64,000 bases of DNA, taken from Flavobacterium sp. CBA20B-1. GTDB taxonomy: Bacteria > Bacteroidota > Bacteroidia > Flavobacteriales > Flavobacteriaceae. The notes below the pieces were generated by a model. It saw nothing but the letters and a program-made list of their open reading frames with translations. It searched no databases and was not told where the DNA came from. Positions 1 through 64,000 of this stretch are shown piece by piece. The position numbers and the translations under genes are program-made. Location: the NCBI RefSeq assembly GCF_028473145.1, contig NZ_CP092370.1:2728001-2792000 (forward strand), written 5' to 3'. Position 1 is the first letter of the stretch. Each line of letters starts with the position of its first letter.

Positions 1-84
1 CAGCAAGGTGGTGCTCAACAAGCTGAGCCAACACAAGACAGTGGCGATGCTACCCAAGACGTAGATTACGAAGAAGTGAAGTAA
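1..84 (+). CDS. dnaK: DnaK chaperone, C-terminal end only
   Basis: The first 27 codons and a TAA stop encode a Gln/Ala/Asp-rich tail ending in DVDYEEVK. This matches the disordered C-terminal tail of Hsp70 DnaK, where the acidic EEVK-type end is characteristic. The rest of the gene lies upstream of the window. A rho-independent terminator follows 20 bp later, so this is the end of the transcript. It marks ordinary chromosome just outside the proposed island. Confidence 0.8.
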   Translation, partial: QQGGAQQAEPTQDSGDATQDVDYEEVK

Positions 85-104
85 TAGATTTTTTCATAAA
101 TGCG

Positions 105-137
105 AAAAACCTCAGGCTGAAAAGTTTGAGGTTTTTT
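105..137 (+). terminator. Terminator of dnaK
   Basis: An inverted repeat (AACCTCA ... TGAGGTT) with a ~12-nt loop is flanked by an A-run and a T-run. It sits 20 bp after the dnaK stop codon. Confidence 0.8.
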
Positions 138-200
138 GTTTAAAATAACATTAAAAAAATTGTAAACTTTCCTTTTTAGAACAAGTTAAAAGTCTTCCAC

Positions 201-333
201 ACTCAATCGCTCTCCGATATATTGATATAAGCTGGGATATTTTGATATGAAATAAAACAAAAAACCCACAAATCCTTAGAATTTACAGGTTTATTCCTTC
301 AGTTAGTGCAAGTGTTGTCGGGGTGGCAGGATT
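201..333. repeat. Left flanking direct repeat (attL-like, tRNA 3'-end remnant)
   Basis: This segment is an imperfect copy of 63746-63879. Shared stretches include ATTTTGATATGAAATAAAA, AAATCCTTAGAATTT and GTTGTCGGGGTGGCAGGATT. It contains the diverged terminator-like hairpin and stops inside the T-arm of a minus-strand tRNA-like 3' end, after which the tRNA similarity is lost. Duplication of a tRNA 3' end at both borders is the usual footprint of tyrosine-recombinase integration, and an integrase lies beside the other copy. The att role is inferred. Confidence 0.65.
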
Positions 334-613
334 TTACTCCCTACCCACAAATATCTTTATGTCAACCTATTATACTTCTTTATAAAGAACTGTTCACTTA
401 ATCACTCACATTCGATTTGTGATTGAATGATGCAAATTTAGTGATTTTAGTTGGTTGTTCAATTATGTTTTGGTGGATTTTTTGATTTATATTTATTACA
501 TTATATCTTGTCTTTATTAAAAGACATTATATTTAGATTGAAGGGAGATAAATATACGTTTTTTTTTTTAGGAAACCTTAAGTATAGTTACATAATTCAT
601 AAGGCAAAATACA
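334..613. other. Intergenic, no gene seen
   Basis: AT-rich sequence downstream of the vsr stop and next to the left repeat. A short inverted repeat (AATCAC ... GTGATT, about 398-425) and a T-run near 560 are visible. I see no convincing coding sequence. Confidence 0.5.
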
Positions 614-1024
614 TTATTTTTTAATTTCATTTATTATTCTGTCAACACATTCCTGAAGATTATTTTTAACTTCCTTACTCCAGAACCTGAATACTTCCCA
701 ACCATTATAAGTAAGAAATTCGTTTACTTCTTTATCCCGTTCTATATTTCTTCCTATTTTTTTGTGCCAGAATTCCTGATTGGATTTTATTCTGAATTTC
801 TCTGTTTCCCAATCTTTGCCGTGAAAAAATTCGCTATCGACAAAAACTGCAATTTTGTGTTTTTTGAAGACTAAATCAGGTTTGCCGAAAACTGTTTTGT
901 CATTTTTACGATACCTGTACCCTGAATGCCATAGTGCTTTTGCTAAGCGGATTTCATCCTTAGTTCCTGTCGCTTTGATAGCCCGCATATTTTTTGAGCG
1001 CTGTTCAGGTGTATGGACATCCAT
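614..1024 (-). CDS. vsr: Very short patch repair (Vsr)-family endonuclease
   Basis: The 136-residue protein has the Vsr order of motifs: an N-terminal HTPEQRSKNM segment, then GKPDLVF with the probable metal-binding Asp, then a FFHG motif with the catalytic-type His, then a C-terminal WEVFRFW strand. Length is normal for the family. Vsr enzymes nick T:G mismatches produced by deamination of 5-methylcytosine and normally accompany a C5 methyltransferase. Here it is the last gene of a five-gene operon, 8 bp after the response-regulator gene. VDS replaces the more usual VDG before the FFHG. In such loci the Vsr-like protein could act as the restriction nuclease instead of a repair enzyme; that is an inference. 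Confidence 0.85.
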   Translation of the reverse strand: MDVHTPEQRSKNMRAIKATGTKDEIRLAKALWHSGYRYRKNDKTVFGKPDLVFKKHKIAVFVDSEFFHGKDWETEKFRIKSNQEFWHKKIGRNIERDKEVNEFLTYNGWEVFRFWSKEVKNNLQECVDRIINEIKK

Positions 1025-1032
1025 AAATAAAT

Positions 1033-2118
1033 TTATTTTAATAAAGTATCATATATTTCATCAACATTAAAATCAGGAGAGCCTTGTCTTGAATAATAAA
1101 ATGAAAATCGGGAGACGATATCTTTTGTGAAACTATTATTTACAGAAGTAAGTCTGGTAAATCGATTAGTAATATCATTTTTATTTACTGATTTTAATAA
1201 CTGAAAATCAATCAGACCGGCAGAGAGATCTTTATACTCAGGTAAAAAATGATACTTAGGGATATTATTCTTAATCAGGTTTTTTAATTTGCCGGATGCA
1301 TTATTTCTTTTGTCTTTTCCAAGTTCATTATTATTAATTATCGCCTTTAGTTCTGATATCTGTCCGTTTCTCTTATCTTCTACTTCGACCAATAATACAT
1401 TTTCAGTTTTTCCCTCATGAGCTAAATCACAGGAAGGAGTTAAAACAATATATCTCTTTTGCGAGTCATTTTCAAGCAATATATCTCCGGTGAATAGTTT
1501 CGTTTTTATTGGTGGGGTGATATATATTTCTGCCGGATGGTAATCTTCGAAATCAGATTCTGTTGTCAATTCCAAATATTCCTGAATATGAAGTAAAATA
1601 TATCTTTCTAAAATTTTTTGCTTCTGCTCTGGTGTTCTTGACTGGTCATTAATCCAGATATCCATTGAAGCAGATAAATGATCCCAGAAAATCTTATTCA
1701 GGTATTCATCTATTTTGCCTTTTCTTCCTAAAATATGAGTGATACCTGTATTATAAACTTCAATTATCTCAGAAAGGACATCCTGAAAATTTCCATCTCT
1801 TGAACGCTTCTTAAAAAGGAAATTTTCTTCTTTATCAATCTGAGCGATACTTCCGGAAACAATAAATAATGGAAATCTTAGTTTGTCAATGATTTCATCA
1901 ATTAACTCCAGTCCTTCCAGATCAACCGTATTGGAGGAAAGCCTTAAATCCACTATAGCAGCGTCATATTCAGAACTTAATAGAGCCTTTTTAGCTTCAT
2001 CAAGACTATTTAAAGGAATAGGGATAATTTCTGTGCCATTCTGTTTATTGAATGATTCAATTACATCAATATAAAGCTGTATTTGTGTTGCTTCATCCTC
2101 TACTATCAATAATCTCAT
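1033..2118 (-). CDS. Response regulator with a non-DNA-binding C-terminal domain
   Basis: Residues 1-~125 form a receiver domain: acidic pocket E7-D8-E9, probable phospho-acceptor D57 in AAIVDLRL, Ser in FIVSGS, and basic residues near 103-106. The remaining ~235 residues do not resemble HTH, LytTR or other known output domains. They include a segment LTPSCDLAHEG that could hold a metal or nucleotide. The gene begins 3 bp after the histidine-kinase stop, so the two are almost certainly a cognate pair. Placement between a methyltransferase/kinase pair and a Vsr nuclease suggests that phosphorylation controls the nuclease or methylase (inference). Function of the C-terminal part is unknown. Confidence 0.75.
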   Translation of the reverse strand: MRLLIVEDEATQIQLYIDVIESFNKQNGTEIIPIPLNSLDEAKKALLSSEYDAAIVDLRLSSNTVDLEGLELIDEIIDKLRFPLFIVSGSIAQIDKEENFLFKKRSRDGNFQDVLSEIIEVYNTGITHILGRKGKIDEYLNKIFWDHLSASMDIWINDQSRTPEQKQKILERYILLHIQEYLELTTESDFEDYHPAEIYITPPIKTKLFTGDILLENDSQKRYIVLTPSCDLAHEGKTENVLLVEVEDKRNGQISELKAIINNNELGKDKRNNASGKLKNLIKNNIPKYHFLPEYKDLSAGLIDFQLLKSVNKNDITNRFTRLTSVNNSFTKDIVSRFSFYYSRQGSPDFNVDEIYDTLLK

Positions 2119-2121
2119 AAT

Positions 2122-4356
2122 CTATTGTATTTTTACTTCAATTTTGAAAAAAGCACCATCTTCTGAATAAATAGCTTTCAGGTCGCCATCATTTCTGTCA
2201 ATTGCTTCTCCTGCAATGGCCAGACCAAGCCCTGTTCCGCCTCCTGTTTTATTACTGAATTCGGGTTCGAAAATGACTTCATTCTCAATCAAATGTTTTT
2301 CTATACCAGGACCTGAATCTCGGTATTCAATTATAATCAATTCATCTTCTTCATAAACCTTAAGACTAATCTGTTTTGGCTTATCTGTGTTGGATTGTAA
2401 CCAGAAAATACTGTTATCAACAAGATTGGTAAGAACGATGTAAAAGTCTTCTTTCCACCCATAAACTGTCTGATTAATATCACAGTCAATTTTTACTTCG
2501 ATCTGTTGATTTGCTAATTCCAGCTGAAAAACATCTATGACATTATTAATGACATCACGTAAATTGAAATCTTTTTTCCTGTCACGTTTTTTTGCAGATA
2601 GCGGATCCAGTTTACCAAAGAGTTTGACAAATATTTCTCCCTGCTCTTCTATAACAGACAATCTATGAATAATTTTATCTAAAAGTTCCTGACTGAAATT
2701 TTCTTCCAATTCCTTTGACCAATCATAAATCAGCGGAATCTGGTTTTTAAAATATCCAAGTGGTTTTCTGCCTTCATGTAGAACGACATTAACAATTTTC
2801 CCGACAGTAGCCTGTCCCTGATACAAGGCAATAACCTGCTTTAATTCATCTGCAATTTTGTTACTTTTCTCTTCTTTCTCAGAGATAAGTTTATTGATTT
2901 TTTCCCTTTTGGATTTCTCGATACCTAAAACATCAAGTTCTTTATCGATCTTCTCCTGAAGATCTTTAAAATTATAGAGTGCCTTTATTTTTTCATTGAT
3001 GTCTCTGTTACTTCTTCCAAGTCCTACATTTTGTCTGTAAGCAAACCTTCTGTTTTCAAGCTCTTTTAAAACCTGTTTTGCAACTTCACGCAGGCCAAAG
3101 TATTCTGCATTTTCCTTTAACCCATCCCTTGCAGACTTTTCAACTAATCCGGATGAATCTTCTGATTGGATATGAATAAACCCGATTACCTGATCGCAAC
3201 CAACTCTTAATGAAGGATTCTGAACCCTTTCATTATCCAGGTATAGCCAGTCAAACCCTGCATCTCCTAAAGGTCTTATTCTGAATCCATTGCGATAAAC
3301 TCCAACACCATTAAATGTATCCAGGATAATCCGCGCTTCTCTTCTACCTACATACTCACCCGTCACAGGGTCTTTTAATCCTCTTTCTATTAATCCGTCT
3401 ATAGAAGCAGGGTCTCTGTCAAATACTCTGAAATCTATCTTTAGTTCTCCACAATAGCTTTGCTTATCTTCGTTACTGTCATGGTTCAGTAATATTTTAA
3501 AGTCTTTTAATTCTTCAACAGGAGCCCCTTTAATCCTGTTGTTCTCAAATTTCAGGCTGGCAACACCATCCTCAGAAACAGTTCCTGAAATTCTATAATC
3601 AAATAACTCGAACAGAGGATAAGGCTCTATGTCTTCTTTAACATTGGAATATCCTTCGAAAGGAAAATCTCCCAATTCAAGAGTTATTTTAAATTTATCC
3701 TTATCTTCCTTTTCTAGTTCTTCATCAACCGGATGAATAAGTTTTTTTAGTTCAGATTTTAGGTTTCTTAACTGTTTGGCATCCCACTCATTTAAATGGT
3801 TTTCATCGCCTACAATTATAATTTCAGTTCCACTGGGTCTGTCTGTCCTGAAATTTTCGATCAGAACATCAACATCATTGAGATATTTAGCATCTTCAAA
3901 GTGTTTCCAGATAAGGTATAATGTTGTCAAATCTCCTGATTCATCAACAGTCTGTAAAACAAGATCGTCCCCAATCATAGATGCAGAATATCTTCCGATT
4001 CCCTTTTTTCCCTGCATTATTCTTTTTTTCGGACTTAGTTTTCTGTGTAATTTATCATCAGTTGAGGGAACCATCCATTTATCTGTAACTGTTTCAAAGG
4101 ACATTCCGTGTCCTTCGTCTTTTATGATTACTCTAATTCCTTTTATGATTTTTTCTTTATCCTCCTCAATAATCTTTTTTTCAAAAGGTAACAGAGAAAC
4201 TTTACATAAAGGAGAGTCCGCATCATAAGAATTTTTAACTAACTCAACAATTGCAGCATACTTATCTTTTATAAGATCTCTTCCGATTGTAATAATGTGT
4301 CTTCCGGCAGGTCTTATTTTATATAAACCGTCTTTAATTTTTAACTCTTCACTCAT
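2122..4356 (-). CDS. Dual-GHKL ATPase: MORC/Hsp90-like N-terminus fused to a histidine kinase
   Basis: The 744-residue protein has two Bergerat-fold ATPase sites. The first has its N-box at E38-N42-D45 (VELVKNSYDAD), a DEGHGM motif at 80-85 and GKKGIG at 116-121, the pattern of Hsp90/MutL/MORC ATPases. A long middle region and coiled coil (~460-515) lead to a dimerization helix with the candidate phospho-acceptor H527 (LHEGRKPLG). A classical kinase site follows: N644-N648, DSGPG 680-684, GGGTGLGLA 705-713. No membrane segment is visible, so it is cytosolic. It overlaps the methyltransferase by 4 bp. GHKL ATPases are known partners of some predicted restriction-modification systems; one polypeptide with both an Hsp90-like module and a histidine kinase is unusual. 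Confidence 0.8.
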   Translation of the reverse strand: MSEELKIKDGLYKIRPAGRHIITIGRDLIKDKYAAIVELVKNSYDADSPLCKVSLLPFEKKIIEEDKEKIIKGIRVIIKDEGHGMSFETVTDKWMVPSTDDKLHRKLSPKKRIMQGKKGIGRYSASMIGDDLVLQTVDESGDLTTLYLIWKHFEDAKYLNDVDVLIENFRTDRPSGTEIIIVGDENHLNEWDAKQLRNLKSELKKLIHPVDEELEKEDKDKFKITLELGDFPFEGYSNVKEDIEPYPLFELFDYRISGTVSEDGVASLKFENNRIKGAPVEELKDFKILLNHDSNEDKQSYCGELKIDFRVFDRDPASIDGLIERGLKDPVTGEYVGRREARIILDTFNGVGVYRNGFRIRPLGDAGFDWLYLDNERVQNPSLRVGCDQVIGFIHIQSEDSSGLVEKSARDGLKENAEYFGLREVAKQVLKELENRRFAYRQNVGLGRSNRDINEKIKALYNFKDLQEKIDKELDVLGIEKSKREKINKLISEKEEKSNKIADELKQVIALYQGQATVGKIVNVVLHEGRKPLGYFKNQIPLIYDWSKELEENFSQELLDKIIHRLSVIEEQGEIFVKLFGKLDPLSAKKRDRKKDFNLRDVINNVIDVFQLELANQQIEVKIDCDINQTVYGWKEDFYIVLTNLVDNSIFWLQSNTDKPKQISLKVYEEDELIIIEYRDSGPGIEKHLIENEVIFEPEFSNKTGGGTGLGLAIAGEAIDRNDGDLKAIYSEDGAFFKIEVKIQ

Positions 4357-5573
4357 AATAATTCTTTCATTTTTTTAGCAATAGCATAAGCCATTAGTGG
4401 TGGTACTGCATTACCAATTTGTTTAAATGCTGCTGAGCGAGAACCCTCAAAATAAAAATCATCCGGAAATGACTGTAATCTGGCGGCTTCCCTTACCGAA
4501 ATAGAGCGACATTGCTCTTCATCCGGATGTATGTAATAATGACCATCTTTTGCAATATGTGCCACCACAGTATGTGAAACCCCTGTACCATTAACTACCT
4601 TAAATCTATCAATAAATGAAGATTCATTTTTATGTGTTTTAAGTTCTTCTGGTAAGTCAGGATATTTTAATCTTATCTTTTCATTATTCCATTTTTGAAT
4701 AGCTGTTTTGTATATTGCCAGATCCCTCTCATTATGACGGCGTGAAATATGCTGTGTTACAAAATCAATTCCGTTTCTTAATTCAAACTTTTCAAGATAA
4801 TTATTCTTTAACTTCATGTAATTTATATACTGATAACCTTCACCAGGTTTTAATTCTGGTAAGTCCTCAAAAGCTTCATTAACAGTATATTTTTTCTTTA
4901 CTTTATCAAAATCCGGAAAACCAAAATCCGATTCTTTTTTCCAGCCAACAATAATGATTCTTTTTCTTGCCTGAACCACTCCATAATCTGAAGCATTCAG
5001 CATTTCGTAATATACTTCGTACCCTAACTTTCTGAAATACGCTTTTAAATTTTTAAAGTGTTGCCCTTTATTTGCACTTAAAATTCCCGGAACATTTTCA
5101 AAAACAAACGCTTTAGGACTAAATTCCTTTAAAAACCTGCCATACTGTATATATAGTCTATTTCTAGGATCATTTTCTATATTTTCCTGAAATCGACCTA
5201 AAAGAGAATATGCCTGACAGGGAGGACCTCCAATTATTAAATCAATATTCTGTTTTTGTTCATTAATTTTTCTGAAAATGTCTTTTATAGAATTATCATC
5301 TATCTCAACATTTATAACAGAATTCAGAATTTCATCAGGTATATTTTTGTAAAATTCATCCCTGCCTATTTCCTTTTTTATATAACTATAATATACATCT
5401 AATTTTTTTTCTGATTTGAGATAATGATATGCAGCTCTTGTTTTTATTGTAAAACAGGCTTCTACATTCATCTCGATGTGAGCAACAGGATTGAATCCGG
5501 CTTTAGTGAAGCCCTCGGACATCCCGGATGCCCCCGCAAATAAATCTATGAAATTTATCTTTTCCATATTCAA
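4353..5573 (-). CDS. dcm: DNA (cytosine-5) methyltransferase
   Basis: This 406-residue protein shows all conserved C5-methyltransferase motifs: motif I DLFAGASGM (10-18), motif IV GGPPCQAYS with the nucleophile C119, motif VI ENVP (159-162), motif VIII QARKR (201-205), motif IX SVREAARLQSFP and motif X QIGNAVPP near the end. The variable target-recognition region lies between VIII and IX. The recognition sequence cannot be read from the gene. It overlaps both neighbours by 4 bp (XRE upstream, kinase downstream), which indicates translational coupling. ATG codons at residues 1 and 3 are both possible starts. Confidence 0.93.
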   Translation of the reverse strand: MNMEKINFIDLFAGASGMSEGFTKAGFNPVAHIEMNVEACFTIKTRAAYHYLKSEKKLDVYYSYIKKEIGRDEFYKNIPDEILNSVINVEIDDNSIKDIFRKINEQKQNIDLIIGGPPCQAYSLLGRFQENIENDPRNRLYIQYGRFLKEFSPKAFVFENVPGILSANKGQHFKNLKAYFRKLGYEVYYEMLNASDYGVVQARKRIIIVGWKKESDFGFPDFDKVKKKYTVNEAFEDLPELKPGEGYQYINYMKLKNNYLEKFELRNGIDFVTQHISRRHNERDLAIYKTAIQKWNNEKIRLKYPDLPEELKTHKNESSFIDRFKVVNGTGVSHTVVAHIAKDGHYYIHPDEEQCRSISVREAARLQSFPDDFYFEGSRSAAFKQIGNAVPPLMAYAIAKKMKELL

Positions 5574-5785
5574 TTTTTCAACTTAAGATGTCCGTATAAT
5601 TTTGCTAAAATCTCTGATGCAGGTGTATCTAATGCTAAAGAAATCAGATATAATTCTTCTGCTTTTATTTTGCTTTTATCATTTCTACTCAGCTCACTTA
5701 ACCGAGAGGAACTAATTCCGGTTTTCCTCGCTATCTCAGATTTATTAATTGACTTCTGTTTAAAATATTTGCCTAATTCGGTCAT
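5570..5785 (-). CDS. XRE-family (controller-type) transcription regulator
   Basis: A 71-residue helix-turn-helix protein: SINKSEIARKTGISSSRLSE is the HTH core. I chose the ATG at 5785. A longer frame would begin with TTG at 5809, but that codon overlaps the probable -7 promoter element. The gene heads the minus-strand operon and overlaps the methyltransferase by 4 bp. Small XRE proteins in this position (C proteins) commonly delay restriction until methylation is established. The palindromes just upstream (5823-5899) are plausible operators. Confidence 0.85.
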   Translation of the reverse strand: MTELGKYFKQKSINKSEIARKTGISSSRLSELSRNDKSKIKAEELYLISLALDTPASEILAKLYGHLKLKN

Positions 5786-5806
5786 CAAAACTTGATTTAG
5801 TTGCCT

Positions 5807-5899
5807 CAAATGTACTTTATTATTTTTAGATTTTCTAAAAAAATATATCTAAAATCCAGAAATATTTATAGAAAAAAATCTTATTATATTTTTCTATAA
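5807..5899 (-). promoter_or_regulatory. Promoter and palindromic operators of the XRE/methyltransferase operon
   Basis: On the minus strand TACATTTG (5814-5807) fits the Bacteroidota -7 consensus TAnnTTTG, ~22 nt ahead of the chosen ATG. Directly upstream is a perfect palindrome, TTTTTAGA-TTT-TCTAAAAA (5823-5841), covering the -33 region. A related TCTAAAA half site lies at 5848-5854, and a second inverted repeat has arms TTATAGAAAAA (5866-5876) and TTTTTCTATAA (5889-5899). The arrangement fits autoregulation by the XRE protein (inference). Confidence 0.6.
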
Positions 5900-5944
5900 T
5901 GATAAAAGTTCAGTTGTATATGTAATGGCACAATACGTCCCCCT

Positions 5945-6312
5945 AAAACACTATAATTTTCCCTCTCTCACCCTCCACTCATTAAAGAGTTTTGATTGGA
6001 ATTGAGAAACAGTGCAAAAAAAACACTTATCCCAACCTATATTTTTGCACCTTTTCTAAGTTTTAGTTAATGAAAGAAATTATCTAAAAAAACAACAAAA
6101 ACACAGCAAAGATAAGGCGGACAGCCACCGTGCCACCCGACCAAAAGCTTACGGCATAGTGACAAAATAAATACATAGCTTGGTAAAGCTATGTATTTAT
6201 TTTGTCACCCTTCGGGGCTTATTTCGTTTTCTTCTGGTTTTTCCGCCTGTCCATCTTGATGGAATAGTTTTCTTTTTTTCTTTTGAAAACAATTTTAAAA
6301 GAAGATGAGGAG
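5945..6312. repeat. Long direct repeat, copy A, with a perfect 23-bp hairpin
   Basis: This block is homologous to 11815-12189, with an estimated four in five bases identical by eye. Its centre is a perfect inverted repeat with 23-bp arms (6159-6181 and 6186-6208) and a GGTA loop, followed by CCCTTCGG. Copy B lies near the mobilization genes, so the element may belong to a mobilization region. The two copies bracket the 6.4-11.7 kb module. No gene is seen inside. Confidence 0.8.
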
Positions 6313-6394
6313 TTACTAAGTACCTATTTCATTTAGAGTATCATATAAATATAAAGTTTTATTGTAAATTTGTTACACATTACTACAATTTTGG

Positions 6395-7807
6395 ATGCAA
6401 AGAAAAATAAAAGATGATATTTATTTTTTGAGTAAAGTAAATAAAATTTTACAAAAATACTCAAAGACAAATGATTTATCTGAATTAAAGGTTTCATTTA
6501 GAGATATTGATTTTCAATTTAAAAATTCGATTCAGCTTATCGAATCGGGCTTGGAATTATTTTTCTTTAACTGCTCTTTGTCTGGAGAAAGAATTGACTT
6601 TACGATTAATGAAATTTCTGGAAAATCTAATAGTATTGAGTTCAGAAATTGTGAAATTAGTTCTGATTTTTTTATAAAAGATTCTAAACTTCAATATTTG
6701 GTATTTAACAATGTAGAAATAGCGTCATCACACTTTCACGTATCATCTAATGATATATATAGTTTTTCAATTGTTGGAAATCCAGAGAGTTTGAATAAAA
6801 TAAATACACTAATCCTAAATCAGAATGAAAAGATAGATTATATTGATTTTCGACTGAATCAATTTGAAATGCTTTACATCAATAATAATAATTTTTACAA
6901 AGGATTTACTCTTAATGCGAACAATATTGAAAGATTACAGATTGAAAAATGTACATTTAAAAGAGACTTTGAATTTTGGAAAAATACACTTGGAGATTTT
7001 TCTTTAGTTAAAAAATCTTCAATAGGAGAAGTTAAGGCAAAACAATCTAATTTTGGAGTAGAAACGGAGTTTAGAGATGTTGATTTTATAGAAAGAGTTG
7101 ATTTTACAGAATTACAATCGGAGAAAACAACGTTAAAGTTTAAGAATTGTACTTTTCAAAAAAACACATATTTCGACAATTCGACAGTTTTAAAAATAGA
7201 ATTTAGTTCAGTTGTATTTCAAGGAATAACATCTTTTCAATCATTAAATTGTTTATACTTAATCAAGTTTACAACCTCTTATTTTGAAAAGGTTGGTTTC
7301 TTTGAGGGAATGAAATTGGGTAGTAAAAACTCAATTGACATGAATACTATAAGAACTATCAAAGGTCAATTATTAAGGTCGGAAAGTAAGATAGACTATT
7401 TGAAGTATAATGCGTTAGAGCAAAGGAAACATTTTCAAAAACTTAAAATAAAGGATTCGGATTTCTATATTTTAATGCTTAACAGTAAATCGAATGATTT
7501 TGGAAGAAATTGGTTCAAGGGTGTAAAATTCACATTCAAAGTAAGTGTCTTTTTCTTCTTAATGATGATTATGGTTAATTCTTTTGTTTCCTCAAAATAT
7601 CCATTAAAATTTAACCTAAATGAATCTTTTGTCGATACATCTACAGTTCTGTCTGAATATTTGAAATTCACTTTTTCTTTAGGGTTTGGAAGTGAAGCAT
7701 TTCAAAGTAATGGGTATTTGTATCTTATTTTTATTATAGCAAAAATTTTTATTGGCTATGGTATTTATCAAACAATAACAGCTTTTAGAAAATATGGAAA
7801 AATATGA
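6395..7807 (+). CDS. Pentapeptide-like beta-helix protein with a two-TM, channel-like C-terminus
   Basis: The first ~320 of 470 residues are a solenoid-like run of short strands with recurring F-x-N-C / F-x-x-x-x-F patterns (FRNCEISSDFFI, FKNCTFQKNTYF, FREVDF-like units), as in degenerate pentapeptide-repeat proteins. Two hydrophobic segments follow at ~383-399 and ~441-462. Between them lies FTFSLGFGS, which recalls the pore helix and G-F/Y-G filter of two-TM ion channels. It starts a plus-strand operon and overlaps the next gene by 4 bp (ATGA). The SMC-like ATPase and HNH nuclease downstream suggest a defence locus, where this could be a membrane effector. Family assignment is tentative and the channel role is inferred. 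Confidence 0.6.
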   Translation: MQRKIKDDIYFLSKVNKILQKYSKTNDLSELKVSFRDIDFQFKNSIQLIESGLELFFFNCSLSGERIDFTINEISGKSNSIEFRNCEISSDFFIKDSKLQYLVFNNVEIASSHFHVSSNDIYSFSIVGNPESLNKINTLILNQNEKIDYIDFRLNQFEMLYINNNNFYKGFTLNANNIERLQIEKCTFKRDFEFWKNTLGDFSLVKKSSIGEVKAKQSNFGVETEFRDVDFIERVDFTELQSEKTTLKFKNCTFQKNTYFDNSTVLKIEFSSVVFQGITSFQSLNCLYLIKFTTSYFEKVGFFEGMKLGSKNSIDMNTIRTIKGQLLRSESKIDYLKYNALEQRKHFQKLKIKDSDFYILMLNSKSNDFGRNWFKGVKFTFKVSVFFFLMMIMVNSFVSSKYPLKFNLNESFVDTSTVLSEYLKFTFSLGFGSEAFQSNGYLYLIFIIAKIFIGYGIYQTITAFRKYGKI

Positions 7808-8547
7808 GAGGAATGAGCAATGAGAATTTGATTGTCAAGCTATTTGAGATAGATAAGCAAGCCGAATACTTTTTCAAGAATTTTCGATTTGACAATGGAG
7901 ATGAATTACCTTTAAATTATCAGGAAAAATATACTTTGAATGCAAGTATCTTAAACTCCATAAAGTTGATACAGACCAATCCTATTCTTAAATCCAAATT
8001 ATTGAAAAATAAAGCAACAGGGTTTTGGAAGAAAATTTCCATTCAAGTAAATTTAGCTAAAAACGGTCTGAATCATAATTTACCCTCAAATGAAAGGCGT
8101 ATTAAAGGGAGTTATATAAGTTATCTTGAACAAGGCTATAATTCTTTAATAAGCAAAAGATTCGGAAGTCAAAACAGTAGAAAGGTTGATGAGAAAGTAT
8201 TAAAGTTACTTGAAGACATTGTTAAGCAATTCAAGAGTGATAGTCCTACATTAATAAAACTAAAATTGGACTCCTTTTTAGAGGGGAATATACAGGTAAT
8301 AGATGCTGAGAGTGGAGGTTTATATAATAATGAGGATTTTAAAGGTTTGAATATTAGTACTGGTGCTATTAAAAACAATCATCTTTCAGAAAAAGAAATA
8401 CAACAATATGATTCGTATCAATTACTAAAAAAAGAGATGTATTTATCAAATAACTTTTATGATTGTTTTTCTAAATTAGACATAGAAATAAGAATAAAGT
8501 TACTTGAACAATTTTTATCCCTTGTTGATTTAGTAAAAAAGAAATAA
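7804..8547 (+). CDS. Protein of unknown function in the Septu-like operon
   Basis: The 247-residue protein is Lys/Asn/Leu-rich and predicted mainly helical from its composition. It has no signal peptide, membrane segment or catalytic motif that I recognize. It overlaps the upstream gene by 4 bp and ends 3 bp before the ATPase gene, so it is part of the same transcript and probably of the same complex. ATG codons at residues 1 and 4 could both start translation. It may be an adaptor between the membrane protein and the ATPase (inference). Confidence 0.6.
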   Translation: MRGMSNENLIVKLFEIDKQAEYFFKNFRFDNGDELPLNYQEKYTLNASILNSIKLIQTNPILKSKLLKNKATGFWKKISIQVNLAKNGLNHNLPSNERRIKGSYISYLEQGYNSLISKRFGSQNSRKVDEKVLKLLEDIVKQFKSDSPTLIKLKLDSFLEGNIQVIDAESGGLYNNEDFKGLNISTGAIKNNHLSEKEIQQYDSYQLLKKEMYLSNNFYDCFSKLDIEIRIKLLEQFLSLVDLVKKK

Positions 8548-8550
8548 ACT

Positions 8551-10539
8551 ATGATAGTAAGCGTCTACTTAAAAGAACACGAATATTTAATAAATGAACC
8601 CCAAACACTAAATTTTGGAGGTAAGTATTTGTATTCTTTCCTACCAATAGGAAAAGATTTAATAGTGAAACGAAAACTCAACGAAAAATACATTCCCGAT
8701 TTCTTTAATATTTCGGATAGTGAATGTGAAGTTGAGTTGTTAAGTGCTGTTGTCGGTCAAAACGGTGTGGGAAAATCTTCTGTTTTAGATGTAGTTAGAA
8801 AGACATTTGTAGAGCATATATATTCAATGCCACATAGTATTTCAGTTATATTGGTAGAGATTGGTGGAGAAACGAAAGTTCTGTTTTCAAATTACAAAGT
8901 ATTTATGATTACTGATGATGGCGACCAATCTCCAGAAAGTTATAAAGAATTAGAAAAAATTCAAACACAAGATTATCAAAGCATTTATTATTCTCCACAT
9001 TTCGATTTGAAGTATAACAACAATTTTGATGAAGTTGATAGATATGATATTTCTCTTGACCAATTTATTAAGCAAGATTTAGAAGATAGAGATAAGAAAG
9101 GAACTAATGAAAATGGATGGAGATTTGATTTACACGAAGAATTAGTTTTCAAAAACTCAATGAGGCAAATAGAATTTTTAAGTTCTTCTATTTTTAAGGA
9201 AAATTCTATTTTTAGAGAAGTTTTTGACCTACCACAATATGAAACAGGAATACTACATTTCAGAGATGTAGAAATTTTAGATTTTCATAATACTCCAAAT
9301 CCATTAAGACCTATCATCAAACTTATTTTAGAAAAAGCAGAAAATGAAAGTAGAAATTGGCATTCAATTGGGAAATTTGATGAAAATCATAACGTTGTAA
9401 ATCAAGCAGAAGTAAACAGATATTTGTTAGAACGATTCGTTATAAAAGCATTTATATCTATTGTGATTGAGCAGATGGAGAAAGAGAATACTTGGTTACA
9501 AGAAGGGAAAATTGAGAATCCTTATGATATGAATAGGTTTAAAGATTTTTCTGCAAAGGTTTTACTTTTCTATTTTATAAAAGAGAGCTATATCGAAAAA
9601 GGAAATTTTAAAAAGGAAATTTTTGATTATAATGAAATCATACCGTTTTTTGAAAAATTAGATTCATTATTTGAGAAAGAAACTAATCCCGATGACATCA
9701 ATAAACAAAGTATCAGACTAAATTTAGATGAGGTAAAAGAGATTATGCAGTTGCACAAAAAAATTGTGTTTAATCTTCTTCATTATTACCCAACTAGTCA
9801 AGGATTGATAGATAAAGGAGATTATACTGATGGTTTTATATCTTTCAGACCAACTGACAGAAATATGAGTTCAGGAGAAAATGCTTTGCTTAATTTCTTT
9901 TCAAAGCTGTATAGTTTTATTCAGGATAACCTGATAGAAGAAAGTAAATCTTTACCTGATAAAGAAAACTATATTTTGTTGTTAGATGAAGCCGATTTAG
10001 GATTTCATCCTATTTGGAAAAAGAGATATGTTAATGCAATTTTAAAAACACTTCCTTATTTCTTTGAATCACTTGAAGTAAAACCTAAATTACAAATAAT
10101 AATTACAACTCACGACCCACTTACTTTATCTGATTTACCAATTAATAATGTAGTCTTTCTTCAAAAAGATGGCAAGTATTGTTCTGTAATTTCAGATACA
10201 GACCAAAATAAAATTCAAAAAACATTCGGTGCAAATATTACAGACTTATTAGCTCATTCTTTTTTTGTTGAGAACGGTTTGATTGGAGATTTTTCAAGGT
10301 CAAAAATAAAAGAAGTAATAGATTGGATAAATGAGAATAAGAAGGTATCAGAAATCAGAAAATCCACTCCAGAGTTTACAGAGAAGCTGGAGTATTATAA
10401 AAAGGTAGTCAGTCTTATTGATGAAAAGGTAGTTAAAATTAAACTTGCTGAAATGATAACAGATTTAGTTCCAGATAATGAATACTATAATCAGGTTATT
10501 GATAGAGAAATTGAATTGTTAAGAAACAAGAAGAAATAA
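8551..10539 (+). CDS. SMC/ABC-like AAA ATPase, PtuA-like
   Basis: This 662-residue protein carries ABC/SMC motifs: Walker A GQNGVGKSS (69-77), signature SSGEN (440-444), Walker B with D479-E480 (LLLDEAD), and H-loop H521 (TTHDP). The middle part between the ATPase halves is helical. Length and motif spacing fit the AAA-type ATPases that pair with HNH nucleases in Septu and retron-Septu defence systems. The next gene, 2 bp downstream, is such an HNH protein. In Septu the ATPase is thought to gate the nuclease. It differs from minimal Septu in having two additional upstream genes. Confidence 0.8.
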   Translation: MIVSVYLKEHEYLINEPQTLNFGGKYLYSFLPIGKDLIVKRKLNEKYIPDFFNISDSECEVELLSAVVGQNGVGKSSVLDVVRKTFVEHIYSMPHSISVILVEIGGETKVLFSNYKVFMITDDGDQSPESYKELEKIQTQDYQSIYYSPHFDLKYNNNFDEVDRYDISLDQFIKQDLEDRDKKGTNENGWRFDLHEELVFKNSMRQIEFLSSSIFKENSIFREVFDLPQYETGILHFRDVEILDFHNTPNPLRPIIKLILEKAENESRNWHSIGKFDENHNVVNQAEVNRYLLERFVIKAFISIVIEQMEKENTWLQEGKIENPYDMNRFKDFSAKVLLFYFIKESYIEKGNFKKEIFDYNEIIPFFEKLDSLFEKETNPDDINKQSIRLNLDEVKEIMQLHKKIVFNLLHYYPTSQGLIDKGDYTDGFISFRPTDRNMSSGENALLNFFSKLYSFIQDNLIEESKSLPDKENYILLLDEADLGFHPIWKKRYVNAILKTLPYFFESLEVKPKLQIIITTHDPLTLSDLPINNVVFLQKDGKYCSVISDTDQNKIQKTFGANITDLLAHSFFVENGLIGDFSRSKIKEVIDWINENKKVSEIRKSTPEFTEKLEYYKKVVSLIDEKVVKIKLAEMITDLVPDNEYYNQVIDREIELLRNKKK

Positions 10540-10541
10540 TT

Positions 10542-11510
10542 ATGCAGTACATTGACACCAACCTTCCCAATATCATAGAAGCAAGAGACAATCATTATCT
10601 TTTTATGCGTTACATCATTATGAAAAAACTGAATGGAAATGCTTTTTCCGAGTCTGCTCCGGCTCCTATTACGAACAAAATAAATAAAGTTACTGGTATA
10701 AAAAGCACAATTTCAAAATTCTTAAATGACGAGGACAACCTACGTATAGTATTAATTGGTACTCCTGACGAACTGGATACAATAAAAGATAAGTTTACGA
10801 AAAAAGGATTGAAGAAATCTTTAAAAACGTTGATTAACTATGATAGCTGGATAAAAACAGATGATAAAACAACATACAGACATTATAATGCCTACCATTT
10901 AGCTGAAAAATTAGATATACCAACCTGTGTTTATTGCAATCGTATTTATACAAAAACTGTAATTAGTGATTCAGGAAAGAAAGTTACAAGACCTACATTT
11001 GACCATTGGTTTCCTAAAAGTAAATATCCTTTATTGGCATTATCGTTTTACAATTTAATTCCGAGTTGTTCAGTATGTAATAGCTGAGTAAAAGGTTCTA
11101 CTCCTTTTGAACTTTCAACTCATTTCCATCCTTATTATAAAAACCCTGATAAAGAGTTTAAATACACTTTTAGTTATGACCATAAAGACTATGATAAATT
11201 TTCCTTTAAGATCATTACAGATGAGAAAAATGATTTTTCAGAAAGATCTGTAAAAGCATTTGAGTTAGAAAATATATTCAAAGCCCACGAGGACGAAATT
11301 GAAGATTTGCGAAAGATAAAGAATGCTTATTCGGAGGATTATATTGAGATGTTAGAAAACAAGATTTTGGGAGGAGTTACACTGGATAGAGATGAAGTTT
11401 ATCGGTTGGCTTTTGGAGTTCATTTTCAAGAAGCAAAATTTGATAGAAGACCATTAAGCAAGATGAAAAAAGATATTTTAATAGAATTAGGAATTATTAA
11501 GTCAAAATGA
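10542..11510 (+). pseudogene. HNH endonuclease, PtuB-like, with an in-frame TGA
   Basis: The reading frame gives 181 residues, then TGA at 11085-11087, then continues open in the same frame to 11510, for 322 codons plus the stop. The first part contains zinc-binding CVYC (129-132), the catalytic FDHWFPK with D154-H155, and SCSVCNS (C176, C179), typical of PtuB-type HNH nucleases. The text resumes after the TGA with VKGSTPFEL, exactly where the family continues (CNS-x-x-KG-x-x-PF). So a single codon interrupts an otherwise intact gene. A CGA-to-TGA change is the simplest explanation. Whether the truncated protein, readthrough or loss of function applies cannot be told from sequence. Confidence 0.8.
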
Positions 11511-11702
11511 GTGAACGTCAGCAAAAAATGCTCAATAAGTTAATGGATAACTTTGAAGGCAATCTGTCAACTTCTAAATAGGCAAAAATAACCTATCATC
11601 ACAAGATACAGTTTTGAGAGATATAACGGATTTAGTGAATAAAGGAGTTTTATTAAAGCAAATTAGGGAGGAAGAAACACACATTATGAATTGAGTTGTT
11701 AA
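11507..11702 (+). pseudogene. Decayed C-terminal (winged-helix) end of a Fic-family protein
   Basis: From the ATG at 11507, which overlaps the HNH stop by 4 bp, the sequence reads SERQQKMLNKLMDN and LSTSK, then an in-frame TAG. The similarity resumes in other frames with SSQDTVLRDITDLVNKGVL and then GGRNTHYEL. Together these resemble the C-terminal HTH domain of Fic/DUF4172 proteins. At least two frameshifts and a stop are needed, so it is a remnant and no Fic catalytic domain is present. Confidence 0.6.
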
Positions 11703-11814
11703 AAGCTATATGGCAAGTTTATAGCAACATTGTTTATAGATTTGAATATGTTTCTATCAAGCATATAATAAATTTTAAACCGATGGTTATAATATTAATA
11801 TCATTATAACCTTC
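11703..11814. other. Short intergenic, nothing recognized
   Basis: AT-rich spacer between the Fic remnant and repeat copy B. Confidence 0.4.
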
Positions 11815-12189
11815 AAAACACTTTAATCTTCCCTTTCTGCTCCCTTGGCGATTAAAGAGTTTTGATTTGAAGTGAGAAATAGTGAAAAAAACCCTGCTTC
11901 TCCCAACCTATATTTTTTGCACCCTTTCCAAGTTTGAGTTACTGAAAGAAATTGTCTAAAAAACAACAAAAAGGTCGCAAAGGTAAGGCGGACACCCACC
12001 ACACCGCCCACCAAAAGCTTACGGCATAATGACAGGATAAATACATAGCTTGGTAAAGCTATGTATTTATCCTGCCACCCTTCGGACTTATTCCGTTTCC
12101 TTTTGGTCTTTTCTTTGTCCGCCTTGGTAAGATTGGCTTTCTTTTTTTCTGTTTTTTCTTTTGGAAAATAGTTTTAAGAGGGAGGAACT
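11815..12189. repeat. Long direct repeat, copy B, with the covarying hairpin
   Basis: This is the partner of 5945-6312. The hairpin spans 12030-12077 with one mismatch (12032/12075). Relative to copy A, two A-T pairs in the stem (6165-6166 with 6201-6202) are replaced by two G-C pairs (12035-12036 with 12071-12072), so pairing is preserved while sequence changed. It lies ~650 bp upstream of the bfmA-like gene. Confidence 0.8.
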
Positions 12190-12640
12190 TCTTTGTTTCG
12201 AGTGCCTATATATACGTACACACGCCCATACATAGATACGCCTTTAGATAAAAGCATATTTACATACAAACGTACACGCAGGTTTATGCACTTATTTATA
12301 TCTGTAAATATCTATTCATATATGCGGATTTGTACCAATACTTTCGTTTTTCTATTTCTCATTTTCTCGTTTTGGGTCTTTCCAGCCCTTCTATTCACAT
12401 ATGACTTCATTTGGCGTTCAGGGGCACTATTTGTCCAAGTTAAAAATGTTGAATATTCCTTTACTTTGCAAAGAAATATTAACGTAATAAAAACAAAGTG
12501 TTTACATGTAGAATAAAGATCCGTTTGAAACTGTTCTTGGCAACTCCTGATCTGTTCCAGAAACGGATTTTAGCTCTCTGTTCAAAGCACACCACTATAA
12601 AAAGTAGATTACCCCATAATTTTTTTGAAATAAAATACAA
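12190..12640. other. Intergenic, no supported gene
   Basis: The first 150 bp are rich in ATA/TAC-type tracts (TATATATACGTACACACG and similar). An open frame of ~107 codons exists on the plus strand, but its composition is tract-derived and shows no domain. I see no RNA gene. Confidence 0.4.
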
Positions 12641-12684
12641 CAGCAATGAGAGTATTTAAGGAATATACAAATGTTTTGAAAAAA

Positions 12685-12817
12685 GCAAGCGGGAGTTGGG
12701 CAGAGCCCTACTCGCTTGCCTCTTTACTGGCGTTGCAGAGGGTTTTAATATACCAGAGGTATATTTTAAGGCTTCCAGCCCATATTTTACAAGGAAAATG
12801 GTATACTTCAAGGTATA
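12685..12817. other. Candidate origin of transfer (oriT)
   Basis: Upstream of the mobilization genes there is an extended hairpin: GCAAGCG (12685-12691) pairs with CGCTTGC (12713-12719), with AGT/ACT and GGGC/GCCC inner stems. A perfect palindrome AATATACC-AGA-GGTATATT (12747-12765) follows, and GGTATA recurs at 12758, 12800 and 12812. A hairpin plus iteron-like boxes immediately 5' of accessory and relaxase genes is the usual oriT arrangement. The nic site is not identified. Confidence 0.45.
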
Positions 12818-12846
12818 TCGGTAGTTAATAAATGTAGATTTAGAAA

Positions 12847-13401
12847 ATGATGATGAAGCAGAGAGATACCAACAGCATCCGTTATCCCAAAGAAACGGAC
12901 GAAAAGATAGAGAAGCTGGCTAAAAGTTTTAGACGTAGCAAAAAGGAACTTTTTTGCCTGATGGTGGATTATTTTTACCGTAGTAAAAAAGACCCGACTG
13001 ACCCCGACGATGAAATCCTGAAACGAGAACTTTCTTCAGGTATTAACCGTATTTTATCTTTCATCCGCCAACAGGAAAAAGACTTTCTTCTGCCATTGTT
13101 TACGGATTCCGGTGCTTTGAAGACAGCTTCTTTAAAACAAAAAGAACTTTTAGAAGGAATAGGTAGGCATCTTTTAGCCGAAAGTGAACAAACAGCCGTA
13201 CTTACCAAAAGAAGTGAGCAAACTATAAACGGGTTGAAACATCTTATTTCAAAGCAAAAAGAGAAAGAAATTTTGAAAGAACAATTTATTCAATTACTGG
13301 ACTATTATATAAATCAACGAGAGGAAATGGGCTGGACAACCTCTGGAACTAAGAAAGAAGAACTCATCGCTCATGTAAAGGAATCTCTCAAAAACCTGTG
13401 A
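12847..13401 (+). CDS. bfmA: BfmA/BtgA-family mobilization protein
   Basis: This 184-residue protein has an N-terminal ribbon-helix-helix-like segment (IRYPKETDEKIEKLAKSF, then RRSKKELFCLMVDYFY) for DNA binding. A helical body follows with the family signatures ELSSGINRI, SFIRQQEKDFLLP and DYYINQREEMGWTT. BfmA/BtgA proteins are relaxosome accessory factors of Bacteroidota mobilizable elements. It is followed 4 bp later by the DUF5712 gene and preceded by the oriT candidate. Three ATG codons in a row (12847-12855) leave the exact start open. Confidence 0.85.
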   Translation: MMMKQRDTNSIRYPKETDEKIEKLAKSFRRSKKELFCLMVDYFYRSKKDPTDPDDEILKRELSSGINRILSFIRQQEKDFLLPLFTDSGALKTASLKQKELLEGIGRHLLAESEQTAVLTKRSEQTINGLKHLISKQKEKEILKEQFIQLLDYYINQREEMGWTTSGTKKEELIAHVKESLKNL

Positions 13402-13405
13402 AATT

Positions 13406-14371
13406 ATGTACATCAATATAACGGATTCTGAAACGGGCAACAATAAAGGAGGTTCAGGGCAATTGGTCAATTATCTGGAAAAAGAAAACCGTATCGCACT
13501 CAAAGAAGGCAGAGGGTATGAGCTATGGTTCAATAGCTTGAACAAAAATATCACTCCTCAGGAAGTACGTGTAAAAATCGACAACAACATAGCTAAACTA
13601 AGTAGGAGCGATGCAAAGTTCTTTCTGATAAATATTAACCCCAGTCAAAAAGAAATTATTTATCTCAAAGAAAAGTTTGGAGAGAAAGAAGCAGAAGAAC
13701 AATTAAAAAGGTATGCAATTGGCGTAATGGATGTCTATGCTCAAAACTTTAAGCGAACTAGAATTGAAAGTAGCAACGATTTATTGTGGTATGGAAAACT
13801 TGAACACAATCGTTATTATCATCATACCGATGAAGAAGTAAAACAAGGAATTGCCAAAGCAGGGCAACCCAAAACCGGAGCACAAATGCACATACAAATT
13901 ATTGTCAGTCGAAAGGATATTACAAATAAAATCAAGCTCAGTCCGATGAATAATTCACGAGGTCGTAATAAACAACATTCTGCCAAACTTGGACAGTTTG
14001 ACCGTGTAGCCTTAAAGGAATCAGGCGAATTACTTTTTGATCAAATGTTCAATTATGACCGCTTGTTAAAAGATTCCATGAACTATGCATTCACAATGAA
14101 AAATGGGAATCCAGAGCAAAAAAGAACTGTCTATTTGTTGGATCAGCTTGAAAGTCGAATAAATGATACAGACAAGCTAAATATACTTGATACAGCAAAA
14201 GACATCCACCAGAATAATAATGTAGAATTAGGCCAATTCATTGACCCAATAGGTGGTTCTGTTACAAGTGTTTTGAGTACTTTACTTTTTCCTGGGCCAT
14301 TGATATACGAAAATGAGGAAGAACAACTCCCTCATTACAAGAAGAAAAAAGGTAAAAAACACTCATCTTGA
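13406..14371 (+). CDS. DUF5712-family mobilization protein (probable relaxase)
   Basis: The 321-residue protein starts MYINITDSETGNNKGGSGQL and contains NLS-like VNYLEKEN, a LWYGKLEHNRYYHHTDEEV segment, and AQMHIQIIVSRKD, which resembles the His-rich HUH motif of relaxases (H-x-Q/H hydrophobic strand). The genes usually occur as a bfmA-DUF5712 pair in Bacteroidota mobile elements, as here. The C-terminus is Lys-rich. A diverged copy of its last ~85 codons recurs at 31381-31658. Relaxase activity is inferred from context and motif. Confidence 0.75.
   Translation: MYINITDSETGNNKGGSGQLVNYLEKENRIALKEGRGYELWFNSLNKNITPQEVRVKIDNNIAKLSRSDAKFFLININPSQKEIIYLKEKFGEKEAEEQLKRYAIGVMDVYAQNFKRTRIESSNDLLWYGKLEHNRYYHHTDEEVKQGIAKAGQPKTGAQMHIQIIVSRKDITNKIKLSPMNNSRGRNKQHSAKLGQFDRVALKESGELLFDQMFNYDRLLKDSMNYAFTMKNGNPEQKRTVYLLDQLESRINDTDKLNILDTAKDIHQNNNVELGQFIDPIGGSVTSVLSTLLFPGPLIYENEEEQLPHYKKKKGKKHSS
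14103..14350. repeat. Relaxase 3'-end repeat, copy 1
   Basis: These ~248 bp, inside the DUF5712 gene, match 31381-31628 with only scattered substitutions. The two copies flank the 14.4-31.4 kb block, both in plus orientation. Confidence 0.85.
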
Positions 14372-14539
14372 TTTAAAATCGATATTATCAACTCATGTCT
14401 TAACTTAAAAAAACTTGTATAAATAACATCTGAAAATTACAATGAATCAGAATATGTACAGTGCGCCCCTATGGTGTAGGTTTAGAAACTCACCTTACAA
14501 GTGTAAGGTTTAATGATAGATTATAAAGAAGGTTTTTCG
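14372..14539. terminator. Spacer with a small hairpin after the mobilization genes
   Basis: The spacer between the DUF5712 gene and the convergent membrane-protein gene contains ACCTTAC-AAGT-GTAAGGT (14492-14509), which could be a weak terminator for either side. No U-tract of note follows. Confidence 0.3.
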
Positions 14540-15064
14540 TCATTCTTTTCCAATTTTTCGATTAATAAACTTAACGATTTCTATTCCTTCCTGAACAGTA
14601 AAAAGTTGTGCATGCGGGACGGAAATTTTCTCGCTCTTGGTCTTTAAAATTAATTTATTACCCCACCAATAGGATTCTATAAACTGAACGTTTTCAATCT
14701 CTTGATACTTGATTTGTTTAAAATTTTTATTGACAAAAGTTTGAACTAATGCATATTTTCTATATTGTTTTGAAAGTGCAACAAACTCCATATCGTTTTC
14801 GTTGAGTTTTAAAATAATCCGATCAGAAGATTTAAGAATAATTACCACTCCTATCCAACCCAAAAGCCAAAATACAGCGGTGTATAAAAGTGTATGGATA
14901 GGTGTTCTTCTAAAATCATTAACAATTTCCATAAAAGCGTTGACCAAAGACTGATAAACGATCAAATTGACTAAAAGTGGTGTGAAAGCGAAACATACAA
15001 AACCTGTTCCTAATAACATCCATCTCCATTGCGGAAAATAGTATATTTTCAGTTGATTTTTCAT
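14540..15064 (-). CDS. Two-TM membrane protein with a PH-like cytosolic tail
   Basis: The 174-residue protein has hydrophobic segments at ~15-37 and ~57-78. A ~90-residue soluble part follows with alternating beta strands (RIILKLNENDMEF, YQEIENVQFIES, WWGNKLILKT, EKISVPHAQL), similar to small bacterial PH-domain membrane proteins. No enzyme motif is seen. It is convergent with the mobilization operon. Function unknown. Confidence 0.6.
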   Translation of the reverse strand: MKNQLKIYYFPQWRWMLLGTGFVCFAFTPLLVNLIVYQSLVNAFMEIVNDFRRTPIHTLLYTAVFWLLGWIGVVIILKSSDRIILKLNENDMEFVALSKQYRKYALVQTFVNKNFKQIKYQEIENVQFIESYWWGNKLILKTKSEKISVPHAQLFTVQEGIEIVKFINRKIGKE

Positions 15065-15425
15065 CTTTATTTCTATTAATCAAAGTTGGTATGAGCTTTT
15101 CAACTACAAAAAACACCTACTATTATGAGTATAAAGTGTTTCATAACCAATTATTTCAGTTATCAAATGTACCTATTCATTTATTTCTAGGTAAACTATA
15201 ATTTATTTAAGCTTAGCTTTGTTTCAAATGCGTAAATAGTGATCTTCTATTTGATCTACTATCATGATAAGAACAAATGCTAATGTTATATAAACGAATT
15301 TTTATTTGATGTACACATCTTTAAAACAGAGTGATTTCAGGTAGAATAATTCCTGTATTTTAGTCAAGTAGAATTCGAAATTCAATTCAAAATGGATTTA
15401 ACTTACCACAAACCATAAGAAATAG
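15065..15425. other. Divergent intergenic region
   Basis: This holds the promoters of the divergent genes at 14540-15064 and 15426-16115. I do not see a convincing TTG/TAnnTTTG pair and found no small gene. Confidence 0.4.
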
Positions 15426-16115
15426 ATGAATCAAGATAAAAAAATCGGCCAAAAGGAAAAAATGATAAACCTGACGAGTGTGAGTCGTTCCATGAACATA
15501 GAACCGGATTCCGATCACATCAATCGATATGACGAATATCCTGCCAAACTAACCCCGTTTTTCTATGTAGCCATTGTTTTAGCTTCGGCGAGTGCAGTAG
15601 CAACCTTTATGTTATTTAGCTTCCGGCACTGGATTTTGGGAAGTATTTTTTTGATTACTACCTTTGTTCTAGGAATGCTTGTCCAGTCTTTAAGAAGAGA
15701 AAAATTGAGAAAACGCATAATTTACCAAAACTGCTTATTGATTCCGGCAATACTCATAAAAATACGTCCGTTGACGATACTGGCTTTAGCAGATATGCGT
15801 AGTAATGACAGTAAAAAAATGGTTTGGGGATGTCAAAAGTTGACGATTAAGAAATTACCATTCCATCAATTGCAAGTAGACGAAAGAGTACCCTGTGTAT
15901 CTCTGTTTGGGATGGTGGTAAAAGGTTATCGAAGGCATTTTGAACCCCGTCCTATCAGTTGGGGATTTGTGGACGAATTACAACGAAAAAAAGTATTGGA
16001 AAGCATAGATGAGTTGGAATGGAGAGTTTTAGAAAAACTCCAACCGAAGATGAACGGTGCAAATGAAAAAGAAGTCGTGTTTTTTGACTGTAAATTAAAC
16101 AAAATCAATCTTTAA
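15426..16115 (+). CDS. Two-TM membrane protein, DUF3239-like
   Basis: The 229-residue protein has a ~45-residue polar N-terminus, two adjacent membrane segments (~46-65 and 70-88) and a ~140-residue soluble domain with RRHFEPRPISWGF. The two-helix hairpin followed by a cytosolic domain resembles DUF3239-type proteins, but I cannot confirm this. It lies 4 bp upstream of the next gene, so they are probably co-transcribed. Confidence 0.55.
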   Translation: MNQDKKIGQKEKMINLTSVSRSMNIEPDSDHINRYDEYPAKLTPFFYVAIVLASASAVATFMLFSFRHWILGSIFLITTFVLGMLVQSLRREKLRKRIIYQNCLLIPAILIKIRPLTILALADMRSNDSKKMVWGCQKLTIKKLPFHQLQVDERVPCVSLFGMVVKGYRRHFEPRPISWGFVDELQRKKVLESIDELEWRVLEKLQPKMNGANEKEVVFFDCKLNKINL

Positions 16116-16119
16116 CGCC

Positions 16120-16773
16120 ATGAAGCACATAGCTATATTTTTATATTTTCTTTCATTGAACCCTGTTTGGGCACAAAAATCAATAGATTTTAAAGACTTC
16201 ATTCCGTCAAGATTTGTGTTGTACGATAATATTTCTGGAGATTTAAATCAGGATGGTTTAGAAGATATAGTATTAATTATCAAAGACACTCAGGAAGGGA
16301 GTGTAACGAAAAACCGTTTCGGTGAAATGGTGGATAGAAATCGTCGTGGAATAGTTATTTTATTTCAGACAGAAAACGGGTTTAAACAGATGATTCTTAA
16401 TAAAAGATGTTTTGAATCCGAAAATGAAGATGGTGGAGCTTACTATCCTCCGGAACTGGATGTCTCCATAGATCACAACAAACTATTTATAAACTATAAT
16501 CATGGTCGATATGGTTCTTGGTATTATACTTTTCGATATCAAAATAACGATTTTGTGTTGATAGGTTACGACCATACCGATCGTTCTGGTCCGATAATCA
16601 ATAGTGAAATAAGCATCAATTTCCTTACTAAAAAGAAAAAAGAATTGTTGAATATGAAAAGTAACATAGAAGACAGTGGCGAAGAAGAATTTAAAGAGTT
16701 TTGGTCAGAAATTAAAGATAAAGAATTGATCAAGCTTTCAGAAATCAACGAATTTTATGATCTATACTTTTAA
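16120..16773 (+). CDS. Exported protein with a VCBS/FG-GAP-like motif
   Basis: A signal peptide (MKHIAIFLYFLSLNPVWAQ) precedes a ~198-residue mature protein. GDLNQDGLEDIVLI near residue 41 is the D-x-D/N-x-D-G-x-x-D Ca-binding loop found in VCBS/FG-GAP repeats. The rest is beta-rich and acidic. Function unknown; it is probably periplasmic. Confidence 0.6.
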   Translation: MKHIAIFLYFLSLNPVWAQKSIDFKDFIPSRFVLYDNISGDLNQDGLEDIVLIIKDTQEGSVTKNRFGEMVDRNRRGIVILFQTENGFKQMILNKRCFESENEDGGAYYPPELDVSIDHNKLFINYNHGRYGSWYYTFRYQNNDFVLIGYDHTDRSGPIINSEISINFLTKKKKELLNMKSNIEDSGEEEFKEFWSEIKDKELIKLSEINEFYDLYF

Positions 16774-16821
16774 AAAAAGTAACAATATCCTATGACACTC
16801 GTCTTTAAAGTAAAAAATATT

Positions 16822-17994
16822 ATGAGAATACTTTTAACAATCACAGCATTACTTATGGTTTGCTTTGCTAAAGCACAACATCTACAAATAATAGAACAAG
16901 ATTATACAAAAGCACTAAAAGTAGCTAAGAACGAAGATAAGATGATTTTTATTGACTTTTACACGACCTGGTGTTCTCCTTGTAAAAAGTTAGACAAATT
17001 GATTTTTCAAAATGACTCGATTCAAAGCATCCTATCAGAAGATTTTGTTTTGCTTCGGTATAATGCCGAAGATGACAAGGTGTATCATCTTTCTAAAAAA
17101 CATCACGTTTCAAGCTATCCTACAGCCGTAGTACTTAACCAAGAAGGATACGTCGTCAATCGTAAATATGGATTTCCTGGAGAAAATTTTCACAATCTGA
17201 GCGCAAGTGTTATAAATTTTGCAGAGGAGTCAATATTATTAGACTCAGAGAATAAAATCATCAAAGGCTATTCTAACCAGATAGACATGCCTAATTATCC
17301 AAAATTTTACGTTGATTACATCAACCGAGATAATATAAAAGTAGTCGATACAAAATCTTTCAATAGTTATTGGAATGCTGTAGAAAACCCTATTTCCGAA
17401 GAGTTTTTTTCTACATTATTGTATTTTGCCAGTGATGTTCCAGATGCAGTGGCGAATCTGGCTCTAAACTATAAAGATGACTATTTTGAACTTTATGGAA
17501 AGCTGGACACTGAAATCCTATTTTATTTTCTTTCCGCCGGAAAATTAAATAAAGCTATTTCAGCAAAAAGCCAAAGTGAATTCGAAGATGCAAAAACTTA
17601 TGCTTATCAGACCTTGACCAAAGAATGGACGGATGACATCATTCCCAATTTTGAAGTTAAGTTTCTGAAAGCACAGAACAAATGGGATGAAGTGTACAAT
17701 TATTACGAAAACCTGAAAGAAAAAGGGAAACTCAATAATGGTGCCATCAATCAATTTTGCTGGGAAGTGTATGAGAAGTGCGATGATCAAGAAGTGATAC
17801 GTCGATGCATAGACTGGATGGGCGAAGTGACTCAAAAAGACACAGACTATGCGTATTTAGACACGTATGCCTATTTGTGCGTAAAATCTGGTGATAGGCA
17901 AAAAGCACGTGAAATAGCGGAATTAGCCGTAAAAATCGGAAAACAGCAAAACGTAAAAACAACGAATATGGAGGATTTATTGAATAAACTTTAA
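16822..17994 (+). CDS. Periplasmic thioredoxin-fold protein with helical repeat tail
   Basis: I chose the ATG at 16822 because it begins a clear signal peptide (MRILLTITALLMVCFAKAQ). The mature protein starts with a thioredoxin domain holding the redox pair in FYTTWCSPCKKL, followed by the cis-Pro loop SYPTAVVL. About 240 further residues are helical and TPR-like (e.g. DTYAYLCVKSGDRQKAREIA). It probably acts as a periplasmic disulfide reductase or isomerase. Substrate unknown. Confidence 0.8.
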   Translation: MRILLTITALLMVCFAKAQHLQIIEQDYTKALKVAKNEDKMIFIDFYTTWCSPCKKLDKLIFQNDSIQSILSEDFVLLRYNAEDDKVYHLSKKHHVSSYPTAVVLNQEGYVVNRKYGFPGENFHNLSASVINFAEESILLDSENKIIKGYSNQIDMPNYPKFYVDYINRDNIKVVDTKSFNSYWNAVENPISEEFFSTLLYFASDVPDAVANLALNYKDDYFELYGKLDTEILFYFLSAGKLNKAISAKSQSEFEDAKTYAYQTLTKEWTDDIIPNFEVKFLKAQNKWDEVYNYYENLKEKGKLNNGAINQFCWEVYEKCDDQEVIRRCIDWMGEVTQKDTDYAYLDTYAYLCVKSGDRQKAREIAELAVKIGKQQNVKTTNMEDLLNKL

Positions 17995-18081
17995 AATTGC
18001 TTACGCAAATCTTCACAAGTATTTATCATTCACAAATTATTTTTATATAGCCTAGCCCATAATGGTTTAAGTCATTTTCTT

Positions 18082-18387
18082 CTATTTTTTTTCTACAAAG
18101 CGCTCCACCAACCTCACAGCCACAGCTATCAAAAACAAAAGTATATGCACAAAGAAACCATAAATCCAGAGTAACGCAACGCTCATATCTTGTGGGTCTT
18201 TCTGAGGTTGGTTTTTAGCAAGAATTAAAAATGACAAAAAAAGAATATGGCACAAGACAATGCTCCCCCTCAGAATCTTTCCCCACATAAATTGTTTTGA
18301 TTTTTTGAAAAACGGCCAAATACATATTATTATCCCTGTGAAAAAAAATATAAAATATAAACTATAAAGAATCAGATTTTCATTCAT
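18082..18387 (-). CDS. Small membrane protein
   Basis: This 101-residue protein has three hydrophobic segments (~5-25, ~39-60, ~70-92) and a basic C-terminus. No family is recognized. It is convergent with the thioredoxin-fold gene. Confidence 0.5.
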   Translation of the reverse strand: MNENLILYSLYFIFFFTGIIICIWPFFKKSKQFMWGKILRGSIVLCHILFLSFLILAKNQPQKDPQDMSVALLWIYGFFVHILLFLIAVAVRLVERFVEKK

Positions 18388-18747
18388 GTCTTACTAATTT
18401 AGACTTTAAAGGTAGTCTTACTTCTACTTTCAAGCGATCACCAATCCATATTCGTCAATCAAAAATCCACATACGTTTCTGGTTTGATGTTATACGTAAT
18501 TATTCCAAATTAGAAATAAAAATTACTTTGTGAATTCATTCCCCACAGAAAAATTGTTGTAAAATTAAAAAAATCAAACTACGTTGGGTGAGTAATATAA
18601 ATACTACGATATTAGGCGTTTTCTGTAGAAAATTCAACTCATTTAGCTATCTTAGCAGCATAGAAAAAATACACCCATTTTTTCCATTACAGATACTACT
18701 ACAAACCTTTTAAGAATAAATCCCTAAAAAACAAGTTTAATAATATT
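18388..18747. other. Divergent intergenic region
   Basis: A 360-bp spacer between divergent genes. It must hold both promoters. I see no further gene or clear structure. Confidence 0.4.
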
Positions 18748-19299
18748 ATGGAAAAGCGTAGCTTAGAAAAACTAAAAATTGAAATTCAAACACAAGCAAA
18801 AAAAGGAATTGATTTTATTCTTTCTGGAGGTCTTCTCTGGTTAGCAATTTTTATAATCTGGTTACAAGATTTTACTTTGCATAACAAAAGTGTTTTTACT
18901 TTTATAATTGCAGCGCTTATGCTCCCAATAGCTTTCGGTTTGTCTAAGATTTTAAAAACAAATTGGAAAATCAAAGATAATCCTTTGCAGCCTTTAGGGT
19001 TATGGTTAAACTTTGCACAAATCATTTATTTTTCAATTTTGATATTTGTATTCATCAAATATCCTAATGATTTTATCATGACATATTCAATAATCACTGG
19101 TGCACACTTGTTCCCATACGCTTGGTTTTATAATGAAAATGGGTATGCATTATCTGCAATTTTAATTTCTGTGGGAGCGTTATTTATTGCTTTATTCACT
19201 GATTCTAATACTCTTTGGTTGATTCCTCTTTTTACATCACTTGTATTGTTCACGTTAGCAATATGGATATTCATAAAATTAAAAAAAACAAAACAATGA
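18748..19299 (+). CDS. Polytopic membrane protein, DUF7010-like
   Basis: The 183-residue protein has about six hydrophobic segments (near 25-39, 48-66, 86-104, 109-125, 133-149, 155-175) and short loops. The layout resembles the DUF7010 membrane proteins, with low certainty. It overlaps the next gene by 4 bp (ATGA), so the two are translationally coupled. Confidence 0.55.
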   Translation: MEKRSLEKLKIEIQTQAKKGIDFILSGGLLWLAIFIIWLQDFTLHNKSVFTFIIAALMLPIAFGLSKILKTNWKIKDNPLQPLGLWLNFAQIIYFSILIFVFIKYPNDFIMTYSIITGAHLFPYAWFYNENGYALSAILISVGALFIALFTDSNTLWLIPLFTSLVLFTLAIWIFIKLKKTKQ

Positions 19300-19790
19300 A
19301 GAACAGTATCTTAAAATACTTATTACTTTTAAATTTACTTATTACAGCCGGTCTTGTCATTTATATTATAAAAAACAATAATCTAGAAATAGATTTATCA
19401 AATGAAGTTTTAAAAGTTCGAGGATTAGTTGTTACGGATTCAACAGGTGTTGAACGAATAATTATAGGAACAAATCTGCCTCCAGCACAATCTTTTGGCT
19501 ATAGATTCTACAGAGGGGATAATTCTGCGGTTTCAGGTGTGATGCTATATGATCATGAAGGACAAGAAAGAGGAGGTTATGTGACAGATGATTCGTATGG
19601 AAACATTTTTCTAACATTGGATTCAAAAGTTTCTCAACGTGTCTTGTTTATGGCAGAGCCTCAAGGTGCTTCTGTGTTAAAAATGTGGGGGAAAAATGGA
19701 AATCAAATAAATTTAGGAACTTCTGATGACGGAACGTGGATGGATATTTTAGATAATGGAGAAAAACAAAATTTAATCGAAAAAAAATAA
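19296..19790 (+). CDS. Membrane-anchored beta-rich extracytoplasmic protein
   Basis: I chose the ATG at 19296 because it overlaps the upstream stop (ATGA) and starts a signal anchor (NSILKYLLLLNLLITAGLVI). The ~130-residue exposed part has repeated D-x-x-G turns (LVVTDSTGVERIIIG, MLYDHEGQERGG) and looks beta-structured. Function unknown. Confidence 0.6.
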   Translation: MKNSILKYLLLLNLLITAGLVIYIIKNNNLEIDLSNEVLKVRGLVVTDSTGVERIIIGTNLPPAQSFGYRFYRGDNSAVSGVMLYDHEGQERGGYVTDDSYGNIFLTLDSKVSQRVLFMAEPQGASVLKMWGKNGNQINLGTSDDGTWMDILDNGEKQNLIEKK

Positions 19791-19796
19791 TGTAAC

Positions 19797-20777
19797 ATGA
19801 ATTTTTATAAAATCACTTTACTGTCTTTAGTTGCTCTATTTTTTATCAGTTGTAAACAAGAGGTTAAAATCAAAGAACACAGGCTCACAGGTATAAACCC
19901 TGTAGCCTACACGGATGTAGTTTACAATGCAAGCCTGGATACAGTTCTGGTATCTACTTTTAATGGAAAAATATATCAACTAACAAATGGAAGTGAAAAT
20001 AAAAAACAAATTGCGTCTATAGATGATGAAATATATAACTTGATATATAATGATTCAGAAAAAGAGCTTTACGCAGCAACTCTGAATTCAGGGATTATTG
20101 TCATCAACATACTTAATGGAACTATTATTAATAAATTGCCAATTCAAGAATCATGGGCTTATCAACTTTGTTTTAATGATAAAAACACCCTACTCGCCAC
20201 ATTTGATTTTAAAGGAAAAAATTATATTTGGGAAACAAAAAACAATTTTAGAAAAATAGAAACACCACCAGAGTTAAATCAAATGCGCCCAAAGTATATT
20301 GCAGATAATGGGGATATTTATTTTGAAGGGAAAGGCAAAATTATAGTTTGGAATTATGCAACAAACAATATAGAGCTACAAAAAGTTAGAGGTAAAATCG
20401 TTGATGTTGACCATGATAAGAATATGCTGATGATAGGTAGCGGAGAAAAAGATTTTTTCTTGTATAATTATGAAACAGATAGTGTTTTTTATAAAAAAAA
20501 ACATCCAGACTGGCCCATTCATATTCCTGAGAAAGATAGCATTGTCTATGTTCCATTAAGTTTAGAGGTTATTTCAGGAGCCATGGCTAATAAATTTGCT
20601 TATACCTACGGATTAGATAAATCTATACGCAAATGGGATAAATTAACAGGAAAATTAATTGAAACCAATAGTAAACATAAAGGAACAATAAGCGGGGTAC
20701 ATATTAATAAACGCAAAAATCAATTAGTCACTGTTGATCTTCTAGGAGGCATTCAATTTTGGGATTTATCGAAATAA
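19797..20777 (+). CDS. Beta-propeller (WD40-like) lipoprotein
   Basis: A lipoprotein signal ends in the lipobox FISC-K (Cys ~19). The ~305-residue mature part contains repeated four-stranded units, with WD-like ends such as YIWETK, IIVWNY, IRKWDKLTGKLIE and IQFWDLSK, typical of a propeller. It is probably anchored in the outer membrane or periplasm. It lies 6 bp after the preceding gene, in a likely three-gene transcript. Confidence 0.65.
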   Translation: MNFYKITLLSLVALFFISCKQEVKIKEHRLTGINPVAYTDVVYNASLDTVLVSTFNGKIYQLTNGSENKKQIASIDDEIYNLIYNDSEKELYAATLNSGIIVINILNGTIINKLPIQESWAYQLCFNDKNTLLATFDFKGKNYIWETKNNFRKIETPPELNQMRPKYIADNGDIYFEGKGKIIVWNYATNNIELQKVRGKIVDVDHDKNMLMIGSGEKDFFLYNYETDSVFYKKKHPDWPIHIPEKDSIVYVPLSLEVISGAMANKFAYTYGLDKSIRKWDKLTGKLIETNSKHKGTISGVHINKRKNQLVTVDLLGGIQFWDLSK

Positions 20778-20820
20778 TGCTAAAAATCCGAAATTTGTCT
20801 TTTATTTAAAGTTGGTTTTG

Positions 20821-21189
20821 TCAAGGCAAGTGAAAACGTTTACTAGTTTTCATTTCGATAGAATCAATCCAATATGTGCCATATTTTTTTGACATTTGCT
20901 CACGCATGGTTGCATTATGCTGGTCTACAAATTTTACTAACGAATCACTGACTTCGCAATCTGCCACACGTATCAATTCAAAACCCAAAGAACGGGTCAA
21001 TAGCTTATCATTTTCATCGAGATAGTCAGATGGAGGTAGTTCACCATAAACCATAAACTGAATCAACTTATCTTCGACTAGCCCTTGTAAAGGTTGAACT
21101 TGGGGTTTTGAACCTCGTTCTGGATAACAAGCCATCATTAAAAGCCCCCCAGCTATGCTACAAATGAATAAAATAAAACGTCTCTTCAT
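20821..21189 (-). CDS. Small lipoprotein
   Basis: The 122-residue protein has a lipoprotein signal with lipobox MMAC (Cys 21). The rest is polar and helical with no recognized domain. Confidence 0.55.
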   Translation of the reverse strand: MKRRFILFICSIAGGLLMMACYPERGSKPQVQPLQGLVEDKLIQFMVYGELPPSDYLDENDKLLTRSLGFELIRVADCEVSDSLVKFVDQHNATMREQMSKKYGTYWIDSIEMKTSKRFHLP

Positions 21190-21327
21190 CTATATTTTTA
21201 ATACTTAAAACCTTCGCCTTTCATTAAATCCTAAAAGTTTTGTACCGTGTATATTACTTATAAACCCGAATGTTAGAAGCTATTGTTAACTATCGGAATT
21301 CCTTAAAAAAGACCTTGAAACGGTTTT

Positions 21328-22041
21328 TTATTTTAGCCCTTCCAAGATCTCAATGAATTTTTTTCCGTCTCCCATTTTTATTTTACCATCTGCTTCATCT
21401 TTAATTTTAGGAATACCGTATCGTACTTCTTTCACAATTCCATTTTTATCCAAGAAAAAATTTAGAGGATAGACATTTACCTCCATTTCCTCTATAAAAC
21501 TCTTTGCTTCAGCAATATGGTTAAAATTAAATTTGTGTTTTTCTAAAAAACTATTGACCTTTTCTTTTGTCTCATATGTTAGTGCAATAAAATTAAAGTC
21601 AGTACTATATTCGTTTTTAATTTTATTTAATACAGGCATTTCAGCAATACACGGTGCGCAACTGGTAAACCAAAAATTCACAATCGTAGGCTTTCCTTTC
21701 AGGTCATCTAAAGTGATTTCTTCACCTTTTAAGTCCTTGAGTAGAAAGTCAGGGAATGGTTTATCAATATAATTAGAGAAACGATTAAAATTTGATTGAA
21801 GACCTTTAGCTCCAAAAGTCACATAGTGAATAACAGAATCCTGTTTAATTTCGGTTTTTATTGTATTCGCTACCAAGGCCATACCTTTTAGTTTATCACC
21901 TAATTTTTCTTGTTGCTGCAAAAGCAAGTTATCTAATTCTGTCTTTGAGAGTCTGTTTTTGCCGTTGGTTGAATAGTAGTCTGTTTGGCAAAATGAGATT
22001 GTCCCATAAAGTACAAAAAAGGGTAAAAGTAAATGTTTCAT
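21328..22041 (-). CDS. TlpA/ResA-like thiol-disulfide oxidoreductase
   Basis: I chose the ATG at 22041, which starts the signal peptide KHLLLPFFVLYGTISFCQ. The C-terminal half is an AhpC/TSA-Redoxin domain: FPDFLLKDLKGEEITLDDLK, then NFWFTSCAPCIAEMP with the CxxC, and cis-Pro in VYPLNFFLD. Such proteins reduce periplasmic disulfides, e.g. in cytochrome c maturation or redox maintenance. ATG at 22047 is an equally possible start. Confidence 0.8.
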   Translation of the reverse strand: MKHLLLPFFVLYGTISFCQTDYYSTNGKNRLSKTELDNLLLQQQEKLGDKLKGMALVANTIKTEIKQDSVIHYVTFGAKGLQSNFNRFSNYIDKPFPDFLLKDLKGEEITLDDLKGKPTIVNFWFTSCAPCIAEMPVLNKIKNEYSTDFNFIALTYETKEKVNSFLEKHKFNFNHIAEAKSFIEEMEVNVYPLNFFLDKNGIVKEVRYGIPKIKDEADGKIKMGDGKKFIEILEGLK

Positions 22042-22132
22042 CACCATTTCATTTTTAATCAACAAGATTAGTTATATATAGTTCTACAAAACTTTCTTAC
22101 ACAAAAAGTCCTATTTAATATTCATATAAAAT

Positions 22133-23008
22133 CTACTTTCCCGAAATTTTCTTTAAAACATTTACAGCATTATCATTTTGTGGATTGAGCTCCAATGATT
22201 TTTTGTACGCATTGATGGCTTTTTCTTTTTTGCCCAATTTTAGCAGAACCTCTCCATAACTGTCGTAAGTATTAAAAGCATCGGGGTACAATTCTGTATT
22301 TAATTGGAAGATATCGAGGGCATCTGTATCCATATTTTGATTGAGTAGCATATACCCTAAACCATTGATCATCTGTTCACTTACGTTATAGGTGGCTTGT
22401 GTGCCTTTTTCGAACTCACTTCTAATTAAAGCAATAGTCTTTTCAACAGATTTTGACTCCATATAGTATTGGATAATAGGTGTCAGATTCATCAGACGTT
22501 CTTTCTCCTCTTGCTCGGCAAGTGTTTCCACACCGTAATATTTTCTTTCTTCATCTGTAACTGCATCCGGATTCAATGTGTAACGCTTCCATTTTCCGTT
22601 GGTAGAACTGTCGTTAATAATCTGTGTGCCATAGATCTGTGGCTCTCCTTTTCTCATCAAATCTCTATCAACTGCTGCTGCATACCACCATCTGTTCAAA
22701 GTACTATCCATTTCGATAGCTTTCTTAAAACTTTCTACTGCTATTCCGCTGGCAACCATGTCGTTTCCATGCTGAAAAATAATTCCTACATTATAATAAT
22801 CCTTCGCTGTCTTAACTTTGCCGGCATCAATGATATCGTGAGCTTTTACACGTCTTAAACTATCTTGTTTATTTAATTCTTTCCAATCAATATTTTGTCC
22901 CATACGCTGTTGCTGGTCAGCGTCAGCCATTTTTTGCAACTCTTTATTATCTTGTGCAAAGGCGATTATAGAAAAAAAAAGACCCGTAAGTAAAAAAACT
23001 TTTTTCAT
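22133..23008 (-). CDS. Periplasmic TPR protein
   Basis: I chose the ATG at 23008 (signal MKKVFLLTGLFFSIIAFAQ). The C-terminus has clear tetratricopeptide units (DALDIFQLNTELYPDAFNTY, DSYGEVLLKLGKKEKAINAY, KKSLELNPQND). A central ~100 residues include a DUF6624-like stretch with LMRKGEPQIYGTQ. It lies downstream of the LytS-like kinase gene. Probably a periplasmic scaffold or sensor component. Confidence 0.6.
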   Translation of the reverse strand: MKKVFLLTGLFFSIIAFAQDNKELQKMADADQQQRMGQNIDWKELNKQDSLRRVKAHDIIDAGKVKTAKDYYNVGIIFQHGNDMVASGIAVESFKKAIEMDSTLNRWWYAAAVDRDLMRKGEPQIYGTQIINDSSTNGKWKRYTLNPDAVTDEERKYYGVETLAEQEEKERLMNLTPIIQYYMESKSVEKTIALIRSEFEKGTQATYNVSEQMINGLGYMLLNQNMDTDALDIFQLNTELYPDAFNTYDSYGEVLLKLGKKEKAINAYKKSLELNPQNDNAVNVLKKISGK

Positions 23009-23139
23009 ATAATATTGTTTAATAGTGCTTTGGTTGTTCATTAAAGACACTGATGATTTCATGGGCAAATAAACAAATCAATAATATTCTCTTTCAGTTA
23101 AGATTTATATTCGTAATGAATAAGTTAATATCCGTAAGT

Positions 23140-25152
23140 TCAATAATCCATTTCCACTGGAATAATCAATTCAACTTTAGTACCTGTGAGAGATTTATCA
23201 ATTTCATGAAGATCCAGAATATTTACCTGTACATTCACGCCTTTTTCTTTTGCAAGGATTTCCAATCGTTCTCTACTGATAGTGGTGGAAAGTGATTTTT
23301 TCTTACCATCTGGTTTTTGTTTCAGTATTTTTATTCCAGGTCCATTATCGATGATATTGACCCATAAAGCACTCTCTTTAACAGTTAAGTCAATTTTGAT
23401 ATTACCTCTTTCTTTGTTATTTGTTACACCATGCAAAATGGCGTTTTCTACAAAAGGTTGGATAATCATTGGCGGAATCAAAATGTTTTCCATTTCCTGT
23501 GGGTTTAATCTTTTTATCTCATAATCAAAACTGTCTTCATAACGCATCTGTTGCAACCCAAGATAATATTCCAGTGTTTGAACTTCGTCTCCCAACAAAA
23601 CCCAGTTTTCACGTGATAGCTCTAAACTATTTCGGAGCAAACGACTAAACTGATTCAAAAATTTCAATGCCTTTTCTTTGTCTTCGATACGGATATAGCT
23701 TTGCAAGGAAGCCAATGTGTTGAAGATAAAATGAGGCTCCATTTGCGTGCGAAGCAATTGCTGTTTTAATTCCATGGCTTTCTTTTGCAACTGTATTTTT
23801 TCTTTTTCTTCTTTTAGTTTTTGTTGTTTTCGGTTGAAGTAAAAAATTACCATAACAGCAATAGTCAAAAGTGTCAGCAAACCGGCAATGATCAACCATA
23901 ATCGGTTTTGTGCCAGCTTGTTTTCGGTTACCAATACTTGTTGATTTAGTCCAGATATATGTTTTTCATTAGCTTGTAATTGATAAATGGTAGACATCTC
24001 AGCGATAGATTGTGCATATTTATTCTCGTAAAAGACCTTGTTTTTTTCCAAAAACAAATTATATTCTTGGAAAGCTTTATCAAACTGTTGGGTTTGAAAA
24101 AAATAATTAACCAAAGCCTCTTGATAAAGCAAATAATCTGCTCCACTCAAATAAGCACTGTCTTGCTTAATAAAAGTTTTTGCTTTTTCTAAATAATTTT
24201 TACCGTTTTCGGGTTGCTGAAGTTGCAGGTAATTTTGCGACAGATTAATATAGTCCTTAAAAATATTACTGTGACTCGGCGGATGTTGAGGAGCTTCTTC
24301 TAATACAATTTTATCTAAATCTAAAATACGTTGATAATATACCACTGCTGAATCATGCTTTTCTAACGCTTGAAAGTAGTGTGCTTTTTCATCGTACAAA
24401 AACCGAGGATTGATAGTGTTTTGATGGTTTCTCCAAAGCGTATCGATAATTTGAATGTAATAATACACCGAATCGAGATTTGCATTCGAAGTTAATCTTA
24501 GATTGGTCGCCAGCTGACGATATGCCCGATATTGCAATTGTACAGGTGGATTAGGTATTTTTAGGGCTTTAATAGCCTTTCGATTCCACATCATTGCCTG
24601 TTCATATTGGTTGAGGCGAGCATCGGATTGTGCAGTAGCTAAAAAAATACTGGCACGTTGTAACGGGCTCAATTCTATCAAAGAATCAGATACAATCTGT
24701 TGCGATGCTAGATTGAAATAATAATTTTCCTGATGAATATTTCCTTCAATAGTTGCAATATTCCCTTCACCATAATTGAGAAGAACGGTTATTTCGCTGG
24801 TAGAATCAGGCACCTCTAAAGCGTCCCAAGCTTGACGCATAAAATACTTGAGTGAATCTAAGTTTCCTCTGTTGTAAAAAGTTCCTGCAATGCGGTAATA
24901 AATGCGGGCTTTGACCTCGGGAATCTGTGTATACGTTTTATTTTGGAGTTGTTTGTTCCAGAAGTCAAACTGTTCATCATTAGATAATTGTTTGGCGTAT
25001 TGCTCTAGTGAAACAATTTTTTTTGTTGTTGTAGGAATATCAAATGCTGATGTAGAGTCGTTTTTTTCAGAACACCCTAATAAAAGAAAAAGGATGATTC
25101 CTAAAAAAGAGCAGATACTCTTTGACTGCCAGCATACTCTTATCTTAATCAT
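23140..25152 (-). CDS. LytS/YehU-type sensor histidine kinase with TPR lipoprotein sensor
   Basis: The 670-residue protein starts with a lipoprotein-like signal (LLLGC-S, Cys ~27), then ~370 residues of TPR-like helices in the periplasm. A coiled coil, one membrane segment (~418-438) and a cytosolic kinase follow. The kinase has the His_kinase signature HFIFNTLASLQSYI and an N-box/ATP site FVENAILHG ... NIIDNGPGI. It overlaps the LytTR regulator by one base (TAATG) and forms a two-component pair with it. The presence of both a lipobox and a later TM segment is odd; the first segment may be an uncleaved anchor instead. Confidence 0.8.
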   Translation of the reverse strand: MIKIRVCWQSKSICSFLGIILFLLLGCSEKNDSTSAFDIPTTTKKIVSLEQYAKQLSNDEQFDFWNKQLQNKTYTQIPEVKARIYYRIAGTFYNRGNLDSLKYFMRQAWDALEVPDSTSEITVLLNYGEGNIATIEGNIHQENYYFNLASQQIVSDSLIELSPLQRASIFLATAQSDARLNQYEQAMMWNRKAIKALKIPNPPVQLQYRAYRQLATNLRLTSNANLDSVYYYIQIIDTLWRNHQNTINPRFLYDEKAHYFQALEKHDSAVVYYQRILDLDKIVLEEAPQHPPSHSNIFKDYINLSQNYLQLQQPENGKNYLEKAKTFIKQDSAYLSGADYLLYQEALVNYFFQTQQFDKAFQEYNLFLEKNKVFYENKYAQSIAEMSTIYQLQANEKHISGLNQQVLVTENKLAQNRLWLIIAGLLTLLTIAVMVIFYFNRKQQKLKEEKEKIQLQKKAMELKQQLLRTQMEPHFIFNTLASLQSYIRIEDKEKALKFLNQFSRLLRNSLELSRENWVLLGDEVQTLEYYLGLQQMRYEDSFDYEIKRLNPQEMENILIPPMIIQPFVENAILHGVTNNKERGNIKIDLTVKESALWVNIIDNGPGIKILKQKPDGKKKSLSTTISRERLEILAKEKGVNVQVNILDLHEIDKSLTGTKVELIIPVEMDY

Positions 25153-25901
25153 TATTGCCCTTGGGTTAAATGCTGCACGACGGCTTCTTTCTTACGAACC
25201 GAAACAGGGATTTGCGTTGTGTCTTTCAAAATAATATATCCAGTTTTTATATAGCGGTCAATACAAGTAGTATTGACTAAATAGGATTGATGCGGACGTA
25301 AAAACCATTTTTCAGGCAACAAATCCTGATAATACTTTAAGGGTTTGGAAACCATTATTTTACGGTTATTTGTCAAAAGAAAATTAGTATAACTTCCTTC
25401 ACTTTTCAAATAAATGATTTCGTTCAATTGCAGTACTTGCAGATATTCTATGGTGTGAAGTACAATTTGGTCATCCAACCCCAATTCTTCTTTTTCAATT
25501 TTCTGCTGTGCGATAGAAAGTTGTTGTTGCTGTTTTAATTGGTCAAATTGCTTATCCCGTACTTTCTCCAGTGCCGATTGAAGTTCGTTTTCATCCAAGG
25601 GTTTTAGCAAATAATCCATAGCACCAAACTTAATCGCTTTGATGGCAAAGTGATTATAAGCTGTGATGAAAATAATTTGAAAGTTGATATCTGTTAAGCT
25701 TTTCAACACATCGAAAACGGTACCATCAGTCAATTGAATGTCCATCAGCGCAAGATCAGGCTGTTCTTTCCGGATTAGTTCCATCGCACCAAAAACGGTT
25801 CCGGCGTTTCCGACCAATTCTAAGTCGTCTTCCTTGTTTACCAACCATTCAATTTCTTTGAGAATGGCAGGTTCGTTTTCTATAATGATTGTTTTAATCA
25901 T
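25152..25901 (-). CDS. LytTR-family response regulator
   Basis: The 249-residue protein has a receiver domain (acidic pocket E8-N9-E10, phospho-acceptor in LALMDIQLTDG, Thr in IFITAY, Lys in DYLLKPLDE). A C-terminal LytTR DNA-binding domain follows (EIIYLKSEGSYTNFLL ... RPHQSYLVN). It is the cognate partner of the downstream kinase and heads that operon. Confidence 0.88.
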   Translation of the reverse strand: MIKTIIIENEPAILKEIEWLVNKEDDLELVGNAGTVFGAMELIRKEQPDLALMDIQLTDGTVFDVLKSLTDINFQIIFITAYNHFAIKAIKFGAMDYLLKPLDENELQSALEKVRDKQFDQLKQQQQLSIAQQKIEKEELGLDDQIVLHTIEYLQVLQLNEIIYLKSEGSYTNFLLTNNRKIMVSKPLKYYQDLLPEKWFLRPHQSYLVNTTCIDRYIKTGYIILKDTTQIPVSVRKKEAVVQHLTQGQ

Positions 25902-25992
25902 AAGTCGTTATTTCTTCAAATTTATTAAATTATTTACGAAACTTAAATTCATTTAGAGAATGCTATGATTCTAGTTTTTTCTTATATCAATC

Positions 25993-26820
25993 TTAATTCA
26001 TATAATATGTAATTTCTCTTTTTTCTTTTCGATGGTAGCCGTTTTCTTCTTTTGTTCGTTCAATCCAGTTACCAAAACTATCCACATGATAGGTGTAAGT
26101 TTGAATGCTGATGTGTTTTTTCTCATCCACATAACGCTCCCAAACCTTATGCTGGTATGCATCATACTTCATAAAAGTGTATAAAGTATCTGATAGGCTG
26201 GTTGATTTTAGTTTGGATTCCACGGTATTGCCATATTCATCCAATCGATACCAAACTTCTTCCAAACTTTTATATTCGGGTAAATTATAGCTAGAGTATA
26301 CAATATTATTCTGTTTGTCATACACAGTAACACCTTTGTAATATAGTTTACCTTCATAATCATAGCCTTTTCGTAACATTTTGCGTTTACGTGGCAAATA
26401 TTTGTATGTTGAAATTTGAACTGCACTATCGGGATGACTATAAAACTTCGACTTTTTCACCCGGCCTCGACGGTCGTTTACATAATCTGTACGTTTTAAA
26501 TCCCGCAACTTCATAATCAAAAAACCATTATCGTCATATATCCACGAAGAATGGCTGTACCGAACTTTTTCTTTAGGATTGTGAACTTCCGTATTTTTCT
26601 GCACTAATAATCCTTTTTTATTGAATGTATAAGTGGATTTGCTGAGTAATTCCCCACTTTGCTGGTATTGATACCAAACGATTTCTTTCGGTTTTCCTTT
26701 GATGTGGTGTTGCTTCGCAAAATCATATTGGTTAGGGAGGTGCTTCCAAGTGGTACAAGAAAACAATAGCAAGAAAAGCAGGGCGCTAAATACAAATAAA
26801 TATTTTTTCATCATCTCCAT
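25993..26820 (-). CDS. Lipoprotein with YD/RHS-like repeats
   Basis: A signal with lipobox FSC-T (Cys ~22) precedes about ten copies of a ~20-residue beta-hairpin unit: YTFNKKGLLVQ, WIYDDNGFLIM, YDYEGKLYYKG, YRLDEYGNTVES, YHVDSFGNWIER. These resemble YD-type repeats of cell-surface proteins. ATGs at residues 1, 3 and 4 are possible starts. Function unknown. Confidence 0.55.
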   Translation of the reverse strand: MEMMKKYLFVFSALLFLLLFSCTTWKHLPNQYDFAKQHHIKGKPKEIVWYQYQQSGELLSKSTYTFNKKGLLVQKNTEVHNPKEKVRYSHSSWIYDDNGFLIMKLRDLKRTDYVNDRRGRVKKSKFYSHPDSAVQISTYKYLPRKRKMLRKGYDYEGKLYYKGVTVYDKQNNIVYSSYNLPEYKSLEEVWYRLDEYGNTVESKLKSTSLSDTLYTFMKYDAYQHKVWERYVDEKKHISIQTYTYHVDSFGNWIERTKEENGYHRKEKREITYYMN

Positions 26821-26979
26821 ATTTAAAGTAATGATATCGATATGATCAAGGGTTTAGTGGTAGCTGAATTTAATGCTTAATTTCCACTGTTTCTACAACA
26901 CAGATGATATCACAGGTAAAACCAATCGATATACTTTTTTGAGTTTGAATTTATCTTTGATCACATAGTACACCAATAC

Positions 26980-27438
26980 TTATCTTTTTAGCCACAGCGT
27001 CTCTATCTCTTTGATTAACTGATCTATTTTTTTCTTATTTACATCGCGAAACAATGTTAATTCCTGGCTTCTTCCATTCCGGTTGAAAATTACCTTTAAG
27101 TTATAACCTGATTGAATAAAAAGTAAACTTTTCCGATCGACAATAACAAACCTGATAAACTCATCACTCTTAACATGTTGCTTAAAAAAACCTAATATAG
27201 AAACTGATAATAAGGAATCTTTTTCTTTGATATGTACCATCTTTCCGTAAAAAAACAATATGATAAGAGGTACAATAATAATGGCAAACCATTCTGCATC
27301 TTCAATTTTTTTATCGGAAAATAAATAACTACAAATCACCAGTCCTATAACTAGAACACCAAGAATCGTATAAATATTAAAATTCTGCAATGGTCTGGAA
27401 CAATATTCATTGATGTTTTTATAGAAGTAACGAAGCAT
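26980..27438 (-). CDS. Two-TM membrane protein
   Basis: The 152-residue protein has hydrophobic segments at ~22-42 and ~50-66, then a beta-rich basic soluble part. No family recognized. It lies 6 bp downstream of the zinc-ribbon membrane-protein gene on the same strand. Confidence 0.5.
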   Translation of the reverse strand: MLRYFYKNINEYCSRPLQNFNIYTILGVLVIGLVICSYLFSDKKIEDAEWFAIIIVPLIILFFYGKMVHIKEKDSLLSVSILGFFKQHVKSDEFIRFVIVDRKSLLFIQSGYNLKVIFNRNGRSQELTLFRDVNKKKIDQLIKEIETLWLKR

Positions 27439-27444
27439 AGTTTT

Positions 27445-27798
27445 TTATTTAAAAGCCATATTAATAAAAGATATAAGCCAAGGAATGATGAGTAATATGG
27501 CGATGATAATCCCACCGATGTTAAACCATATCGGATTTTTGGCATTCATTTTCAATTGATCATAAGCTTGGTGAAGCTGAGAGGTAAACTGGTGTTTATT
27601 TAAAACTTGTTGACAATGCTGGCAATGTGCAGCTCCCGTTTTCCCGACACTAAACATTGGTATCCAAAAAAAATACGCATACCTGCCTACAATGTTCATG
27701 TTTATATTTGCAGTATGACAATGCTGACATTGGATATGCGAAGATTGTAGTGGAATCACTTTAGTAACTTTGTTTCGTAAACCATAAAAAAATAACAT
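27445..27798 (-). CDS. Zinc-ribbon membrane protein
   Basis: A 117-residue protein with two CxxC pairs (CQHCHTANIN and CQHCQQVLN) separated by ~33 residues, a zinc-ribbon pattern, and one C-terminal membrane helix (~93-113). It forms a likely two-gene operon with the downstream membrane protein. Function unknown. Confidence 0.6.
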   Translation of the reverse strand: MLFFYGLRNKVTKVIPLQSSHIQCQHCHTANINMNIVGRYAYFFWIPMFSVGKTGAAHCQHCQQVLNKHQFTSQLHQAYDQLKMNAKNPIWFNIGGIIIAILLIIPWLISFINMAFK

Positions 27799-27914
27799 AG
27801 CAAATAATTTTTTTTCAAAAATAGAGCGCCAATATAAAAAATCCTATCACAGATTTATATATGTAGCTGTAGGCTTGGTAATTGTATATTTCATCTTTCA
27901 TAAAAACGATAGGT

Positions 27915-28132
27915 TTACTGATTAGAAATATTTTTCATGTAAAGTCTTCTTTCGTTATAATAAAGTATAACAGAATCTACAACTGCGACAGGAATATGAT
28001 CTGCCGTAAAGCCTACTGTTTCACCACAATTTTTCCAAATTGAATTGGTAAATTATCCCTTGAGGAATAACAGGCTGTCATAAAAAACATAGTTAAAAAC
28101 AGTAGTCTTATAATGTGTTTTTGGAGAGTCAT
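27915..28132 (-). pseudogene. Small lipoprotein gene with a one-base frameshift
   Basis: An ATG at 28132 starts a lipoprotein signal (MTLQKHIIRLLFLTMFFMTAC) and runs 39 codons to a TAG. Adding one A in the A5 run near residue 33 restores a ~72-residue frame ending at 27915, with CGETVGFTADHIPVAVVD and YYNERRLYMKN. The continued coding-like text suggests a real gene with a single-base lesion or sequence error. No family recognized. Confidence 0.5.
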
Positions 28133-28170
28133 TCTCAGTGATATGATAAATATTCTTTTTCATTTTATCT

Positions 28171-28965
28171 TTAGTATCCTTTCCAGTAATCGACAAGAAA
28201 GCCTGAGCTACCATTTTTTTGTTTCAACACTTTAGCTAAATCTACCTGTGTGATAAAGAGTGAGCAGTCATTGTTTTCTTTTTTCAATTTTTGTTGGATT
28301 TTGTTTTCAATTTCCGGAGTTAACAAAATGCATCCTTTTTTAGGATACTCGTAAACGTCGTACTCATTACCACATTCGGAAATATCTTGTTTTGACCAAT
28401 CGATAAAATCAACATCTGGCAATTTGATGCAAAACTGTACTTCCTTATCAGGCTTTGGGTATACCAAAATCAATTGACTTTGCCCCATAAAACTGTTTTT
28501 TTGCAATTCAGGTTCAGCTCCGTATTCTTTTTTTAATTGTTGGATAATTGTCATCACCTCCTCTGCTGTTTTATGGGTAGATGTACCACAAACCATCAAT
28601 AAGTGTTCGTCTTCCCAGTCGGTAACCAACCCCAAGTTATCAAATTCCACTCCAGCGTATTTTGCTAAAGGTTTGGCTTGAGACCGCATTCGGGTATAAT
28701 AGGTAATGTAACCCGGCATAATGCTGTCGTTTTTGAGTACAGTTTCTTCGCTGGATAGATTATATTCACTATCTCCCGCTATTTTGAAAATGCTTTCATC
28801 TTGAAAGTAAACGTCCAAATCGATCGCATCAAACTGAAAATCATCCACCGGCAAAGGGTCTTTTCCGTATTGAATCTTGCTTTGTCCGCAGGCTTCCAAC
28901 ATCAAAATTAGGATGAATGCTATTAATAAATGTATTTTAAATCTCATCTTTTTTGTATTTGTCAA
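28171..28965 (-). CDS. Lipoprotein of unknown function
   Basis: A 264-residue protein with a lipoprotein signal (LILMLEAC-G). The mature part is mixed alpha/beta with no known motif. Its ATG directly follows the stop of the WG-repeat gene, so the two are co-transcribed. Confidence 0.55.
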   Translation of the reverse strand: MTNTKKMRFKIHLLIAFILILMLEACGQSKIQYGKDPLPVDDFQFDAIDLDVYFQDESIFKIAGDSEYNLSSEETVLKNDSIMPGYITYYTRMRSQAKPLAKYAGVEFDNLGLVTDWEDEHLLMVCGTSTHKTAEEVMTIIQQLKKEYGAEPELQKNSFMGQSQLILVYPKPDKEVQFCIKLPDVDFIDWSKQDISECGNEYDVYEYPKKGCILLTPEIENKIQQKLKKENNDCSLFITQVDLAKVLKQKNGSSGFLVDYWKGY

Positions 28966-31131
28966 TTAACTGTTATTTTGTATTTTTTCAATCAATGACT
29001 GAGATAGTGGTTCTCCGTCTTCATCATAGTATTGAGCATTGATTTCATAGTAAATTTTATCATCATATACGCTTTGCGAACCATAATTACGAGGTTCTGT
29101 ATATCCTTCTTCCAATGTTCTATTCGGAAATGTTTTAATAATCTGACCTTTTGTATTGATGAGGTGAATCTTATTGTCTTCTGTACGTACGCAGGCTTTA
29201 CCGTTATAAAAATCGGTACCGTAATCGAAATTTGGAGAGATGACGAACCCACCTTGCTCGTCGATGTAACCCATACGTGTTACACCGTTATCACGAATGG
29301 CAGCAGCAGCAAGCCCATCATTGAAATAACCTATTTCTATAAAACCTTGCTGTGCAGGAACGATTGTTTTTCCTGTTTGTACATCAATGAGGCCGGTTTT
29401 CATCGTTTCACCAGAAAAGTGAGATTGTTCTTCATCTATTTTTTCCTGATACTTCATTAATCGGTCAGAAGCCCAAGGGTTATAAGGAGTTTGGTATTTC
29501 ATCGGTATAGTAAGTTTACCTTCTTTGTTCAGTGCTCCAAAACTCCCTAATCTATTGGTAATGATAATTGCTCCTTTATTACAAGCCACCGATTTTACTT
29601 TTTCCGGAAGTTCGATCTGCTTTCCTTCCATCGTATAGAATTCTTTATATTGCCGCCCACGATAGTTTCTGGACATCACAAAAGTGTTTCCGCAAAGCAT
29701 GCCGTCATCAAATTCAAAAGGCAAGACCTCATCCATATTTTTGTCGAGTACCCCCATATTTCGATTACTATCCACAAATAAATAGTAAGTAGTACCATTT
29801 TCTTTCAGTTCTGAATTAAATACCATTCCTTTTGGTAAGGCTTGAAATTCTTTTTTCTTCGGGTCGAGTAAGTACGTGTAGAACTCACTTTCCTTGCGTT
29901 CCATAAAAAACAGATCCGAGCGATGACGTAACTGATTGTATGTAGCCGGAATAATGATATTTTGCTTATCATCAACAATGCCGTATTTCTTTTTATCCTT
30001 ATCCAAAAAAACATTGTATTGGGGGCGATCCGTCAAAAGATTCCGTACCGTAAAATTCCTGCTGATAGAATCATAATCTTGAGCAACATAGAATTGGATA
30101 TGCTTAATCGTGTTCGGAAACGAAATTTCGTATTGCATATTGTTCACGCCCAAAACCGCTACATACTTTTCTGCCAGGTTTCTTATACGCTCTATTTCTT
30201 CAAAATCATCTTCAAAAGTCATTTGTTCGTGTTCCAGGTACTCCTGATACAATGACTCTAATTGATGAATGTGTTGTATCGTTTCATCGGGCAGGTCTTT
30301 GAGTGTATTAAGTATGTTTGATTTATCACCAGAAGCTAAACTTTGTCGTAGATTTTTTAGCGTGTTTAAGAGTTCAGCATCAATTTCAGTAATGGGAAAT
30401 TTGGAAAAGCTGTTGCTTTTTATGAGGGTTCCGTTTGCTGTAACGCCTTTATAATCTAGCACCCGATTCGAAAGCTCTAAGGGGACAGTAAATACCATTC
30501 GATTATTCTGACTTTCTTTGATGTTCAATGTGTAATTGCCATAAGTGATTTCGTTTTCATTAGCCGGAATCGCCAATGAATCGAAACGAAGCGGATATTT
30601 ATAAGTTGCCTTTACCAACAAACTATCGGCTTGCCTCATTTTTAATTGATTGGGGGCAATTTCCTGTTCATTTACAAATACTTTCTGAATATCATATTTC
30701 AACTCGTCTGCTGTAATAAGGTCAAATCCTTCTGTTTTGTACCCTGCCGAAATTCCGTATATAGATGAAGGTAAAGCGAAAGTTTGCTCAAAATACAATT
30801 GTCGGTTTGGATTATTAAAATCTTTGGTGATATTGTCTTTCGAGGGTAAAAAGAAAGCTTGCGCCGCATCTACCTGATCTGAATTATTTTCATTGCCAAA
30901 GCCGAATCCAATGGCGTAGTAAAAAGAAAATCCAGACATAGAATCGATAACCGTTGATAGAAACTGAGCATCTGCCTGTGCTTGTTTTTTGAATTCAGTA
31001 TCTGACAGTGATTGCAGATGTGAAATATATTCTTTTTTGGAATCCATATAATTGAGATACTTCTTTTGAGAGCAAGACTGCATGCTTATCCCAACGATGA
31101 GTAATGATAATAAATAGATGCGATGTACCAT
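28966..31131 (-). CDS. WG-repeat lipoprotein
   Basis: The 721-residue protein has a lipobox MQSC-S (Cys ~20). The C-terminal ~330 residues carry WG-type repeats: KYGIVDDKQNIIIPATY, MGVLDKNMDEVLPFEF, SFGALNKEGKLTIPMKY, TGLIDVQTGKTIVP, MGYIDEQGGFVISPNF. The N-terminal half is unique. WG-repeat proteins are common in Bacteroidota envelopes, mostly without assigned roles. It heads a two-gene transcript with the next lipoprotein. Confidence 0.7.
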   Translation of the reverse strand: MVHRIYLLSLLIVGISMQSCSQKKYLNYMDSKKEYISHLQSLSDTEFKKQAQADAQFLSTVIDSMSGFSFYYAIGFGFGNENNSDQVDAAQAFFLPSKDNITKDFNNPNRQLYFEQTFALPSSIYGISAGYKTEGFDLITADELKYDIQKVFVNEQEIAPNQLKMRQADSLLVKATYKYPLRFDSLAIPANENEITYGNYTLNIKESQNNRMVFTVPLELSNRVLDYKGVTANGTLIKSNSFSKFPITEIDAELLNTLKNLRQSLASGDKSNILNTLKDLPDETIQHIHQLESLYQEYLEHEQMTFEDDFEEIERIRNLAEKYVAVLGVNNMQYEISFPNTIKHIQFYVAQDYDSISRNFTVRNLLTDRPQYNVFLDKDKKKYGIVDDKQNIIIPATYNQLRHRSDLFFMERKESEFYTYLLDPKKKEFQALPKGMVFNSELKENGTTYYLFVDSNRNMGVLDKNMDEVLPFEFDDGMLCGNTFVMSRNYRGRQYKEFYTMEGKQIELPEKVKSVACNKGAIIITNRLGSFGALNKEGKLTIPMKYQTPYNPWASDRLMKYQEKIDEEQSHFSGETMKTGLIDVQTGKTIVPAQQGFIEIGYFNDGLAAAAIRDNGVTRMGYIDEQGGFVISPNFDYGTDFYNGKACVRTEDNKIHLINTKGQIIKTFPNRTLEEGYTEPRNYGSQSVYDDKIYYEINAQYYDEDGEPLSQSLIEKIQNNS

Positions 31132-31380
31132 TCTTTAATAATTTATATTGCATAATTACAAAGTGAGAGAAAGAAAGGGAATGAAGAATTGATATCCGTA
31201 TGGTATAAATTTGAATTTGTTGAGAAATTTCTAGCTACCTTCATCTTTCAATTAATTCCTTACCAATTCTAACTCTTTTTCATCACTTATAAATCAGTTA
31301 TTCAAACCAAGTTTGTGAGTCTTTATTTTTACACTAAAATAAAACTCATGATTGTATCTGTTTACGTTTACTACACCATT
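31132..31380. other. Intergenic, promoter region of the WG-repeat gene
   Basis: A 250-bp AT-rich spacer between the WG-repeat gene start and the relaxase fragment. No gene is visible. The homology with the first relaxase copy begins abruptly at 31381. Confidence 0.4.
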
Positions 31381-31658
31381 ATGGGAATCCAGAGCAAAAA
31401 AGAGCTATTTATTTGTTGGATCAACTTGAAAGTCGAATAAATGATACAGACAAGCTAAATATACTTGATACAGCAAAAGACCTCCACCAGAATAATAATG
31501 TAGAATTAGGCCAATTTATTGACACAATAGGTGTTTCTGTTACAAGTGTTTTGAATATTTTACTTTCTCCTGAACCATTGATATACGAAAATGAGGAAGA
31601 ACAACTCCCTCATTACAAGAAGAAGAAAAAAAGAAAAAGACGTCCGCCGGGAATATAA
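31381..31658 (+). pseudogene. Duplicated 3' fragment of the DUF5712 relaxase gene
   Basis: This segment encodes NPEQKRAIYLLDQLESRIND and on to a Lys/Arg-rich C-terminus. It is nearly identical to the last ~85 codons of the 13406-14371 gene, with substitutions such as DPIGG to DTIGV. No 5' part is present, so it is a truncated copy. It marks the right edge of the block inserted between two relaxase ends. Confidence 0.8.
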
Positions 31659-31684
31659 AACCTGTATTTTTAATCTTGTTAAAA

Positions 31685-31843
31685 ATGAGTATAAAAAGAC
31701 AGGCTTTGTTTTTTTGGGGAGTAGGATTTTTCTTTGCAGGCGACAAATTACTTACCAATCCTAACCCAGAATTTAATGAATACAAAGAAATGTTTAAAAT
31801 TTTAGGTTTGGCTTCCAAAGAAGCTTTTGCAGATGGTGAGTAG
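31685..31843 (+). CDS. Small membrane-anchored ORF, possibly a truncated transfer-protein start
   Basis: A 52-codon frame (start SIKRQALFFWGVGFFFAGD) has one hydrophobic segment and a polar tail. It follows the relaxase fragment by 26 bp on the same strand, the position where a coupling-protein (MobC/TraG-like) gene often lies in BfmA elements. It may be the 5' remnant of such a gene. Evidence is weak. Confidence 0.4.
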   Translation: MSIKRQALFFWGVGFFFAGDKLLTNPNPEFNEYKEMFKILGLASKEAFADGE

Positions 31844-31930
31844 CCGGTTTTAAACCCGATTTTTTACCTCTTTGAGAAAGTAAACCAATCATAAAAACAA
31901 AAGCTTAGCGATTTTTCTAATTGAATTTAT

Positions 31931-31938
31931 TACCTTTG
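31931..31938 (+). promoter_or_regulatory. -7 element of the thiamine operon
   Basis: TACCTTTG is a full match to TAnnTTTG and lies ~7 nt before the riboswitch. A TTAGCG 20 nt upstream is a poor -33 match. Confidence 0.5.
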
Positions 31939-31942
31939 TCAA

Positions 31943-32030
31943 CGAGCTTTAGGGGTGTTCGCTGTAGCGAACTGAGATTTTACCCTTTGAACCTGATCTA
32001 GATTATACTAGCGTAGGGAAAAGTAAGATG
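31943..32030 (+). promoter_or_regulatory. TPP riboswitch (THI element)
   Basis: The sequence contains the conserved THI-box blocks in order: GGGGTG, ACTGAGA, ACCCTTTGAACCTGATCTAG and GCGTAGGGAAAAGT, with the variable arm TTCGCTGTAGCGAA. It sits 63 bp upstream of thiS. It binds thiamine pyrophosphate and is expected to repress the downstream thi genes at the transcriptional or translational level. Confidence 0.97.
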
Positions 32031-32092
32031 TCTTCATATTGCGTTTCGCAAATTGTGGCCATTCCTAAAGTTTTTTTATAAACTAAATTTAA

Positions 32093-34702
<2,610 letters not shown>

Positions 34703-34730
<28 letters not shown>

Positions 34731-35437
34731 GTATAGCTGGGTTTGACCCCAGTGGAGGAGCAGGTGTAATAGCTGACGTTAAGACTTTTGAACAACTTCA
34801 AGTCCAGGGCATGGCGATTATTACAGCCAATACCCTTCAAACCGAAGATGCAATATTTAAATTGGAATGGCAACCGTTAGAAATAATTATAGAAAGCATA
34901 AAAACATTGGTAAAACGCTATGAATTCAAAGCAGTAAAAATCGGAATTGTGCCTAATATGAATTATTTGAAGGAAATCATTAATACAATTAAATCCAGTA
35001 GCAGCAAGACTTTTATCATTTTGGACCCAGTCATAAAGAGTTCGAGTGGTTTTTCAATTTTTAATAAAAATGATATTGGAAAACTTTCAGAAGTTTTGAA
35101 CCAGATTGATTTAACCACACCGAATTACGATGAATATCTGTTGTTGAAAGAACAAATTCAATTCAATAAAACTACCATTTTAGTAAAAGGCGGTCATCGA
35201 AATGATTTAAAAGGTGTAGATATTTTATATGAGAATGGGAACGAAATACACATCCACCCAACCCGGGAAAAAAAGTATAACAAACACGGTTCGGGTTGTG
35301 TGTTGTCATCCGCAATTGCAGCGTGGGTGGCTTTAGGCGAACCATTGGAAGACGCTTGCAGATCAGGAAAAAACTATGTTGAACAATATTTAAACAGCCA
35401 TCCTACTTTGCTGGGATACCACAATTATGTACAGTAA
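34703..35437 (+). CDS. thiD: Hydroxymethylpyrimidine (phosphate) kinase ThiD
   Basis: This 244-residue ribokinase-fold enzyme has the substrate motif AGFDPSGGAGVIADVKTF, the DPVIKSSSG loop, TPNYDE, and the anion-hole/catalytic end HGSGCVLSSAIAA. It phosphorylates HMP and HMP-P to HMP-PP. It overlaps the TenI-like gene by 28 bp and thiE by 11 bp. Confidence 0.95.
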
Positions 35438-36044
35438 ACTACAATATATTTCGCAGGGAAATACTCTGCAGGAACAACAAAAAAATATTCAAAAAGCATT
35501 GGAAAACGGAGCCGATTGGATACAGATACGTTGGAAAAATTCCATGCCAGATGAATTATTTTTATTGTGTAAAAATGCATTAGTTTCTTGCAGAAAATAT
35601 AATGCTGTGTGTGTCATCAACGACCATATTCAGATAGCCAAAGAGCTCGATGCAGATGGTGTTCACTTAGGTTTGAATGATGATAGCATTGAAAAAGCAA
35701 AAAACATTTTAGGTGATTCAAAAATCATTGGTGGTACAGCTAATACAATTTCAGATGTGCTTAAAAGAATAGAAGAAGGTTGCGATTATATTGGGTTAGG
35801 ACCATTCCGGTTTACAACAACCAAAGAAAATCTAAGTCCAATTTTAGGGCTGAGTGGTTATGGAAAAATAATCCAGTATCTAAAAGAGCATCAAACTAAA
35901 GTTCCTCCTATTTATGCCATTGGCGGAATTGAGTTACAAGATCTAGAAGCTGTAAAAGCAACTGGAATTTATGGCATTGCCGTTTCGGGAATGATTACAC
36001 AAGAGCCGTTAAACATTCAAAAAATCAAAGAAAAATTAGCATGA
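35427..36044 (+). CDS. thiE: Thiamine phosphate synthase ThiE
   Basis: The 205-residue TIM barrel has canonical substrate residues: [51 protein letters not shown] and a phosphate loop at the C-terminus ([21 protein letters not shown]). It joins HMP-PP and the thiazole phosphate to form thiamine phosphate. It overlaps thiG by 4 bp. Confidence 0.93.
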
Positions 36045-36811
36045 AAAATTTAACGATAGCCGATAAAGCTTTTAACTCCCGATTATTTTTGGGAACAGGA
36101 AAATTTGGAAACCTACAACAAATGCGTGATGCTGTTTGTGTATCACAATCCGAACTCGTAACCATGGCATTAAAACGTGTAGATGTGATAGCAGCAAAAG
36201 ACGATTTGCTCTCAATGTTACAAATGCCTAACATCAATCTATTACCCAATACATCCGGAGCGAGAAACGCTAAAGAGGCAGTTTTGGCAGCGCAATTGGC
36301 AAGAGAAGCCCTGGAAACCAACTGGCTAAAACTGGAAATTCATCCCGATCCGCGCTACCTTTTGCCCGATCCGATTGAAACTTTAAAAGCCACGGAAGAA
36401 TTGGCGAAATTAGGTTTTGTGGTGATGCCTTACATCCATGCCGATCCTGTGTTGTGCAAGCGATTAGAAGATGCCGGAACAGCAGTCGTGATGCCGCTTG
36501 GCGCACCTATCGGAACCAATAAAGGGCTAAAAACAATTGATTTTCTGGAAATTATCATTGAGCAAAGTCAGGTGCCCGTTGTTGTTGATGCCGGAATTGG
36601 CGCGCCTTCCGATGCCGCAAAAGCGATGGAAATTGGCGCTGACGCCGTGTTGGTGAATACCGCCATTGCTGTTGCTAAAGACCCGATTCGCATGGCGGAA
36701 GCCTTTAAAGAAGCAGTGATTGCGGGAAGAAAAGCTTACGAAGCCGGATTGGGGTCGGTACAGAATCGTGCTGAAGCATCGAGTCCGTTGACTTCTTTTT
36801 TATTAGATTAA
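36041..36811 (+). CDS. thiG: Thiazole synthase ThiG
   Basis: This 256-residue protein shows the ThiG order of motifs: [21 protein letters not shown] with the Schiff-base-region Lys/Arg segment, [42 protein letters not shown] and [20 protein letters not shown]. It forms the thiazole ring with ThiS thiocarboxylate, dehydroglycine and DXP. It lies 6 bp ahead of thiH. Confidence 0.96.
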
Positions 36812-36817
36812 AACTTA

Positions 36818-37936
36818 TTGAAATCAATGAAAAAATTCAGTGAAATATTTGAGCAATATAATTGGGAAGAAATAAAAACACGCATTTATAATACATCAGA
36901 AGATGATGTGCTTTTCAGTTTGCAAAAAAGCAAACATAACTTAGATGACTTTCTGATCATGCTTTCTCCTGTAGCAGCTTCCGAATTGGAAACGATGGCG
37001 GTGATGGCACAACGTATTACACAAAAGCGTTTTGGTAAAACAATCCAATTGTTCGCACCCATGTATTTGAGCAATGAATGCCAGAATATTTGCACCTATT
37101 GCGGGTTTAGTTTGGATAATAAAATTAAAAGAAAAACGCTAAGTAATGTAGAGATCATGCATGAAGCGATGGTGCTAAAGCAAATGGGCGTTAATCATAT
37201 TTTATTGGTAAGCGGCGAAGCGAATAAAATCGTTGGCGTTGATTATTTTCTCAATGTCATTCAGTTATTGCGTCCTCATTTTGCGAATATTTCCATCGAA
37301 GTTCAACCTTTAGAAACCGAAGAATACCAAGCCTTACAAAAAGCTGGTGTGCATTCGGTTTTGGTGTACCAAGAGACTTATCATAGGGAAGTGTATAAAC
37401 AATATCACCCGAAAGGAAAAAAATCCAATTTCAATTACCGTCTGGAAACTCCAGACCGAATTGGCAAATCGGGCATGCACAAAATCGGATTGGGTGTTTT
37501 GTTAGGGTTGGAAGATTGGCGTGTGGACAGTTTTTTTAATGCACTGCACATAGATTATTTACAGAAGAATTATTGGCAGACCAAATACTCGGTTTCCTTT
37601 CCAAGGCTTCGTCCAGCAGAGGGTATTATCGAACCGAATTTCATCATGGAAGATCGAGATTTGTTGCAATTGATTTGTGCTTACCGGATTTGGAATGCCG
37701 ATTTGGAAATTTCGATTTCTACACGAGAAAGTGAAAAATTCAGAAACAACATCATTGCTTTGGGTGCTACTTCTATGAGTGCGGCTTCCAAAACTAACCC
37801 AGGTGGCTACGAAATGGACAAAGAATCTTTAGAACAATTTGAAATTTGCGATGAACGTAGCATGGAAGATTTCAAAAAAGTAATCAAACAAAAAGGTTAC
37901 GATCCGGTGATGAAGGACTGGGACTCGGTTTATTGA
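36818..37936 (+). CDS. thiH: 2-iminoacetate synthase ThiH
   Basis: The 372-residue radical-SAM protein has the cluster motif CQNICTYCGF (C-x3-C-x2-C) preceded by LFAPMYLSNE, then LLVSGEANKIVG and SIEVQPLETEEY. ThiH cleaves tyrosine to give dehydroglycine for ThiG. No thiO is present in the operon, so thiazole formation here uses the ThiH route. ATG codons at residues 1 and 4 are both possible starts. Confidence 0.95.
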   Translation: MKSMKKFSEIFEQYNWEEIKTRIYNTSEDDVLFSLQKSKHNLDDFLIMLSPVAASELETMAVMAQRITQKRFGKTIQLFAPMYLSNECQNICTYCGFSLDNKIKRKTLSNVEIMHEAMVLKQMGVNHILLVSGEANKIVGVDYFLNVIQLLRPHFANISIEVQPLETEEYQALQKAGVHSVLVYQETYHREVYKQYHPKGKKSNFNYRLETPDRIGKSGMHKIGLGVLLGLEDWRVDSFFNALHIDYLQKNYWQTKYSVSFPRLRPAEGIIEPNFIMEDRDLLQLICAYRIWNADLEISISTRESEKFRNNIIALGATSMSAASKTNPGGYEMDKESLEQFEICDERSMEDFKKVIKQKGYDPVMKDWDSVY

Positions 37937-37956
37937 ATTAAAAATATTGAATTAGA

Positions 37957-38667
37957 ATGAATCCAGACAAACAATTCGATAGATACAGCCGGCAAATTTT
38001 CATAGAAGAAATTGGCGTTAAAGGACAGCAGAAAATAGATGCTGCAAAAGTTTTGGTTATCGGTGCCGGTGGATTGGGAAGCCCCGTAATTCAATATCTG
38101 GCAGCGGCAGGTGTTGGAACGATTGGTATCGTTGATTTTGACAAAGTTGAAATACATAATCTAAATCGGCAAACCATTCACAACGAAAAAAACATCGGCA
38201 AACTCAAAGTGGAGAGCGCAATAGAAACCATTACCGCTTTCAATTCATCCATAAAAATCATTCCGATAAATGAAAAAATCACAGATGAAAATGCCTCATC
38301 AATAATTGAAAATTTCGATATTGTGGTCGACGGCTCTGATAATTTTACTACAAGATATATTGTCAACGATTGCTGTGTTGCTTTGGATAAAACTTTGGTT
38401 TATGGAAGTATTTACGCATTTGAGGGGCAATTAGCGGTTTTTAATTATAAAGGGAGTAAACATTTGAGGAATATTTTTCCCGAACCACCCAATCCTGAAG
38501 ATGTTCCCAATTGTGATCGCTTCGGGGTTCTGGGACCACTTCCAGGGATCATTGGTTCGATGATGGCTATGCAGGTGTTGAAAATAATAATGGAATTGCC
38601 GGTGGATATGAATCAATTAACGATTCTAGATATAATGGATTGGAATTTTAGTAAAGTGGAATTTTAG
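37957..38667 (+). CDS. thiF: ThiF/MoeB-family ThiS adenylyltransferase
   Basis: A 236-residue E1-like enzyme with the nucleotide motif GAGGLGSPVIQYLAAAGVG, DFDKVEIHNLNRQ, VDGSDNFTTRYIVND and CDRFGVLGPLPGIIGS. It activates the ThiS C-terminus. The usual CxxC zinc pair before the FPEPP segment is replaced by KHLRNI, and there is no C-terminal rhodanese domain, so this is a short zinc-less form. Last gene of the thiamine operon. Confidence 0.9.
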   Translation: MNPDKQFDRYSRQIFIEEIGVKGQQKIDAAKVLVIGAGGLGSPVIQYLAAAGVGTIGIVDFDKVEIHNLNRQTIHNEKNIGKLKVESAIETITAFNSSIKIIPINEKITDENASSIIENFDIVVDGSDNFTTRYIVNDCCVALDKTLVYGSIYAFEGQLAVFNYKGSKHLRNIFPEPPNPEDVPNCDRFGVLGPLPGIIGSMMAMQVLKIIMELPVDMNQLTILDIMDWNFSKVEF

Positions 38668-39240
38668 ATAAATTATTCTAATGGTTTCTATAACACACAT
38701 CAGTTAAGCATAAAAAAGTTATTTTCCACTTCAATGATTTCCTTTTTGTTTATACTACAATGATTTTATTGTTTCCAATTAAGATTTCCGTTTTTGTCGA
38801 ACATCAGAGCAGTTTACGTACGGTAGTATACTCAGTGCATTGTTTTTTTACTATAGTACTTCGTGAATATAAATATTTGAGAGGCGAACTCCGTACTTAT
38901 TTAGGGACGGGGTCGTCTACTTAATTAGCTGCTGGTTTTTGTCAATTCCATTATAATCTTCTGAAAGGAACGCTATATCGACTTTAAGAGTTCTGTCTTC
39001 AGGCTTCAGGCTTTTCAGGATACAATTCAAAACAAGATCTCTCTCATTCGAAGAAAAAACGGTTTGTTCTAACCCATGAGCCTGTTTTAGATGAGTCTGG
39101 GAATGCTATTAAGGTTCCACAAACTACAAATGAATAAACTAATTTATGCTTATTTTTGAAAAGACTTAGATTATAAAATCCAAGCCTTAACTTTTTAACT
39201 TACACACTTTGTGGGATAGTATCCAGCCATTTTTTATTAA
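38668..39240. other. Intergenic region with possible gene remnants
   Basis: A 570-bp spacer between the thiamine operon and the convergent RloC-like gene. Two coding-like scraps are seen: plus-strand 39042-39137 (RFVLTHEPVLDESGNAIKVP, ending in TAA) and a minus-strand stretch around 38920-39060 reading NERDLVLNCILKSLKPEDRT. They overlap only slightly and neither has a start. They may be remnants of older inserts. Confidence 0.35.
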
Positions 39241-41490
39241 TTAATTTAATTCAGCTTCTATAGTATTAATAGTTAAGTTTTCCTCAATTCCCATCATCAT
39301 TTCATAATGTCCAATATTATTCGTGTGAATAAAAATATCTTTAAAAACCTTTAAATAAGTTTCTATAGATTGATCTGGTAATTCAATATACAGGTCATCT
39401 GGTAATGTATGAGAACCTTCATTTATCCAACTAAGTAAAGATCTAAAAACTTCTTTTTCTTGTGGATTTTTAAATTTGGCTAGTAGAGTATCATCTCTTT
39501 TACTACCAAGTATACTGAAATAATTTTCAATAATTCTTCTCATAGCATTTTGAACCGTTATTCCAGAATTATTTTTATAATCTTTAATTTCATTCCATAG
39601 TAATTCATATGAAGATGATATAGGATTTTTGTCGTTATATGGAAAAATATGAGTAATCGAATTAATCTTTCTCAAAATGTAATAGTTATTCTTTTCACCT
39701 TTACCTCTATTTAATCCTTCAAACGAAGCTTCTTTATGAAAGTAAATATTATGGGTTAATAAAATAACTTGCTTTACATTTCCTCTATTTGAACGTACAT
39801 CTTTTAAAATTTCTTTGATCAATGTACTTACAATAAACAATATATTACTATCTAAACTTGAAATAGGATCATCAATAACTAAAATACGTTCATCATTTAT
39901 TGAATTTTCATCATGTCCACCTTTAGTTAGTTGAAGATAATATAGAAAAGTGATAAAAGTAACTTCCCCTTCGCTAAGTGTATGCTCAGCAATTTCACCA
40001 TTTTCTCGTTGTATTTGATAAAAACCTGTTTCTACTGCAGGCACAATTTTAAAATTTGTAAAACCGTATGATAATAACAATCTATTTATTTCATTAATTG
40101 TAGGTTGAATACTTGTCACATTTTTACTTAACTCTTTGATTTCAGTATCTAATGCTTTATGTTCGGCTACTTTTTTATCTAATTGAATTTGTAAGGCTGT
40201 TATACCTGATTCCAAGCCATTTTTACTTGAATTGAATTGAATAATTTCTGTTTTAAATTCTTCAATAAGAAATTTCCAGATAGACTTAACCAAATATTTT
40301 TTTTCAGTAGTGAAATTGGCAACTATATCGTTATGCTTTTTTATTTCGAAATTAGCATTTGAAATTAATTCCGTAATTAAATCTAATTGCTCTATTGAAG
40401 ATACCATCTCAACAATTCTGCTTGGCTCTTTTATTTTATTATTTAGAAACTCATTATTGGTATTTATCTGACTTATCAATGTTTTGAGATAAGCTGAAAA
40501 TTTATCTACATCTAACTTTGTGTCTTTAAAACTCTTTTCGGTTCCTTCAATCGCATTAAGTTCATTAATCAAATTTTGTGTTAATGAATTGTATTCTTGT
40601 TTTAAGTCTTTAATAGAATTGATATCGCTTAAATACGTTTCATCAAAAAAGCTCTCTAATTGATTTTTGAAATCTTGTGTAATAGTTTGTTGTTGACAAA
40701 AAGGACAAGTGCTATTGTCTTCTTGAATATAGTCTCTCCCTTGATTTATCCAATCGTTAATATTCAGCTTCTGAATTAACTTTGCTATATCTACATCTGC
40801 CTTACCTATAATTATTTTTTTCCAAATTGGACTACTTTCTATTTCAATTATTCTATCATAACCAATAATACTTATTTGAGAAATATTCTGCGGAACGTCT
40901 CCGAAAATAGTTTCTGCTTTCTCTCGTAGTACTTCGATTGTTTCCAAAATAGAGGTGTTACTCGAGAATTCCTGCAACAATCTGCTTTTAAACAGCTCTC
41001 CTGACTTCATTGAGCCCACAAAGGCTTCTTTAAACTCTTTATCGTATTTTTTAAATAGTTTTTTCCAACAATTCTCTGTAAATTCCTTTTCTAAAGCCTC
41101 CTTTTTCTGAATTTGAACATTTTGAGTTTCTCGTTTTTTAGCTCCTTCTATTTTTAAGTTTTTTAATTCCTCTGTTTTATTTTCAATTACCTTAATTTCA
41201 TCAGTTGTAGCCTGACCAAGAGTAAAAACACCACTTAATTTTCCATTACCAAAATTTCGTTCTCTAAATTCCTTGTTATATACTAAAGTTTTAAGAGGAG
41301 TTTCATTTTGCCAGACATTTGTACAATCAGCATATTTATTATTATTAGGGTCTAATAGATAATTTGATAAAGTAGTCTTGCCACAACCATTCGTACCGTA
41401 GATAAAATTAATTTTCTTAAGATTATTTATAGTAACTCCGTTTTTGGGATCATAAGTAGCAACGTTTTTTAAATTAATTGATTTTATCAT
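39241..41490 (-). CDS. rloC: RloC/PrrC-like ABC ATPase, probable anticodon nuclease
   Basis: The 749-residue protein has Walker A YGTNGCGKTT (31-40), a long coiled coil with a zinc-hook-type CPFC (262-265), signature LSEGE (505-509), Walker B ILVIDD (536-541), SSLD and H-loop H580. The C-terminal ~100 residues carry R651-x3-E655 and H694 (WINEGSH), which match the spacing of the Arg-Glu-His catalytic triad of PrrC/RloC tRNA-wobble nucleases. RloC-type proteins have this same ATPase-hook-nuclease plan. It is the last gene of a four-gene minus-strand set. Nuclease activity is inferred from motif. Confidence 0.78.
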   Translation of the reverse strand: MIKSINLKNVATYDPKNGVTINNLKKINFIYGTNGCGKTTLSNYLLDPNNNKYADCTNVWQNETPLKTLVYNKEFRERNFGNGKLSGVFTLGQATTDEIKVIENKTEELKNLKIEGAKKRETQNVQIQKKEALEKEFTENCWKKLFKKYDKEFKEAFVGSMKSGELFKSRLLQEFSSNTSILETIEVLREKAETIFGDVPQNISQISIIGYDRIIEIESSPIWKKIIIGKADVDIAKLIQKLNINDWINQGRDYIQEDNSTCPFCQQQTITQDFKNQLESFFDETYLSDINSIKDLKQEYNSLTQNLINELNAIEGTEKSFKDTKLDVDKFSAYLKTLISQINTNNEFLNNKIKEPSRIVEMVSSIEQLDLITELISNANFEIKKHNDIVANFTTEKKYLVKSIWKFLIEEFKTEIIQFNSSKNGLESGITALQIQLDKKVAEHKALDTEIKELSKNVTSIQPTINEINRLLLSYGFTNFKIVPAVETGFYQIQRENGEIAEHTLSEGEVTFITFLYYLQLTKGGHDENSINDERILVIDDPISSLDSNILFIVSTLIKEILKDVRSNRGNVKQVILLTHNIYFHKEASFEGLNRGKGEKNNYYILRKINSITHIFPYNDKNPISSSYELLWNEIKDYKNNSGITVQNAMRRIIENYFSILGSKRDDTLLAKFKNPQEKEVFRSLLSWINEGSHTLPDDLYIELPDQSIETYLKVFKDIFIHTNNIGHYEMMMGIEENLTINTIEAELN

Positions 41491-41617
41491 AATCTTGATT
41501 TTCTTTAGTTAATAGTTTTTCTTCTCATTCTAACGTTGTATATCTTGATAACAACGATTAAAGTAGAAGCAGTTTTTAAGATTAAAGTTTCTAAAAACAA
41601 CAATCAACCTTATATTT

Positions 41618-42859
41618 TTAAAACAAGTTTAAAAACTTTCTTTTCCAATTATATTTTGTAGGATCTTCAATTGTTACTTCTTTATTTTGTGATAAAAAAG
41701 TAACAGTAAATTCTAAAAACTTTTTTTTAATTTTTTTATTAAGGTCTCTCATATTATTATATAGAGAAACATTGATTTCTTGAGACATAAATTTTTGTAA
41801 ATCTGTTTCTATCTCAACTCCAAACTCTATATTTACTTTTTTAGATATTGTTTGAACACGAAATTCAATATATCTTCCCTTGTCCTTATCACCTAAAAGT
41901 GTGAACATACATTTGTAGTCAAATCTAGACTTTAGTTCTGGAGAAATTCTTTTTTGAAAATCTTCTTTTGAAATATTTGAAGTAAAAATAATAATGAACC
42001 CATTTAAATCTATTTGTTGCCCTAGAGAACCTTCAATTACACCTGTTTCTAAAACGTTTAAAAAATAATTAAATAATGCACTATTAGATTTCTCAAATTC
42101 ATCAATCAAAAGTACCCCCACATCAGAATCTCTTACTTTCATAAAAATTTCACCATCTTCACTATCTCGATATCCTCGTGACGCCCCAATCAAAGAACTT
42201 AAAGAAAATTCACTACTATAATTTCCAAAATTAATTTTTGCTAGTCTTTTATTTCCTTTTAGACATTTAAAAATTGTTCTTGCAACTTCAGTTTTGCCAA
42301 CGCCAGAATCACCCATTAAAAAAAGTGAAAGAACTTTGTGCTCTTTTAATCTATTAAAAATTCTAAATGTTCTGATTTGCTCTGCAAAATCATCTTTAAA
42401 TTTTGGATGTCCGTACAAACCGTTATTAAAATCATCTAAAAAAACACTTAACTCATCATCTGTCAAATCAATAATTTTTCGGTGTTTCTTTTCTATTTTA
42501 TTATGCGTAGTTTCTTCATTGCTACTTTCCTTATTTGTAACAAATAACTTTTTGTCTATAAAACCAAATTCATCAAATACAAATCTTAATTCATATTCAA
42601 TAATGTTTCTTTTTAACGAATCGCAAATGAATAAAATACCATCAGAGAATTGGACAATAAACTGTTCTATCACAAACTGCATTTTGTCATATTCTGTTAA
42701 AACAGATAAATCTATGATTTCTGAATCACTATCAATGTCTGTTATTAAATCTGGATTTCGAGTATATTTTGAAACACTAAAAATCTCAAGACCTTCTTCA
42801 GCCATAGATTCTCTATAATCATAAAAATCTTCTTTATCATAAAAAAGTATTTTTTTCAT
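41618..42859 (-). CDS. AAA+ ATPase of the ClpA/B type
   Basis: The 413-residue protein has a unique ~135-residue N-terminal domain, then one AAA+ module: Walker A GDSGVGKT (183-190), Walker B VLLIDEFE (249-256), sensor-1 FTSN (292-295) and an arginine-finger region LKSRFDY (309-315). The small C-terminal subdomain follows. Similarity is to the second AAA+ ring of ClpB/ClpA, but only one module is present and no protease loop is seen. It starts 7 bp after the DUF6414-like gene. Possibly a remodeller that activates or assembles its operon partners (inference). Confidence 0.75.
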   Translation of the reverse strand: MKKILFYDKEDFYDYRESMAEEGLEIFSVSKYTRNPDLITDIDSDSEIIDLSVLTEYDKMQFVIEQFIVQFSDGILFICDSLKRNIIEYELRFVFDEFGFIDKKLFVTNKESSNEETTHNKIEKKHRKIIDLTDDELSVFLDDFNNGLYGHPKFKDDFAEQIRTFRIFNRLKEHKVLSLFLMGDSGVGKTEVARTIFKCLKGNKRLAKINFGNYSSEFSLSSLIGASRGYRDSEDGEIFMKVRDSDVGVLLIDEFEKSNSALFNYFLNVLETGVIEGSLGQQIDLNGFIIIFTSNISKEDFQKRISPELKSRFDYKCMFTLLGDKDKGRYIEFRVQTISKKVNIEFGVEIETDLQKFMSQEINVSLYNNMRDLNKKIKKKFLEFTVTFLSQNKEVTIEDPTKYNWKRKFLNLF

Positions 42860-42866
42860 AAAAGAT

Positions 42867-43715
42867 TTACTGAATATTTACATTTTGCACTATTGCCAAT
42901 AAATCAATATAGTGAAATTCCGTCTCGTCTCCAGAACTTTTAAAATAAAATTTTGAAGCATTAGCCTCATTAGAGTAATGACTTTCTTGTATTTCATCGT
43001 CTTCAGTATTTTTCTTTGACATTAAATTTTGCAATTCTCCTAATTCTTGAAAATATTGAAAAGAATTTTTTAATTCATCTACATTTATCTTGCCTTTATA
43101 CAGTCCTATAACAGAAACTTTCCCAACAAATAAATCATCAACACTGTATGAACTTTCAAATTCACTTTCAAAAGTTAGAGGAATTTTAATCAAAATATTA
43201 TCACCATTATTCATCATTTCCCCTTTAATTTTATAAGCATAATCTTTAAACATTGAATTGAAAAGATTGTTCATATCAAATCCATTAGTACCAGGAGCTA
43301 CAAGATCTTTAAAAGCTCCACTATTTATGAATTTAACAACTCTTAATTCATCTTCATTTTCTAGACTTAACTTAACATCATCTATTCGAATTAGTTCGCC
43401 TTCTTTTACTTTTGAAAAATCGTTCTGAACTTTAGCTTTTTCCATTACATCACTTAAAATAACAGACTTTGTTGTTTTTATTTCGAATGTTTCAAATACC
43501 TTTCTTGATCCTGATCCTTTTAAATCAACCCCTGCTTCTGCATCTCCTAATTTAAACCAATCCATAAAATTTATTCCAAGTTTAGTTCTAGCTGATACTT
43601 GTCCTTCACCTGTTAATTCATTTGTCGTTTGCTTATTTATAGAAATGACATTACTAAGCATCATTTTTATTTCATAAACTTTCGGAAAGTTGATATAATA
43701 AATATTAAAAATCAT
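42867..43715 (-). CDS. DUF6414-like protein
   Basis: The 282-residue protein has KVFETFEIKTTKSVILSDV, EGELIRIDDVKLSLEN and VDDLFVGKVSVIGLYKGK, which recall the DUF6414 family; I am only moderately sure. No catalytic motif, signal or membrane segment is visible. It lies between the TIR gene (85 bp away) and the AAA+ gene (7 bp), so it belongs to this operon. An alternative ATG at residue 18 is less likely because the first residues look family-like. Confidence 0.55.
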   Translation of the reverse strand: MIFNIYYINFPKVYEIKMMLSNVISINKQTTNELTGEGQVSARTKLGINFMDWFKLGDAEAGVDLKGSGSRKVFETFEIKTTKSVILSDVMEKAKVQNDFSKVKEGELIRIDDVKLSLENEDELRVVKFINSGAFKDLVAPGTNGFDMNNLFNSMFKDYAYKIKGEMMNNGDNILIKIPLTFESEFESSYSVDDLFVGKVSVIGLYKGKINVDELKNSFQYFQELGELQNLMSKKNTEDDEIQESHYSNEANASKFYFKSSGDETEFHYIDLLAIVQNVNIQ

Positions 43716-43800
43716 AATTCAAGTTTTCTAGTATTTTTTAATTTTTGAAACATTCTCTATCATTACTAATAAAAAAGTAATAATTAGCAAAGTGTTTATT

Positions 43801-44493
43801 TTAATCCTCTACCGTTACTAATTCGGCTAGTTTAGAAGCAATATTAGTCATCGTATCTTCCTCGGTACTCAACCCACTTCGTGAACCAAGTAAAGGGCTT
43901 ATTTCACGTAATTTCTCAAAAGTTGTATTGTGGACAATTGGTACAAGTAAATCTCTAGCCAATAGAGCTGAAAGCTCTTTGTCTGCAATACCTTCTCCTT
44001 TAACTCGTTCAAGAAAGTTAGGTGTTACTAAAACGATACCTACTCGAGATTTCGCTAATCCTTTATCAATTTCACGTAACAACGAAGAGCCTAACAAGAC
44101 ATCTTTTTCACTAAACCAAACTGTTACACCTTTTGATTCAAGTATATCATGTAACTCCTGAGCTGATTCTTTACGGTCATCCCATGCGTGACAGAGAAAA
44201 ACATCTCTTAAATCAGGTAAATCTGAACGTTTTTCTATATTTTCACGGACTGGAGTAAGTGTTCTGATCTCTTTTGGAGTGTAGAGTATTGTTGAACCAG
44301 CTGAAGACCAGGTTGCTTTGGTTTTTCTTTGCCCTCCTCCACTATATCCGTTGCTTGCATAACTTCCGTAAGATGGAGAACTATATGGTGACGAATAAGA
44401 ATTGTAACTTCTATAACTCCCCCCACATGCAGGGCAGTTTGCTCTAGCACTAGCTGAGCGATGACCATGAACTGGTGCTGTACATTTTGCCAT
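43801..44493 (-). CDS. TIR-domain protein with N-terminal Cys/His motif
   Basis: Residues 1-24 hold a metal-binding-like pattern (C4, H9, H11, C20, C23). A Ser/Tyr/Gly-rich linker (~25-58) follows. A TIR domain spans ~96-227: DVFLCHAWDDR, VWFSEKDVLLGSSL, GIVLVTPNFL, and the probable NADase glutamate E173 in DKELSALL. TIR domains in bacterial defence commonly degrade or cyclize NAD. It heads the four-gene minus-strand set with a DUF6414-like protein, AAA+ ATPase and RloC-like nuclease, which supports a defence role. Activation trigger unknown. Confidence 0.8.
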   Translation of the reverse strand: MAKCTAPVHGHRSASARANCPACGGSYRSYNSYSSPYSSPSYGSYASNGYSGGGQRKTKATWSSAGSTILYTPKEIRTLTPVRENIEKRSDLPDLRDVFLCHAWDDRKESAQELHDILESKGVTVWFSEKDVLLGSSLLREIDKGLAKSRVGIVLVTPNFLERVKGEGIADKELSALLARDLLVPIVHNTTFEKLREISPLLGSRSGLSTEEDTMTNIASKLAELVTVED

Positions 44494-44645
44494 AATCTAT
44501 GTTTTTTTATATTAGTTTTTATTTTTATACAAGTCCATGGTAGATTTACTGATGTATTAATATTTATCTAGTTGTATTCAGTGTTATATCTCAATAAAAC
44601 GTTATAATAACTAAGTATAGAATATATTAAGTTTAATCTTTAACC

Positions 44646-44692
44646 CCTAAAATGGTAAAAGGACTTTAACAGAGTCCTTTTACCATTTTAGG
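44646..44692 (-). terminator. Strong terminator hairpin
   Basis: A perfect inverted repeat with 20-bp arms (44646-44665 and 44673-44692) and a 7-nt loop lies 50 bp beyond the stop of the small lipoprotein remnant. It separates the T9SS locus from the TIR operon. Confidence 0.75.
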
Positions 44693-44742
44693 TTTGACAA
44701 TATTCCTCTTTAAACTATTTTTATAAATTAAATTATCTATAA

Positions 44743-44884
44743 CTAAACTTTAAAATTGTTAAGTTCTTGATGTAGCATGTTTATGCTTCTCTCTGCCATT
44801 TCAACATTGTTCTTATCGCCTGATGAACAAGAGATAAGTAACACCAGATGTGGCAATAAAAAGATTAGAAATCATTTTATTCAT
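44743..44884 (-). pseudogene. Small lipoprotein gene with a one-base frameshift
   Basis: From the ATG at 44884 the frame stops early. Removing one T from the T5 run at codons 8-9 gives a 46-residue lipoprotein: MNKMISN, a hydrophobic stretch ending in the lipobox LLISC-S, then SGDKNNVEMAERSINMLHQE and a short tail. A well-formed promoter of the shared box type sits directly upstream (44907-44953) and a strong terminator follows. So this is a real transcription unit whose gene is interrupted by one base or by a sequence error. Confidence 0.55.
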
Positions 44885-44906
44885 AACAGATTCTTAAATT
44901 GCTTTT

Positions 44907-44953
44907 CAAAAGTAAAACTCCTTTTTACATTTGTCAATAAGTAATTTTACTTA
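44907..44953 (-). promoter_or_regulatory. Box-type promoter of the small lipoprotein gene
   Basis: On the minus strand the perfect palindrome TAAGTAAAATTACTTA (44953-44938) directly precedes TTG (44937-44935). Exactly 20 nt later comes TACTTTTG (44914-44907), a full -7 match. The ATG lies 22 nt further on. Three other promoters in the 44.9-61.7 kb block have the same design. Confidence 0.75.
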
Positions 44954-44976
44954 AATTTAAAACCTGGAAAATATAC

Positions 44977-46890
44977 CTACCGCTTCACCACTTTAACTGT
45001 TCCGGTGTTGCCTTCTACAGTAACAATTTTTATAAAATAGACACCATTACTGTTATTTTCCATATTTATCTGGTTACTGCTATCAAACATACTTTCTTGT
45101 ACTAGTCTTCCAGTAGCATCGTAGATTGTATAAGCAGATAACTGCTCTGTAGTTTCTACATTGATGATACTTGTTGTTGGGTTTGGATATACGTTAAACG
45201 ATAATGTATTAAAATCATCGGTACTCACCGAACCACACGCACTGTTTGCTAGCTTCGCTACAAAAAAGTCTGCTTCGCCAGTGCTGATTAATGGGTTTAT
45301 CCCCAACGTATTATTCATAAAAAGATTGGCGTTAAAACTACCTCCGGTAATATAGTTACCATCGTTATCAACTGCTACAGCCGTCATTCTCTTAGTACTT
45401 AGTGGCTCTCCTTCTATATCATGTACGCCTATCACATTTCCTGTTTGTTTATCTAAACGAACCAATATCGGGTCGGGCTGGTAGTTGGTGACTGGGCGAA
45501 CTACTTCGATAGTTCCCCAAAACTCTGCACTTGCCTGTGCTGCAAAAGCTACTTCATCATTGTTTATAGCAATGCCCTTACCATGACGTAAACCAGGTGC
45601 TAGAACACCTGTACTAAAAGCAGCGGTTGCCTGTACCCATTGCACATCACCATCACTGTTGAATTTTACAATCATTGGAACTGTATAATCAGCTCCTGTA
45701 GTAATATTATAGGGTGTAACAGATGAGTCTGTAGGGTCATAAATTTTTAAATCAAGGTAGGTAGGATGTCTGAATCTGGTTCCTCCAATATAAACGTTCG
45801 AACTTTCATCAATTATTACAGAGCTAATTTTGTTACCAGTGAGATCACTACTTGTTCCAGGGTCTGAGTAAATCTCTCTTATCCATTTTTTACTGCCATC
45901 ATTCCCATTAATAGCAATAATAAATGACCGATTCACAATAGTCTGTCCGTCATAGGTTAAGGGAAATAGAGGAGCACCTCTTCTTTCTCCAGCTATATAA
46001 TATGTATTAGTACTTTCATCATAGGTAAAACGAGAAGTTCCTGTTGGAAACCCTGTTCCGTCTGTAACAGGCAAAAGAATACTGCTTATATAATTTAAAT
46101 CGGTGTCGTATTTTGCTAAATAGTACTGACCAGCAGTCACTGTACTAGGTACGGTTATCTGATTGTCCAAATGTGTTCCGTTGAGTAATCCCACGACAAA
46201 ATGTAATATATCGTCATTAATGGCAAGGTCTAAAATTTGTGCTCCAGAATTTGTGCTTCCCACATTGCCCTGCAAGGCTTTTTTTCCTTGATAGTTACCA
46301 TCGCTGTCATATTTTACTAAATAAATTCTTTTATAGTAGTCGGGGTGATTGTTGTTCATAGGTAAAGAATCCGTAGAACTGAAACGTACTGGGAAGGTGC
46401 CTGCTGCATTAGTAACACCTGGGTTAAAATATCCTCCAATATATACATTGTTCTCGCTATCTAGCACTAAATTATATGCCAAATCTTGTGAGCCTCCGCC
46501 TATCGCCTGGCTCCAGCGCACATTGCCTTCGCAGTCAGTAGAAAATAAGAAAATATCTTCCAATCCTCCAGCCTGGCTATTGGGTTGATTGTTGGTTTGT
46601 ACGGTCACGCCATCAAGCTGTGCGTTATGGTGCTGTCCTGTTCCAAAAATAGAAGCAATAAAATAGTAATTTCCATCGCTTCCTACTTTTACATCGTGAA
46701 TGGTTTCTTTGTCGGTTCCTCCCAAACTTCCACCTCCTTTCATTGCCCACTGCCATTCATAGGGTTGTTGGGCGTTGGCTGTAAGAGATAAAAGAAGAAA
46801 GAATATGAATAAACAGGATATTTTGGGAGTTTTAAAAGGATATTCCTCACGCTGTTCAAAATAATAAGCTTTATGTATTTTTTGTTTCAT
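44977..46890 (-). CDS. T9SS-exported SBBP beta-propeller protein, paralogue 1
   Basis: I chose the ATG at 46890 to match its siblings. A long N-region and hydrophobic core ending in LTANAQ form the signal peptide. The mature part has SBBP-type propeller repeats (NLVLDSENNVYIGGYF, SSVIIDESSNVYIGG, AVAVDNDGNYITGGSF). The last ~75 residues are a type A T9SS sorting domain (FNVYPNPTTSIINVE ... GVYFIKIVT ... VKVVKR). The product should be secreted or surface-attached. N- and C-terminal parts are nearly identical to paralogues 2 and 3; the centre is mosaic. Confidence 0.85.
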   Translation of the reverse strand: MKQKIHKAYYFEQREEYPFKTPKISCLFIFFLLLSLTANAQQPYEWQWAMKGGGSLGGTDKETIHDVKVGSDGNYYFIASIFGTGQHHNAQLDGVTVQTNNQPNSQAGGLEDIFLFSTDCEGNVRWSQAIGGGSQDLAYNLVLDSENNVYIGGYFNPGVTNAAGTFPVRFSSTDSLPMNNNHPDYYKRIYLVKYDSDGNYQGKKALQGNVGSTNSGAQILDLAINDDILHFVVGLLNGTHLDNQITVPSTVTAGQYYLAKYDTDLNYISSILLPVTDGTGFPTGTSRFTYDESTNTYYIAGERRGAPLFPLTYDGQTIVNRSFIIAINGNDGSKKWIREIYSDPGTSSDLTGNKISSVIIDESSNVYIGGTRFRHPTYLDLKIYDPTDSSVTPYNITTGADYTVPMIVKFNSDGDVQWVQATAAFSTGVLAPGLRHGKGIAINNDEVAFAAQASAEFWGTIEVVRPVTNYQPDPILVRLDKQTGNVIGVHDIEGEPLSTKRMTAVAVDNDGNYITGGSFNANLFMNNTLGINPLISTGEADFFVAKLANSACGSVSTDDFNTLSFNVYPNPTTSIINVETTEQLSAYTIYDATGRLVQESMFDSSNQINMENNSNGVYFIKIVTVEGNTGTVKVVKR

Positions 46891-46943
46891 ATCTGTTAGT
46901 TTTTTCACTTCTTTAAAACATAGGAAAGCTAAAGACTATTGAG

Positions 46944-48887
46944 CTATTTCTTCACCACTTTAACCGTTCCGGCATTGCCTTCTACGGTAACAATTTTTAT
47001 AAAATAGACACCATTACTGTTGTTTTCCATATTTATCTGGTTACTGCTATCAAACATACGTTCTTGTACTAGTCTTCCTGTAGCATCGTAGATTGTATAA
47101 ACAGACAACTTCTCTGTGGTTTCTACGTTGATGATACTTGTTGTTGGGTTTGGATATACGTTAAACGATAATGTATTAAAATCATCCGTACTTACCGAAC
47201 CACATGCACTGTTTGCTAGCTTAGCTATAAAAAAGTCTGCTTCGCCAGTGCTGATTAATGGGTTTATACCCAACGTATTATTCATAAAAAGATTGGCATT
47301 AAAACTACCTCCGGTAATATAGTTACCATCGTTATCAACTGCTACAGCTGTCATTGTCTTAGTACTTAGTGGCTCTCCTTCAATTCCGTGAACTTCTAAA
47401 ACAGCACCCGACTGTTTATTGAGTAGTATTAGTGTTGGGTCAGGTTGATAGTTATTTACTGGTAAATTTATTTGAATATTCCCCCAAGTATCAGCACCAG
47501 CTTGTACCCCAAGGGCGACTTCATTGTTATTTATAGCTATTCCTTTTCCATAACGTGGACCAGGAGCAATATTTTCAATATCTGTTGTTGCCTGTACCCA
47601 TTGCACATCACCATCATTATTAAACTGTATAATCATTGGAATAGTTGAAGTAATACCAGCTGTAAAAAAATATGGGTTAACAGATGAGTCTGTAGGGTCA
47701 TAAATTTTTATGTTTGGTGAGTTATGTTGATGGAAACTTCCTCCTACGTAGACATTGGAATCGTCATCCACAGCCAATGAAAAAATACAGTTAACATTAA
47801 GCTGTCCTGAAGTAGAAGTAGAATAAATTTCTCTACGCCAATTTTCACTGCCGTCATTATCATTAATTGCTAGTATAAAAGAGCGTTCTACAAATGCATT
47901 ACCATCGTATATTAATGGTTGTACAGCACCAGTAACCCCTCCTCGCATTCCTCCAATATAATATTGGTTAGAGGTTGTATCATAGACAAATCTAATTCGT
48001 CCATTAACAAATCCTGTACCATCTGCAATAGGTAAAACAATATTATTGATATAATTTAAGCCTGTATCGTATTTTACCAAATGATATTGAAAATTATATG
48101 TCCATGTATTAGGGTCATAGGTATATTGTGAAGGAACAGTTACCTGATTGTCTAAATGTGTTCCACTTAGTAAGCCTACTATAAAATGCAAGGTATCGTT
48201 ATAAATGGCAAGGTCTAAAATTTGCGAACCATAATGTGCGCTGTTAGGATCGTTACTTACATTGCCCTGCAAGGCTTTTTTTCCTTGATAATTACCATCG
48301 CTGTCATATTTTACTAAATAAATTCTTTTATAGTAGTCGGGGTGATTGTTGTTCATAGGTAAAGAATCCGTAGAACTGAAACGTACTGGGAAGGTGCCTG
48401 CTGCATTAGTAACACCTGGGTTAAAATACCCTCCAATATATACATTGTTCTCGCTATCTAGCACTAAATTATATGCCCTATCTTGTGAGCCTCCACCTAT
48501 CGCCTGGCTCCAACGCACATTGCCTTCGCAGTCAGTAGAAAATAAGAAAATATCTTCAGCCCCTCCAGCCTGACTATTGGGTTGATTGTTGGTTTGTACG
48601 GTCACACCGTCAAGTTGTGCGTTATGGTGTTGCCCTGTTCCAAAAATAGAGGCAATAAAATAGTAATTTCCATCGCTTCCTACTTTTAAATCGTGAATGG
48701 TTTCTTTGTCGGTTCCTCCCAAACTTCCACCACCTTTCATTGCCCACTGCCATTCATAGGGTTGTTGAGCATTGGCTGTAAGAGATAAAAGAAAAAAGAA
48801 TATGAATAAACAGGATATTTTGGGAGTTTTAAAAGGATATTCCTCACGCTGTTCAAAATGATAAGATTTATGTATTTGTTGTTTCAT
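46944..48887 (-). CDS. T9SS-exported SBBP beta-propeller protein, paralogue 2
   Basis: This 647-residue protein has the same signal peptide, SBBP propeller repeats and T9SS sorting domain as its neighbours. Its first ~215 residues are almost identical to paralogue 1, while ~215-500 differ (e.g. SNDPNSAHYGSQILDLAIYN, VGGSFHQHNSPNIKIYDP). It lies 54 bp downstream... i.e. after the upstream-lying paralogue 3 stop by 45 bp, in a tandem array. Ligand or role unknown; adhesion or surface display is likely. Confidence 0.85.
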   Translation of the reverse strand: MKQQIHKSYHFEQREEYPFKTPKISCLFIFFFLLSLTANAQQPYEWQWAMKGGGSLGGTDKETIHDLKVGSDGNYYFIASIFGTGQHHNAQLDGVTVQTNNQPNSQAGGAEDIFLFSTDCEGNVRWSQAIGGGSQDRAYNLVLDSENNVYIGGYFNPGVTNAAGTFPVRFSSTDSLPMNNNHPDYYKRIYLVKYDSDGNYQGKKALQGNVSNDPNSAHYGSQILDLAIYNDTLHFIVGLLSGTHLDNQVTVPSQYTYDPNTWTYNFQYHLVKYDTGLNYINNIVLPIADGTGFVNGRIRFVYDTTSNQYYIGGMRGGVTGAVQPLIYDGNAFVERSFILAINDNDGSENWRREIYSTSTSGQLNVNCIFSLAVDDDSNVYVGGSFHQHNSPNIKIYDPTDSSVNPYFFTAGITSTIPMIIQFNNDGDVQWVQATTDIENIAPGPRYGKGIAINNNEVALGVQAGADTWGNIQINLPVNNYQPDPTLILLNKQSGAVLEVHGIEGEPLSTKTMTAVAVDNDGNYITGGSFNANLFMNNTLGINPLISTGEADFFIAKLANSACGSVSTDDFNTLSFNVYPNPTTSIINVETTEKLSVYTIYDATGRLVQERMFDSSNQINMENNSNGVYFIKIVTVEGNAGTVKVVKK

Positions 48888-48932
48888 ATCTGTTAGTTTT
48901 TTTTACTTAAATTTAAAACCTAGAAAATATAC

Positions 48933-50888
48933 CTACCGCTTCACCACTTTAACTGTTCCGGTGTTGCCTTCTACGGTAACAATTTTTATAAAATAGACAC
49001 CATTACTGTTGTTTTCCATATTTATCTGGTTACTGCCGTTAAACATACGTTCTTGTACTAGTCTTTCTGTAGCATCGTATATCGTATAAGCAGACAACTG
49101 CTCTGTAGTTTCTACATTGATGATACTTGTTGTTGGGTTTGGATATACGTTAAACGATAATGTATTAAAATCATCCGTACTCACCGAACCACATGCACTG
49201 TTTGCTAGCTTAGCTACAAAAAAGTCTGCTTCGCCAGTGCTGATTAATGGGTTTATACCCAGTGTATTATTTATAAAAAGATTGGCATTAAAACTACCTC
49301 CGGTAATATAGTTACCGTCGTTATCAACTGCTACAGCCGTCATTGTCTTAGTACTTAGTGGTTCTCCTTCTATATCATGTACACCTATCACATTTCCTGT
49401 TTGTTTGTCTAAACGAACCAATATAGGGTCGGGCTGAAAATTAGCTCCTAAAGGACGAGCTATGTTTATTGCCCCCCAAGAGTCAGCACCGCCTTGTGCT
49501 GCAAAAGCTATTTCATTCCCATTTATAGCAATATTTTTTCCTCGACGTAAGGTAGATGCGGAGATAGTTGAGTCGTGAGATGTTGTTGCCTGTACCCATT
49601 GCACATCGCCATCACTATTGAATTTTACAATCATTGGAACTGTATAATCAGCTCCTGTAGTAATATTATAGGGGGTAACAGATGAGTCTGTAGGGTCATA
49701 AATTTTTAAATCAAGGTAGGTAGGATGTCTGAATCTGGCCCCTCCAATATAAACGTTGGAATTATCATCAATTACTACAGAGCTAATTTTGTTACCAGTG
49801 AGATCACTACTTGTTCCAGGGTCTGAGTAAATCTCTCGTATCCATTTTTTACTGCCATCATTTCCATTAATAGCAATAATATATGAACGATTTACAATAG
49901 TTTGTCCATCATAAGTTAATGGCATAAGTGGTGCACCTATTCGCTCACCAGCTATATAAAATGTATTAGTACCACTATCATAACCAAAGCGAGTATCTTT
50001 CATAGACAAACCTGTACTATTTGAAATAGGTAAAGAAATACTACTATTATAGTCAAGGTTGGGATATGTGTCATAGGTTACTAAATGGTATTGGTAATTG
50101 TATAGTGTATTAAAACTTGAAGGTACAGTTACATTTCCATCCAAATGCGTACCGTTTATTAGTCCAATAATAAAATGTATTTTTCCGTCACCGTCTATTG
50201 CCAAATCGGAAATTTGTGAGGTGAAATTATTCCCTGTTACATCTCCCTGTAGAGCCTTTTTTTCTATATAATTGCCATTACTATCATATTTTACTAAATA
50301 AGTAGTTTTGAAACCCTCTTGTGGAATATTTACTCCACCATTACTAAAATCTGGAAAAGGCACAAAGTCATTATCTGAAAAATGTAATGGTGGTCTAATA
50401 CCTCCTCCTGAACCTGGATCTTCATTTCTAACATTTGCTCCTACATAAACATTGTTTTGATCGTCTAATACCAAATTATAGGCAGTATCATTTTTCCAGC
50501 CACCAATAGCCTGACTCCAACGCACATTGCCTTCACAGTCAGTGGAAAACAAAAAAATATCTTTAGTGCCACCAGCTATTGTATTAGAGGTATTGTATAC
50601 TGGTACGGTGTACCCGTCTAAATTTGCATTTGATGCTCCTGCAATTGATGTTATAAAATAATAGTTATTATCTGTACCTACTTTTATATCATAAATTCTT
50701 TCATCATCAATTCCTGCTCCTGTACCACCTAGACTTCCGCCTCCTTTCATTGCCCACTGCCATTCATAGGGTTGTTGGGCGTTGACTGTAAGAGACAAAA
50801 GAAAAAAGAATATGAATAAATGAGGTATTTTAAAAGGATATTCCTCACGCTGTTCAAAATAATAAGCTTTATGTATTTTTTGTTTCAT
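48933..50888 (-). CDS. T9SS-exported SBBP beta-propeller protein, paralogue 3
   Basis: The 651-residue protein is the first of the tandem array in transcription order. Its N-terminal third (residues ~55-215) diverges from the other two. The block from ~300 to ~420 (PLTYDGQTIVNRSYIIAING, RHPTYLDLKIYDPTDSSVTP) is almost identical to paralogue 1. Signal peptide, SBBP repeats and the T9SS domain are as in its siblings. A terminator of the PKD gene lies just upstream, so this array may depend on readthrough or its own weak promoter. Confidence 0.85.
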   Translation of the reverse strand: MKQKIHKAYYFEQREEYPFKIPHLFIFFFLLSLTVNAQQPYEWQWAMKGGGSLGGTGAGIDDERIYDIKVGTDNNYYFITSIAGASNANLDGYTVPVYNTSNTIAGGTKDIFLFSTDCEGNVRWSQAIGGWKNDTAYNLVLDDQNNVYVGANVRNEDPGSGGGIRPPLHFSDNDFVPFPDFSNGGVNIPQEGFKTTYLVKYDSNGNYIEKKALQGDVTGNNFTSQISDLAIDGDGKIHFIIGLINGTHLDGNVTVPSSFNTLYNYQYHLVTYDTYPNLDYNSSISLPISNSTGLSMKDTRFGYDSGTNTFYIAGERIGAPLMPLTYDGQTIVNRSYIIAINGNDGSKKWIREIYSDPGTSSDLTGNKISSVVIDDNSNVYIGGARFRHPTYLDLKIYDPTDSSVTPYNITTGADYTVPMIVKFNSDGDVQWVQATTSHDSTISASTLRRGKNIAINGNEIAFAAQGGADSWGAINIARPLGANFQPDPILVRLDKQTGNVIGVHDIEGEPLSTKTMTAVAVDNDGNYITGGSFNANLFINNTLGINPLISTGEADFFVAKLANSACGSVSTDDFNTLSFNVYPNPTTSIINVETTEQLSAYTIYDATERLVQERMFNGSNQINMENNSNGVYFIKIVTVEGNTGTVKVVKR

Positions 50889-50930
50889 ATCTGTTAGTTT
50901 TTTTAATTATTGGTTTCTAAAATTAATAAA

Positions 50931-50963
50931 AACGGTGCTAAAAGCCAAGCTCTTAGCACCGTT
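50931..50963 (-). terminator. Terminator after the PKD-type T9SS gene
   Basis: Arms AACGGTGCTAA (50931-50941) and TTAGCACCGTT (50953-50963) pair perfectly and are followed on the minus strand by TTTTTA. It is 16 bp after the stop at 50979. Confidence 0.75.
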
Positions 50964-50978
50964 TACTCATTAAACAGT

Positions 50979-53900
50979 TTATTTCTTAATCAATTTTTCG
51001 GTCGCAATGCGTTTACCGTCTGCTTCTAGCGTAATGATGTAGGTACCCGGTATAAAACGGCTTACGTCCAGCGTAATTTCTCCGTCTTGTCCGCTTACTC
51101 TTTCATTGTAGCGCTGTAAGCCCATAATATCATATACTTTAATGCTTTGTGCATTATCGTATTCTGTACCTGTGCTAAACGTTACCACAGTGGTATCGTA
51201 TGATGGATTGGGCGAGAGTGCCAAAGATGCTGGTTCTACCAGATTTTCCCAATGGGTTTCAGATAGTTTAACCTCTACAACGTCGGCACAACCTGGCCCG
51301 CTGACCACAAACATATCAGGCACACCCGGCATATAGGTGCCGTTGACGTAGAATTCTACTGCAAAAGAGTTGAATCCCGGATTCAATACCAACACTGATG
51401 GTACAAATGTGCCGTAGCCGTTATAACTACTCAGGTGTACCGCGATAGGGTTGCTTGTAGGGTTTGTCATTTGAACGTAGTACACAAAGCCCCCCGGTAT
51501 GATTTCCATCAATTCAAATTGTACTTTGAAATCGCAAGATTTCGGCGGACATCTTTCAAGGTCTATAGTAATATCTGGTATGTTACTGCCATAGGTGCAA
51601 CCTTGTTGGCTGATAAACAACTGATAAGTTCCTCCGGAAGTAACTGGTTGATTCGGGATAAAGGTGTTGTTGCCCGATTGGGTAACACTGCCGTTTACCT
51701 CCCAGCTGTAACTGTCGTAGGTACCCAGTGGCCCAATCAAATAAGCATCACAAACCGTATAACAACCCGCAGGAACTACCCATAAGGCACGTTCTGGATT
51801 GTGCGGTGCCTGTATATATCCGGTGGCACTGCAACCGGTAGTTTCGGTATAGGTTACACTATACGCTCCGCCATGGGTTACTTCGATGGTAGTTCCGGTC
51901 ATGCCGTTGCTCCAGTTATACACACCAGTACTTGGCCCGGTAGCCGTTAATTGTATGGTATACGGGTCGCAGTTAATTACCGTGTAACTGATGGTTGGCG
52001 TAGGCACTTGCGGGTGTACTTCTACCGTAGTGGTAAAGCTGTTGGTACAAGACGGATCGCTTGCAGCACGGGTTTCAAACGTGTAGTTATATGTACCCGG
52101 AGTCAGTCCGGTCAACTCCAACACTTTGTTGGTATCACCAGCTACCCATGTTCCGTAGCCCGAAGGTAGTGACGGCCCGCTCCATCGGTGCTCCACCGCA
52201 TTATCGGTAGTAATACCTACCAATATGGTGCTCTCGTCAAAACACACACTAGTATTGCCGCTGATGCTGGCAAACGGAGGCTGACGCAGTATATAGCTTT
52301 TAGCTTCGGTAGCCATGATATAACTTTTACAACCATTAGCATCAATCAACACCGGCCAATAACTGCCGCTTTGTGTTGGCTGATAAGTCAAACCTGTACC
52401 AACTTCTTGATTACCCAACATCCATATAATATCAACCGGCATAAGGCTACCAGAAAATGATAGTGGTGTAGGATTATTGGCACAGAAGTCAGCATTAAGA
52501 GGGTTAATAATACCTCCATTAAAATCAGCTTCATAAATGTTTACAAATACAGGATTGCTGGTATAAGTACACCCATACGGTGTGGTAACCGTTAATGTAA
52601 TGAATTGGTTTGGTCCTGCGGGGAGCTGAATCAATGTATTTTCTTCACTGGTTATATACGATGTACCATTAAATACCCACTCATAGATGTTGCTTGGGTC
52701 ATACCCCGGTGCGGTTAAAGTAATCACCTCGTCAGAACAATAGCTTAGAGGCGAAAGCGTAAAGTTAGGGTCCGGTTCAGGGTCTAAGGTTATCGTTAGC
52801 GTAGTTTCACACTCTGGTGTTCCACTGCCTGGTGAATTGACTTTCATGGTATAAACATACGTGCCCGGTCCTATACTGTTTATGGTTGTGCTGTTGCCTG
52901 AGGCTCCTGCCGTAACACCCGGACCAAAATATTCAAAGGTCAACGGATTAATACTGCCTGCATTATATGTTAATGAATGATTGTACAGCACTATTTTATA
53001 AGTTCCGTCTCCGTTACAGGTTATCTCTGGCGACATTTTGGCTTCGTAGTTTTTCTCTACCGTATAAGTCTTCACAATAGTACAACCGCTATAATTCAGG
53101 TATGCTGTTACTACGTGTGTGCCTGGTACCGTTGTGGTAAAAGTGGCATTGTCTGTTGTCTGTCCACCTGCAGGAGAAAGATGTGTACTGCCTGTCCAAA
53201 CAATTGATGTTGGCGGGTAGTCGTAGTTTAAGTCGGTAATAATAGTGTTACAACTTGTCCACTGTGCCGATGCACTCGCATTCGGGTTTGGTGATACTAT
53301 ACAGCCACCTGGTCCACCGCCGGCACAACTTTCCGTTACATAAATATTGTCTGAGCGTACTTCACAACCGTTTTGGTCAATTACTTTTACGTAATAAGTT
53401 CCGCCTGGATTTGGTCCGGTAATGGAGAAATTTTCACTATTAGCCCCTGCTATCGGAGTAGTACTTGGAACTTTATACCATTCAAATACAGTAGAAGATG
53501 TGATGCCTGTAGATACCGTTGATGTTAAGCTTATAGATCCGTAAGTCGCAGGGCAAACTATATAGCTGTAGCTTGGCGATACATACACTTCTGTTTCCGG
53601 ATATACAATTACATTTTGTGATGCCGATACGCTGTAGTTACATACGCCCAGCTGTAAGGTAAGATTTCTGGAAATATTACTGCTGGAACTGTTGGCAAAA
53701 GTGTTATTAATATTCAAAGTTCCCCCACCTGAATAAGAATATGTACCTTCATCAACACCGTCTATAAGCACCTTAATTGATACCGGATAAGGCGGACTAG
53801 GGGTTATCGTTATAGGCACAGCAACGGTTCCTGTATCTGCCGGACAAATATTAGCTACCGTTCCAATAGTCAATGTAGGGTTTTCTATCAGGTTGATAAC

Positions 53901-55856
53901 GTATGTTTGGGTAAAGGTCTGTCCACATTTAATGACATCTACTTGTAAAATTCCGGTTGGTGAAGTACTGATTTCATTAAAACCTACGGTTGCTGTTGTG
54001 CTGTTAATACCGTCAGTGATACTTCCGAAATTGGTTGCACTTGTACTGCTTTTGATACTCCATGTAATGTGATCGGCAACTACGCCGCCCAAATCTACCG
54101 TAAAAGTAGCGCTGCTACTCGGACAAAATTGTGCCAGTCCGCTGTTATTGATAATAACCGGATTAATAACAATTTCGCTTACAGCAAATTCAACTGGATC
54201 TGATTCACATATCACTCCGTTTTTCACAGCTTGTTTTACCACGCTTACCGTTGCAGGTGAACCTGTAAACTGTACATCTGCCTGTGCGCCAGTATTGTCT
54301 CCAATTACTGCTCCGTTGGTAACGCTCCATACGTAAATAAAACCAGGTTCTTCTTCACTAAGCGTGTATGTATAAGGTGTGTTTAAACATACCTTTTCTG
54401 GTCCGTCAATAGTACCGGTCATCACTGGTAATTCTACAACTTCTACCATTACAGGGTCAGAGTCACATCCGTCATAACCCACGGTAATTACGTGTGTTCC
54501 CGAATCAGGGAAATCGTAATCCATTGTAGAACCAGTATGGGTATAAACTATATTTCCGTCCAGCATAATTTGCCATTCTACCGATACGCCGTTATGCGTT
54601 TGGAAACTCATAGTATTATTCTGACAATTGGTAAGGTCATCGTCAGTAATGATCTGAGGACGCTCTGCAACTGAAAATTTAATTTCAGCTTTACCCATAC
54701 ACTTACCATCATCAATCAACGTATTTGTGTATTGTACAGACAAAACATAAGCGCCGGGAGTGGCTCCGTCTACCACAATCTCGTTGCGTTGGTCAGTGTG
54801 TACCAGCATCGGGTGGTTAGGGTCTCCATCAATCATCCATTCAAATTCTGTAGCAGGCCACTGAGGCAGGGTAAAACGCCCCTGAGAATCTTGGCAAACT
54901 ACACCTGGTCCTTTGATTAGTCCTCTACGTAAAACAACAGGTATTTTTACCGTAGTCCAAATCGGACAAGAACAGTTTGAACGATAGCTCACATAGCCAA
55001 AACCTTCTTGCGGATCAACGTTGTCCCAAACTACTTCGATTGAAGTACCGTTGTTGGCTATCATTGTTCCTCCAATTACTTTCCATTCACCGCCGCAACC
55101 ATCAGTTACGCTGTATGTTTCGCGAGCATTTTCACAAACCACAGACGGACAAGTGATTTCAAACTCACGGGCGTCCATAACATTTACTTCCCACTTATAA
55201 TAAGAGGTACAGTTACAACTGTTGGTAACAGCAAGTTCCACAGTATAAGTGCCCGGATGATCGTACGCGTGAGTTGGTTCGAAAAGGCTGGACGTAGTGC
55301 CGTCGCCGAAATCCCAAAGGTAATTAACAATGGCAGAACCGCCGTTGTCGTTAGAAAGGTTGTTAAAAGAAATGGGTAGAAAGGTACAAAACTCCTTTTG
55401 ATGGGGTTCTGGTCCGTCTATTTCAAAATAGGCTTCTGGACTAATTACTTTTTCTACACAAACCGTTAATACATCAACGGTATTGTCGTCATAAGTTATG
55501 GTCAGTGTTAAACTTCCGTTTCCACCACTGTTCCAGTGTATTGTAGCTCCGGTATTACTGCTGCTTTGTAAGTTACCTCCGTTAACCTGCCACTGAACGT
55601 CTGTAACACCATTGGCTGTAAAGCCATAAGTTACTGTACTTTCTTCACAAACACGAAGACAAACACCCATTGAAATTTGTTCAATCAGCGTATAGTAGTC
55701 TTTTTCGCCTCTGTCGTCGTAGTCAATACACCCTACTTCCTGATCCCATGTCAGAACGGGGTTGTGTGCTGTTTGGGCCTTCATTCCTAAAGACCACAGG
55801 ACAATCAGCATGATGCCCAATGCCCGTATGACGGGCAGACTGGTAATTTTTGCCAT
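50979..55856 (-). CDS. Very large PKD/Ig-like surface protein with T9SS sorting domain
   Basis: The 1,625-residue protein has a signal peptide (cleavage after GMKAQ). It then carries a series of PKD/Ig-like modules, clearest at ~180-225 (YLWDFGDGTTSSLFEPTHAY, PGTYTVELAVTNSC), with many Cys-containing strands. The C-terminal ~80 residues are a type A T9SS domain (LALSPNPSYDTTVVTF ... FIPGTYIITLEADGKRI). It is probably an adhesin or matrix protein displayed at the surface. By eye its base composition is less AT-rich than neighbouring genes. A box-type promoter sits ~250 bp upstream. Confidence 0.88.
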   Translation of the reverse strand: MAKITSLPVIRALGIMLIVLWSLGMKAQTAHNPVLTWDQEVGCIDYDDRGEKDYYTLIEQISMGVCLRVCEESTVTYGFTANGVTDVQWQVNGGNLQSSSNTGATIHWNSGGNGSLTLTITYDDNTVDVLTVCVEKVISPEAYFEIDGPEPHQKEFCTFLPISFNNLSNDNGGSAIVNYLWDFGDGTTSSLFEPTHAYDHPGTYTVELAVTNSCNCTSYYKWEVNVMDAREFEITCPSVVCENARETYSVTDGCGGEWKVIGGTMIANNGTSIEVVWDNVDPQEGFGYVSYRSNCSCPIWTTVKIPVVLRRGLIKGPGVVCQDSQGRFTLPQWPATEFEWMIDGDPNHPMLVHTDQRNEIVVDGATPGAYVLSVQYTNTLIDDGKCMGKAEIKFSVAERPQIITDDDLTNCQNNTMSFQTHNGVSVEWQIMLDGNIVYTHTGSTMDYDFPDSGTHVITVGYDGCDSDPVMVEVVELPVMTGTIDGPEKVCLNTPYTYTLSEEEPGFIYVWSVTNGAVIGDNTGAQADVQFTGSPATVSVVKQAVKNGVICESDPVEFAVSEIVINPVIINNSGLAQFCPSSSATFTVDLGGVVADHITWSIKSSTSATNFGSITDGINSTTATVGFNEISTSPTGILQVDVIKCGQTFTQTYVINLIENPTLTIGTVANICPADTGTVAVPITITPSPPYPVSIKVLIDGVDEGTYSYSGGGTLNINNTFANSSSSNISRNLTLQLGVCNYSVSASQNVIVYPETEVYVSPSYSYIVCPATYGSISLTSTVSTGITSSTVFEWYKVPSTTPIAGANSENFSITGPNPGGTYYVKVIDQNGCEVRSDNIYVTESCAGGGPGGCIVSPNPNASASAQWTSCNTIITDLNYDYPPTSIVWTGSTHLSPAGGQTTDNATFTTTVPGTHVVTAYLNYSGCTIVKTYTVEKNYEAKMSPEITCNGDGTYKIVLYNHSLTYNAGSINPLTFEYFGPGVTAGASGNSTTINSIGPGTYVYTMKVNSPGSGTPECETTLTITLDPEPDPNFTLSPLSYCSDEVITLTAPGYDPSNIYEWVFNGTSYITSEENTLIQLPAGPNQFITLTVTTPYGCTYTSNPVFVNIYEADFNGGIINPLNADFCANNPTPLSFSGSLMPVDIIWMLGNQEVGTGLTYQPTQSGSYWPVLIDANGCKSYIMATEAKSYILRQPPFASISGNTSVCFDESTILVGITTDNAVEHRWSGPSLPSGYGTWVAGDTNKVLELTGLTPGTYNYTFETRAASDPSCTNSFTTTVEVHPQVPTPTISYTVINCDPYTIQLTATGPSTGVYNWSNGMTGTTIEVTHGGAYSVTYTETTGCSATGYIQAPHNPERALWVVPAGCYTVCDAYLIGPLGTYDSYSWEVNGSVTQSGNNTFIPNQPVTSGGTYQLFISQQGCTYGSNIPDITIDLERCPPKSCDFKVQFELMEIIPGGFVYYVQMTNPTSNPIAVHLSSYNGYGTFVPSVLVLNPGFNSFAVEFYVNGTYMPGVPDMFVVSGPGCADVVEVKLSETHWENLVEPASLALSPNPSYDTTVVTFSTGTEYDNAQSIKVYDIMGLQRYNERVSGQDGEITLDVSRFIPGTYIITLEADGKRIATEKLIKK

Positions 55857-56101
55857 TGTAGTTAATGTTTTGGTTAGTATTCATTTTTTAAAACTTGATG
55901 ATTATTTAAAGGTTAATACTCAGTTACTGATATTGCGGTACTCACTCAGGAGCACATAATTTATTTTTGTTTAATAGGGTAATTACAAAAATTATAAAAT
56001 ATAAGTTTTTCGACTTCACTCACTATTGCGCATTCTTCCATGATAAAGATTTGTAAGTGTTATTACATTTGTAATTAAATTTTTAACAGATGAAAGATTC
56101 T

Positions 56102-56148
56102 GCAATTTAGATGACTTAAATAAGCCAGTCAATAAGTGTTTTTACGTA
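56102..56148 (-). promoter_or_regulatory. Box-type promoter upstream of the PKD gene
   Basis: On the minus strand the box TACGTAAAAACACTTA (56148-56133) abuts TTG (56132-56130), and 20 nt later comes TAAATTGC (56109-56102), an imperfect -7. A 50-bp stretch (56104-56153) is identical to 58889-58938 upstream of another gene. The leader to the PKD ATG would be ~240 nt. I see no convincing gene in it. Confidence 0.6.
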
Positions 56149-56211
56149 TTTTTACTATCAAAATAGTTAGAGTTTTCTTAAAAAATAGAACTGTAAATCT
56201 TTTCTGACAAA

Positions 56212-56251
56212 AAAAACAGAGTTTGACTACAAATAGTCAAACTCTGTTTTT
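56212..56251 (-). terminator. Terminator after the 56294-56827 lipoprotein gene
   Basis: A perfect 18-bp inverted repeat (56212-56229 and 56234-56251) with a 4-nt loop is followed by a U-tract on the minus strand, 40 bp after the stop. Confidence 0.8.
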
Positions 56252-56293
56252 GATAGTTTCTGGTTAAAAATGGAAAAACATTTTTATTACAAT

Positions 56294-56827
56294 TTATTCT
56301 ACATCGGAACAAATTTTAACACCTCCTACCATACCACTATGATGCATGGTTATAGTTTCTCCAGAAGAAAAGTTATCACTTAAATTAGTAAGAGTATTTT
56401 CAACACAACTCTGACTGTAACAGGTATTAACTAGCGACTGACCATCAGGGCATTTCCATTTTGCGAATTCCCATTCAATATCACTAATAGGTCCTCCAGC
56501 CTTTGGAGCATAATAATTAAAATTATGAAACTTAACTCCTCCTTGTTCTCTTGATACATCATAAATAACAGCTTCTATGTCACCATTGCTTTCATCAATA
56601 ATCTTTTCTACCGCTTCATAATTTTCTATAATCACTCTTTGAAGTTTATGTACACTATCTTGTTCAACCGGAGCAAAATAATCTCCAAAAAAGTTTAATT
56701 TAGTGGAAAATCCACTAATAGCTTCGTCACTAAGAATTGATTCTTCTGTAACTTTGCTTCCCTGATCACTCTCACACGAGTAAAATACAAAGCCAATGGC
56801 TAAAAATAAAATCAGAAATTTTTTCAT
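56294..56827 (-). CDS. Lipoprotein of unknown function
   Basis: The 177-residue protein has a lipoprotein signal with lipobox FYSC-E (Cys 18). The mature part is acidic. Four Cys in the last 60 residues (KCPDG, NTCYSQSCVEN, KICSDVE) could form disulfides. No family recognized. Confidence 0.6.
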   Translation of the reverse strand: MKKFLILFLAIGFVFYSCESDQGSKVTEESILSDEAISGFSTKLNFFGDYFAPVEQDSVHKLQRVIIENYEAVEKIIDESNGDIEAVIYDVSREQGGVKFHNFNYYAPKAGGPISDIEWEFAKWKCPDGQSLVNTCYSQSCVENTLTNLSDNFSSGETITMHHSGMVGGVKICSDVE

Positions 56828-56906
56828 AAAATAAATATTTAAAGTTAACCGTTTTAAAAATGATAAATTACATTTATTTGTCTTAATAAGTTTATGAGTT
56901 AAAACT

Positions 56907-57371
56907 TTATTCTACTTTAATAAACTTTTGCGTTAATTCTAATTCAACATAACGTCCTTGTTCATCCATCCCATTTTCAGAAACTGCTAAATGAAGATTA
57001 GTTTCATTTAAATTAGAAATGGTAAAACTATAGGGTATCCCGTCTCTATTAATTGTTAATTCATCTTCTGTTTTTTGGTATGTTCCACTACCTACCTCCT
57101 CATCTTCGCCGGTATCGCTATCAAAAAAGCGATACTCTATTACTCCATCTTCTTTAAAATGGTATTGTACTCCACCATCTGGAATATCTTCTTCTTCATA
57201 AACCATTTCTCCATCAATAGACATCTTAATGTCAAATGCGTTGAAATCCCATTTCCCTAATAAGTATTCCTTTGGTTCATCATCTATGACCGGACTGCTA
57301 TCATCATTGGAACAAGATGATAAAAAAATTAAACTAAATGCTATTGTAAAAATGTAAAAAAATCTATTCAT
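56907..57371 (-). CDS. Lipocalin-like lipoprotein
   Basis: A 154-residue protein with lipobox LSSC-S (Cys 20). The acidic beta-rich part starts LLGKWDFNAF, the G-x-W start typical of lipocalin-like Bacteroidota lipoproteins, and continues with YHFKEDGVIEYRF and GTYQKTEDELTI. Ligand unknown. Confidence 0.65.
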   Translation of the reverse strand: MNRFFYIFTIAFSLIFLSSCSNDDSSPVIDDEPKEYLLGKWDFNAFDIKMSIDGEMVYEEEDIPDGGVQYHFKEDGVIEYRFFDSDTGEDEEVGSGTYQKTEDELTINRDGIPYSFTISNLNETNLHLAVSENGMDEQGRYVELELTQKFIKVE

Positions 57372-57387
57372 TATTTCTATTGCTTTT

Positions 57388-58071
57388 TTAGTGTATTGAT
57401 AATGCTAACCCCATAAAGAATCCATTTGCCGATGTTTTGGGACTATCATCATAAGAGTTTCCGTTAATTTCCCATTTTTCTTTTCCAAAGCCTATTCTAT
57501 ATCCCATTCTAACCCCAATTAAAATATCTCCTTCAGAATCAATTTCCCAATCGTAACCTGCTTTTAGAGCCGCATATGTATTATTTCTTGAACTTATTTT
57601 AGAACCATCATTTGTTTGTGAGATAGAATCAAAAAAAGAAGTGCCTTTTACATTGTTATATAAATCTACATCATACGATACGTTTCCGATAGCTACACCA
57701 AACAACAAGTAGTTTCGTTCTTTAAAATTGATATATTTACCATAACCTATTTCACTAAAAATAACCTGCTGTTCTAATGTATATTCTTTTTCATTATTCT
57801 TAGAATTGTTTAAACCTACAGTCACTTCCCAATAATCACGATTCCCAGAGAATAGTTTTATATTGAAAGATGGTGTAAATTGCAAGCCGTCTTTAATTTG
57901 TGGTAGCCCTTGATTTTCTAATACATCATTTATACTTCCAAAATTAAAATTTGACATTCCTATTATTGCTGATGCTTGCAAACCTTTCTTTTCATTAATA
58001 TTTTGTGCAGTAGCATAACTACTTATACATATAACTACCAGCATCGTTAGTTTATTCCAAAATCTTCTCAT
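57388..58071 (-). CDS. Outer-membrane beta-barrel protein
   Basis: A signal peptide (ends SSYATAQ) precedes ~200 residues of alternating strands with aromatic girdles (GLQFTPSFNIKLF, DYWEVTVGLNN, YLLFGVAIGNVSYD, YAALKAGYDWEID, ILIGVRMGYRIGFG). The C-terminal strand ends FFMGLALSIH. This is a small ~8-stranded OMP barrel pattern. Confidence 0.7.
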   Translation of the reverse strand: MRRFWNKLTMLVVICISSYATAQNINEKKGLQASAIIGMSNFNFGSINDVLENQGLPQIKDGLQFTPSFNIKLFSGNRDYWEVTVGLNNSKNNEKEYTLEQQVIFSEIGYGKYINFKERNYLLFGVAIGNVSYDVDLYNNVKGTSFFDSISQTNDGSKISSRNNTYAALKAGYDWEIDSEGDILIGVRMGYRIGFGKEKWEINGNSYDDSPKTSANGFFMGLALSIH

Positions 58072-58142
58072 TGTTTATTTTTTATAATTAAGTTTTGGTA
58101 CATTTATTATGATGTGCCAAAACTTAAAGATTCATCACAATC

Positions 58143-58721
58143 TTACTTTCCAAAATAATAATCATATATTTGGACAGCTAATTCAGCAGCAGAACTTCCA
58201 AGAGCACCTGTAGCTGCTCCACCTAAAGCAGTCCCACCTCCACCAAATAATCCTTTAAAAAATCCTCCGACTGCTCCTTTTACATCTGCTCTTCCTACTT
58301 TACGCCAATTAATATCGGGCCAATCAATTTTAGAAGCCTGTTGATAATTTACTTGCGACCAATAACTATTGGAATCTACAACTTGTTGATTCCAATAATG
58401 TAAACTTGATTTTCCAACAGCTAAGCCTGCCAATAGAGGCATTTGTTCTTCTTCAGTAAGATCAGAATTGATAACTTTTTGAACCTCACTATTTATTTTA
58501 GTATTTATTTCGTCTATATGATTAAAGGGGGGCTCATAACCATCAAAAACCGCCTCTACCTGTTTTGCATATTCAATTTGCCGTTCTGTAAAATCAGATG
58601 GATAAGAATCTGAAAGAACATTATTATAAGCTAAAGTTCCTGCGGTTACTAAATTGTCAAAAGTAGCTCCAGGAAAAGAACTGCTGTTATTTACAAAAGT
58701 TGCTGACAAGTTAATTATCAC
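58143..58721 (-). CDS. Protein with hydrophobic Gly-rich C-terminus
   Basis: The open frame gives 192 residues from a GTG at 58721, but coding-like text continues 5' in the same frame (NLSSFDRVPSEPE), so the true start is upstream and lost by a frameshift (see 58765-58830). There is no signal peptide. The C-terminus has a hydrophobic Gly/Ala-rich stretch (GGFFKGLFGGGG, then TALGGAATGALGSSAAEL), like membrane-inserting or bacteriocin-type tails. It is served by the best box-type promoter. Function unknown. Confidence 0.55.
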   Translation of the reverse strand: MIINLSATFVNNSSSFPGATFDNLVTAGTLAYNNVLSDSYPSDFTERQIEYAKQVEAVFDGYEPPFNHIDEINTKINSEVQKVINSDLTEEEQMPLLAGLAVGKSSLHYWNQQVVDSNSYWSQVNYQQASKIDWPDINWRKVGRADVKGAVGGFFKGLFGGGGTALGGAATGALGSSAAELAVQIYDYYFGK

Positions 58722-58764
58722 TTCTGGTTCTGATGGTACTCTGTCAAAACTTGATAAATTTAAT

Positions 58765-58830
58765 CTATAAATCTAATCCGTTGTTATGCAAATTTTCTAT
58801 GTATGCATAATAGATTAATGCATCTGCCAT
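58765..58830 (-). pseudogene. Separated N-terminal piece of the 58143-58721 gene
   Basis: The ATG at 58830 opens MADALIYYAYIENLHNNGLDL followed by TAG. Reading one base later at the TTA-TAG-A joint continues RLNLSSFDRVPSEPE and on into the 58143-58721 frame. A +1 shift would thus fuse both into a ~227-residue protein. This may be a mutation, a sequence error or, less likely, programmed +1 frameshifting. Confidence 0.5.
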
Positions 58831-58886
58831 AATTTTTAATCTTTTAAATTAACAATAAATATCATCGTAGCTACAAAATGATAGTC

Positions 58887-58933
58887 CAAATTTAGATGAC
58901 TTAAATAAGCCAGTCAATAAGTGTTTTTACGTA
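58887..58933 (-). promoter_or_regulatory. Box-type promoter of the Gly-rich-tail gene
   Basis: Minus strand: box TACGTAAAAACACTTA (58933-58918), TTG (58917-58915), 20 nt, then TAAATTTG (58894-58887), a perfect -7. The ATG at 58830 is 57 nt downstream of the -7 element. Confidence 0.75.
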
Positions 58934-59235
58934 TTTTTTGGGTGTTTTTCGATAATATCGAGGTATTTAAAATCAAAAATGATGTAGATACTTTTATACT
59001 TTTATCATTTGATAGAATTATAAAAGCCGATTTATTAATTAAATTGGGGAGTTGCTTTGGAGAAAATATTCAGAAGAGTAAATAAATTATATCAGATAAA
59101 ATCTGTATTGTGAGGTAAAAAAACTAATTAATAAAGATGAAAAAATAATTAAAAATCATAAAAAGCGTATTTTTAAATTATCTTTCATAATTTTCTTTAG
59201 GTATATATAAAGACACAAATAAGATAAGTAATTTG
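58934..59235. other. Intergenic after the NarL-type regulator
   Basis: AT-rich 300-bp spacer. A short minus-strand frame from about 59182 (MKDNLKIRFL, then TGA, then hydrophobic residues) is too weak to call. No clear terminator seen. Confidence 0.35.
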
Positions 59236-59928
59236 TCAATAAGTGTTTTTACGTATTTTGGATAGTATATCTTCTGTCTTTATTATTTTGTGGTGATAGC
59301 AGTAGGCAACTACCGTAATCATGGAATCAAAATCACTTTTTCCTAAGATGTTTTGTTTGTGCACCTCAACTGTACGACTACTGATATTTAAGACATCTGC
59401 TATTTCTTTTGCTTTCAGGCCTTGTGCAAAATGCTCAATAATATTAAGTTCTGATTCGGTAAAATTAGGCTGTCTTGATTCTGGTAATACAAAAGTTGAG
59501 TTGGATTTGATTTTCTTTATTTGTGAATAAAGGCTTTTTTCGGAATAAAAACCTTCTTCTTTTAAACCTATAATTGCTTTCTTTAATTCTTTTGGTGATG
59601 TATTTTTAGTAAATACACCATGAAGATCCATTTCTATAACCTTAGATATCATGCTAATATCATCCATTAGTGTTAGTATGAGTATTTTTACATCACGATA
59701 TTTCCTCTTTATTATTTTTGCGGCTTCAAAACCATCCATTATGGGCATTTGTATATCTAATAATAGAATATCAATTTGAGTGTGTTCTAATTTTTCTAAT
59801 AAATCTTTTCCGTTTGATGCTTCAAGCACAACATAAAGTTCTTCAGAAGTATTAATCCATAATGCTAAATTTTCTCTAAACAAAGTATGGTCATCAGCTA
59901 TTGCTATTTTTAGTATATTTTCTGTCAT
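59236..59928 (-). CDS. NarL/LuxR-type response regulator
   Basis: The 230-residue protein has a receiver domain (D12-D13 acidic pair, phospho-acceptor in ILLLDIQMPIMDGF, Thr in ILTLMDD, Lys in FTKNTSPKEL). A LuxR/GerE HTH follows (TESELNIIEHFAQGLKAKE, IADVLNISSRTVEVHKQNI). It overlaps the kinase gene by 4 bp. It is the best candidate for binding the 16-bp boxes in this region, including the one ahead of its own operon at 61688-61703 (inference). Confidence 0.88.
   Translation of the reverse strand: MTENILKIAIADDHTLFRENLALWINTSEELYVVLEASNGKDLLEKLEHTQIDILLLDIQMPIMDGFEAAKIIKRKYRDVKILILTLMDDISMISKVIEMDLHGVFTKNTSPKELKKAIIGLKEEGFYSEKSLYSQIKKIKSNSTFVLPESRQPNFTESELNIIEHFAQGLKAKEIADVLNISSRTVEVHKQNILGKSDFDSMITVVAYCYHHKIIKTEDILSKIRKNTY
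59240..59255 (-). promoter_or_regulatory. Orphan copy of the regulator box
   Basis: The same 16-mer TACGTAAAAACACTTA and following TTGAC lie at the very end of the regulator gene and form its last codons. No good -7 element occurs 20 nt downstream, so this copy may be decayed or act differently. Confidence 0.45.
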
Positions 59929-60695
59929 TTATTTTTAATTTTTAAAGTAATTCTAAATTTATTTCCTTGATTTACCGGAAACTGTACAAGTTTGCCGTCG
60001 ATATTTGATAATCTGGAAATAATATTTTTTATTCCCATTCCTTTTGAATTTTTTGATGATTTGTAAAAATCAAAGGATGTTCCATTATCAGAAGTGTCGA
60101 AAAAAACGGAGTCATCTTCCATCGAAATCGAAAAAGAGATTTTATTGGCATTACCATGTTTTATCATGTTTGTAGTCAACTCTTGAATTGTTCGAAACAG
60201 TTCGTGTGAAAGAGCTGTTGGGAGATCTAATTCTTTAGTGTGGTATTCTTGTGTAATTTCTATTGCGTATATTTGAATTATGCGCGCAAAATAGCTTTGC
60301 AATGTTAATATAAGTCCATAGTCTTGTAGCATTGGAGGCATTAAGTTATAGCTTATATTTTGCACATGATTCAATGTTTTAGATAGCATACTACTAATCT
60401 TGTCTAACTCTTCTTTTGTAATCGAACCCTTGTCTTGTTCTGCCAGACGGCTTACATGGTACTGCAATGCATTTAAGTCGCCACTTACCTCATCGTGCAG
60501 ATCTGCTGCAATACGCCTTCGCTCCATTCTTTCGGCTTCAAAAGTGGCGCTCATTAGGTTTTTTGATTCTTTTTGTTTCATTCTATAAGTTCTTCTGTTG
60601 TAAAGTACAACTACAAGTAAAACTGTAATGACACTAAACAACATAATAGCAGTCGCAATCCAGAAAAAAATCTTCAAGCTGGTTTCATTTTCCAT
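59925..60695 (-). CDS. Sensor histidine kinase (HisKA_3/NarX type)
   Basis: The 256-residue protein has one N-terminal membrane helix (~9-31), a short linker, the HisKA_3 motif RRRIAADLHDEVSGDLNALQ with the phospho-His, and the ATP domain (ELTTNMIKHGNANKI, FDTSDNGTSFD, KGMGIKNIISRL). It has no periplasmic sensor domain of its own. It overlaps the multi-pass membrane-protein gene by 22 bp, so that protein may supply the sensor. Partner of the downstream NarL-type regulator. Confidence 0.87.
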   Translation of the reverse strand: MENETSLKIFFWIATAIMLFSVITVLLVVVLYNRRTYRMKQKESKNLMSATFEAERMERRRIAADLHDEVSGDLNALQYHVSRLAEQDKGSITKEELDKISSMLSKTLNHVQNISYNLMPPMLQDYGLILTLQSYFARIIQIYAIEITQEYHTKELDLPTALSHELFRTIQELTTNMIKHGNANKISFSISMEDDSVFFDTSDNGTSFDFYKSSKNSKGMGIKNIISRLSNIDGKLVQFPVNQGNKFRITLKIKNK

Positions 60696-61309
60696 ACCCC
60701 GATAGTTACAAGTATTCGCAAAATAAGTGTTGCCATTATATTGACAATGGCGAAATCATAAAAATATAAGTTACTGTCAAAAATAAAGCTACTCATCAAA
60801 AACAAAGGCATCGTAACTAAATAGTAGATATAAAAAGCTGACACAAAATAAAAAGTAGGATTTTGCCAGAGGTTTTGTATTTCATCGCTCCTAAACAAAT
60901 CTCTTACACACCAGAAAGTCCCCAATAAAACAAGGAATGTCAAAGGTGTTTTATTAATAGCTTTGGCTATAAAGGAAGAGTATTCTTGCCAATAGTAAAA
61001 TGAAAAACCATAAGTGACTGTTAATAAGATAAAAACAAAAAGGAAAGCCGTTTTAAATCGAGGTTTGAACAGTTTAAAATAAAAATAAAAAATAGCCAAA
61101 AATTCTAAAAAGGAATATATTTGAAACCAATAATCCACATTTATTTTTAAAATAATTGAACCTATTGACTCATATAAAGTAGCTATAGCCGTAACCCAAA
61201 CAAAAGGAATAATAGGTTCATTGAAAATAAAGGCCCTTTTTTTGGAAAACAACACTAACAAAGGGAGTATTCCTACAAAAAGAGCCGTATATAAAAAGAT
61301 ATAATACAA
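60674..61309 (-). CDS. Multi-pass membrane protein (about seven TM), possible sensor
   Basis: The 211-residue protein has about seven hydrophobic helices (near 3-21, 33-52, 62-80, 88-105, 118-136, 150-172, 183-205) and almost no soluble part. No transporter motif is seen. It starts 2 bp after the 105-residue gene and overlaps the kinase gene by 22 bp, implying tight co-expression. A split receptor (7TM plus single-TM kinase) is a reasonable but unproven model. Confidence 0.65.
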   Translation of the reverse strand: MYYIFLYTALFVGILPLLVLFSKKRAFIFNEPIIPFVWVTAIATLYESIGSIILKINVDYWFQIYSFLEFLAIFYFYFKLFKPRFKTAFLFVFILLTVTYGFSFYYWQEYSSFIAKAINKTPLTFLVLLGTFWCVRDLFRSDEIQNLWQNPTFYFVSAFYIYYLVTMPLFLMSSFIFDSNLYFYDFAIVNIMATLILRILVTIGVWKMKPA

Positions 61310-61311
61310 AG

Positions 61312-61629
61312 TTATGGTTTTATTAAAGCACTGTTTTTAGGGCAATAATTAGGACAAGTTACTAAATCTTCTAAAATTACGCCTGAAGTTATATCTTCAC
61401 CGTTTTGATTTACACCTACCAATACAAGATTATTCTTCCCTGTTACTGAATCTACCCCGTTATAAAAACGAATACCTATACAATCATCTTGCCCGAAGAT
61501 ACGATTAATTTTATTAATCCCTGCAAAGAAAGACTTAATTGCATTTGGGTTGTTATCCTGAAAAGTGTGTGTGTAATTAATCGCTTGGTCTAATGTAATA
61601 ACCTCTCCGGTATTGTTGTCAATAGTCAT
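61312..61629 (-). CDS. 105-residue protein of unknown function heading the signalling operon
   Basis: This short acidic protein (MTIDNNTGEVITLDQAINYT) has no signal peptide. It ends in a Cys/Pro motif CPNYCPKNSALIKP. It resembles small conserved flavobacterial proteins I cannot name. A box-type promoter lies 28 nt upstream. As the first gene of an operon with a membrane protein, a kinase and a regulator, it may be a modulator or signal of the pathway (inference). Confidence 0.65.
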   Translation of the reverse strand: MTIDNNTGEVITLDQAINYTHTFQDNNPNAIKSFFAGINKINRIFGQDDCIGIRFYNGVDSVTGKNNLVLVGVNQNGEDITSGVILEDLVTCPNYCPKNSALIKP

Positions 61630-61656
61630 AATTAAAATTTTTAATAGTTAAACAAG

Positions 61657-61703
61657 CAAAGTTCTCCGATAAAAACACAAAAGTCAATAAGTAATTTTAC
61701 TTA
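61657..61703 (-). promoter_or_regulatory. Box-type promoter of the signalling operon
   Basis: Minus strand: perfect palindrome TAAGTAAAATTACTTA (61703-61688), TTG (61687-61685), 20 nt, then GAACTTTG (61664-61657), one mismatch from the -7 consensus. The ATG at 61629 is 27 nt further. The box is identical to that at 44938-44953. Confidence 0.75.
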
Positions 61704-61928
61704 TATTTTATCATAAATAAGAGGTAATATCAAAAATGCAAAGACGTCCATCCAGAAGTGATACTTGAATAAAGAACATAAAAAGTGCTCCATCAGACAA
61801 CATCTTTTATTAGGAATTTATCAACGAGGATGTTATTTTATTAAGTCTTAAATTTTATTTAATTTATGGTTTAAAAAAACTTATCTTGAAAAATATAAAA
61901 AAACAAGAAGCGTTTTGTTCTTATTTAT
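61704..61928. other. Intergenic, nothing recognized
   Basis: AT-rich spacer between the signalling operon promoter and the HTH gene stop. No gene or clear terminator found. Confidence 0.35.
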
Positions 61929-62213
61929 TTAACTCTTTTCATCACTACCATCCATCAGTTTTCGAATGTCTTCGTAACGGTAATACATCAATCCACCCAC
62001 TTTGGTATAGGGTAGTGTTCCATTTAATCTCAGGCTTTGGAGTGTGCCTGCCGAAATCCCCAATAATTTTCTGACTTCAAAGCTTTTTAACCATTCCTTT
62101 TGAACTTGATCTATTTTTTTGAAATGGAAACGGTTTCTTCTGATTTCTTCAAAAAGTTCTTTTTTAAAACTTTCCAAATCTTCCTTTGTAATTAGCTCTA
62201 CCTTCATTTGCAT
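61929..62213 (-). CDS. Excisionase-type helix-turn-helix protein
   Basis: The 94-residue protein (ATG 62213; 62207 also possible) has an N-terminal helix rich in Glu/Lys. A MerR/excisionase-like HTH_17 domain follows: SFEVRKLLGISAGTLQSLRL, then NGTLPYTKVGGLMYYRYEDI. Such proteins accompany integrases of Bacteroidota elements and can direct excision or regulate transfer. It lies ~120 bp downstream of the integrase gene on the same strand. Confidence 0.75.
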   Translation of the reverse strand: MQMKVELITKEDLESFKKELFEEIRRNRFHFKKIDQVQKEWLKSFEVRKLLGISAGTLQSLRLNGTLPYTKVGGLMYYRYEDIRKLMDGSDEKS

Positions 62214-62332
62214 TAATTTTAAATTATTAAAATATACTGATACAAATGAAGCCAAAATAAATATATCTATAATGAAACTGGCACTCAGAAGTATTATTTG
62301 GCTTTCAAAGGTAGTTTATTGAAAATTTATTT

Positions 62333-63571
62333 TTAAGAGGAAGTCATTTTTAGTTTTAGATTCTGCATATCCTCGCTCAGCTTATGTTCTACCACCTTGG
62401 CATAGATTTGCGTTGTCCTGATAGAAGTATGCCCCAGCATTTTGCTCACAGACTCAATCGGGACTCCATTGCTTAGAGTCACAGTTGTAGCAAAAGTATG
62501 TCGTGCCAGATGAAAAGTCAGATTCTTCTTAATCTTGCAAAAATCTGCAATTTCTTTAAGATAACCATTCATTCTTTGATTGCTTAATACAGGAAAAAGT
62601 GTTTCGTTTGCTACAGCTGCAGGGTGGTTTTTGTATTTTACAATAAGCTGGACAGCTTGTGGCAACAAAGGAACTTTGACTAAAATATTTGTTTTTTCTC
62701 TTTTTGTCATCAGCCAATCTTTTCCGTCAATTCCTTTACAGATATGTTCATGGGCAAGTTTGGAAATATCAATATAGGCAAGCCCAGTATAACAACTAAA
62801 CAAAAACATATCCAATACTGATTGAAGGCGCTCTATCGAAAAGTTTTTCTTTTCAAGAATCGCCAATTCTTCTTTTGACAAATATCCTCTTTCAACCTTT
62901 TCAAAGCGCAACTTATATTTAGCAAAAGGATCTTTTTCCAGCCAATCCATTTTAACTCCCATATTAACGAATTTTTTTAATCTTTCCAAATGTTTCATTA
63001 CACCATTATTACTCATCGGTCTTTGATGATCTGTGGGTTTATAGTTGTGCAAGAAGTTTTCAAAATCCAGCATAAACTTATAGTTCAGTTTTTCAAGATA
63101 AACATCTTTCTTGTTGTATTGTTTTCTGATAAACCTTTGTAGATACGAAACCGTGGTAGTATAATTTTTCATTGTGCCCGGAGCAAGTCTTCCAGTTTCA
63201 ACCTGCTTATGATATTCCGAAAGTTTTATCAAAGTCATTCCTTCCTCTTTATCTTCTCCAAGGTATAATGATTTCACGGCTGCCGCGGTTATTTCCTGCC
63301 GTTGTTGAATTAATTGATGGTAGCAATCGGTAATCAGTGAACGAACCCGTTCAATGTGATTGTTAAGTTTAATCATATCATCATTTCTGCCTTTTGCTTT
63401 GCCTTTAGTCATATCCCAATTTTTAGGCAATACTTTAGTTTTCAATGAAATTTCAGTTTTTTTGCCATTTACCGTAACTCTTGCAAATACGGCTCCCATT
63501 TCATTTTTCTGCTGTTTAGTCACTCTGATGACAAAGTGAATTCCAAAGGTGTTCATTGTTTTCATATCCAT
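62333..63571 (-). CDS. int: Tyrosine recombinase / integrase
   Basis: The 412-residue protein has an N-terminal arm-binding domain (~10-100), a SAM-like core-binding domain (~110-210) and a catalytic domain. Visible active-site motifs are HLARHTFAT (H-x-x-R), LGHTSIRTTQIY (H and nucleophilic Y), and the beta-hairpin Lys region. The first catalytic Arg position reads CYTGLAY, with Ala where TGLR is usual; this substitution is common in Bacteroidota recombinases such as the IntDOT type. It lies ~175 bp from the right direct repeat, consistent with acting on that site. Confidence 0.92.
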   Translation of the reverse strand: MDMKTMNTFGIHFVIRVTKQQKNEMGAVFARVTVNGKKTEISLKTKVLPKNWDMTKGKAKGRNDDMIKLNNHIERVRSLITDCYHQLIQQRQEITAAAVKSLYLGEDKEEGMTLIKLSEYHKQVETGRLAPGTMKNYTTTVSYLQRFIRKQYNKKDVYLEKLNYKFMLDFENFLHNYKPTDHQRPMSNNGVMKHLERLKKFVNMGVKMDWLEKDPFAKYKLRFEKVERGYLSKEELAILEKKNFSIERLQSVLDMFLFSCYTGLAYIDISKLAHEHICKGIDGKDWLMTKREKTNILVKVPLLPQAVQLIVKYKNHPAAVANETLFPVLSNQRMNGYLKEIADFCKIKKNLTFHLARHTFATTVTLSNGVPIESVSKMLGHTSIRTTQIYAKVVEHKLSEDMQNLKLKMTSS

Positions 63572-63715
63572 TCATATTGTGTTTAACTGTTGTACTTTAA
63601 AACAGTTCACAAATTCTAATCATTAGTTGCTCGTAAAAAAGAAGTCAAACGGCGATAAAAAGTGTTAAAATAAATGAATTAATATTCTGATATACATTTA
63701 TTTATATGTTTTTCG
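63572..63715. other. Integrase upstream region
   Basis: AT-rich 144-bp segment that should hold the integrase promoter. No gene is seen. Confidence 0.35.
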
Positions 63716-63747
63716 GTGAGTAAATTTAAGACATAAAATTTACTCAC
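63716..63747. repeat. Inverted repeat next to the right att-like repeat
   Basis: GTGAGTAAATTT (63716-63727) and AAATTTACTCAC (63736-63747) form a perfect 12-bp inverted repeat with an 8-nt loop. It borders the direct repeat and may be an integrase-binding site or a terminator. Confidence 0.6.
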
Positions 63748-63879
63748 TCAATCGCTCACGGATAGATTGATATAAACTGGGATATTTTGATATGAAATAA
63801 AAACAAAAAAACCGCAAATCCTTAGAATTTGCGGGTTTATGACTTCACTTAGTGTAAGTGTTGTCGGGGTGGCAGGATT
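63746..63879. repeat. Right flanking direct repeat (attR-like)
   Basis: Counterpart of 201-333. It holds a hairpin CCGCAAAT ... ATTTGCGG (terminator of the leftward-reading tRNA-like unit) and runs into the tRNA-like 3' end. This copy keeps the intact T-arm. Confidence 0.7.
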
Positions 63880-63910
63880 CGAACCTGCGACCTTCCCGCC
63901 AGGCGGGACG
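63864..63910 (-). tRNA. Partial tRNA-Pro-like 3' half (probably non-functional)
   Basis: On the minus strand the T-arm GCAGG-TTCGAAT-CCTGC (63888-63872) is followed by CACCCCG, the 3' acceptor strand. A GC-rich stem (CCCGC/GCGGG) stands where the anticodon arm should be, but its loop is only 3 nt. No D-arm or 5' acceptor strand follows up to the window end. Acceptor and T-arm resemble tRNA-Pro. It is best read as a remnant left by integration events. Confidence 0.5.
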
Positions 63911-64000
63911 CGATTATATTTCATAAAATCCAATATCAAAAAGAAATCTTTTAGCACCTCTTTTTTTTATTTTGTTTTCGAGTTGAACCGCTTCACCTCT
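63911..64000. other. Window end, no gene recognized
   Basis: AT-rich sequence beyond the tRNA-like remnant. The last bases (GAACCGCTTCACCTCT) could be the start of another tRNA-like or coding feature outside the window. Confidence 0.3.

Follow-up and report, generated by a model that had tools for sequence, protein, structure and literature searches.

The window, the whole 64,000-nucleotide stretch of Flavobacterium sp. CBA20B-1 DNA analysed here, carries on its minus strand four genes that look like one operon, judged by their overlap and common strand. They encode a 105-aa protein with a C-terminal CPxxC motif (61312-61629), the 211-aa protein TM211, by eye a polytopic membrane protein (60674-61309), a HisKA_3 histidine kinase (59925-60695) and a NarL-type response regulator (59236-59928). 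The kinase has one N-terminal membrane segment by eye and its H67 in DLHDE; no domain besides HisKA_3 and no sensor domain was found in it. The regulator consists of a receiver and a GerE domain (Pfam Response_reg 3e-25, GerE 7e-12), its predicted phospho-acceptor is D58 in LLLDIQMP, and its recognition helix, SSRTVEVHKQNI, contains Glu188. The 105-aa protein had no Pfam or NCBIfam match, nor did TM211 at E 0.01, and a model of the 105-aa protein gave no informative match. The 105-aa family occurs in 22 of 296 genomes of the order (E 1e-6), and one of its 32 protein matches is named Elizabethkingia anophelis.

Next to the operon, also on the minus strand, lie genes for an HTH_17 protein (61929-62255) and a tyrosine recombinase (62333-63571), with a repeat of a tRNA-Pro 3' end beside them at 63864. 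Since these three features adjoin the operon, the region looks like an integrated island, whose left end was not found. Homologues of the HTH_17 protein and the recombinase, 90-91% identical, lie beside the module in two related genomes, G107 (recombinase residues 189-412 only) and G284. At L006:3865-4640, the tRNA-Pro 3' end is present in three copies about 350 bp apart, and the near-identical spacers between them seem to encode a short frame, which we take to be GIY-YIG-like. Three of 24 scanned loci (L157, L107, L219) also hold tRNA-Val genes, a tRNA-Arg gene or a tmRNA gene, the locus with the tmRNA gene holding a recombinase as well, in parallel to the tRNA-Pro repeat of the window.

Boxes, promoters and putative target genes

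The sequence-only reading had placed 16-bp boxes at four minus-strand promoters, and all four were recovered, each abutting TTGAC and each with a -7-like octamer that starts exactly 20 nt past the TTG. Box 1 (61688-61703, TAAGTAAAATTACTTA) is followed by TTGAC at 61683-61687 and the octamer GAACTTTG at 61657-61664, and the gene of the 105-aa protein starts 58 nt past its TTG. Box 3 (58918-58933, octamer TAAATTTG at 58887-58894) and box 4 (56133-56148, octamer TAAATTGC at 56102-56109) both read TACGTAAAAACACTTA, and box 5 (44938-44953, octamer TACTTTTG at 44907-44914) again reads TAAGTAAAATTACTTA. Scored against the six fixed bases of TAnnTTTG, TACTTTTG and TAAATTTG match at 6, GAACTTTG at 5 and TAAATTGC at 4. 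The promoters of boxes 3 and 4 count as one line of evidence, because they lie in an identical 50-bp repeat (56104-56153 and 58889-58938). The description of TAAGTAATTTTACTTA as a perfect palindrome holds for its 7-bp arms, which form a 7-2-7 inverted repeat, and fails for the central TT, which is not self-complementary.

Box and TTGAC together, as the 21-mer GTCAATAAGTNNTTTTACNTA, matched the window at five sites, all exactly, while shuffled controls, allowed up to 3 mismatches, gave a mean of 0.16 matches and did not reach five in any of 100 shuffles. Across the 3.04-Mb genome, with 2 mismatches allowed, the same five sites were the only ones, in a single orientation and all within one 17-kb stretch, and the reversed control had 1 match. 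Boxes are thus confined to the window, and the random scatter of boxes without the spacing that would have spoken against a regulon was not seen in this genome. The fifth site, box 2 (59240-59255, with TTGAC 59235-59255), was absent from the earlier description and overlaps the stop codon of the regulator gene. It has no -7 match 20 nt past its TTG and no ATG-started frame of at least 35 aa within 450 nt, and is probably a relic. It lies where the regulator gene reaches its 3' end, and it supplies the last codons of that gene; boxes in L205 and L212 are placed similarly.

The genes past the boxes are the putative targets, all on the minus strand. Downstream of box 3 lies the gene of a protein with a Gly-rich tail (58143-58721), named as a target by the sequence-only reading; its frame is shifted near the start compared with homologues, which start further upstream. 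It is followed by genes for a 227-aa protein with a signal-like N terminus by eye and no Pfam match (57388-58071), which in G138 (L219) is paired with a Gly-tail homologue, a lipocalin-like protein (56907-57371) and a 177-aa protein without a Pfam match (56294-56827), both lipoproteins by eye. Box 4 precedes the gene of a 1625-aa PKD protein with a T9SS sorting tail (50979-55856), which starts 276 nt past the TTG. Three tandem paralogues follow (44977-46908, 46944-48887 and 48933-50888), up to 98% identical in blocks; the T9SS tail was found in the third and is assigned to the other two by similarity. In G150 (L256), two related paralogues follow a giant PKD gene. A box-TTG with TAAATTGC also precedes giant-gene homologues in G107, G284 and G194. 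Since this octamer, as read from its sequence, fits the SM5 motif TAnnTTGY and is kept in these genomes, a second control may act at the giant gene promoter.

The gene of the small lipoprotein that had been proposed as the target of box 5 is broken over two frames and represents a remnant; both this and the Gly-tail target look frameshifted. The first frame of at least 90 aa past box 5 encodes a TIR protein (43801-44493, PADLOC ThsB1 match), 444 nt from the TTG. On the minus strand at 39241-44493 PADLOC reports a row of defence genes (ThsB1-like TIR, PDC-M37A, PDC-M37B and PDC-S06), and given the distance of the TIR gene start from box 5 this putative row may belong to the regulon. Further defence-like PADLOC matches lie at 2122-11087, namely a weak PDC-M43B (2122-4356), a DrmMII/MTase_II-type methylase (4353-5573), PDC-M62A (8551-10539) and a short PDC-M62B match (10542-11087). 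In relatives, many first genes past boxes look by eye like genes for lipoproteins or secreted proteins, others encode a cytosine methylase, an FRG-domain protein or an AAA_15 ATPase.

Box and regulator across the genus

The box-TTG pattern TAMGTRWNNWYACKTATTG, which included the TTG and left the -7 element free, had 106 matches in 38 of 299 genomes of the genus, compared to 6 for the reversed pattern. The regulon is local in the genome studied here; G254 and G084 differ, with 12 boxes apiece dispersed over the genome. Sixty-nine distinct sites were readable with their flanks, and 62 promoters remained once similar downstream sequences had been collapsed. At 41 of these 62, five or six of the six TAnnTTTG bases stand exactly 20 nt past the TTG, and 6 further ones have the -7 match one base off. 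Control TTGs of the same loci reached a -7 match in 1.4% of 24449 cases, or 2.0% of the 2675 AT-rich ones. The box therefore adjoins the -35/-33 element at a fixed distance from the -7/-10 element, which is, at the level of sequence, the arrangement of class II activation.

Boxes are also found close to homologous regulators. At E 1e-30, 114 of the 299 genomes match the regulator; counting only the best 53 matches, a regulator is found within 10 kb of 36 of the 106 boxes, compared to about 0.1 expected for an assumed mean genome of 3.8 Mb, and 20 of the 38 box-bearing genomes show such proximity, 18 do not. Among 18 loci picked by regulator similarity alone, 11 had a box-TTG by a loose pattern and 7 had none, with 18 matches in total against 4 for the reversed pattern. 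With TTG-free patterns, which often score one box once per strand, a TTG followed 15 of 60 oriented sites in these 18 loci (background 2.4%), and boxes without a following TTG had a -7 element at the spacing in 5 of 140 oriented sites. In 27 of 34 aligned loci, window included, the regulator comes together with the genes for the 105-aa protein, TM211 and the kinase; 15 of the 34 had been chosen partly with the help of known boxes.

The boxes are built as 7-2-7 repeats and their length tracks residue 188 of the recognition helix. This residue is Glu in 27, Asp in 3 and Asn in 4 (L156-L159) of the 34 aligned regulators. The four Asn188 loci have, instead of 16-bp boxes, 15-bp ones of the form TAGGTA..TACCTA, in one case TGGGTA, ahead of TTG; among the other 30 loci none has a 15-bp box and 23 have 16-bp boxes. 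Two forecasts were made from boxes and the first third of the genes alone: Asn188 was predicted, and then found, for G450, a member of another family with a TAGGTAAATTACCTA box, and Glu and His-Arg were predicted and found for G480 with its TACGTATAAATACGTA box. Over 29 loci with boxes, Asn occurs with 15 bp in 5 and with 16 bp in none, any other residue with 15 bp in none and with 16 bp in 24 (Fisher p 8e-6, relatedness ignored). Class labels were assigned by hand, that of L218 from one of its two boxes. The table covers loci with a TTG-adjacent box beside a regulator; it leaves aside 7 of the 34 aligned loci without such a box (L160, L165-L169, L171), two G284 boxes in L155, a locus without regulator, the regulator matches without such a box in L251, L253 and L255, and the match in L257, a 29% relative that has a different residue 188 and lies 4-10 kb from two 16-bp boxes.

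Loci other than those with Asn188 can also have a G at box position 3 (TAGGTGTTTATACGTA in L207, TAGGTAAAAATACGCA in L219), so that length is the better marker. Residue 191 shows a weaker link: TAMGTAAAA boxes accompany 6 of 7 Lys191 rows, compared to 1 of 17 Arg191 rows, and the fit of this residue to the box interior (22/24) is poorer than that of residue 188 to length. In G284, two TAGGTA-type 15-bp boxes lie about 10 kb from a Glu188-type regulator, the sole E 1e-30 match of this genome; they could be left over from an older specificity or reflect relaxed binding. The TAGGT pattern alone showed no enrichment over the genus (15 matches, 14 in the control). In a receiver-domain tree the clade of the window stands among Asn-type rows with modest support (88/92 and 82/79) and the Asn rows are drawn apart; a single origin of Asn188 could still hold.

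Another NarL-type regulator of the cell might bind the boxes and leave the adjacent one a bystander. The genome does contain a second module (L159) with a 45% identical regulator at C1:2049388, and in some genomes boxes occur with no listed regulator nearby. However, the second regulator carries Asn188 and, as this residue predicts, its module owns a 15-bp box, TAGGTATTTTACCTA-TTG, located after the regulator at C1:2049297 and the only match of the 15-bp pattern in the genome. Moreover, box length follows the adjacent regulator in all 29 tabulated loci, which makes a foreign regulator improbable. We regard it as more improbable still that the boxes are integron-like or att-like recombination sites of the nearby tyrosine recombinase that bound movable cassettes. 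They do form an array of direct repeats in one orientation with the recombinase alongside, the identical 50-bp repeat flanks one operon, and the gene content between regulator and giant gene varies among the window, G107 and G284. But recombination sites give no reason for the covariation with the regulator, the box-TTG-N20-(-7) geometry is fixed in many genomes, and relatives of this recombinase, the only ones searched for, occur in just 4 of the searched loci besides the window (L152, L154, L219, L249). The least credible reading is that segmental duplication left the repeats behind and that they play no part in regulation: two promoters have the same 50 bp in common and the T9SS paralogues are duplicated in tandem, yet the other promoters diverge outside the box and keep box, TTG and -7 spacing, also in distant genomes.

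Proposed control and related systems

A class II-type regulon run by the 59236-59928 regulator, as put forward by the sequence-only reading, is thus supported by the conserved spacing, the proximity of boxes to homologous regulators, the coupling of residue 188 to box length and the two forecasts. The boxes are very probably operators of this regulator, which would activate its own operon and the neighbouring operons for secreted and surface proteins. We infer binding, activation, phosphorylation and signal input as follows. Phosphorylated regulator dimers would bind the 7-2-7 inverted repeat that abuts TTG on its upstream side and, once bound, would activate RNA polymerase at the promoters of their own operon (105-aa protein, TM211, kinase and regulator) and of the adjacent operons. 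The box 1 promoter, kept ahead of the same gene in G107 and G284, implies autoregulation of the operon. Since no sensor domain was found in the kinase, its signal input probably comes from TM211 and perhaps from the 105-aa protein.

In the available part of the Flavobacterium psychrophilum account, the -7 octamer spans -12 to -5 (PMC9723704), which would put the box centre near -43.5. NarL favours inverted heptamers 2 bp apart (7-2-7), and the NarL-activated napF and yeaR promoters have such sites at -40 to -49 and -38 to -47, as far as the excerpted account goes (PMC4549865). Because the predicted box centre resembles these sites, the arrangement would be that of a NarL-type activator adjoining polymerase. 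With E. coli NarL at napF and yeaR the system shares, within the same partial account, a NarL-type regulator, a 16-bp 7-2-7 repeat with TA at both ends and a site just upstream of that of polymerase. Unlike E. coli NarL, it has a Bacteroidota-type -7 element, other half-sites and local surface-protein targets, and no nitrate-type sensor domain was found. Box 4 with TAAATTGC also resembles the SM5 promoters of F. psychrophilum, which rest on mapped start sites, whereas the octamer of the window was assigned by sequence; the accessible part of the SM5 account makes no mention of such a box (PMC9723704).

In combining a membrane protein with a NarL-type regulator and a HisKA_3 kinase that has little sensor domain, the operon shows what we take to be a likeness to LiaFSR and VraTSR. 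These are cell-envelope three-component systems. As in LiaFSR, a HisKA_3 kinase and a NarL-type regulator would share one operon, the operon of the window being deduced from overlap and strand. The LiaS model matches the kinase at 5.6e-23 with 81.7 bits, under its cut-off of 450, and among solved structures VraR matches the regulator best by sequence. In contrast to LiaFSR, no LiaF homologue was recognised, TM211 being without a family match at E 0.01, and in contrast to both systems there are an additional conserved 105-aa protein and different targets. PorX/PorY-SigP likewise represents two-component control touching T9SS; according to the portion of the literature available, it concerns genes of the secretion machinery, whereas the system described here concerns genes of T9SS cargo proteins. 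PorX is not known to be of NarL type.

Our best reading of the locus is a NarL-type regulon that is local, autoregulated and carried on a genomic island. This kind of control is textbook; as far as we have seen, the module, the box types and their coupled change are undescribed, and the accessible parts of the open-access literature yielded no such box, module, regulon or Bacteroidota NarL-type operator of this kind. More tentatively, at somewhat less than even chance, the operon might be a mobile self-contained unit on islands, in which helix and boxes would have switched together from 15-bp TAGGTA to 16-bp TAAGTA/TACGTA types, two copies in one genome would read different boxes without cross-talk, and cargo operons would arrive as box-promoter units via recombination at the repeated promoters.

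Since the box is readable beside its own regulator in many genomes, the regulon prediction is directly testable. The same applies to the origin of a new specificity after transfer, as box length can be predicted from a single helix residue and one genome contains both versions. The system also offers an entry point for studying how large T9SS surface proteins of unknown role are controlled.
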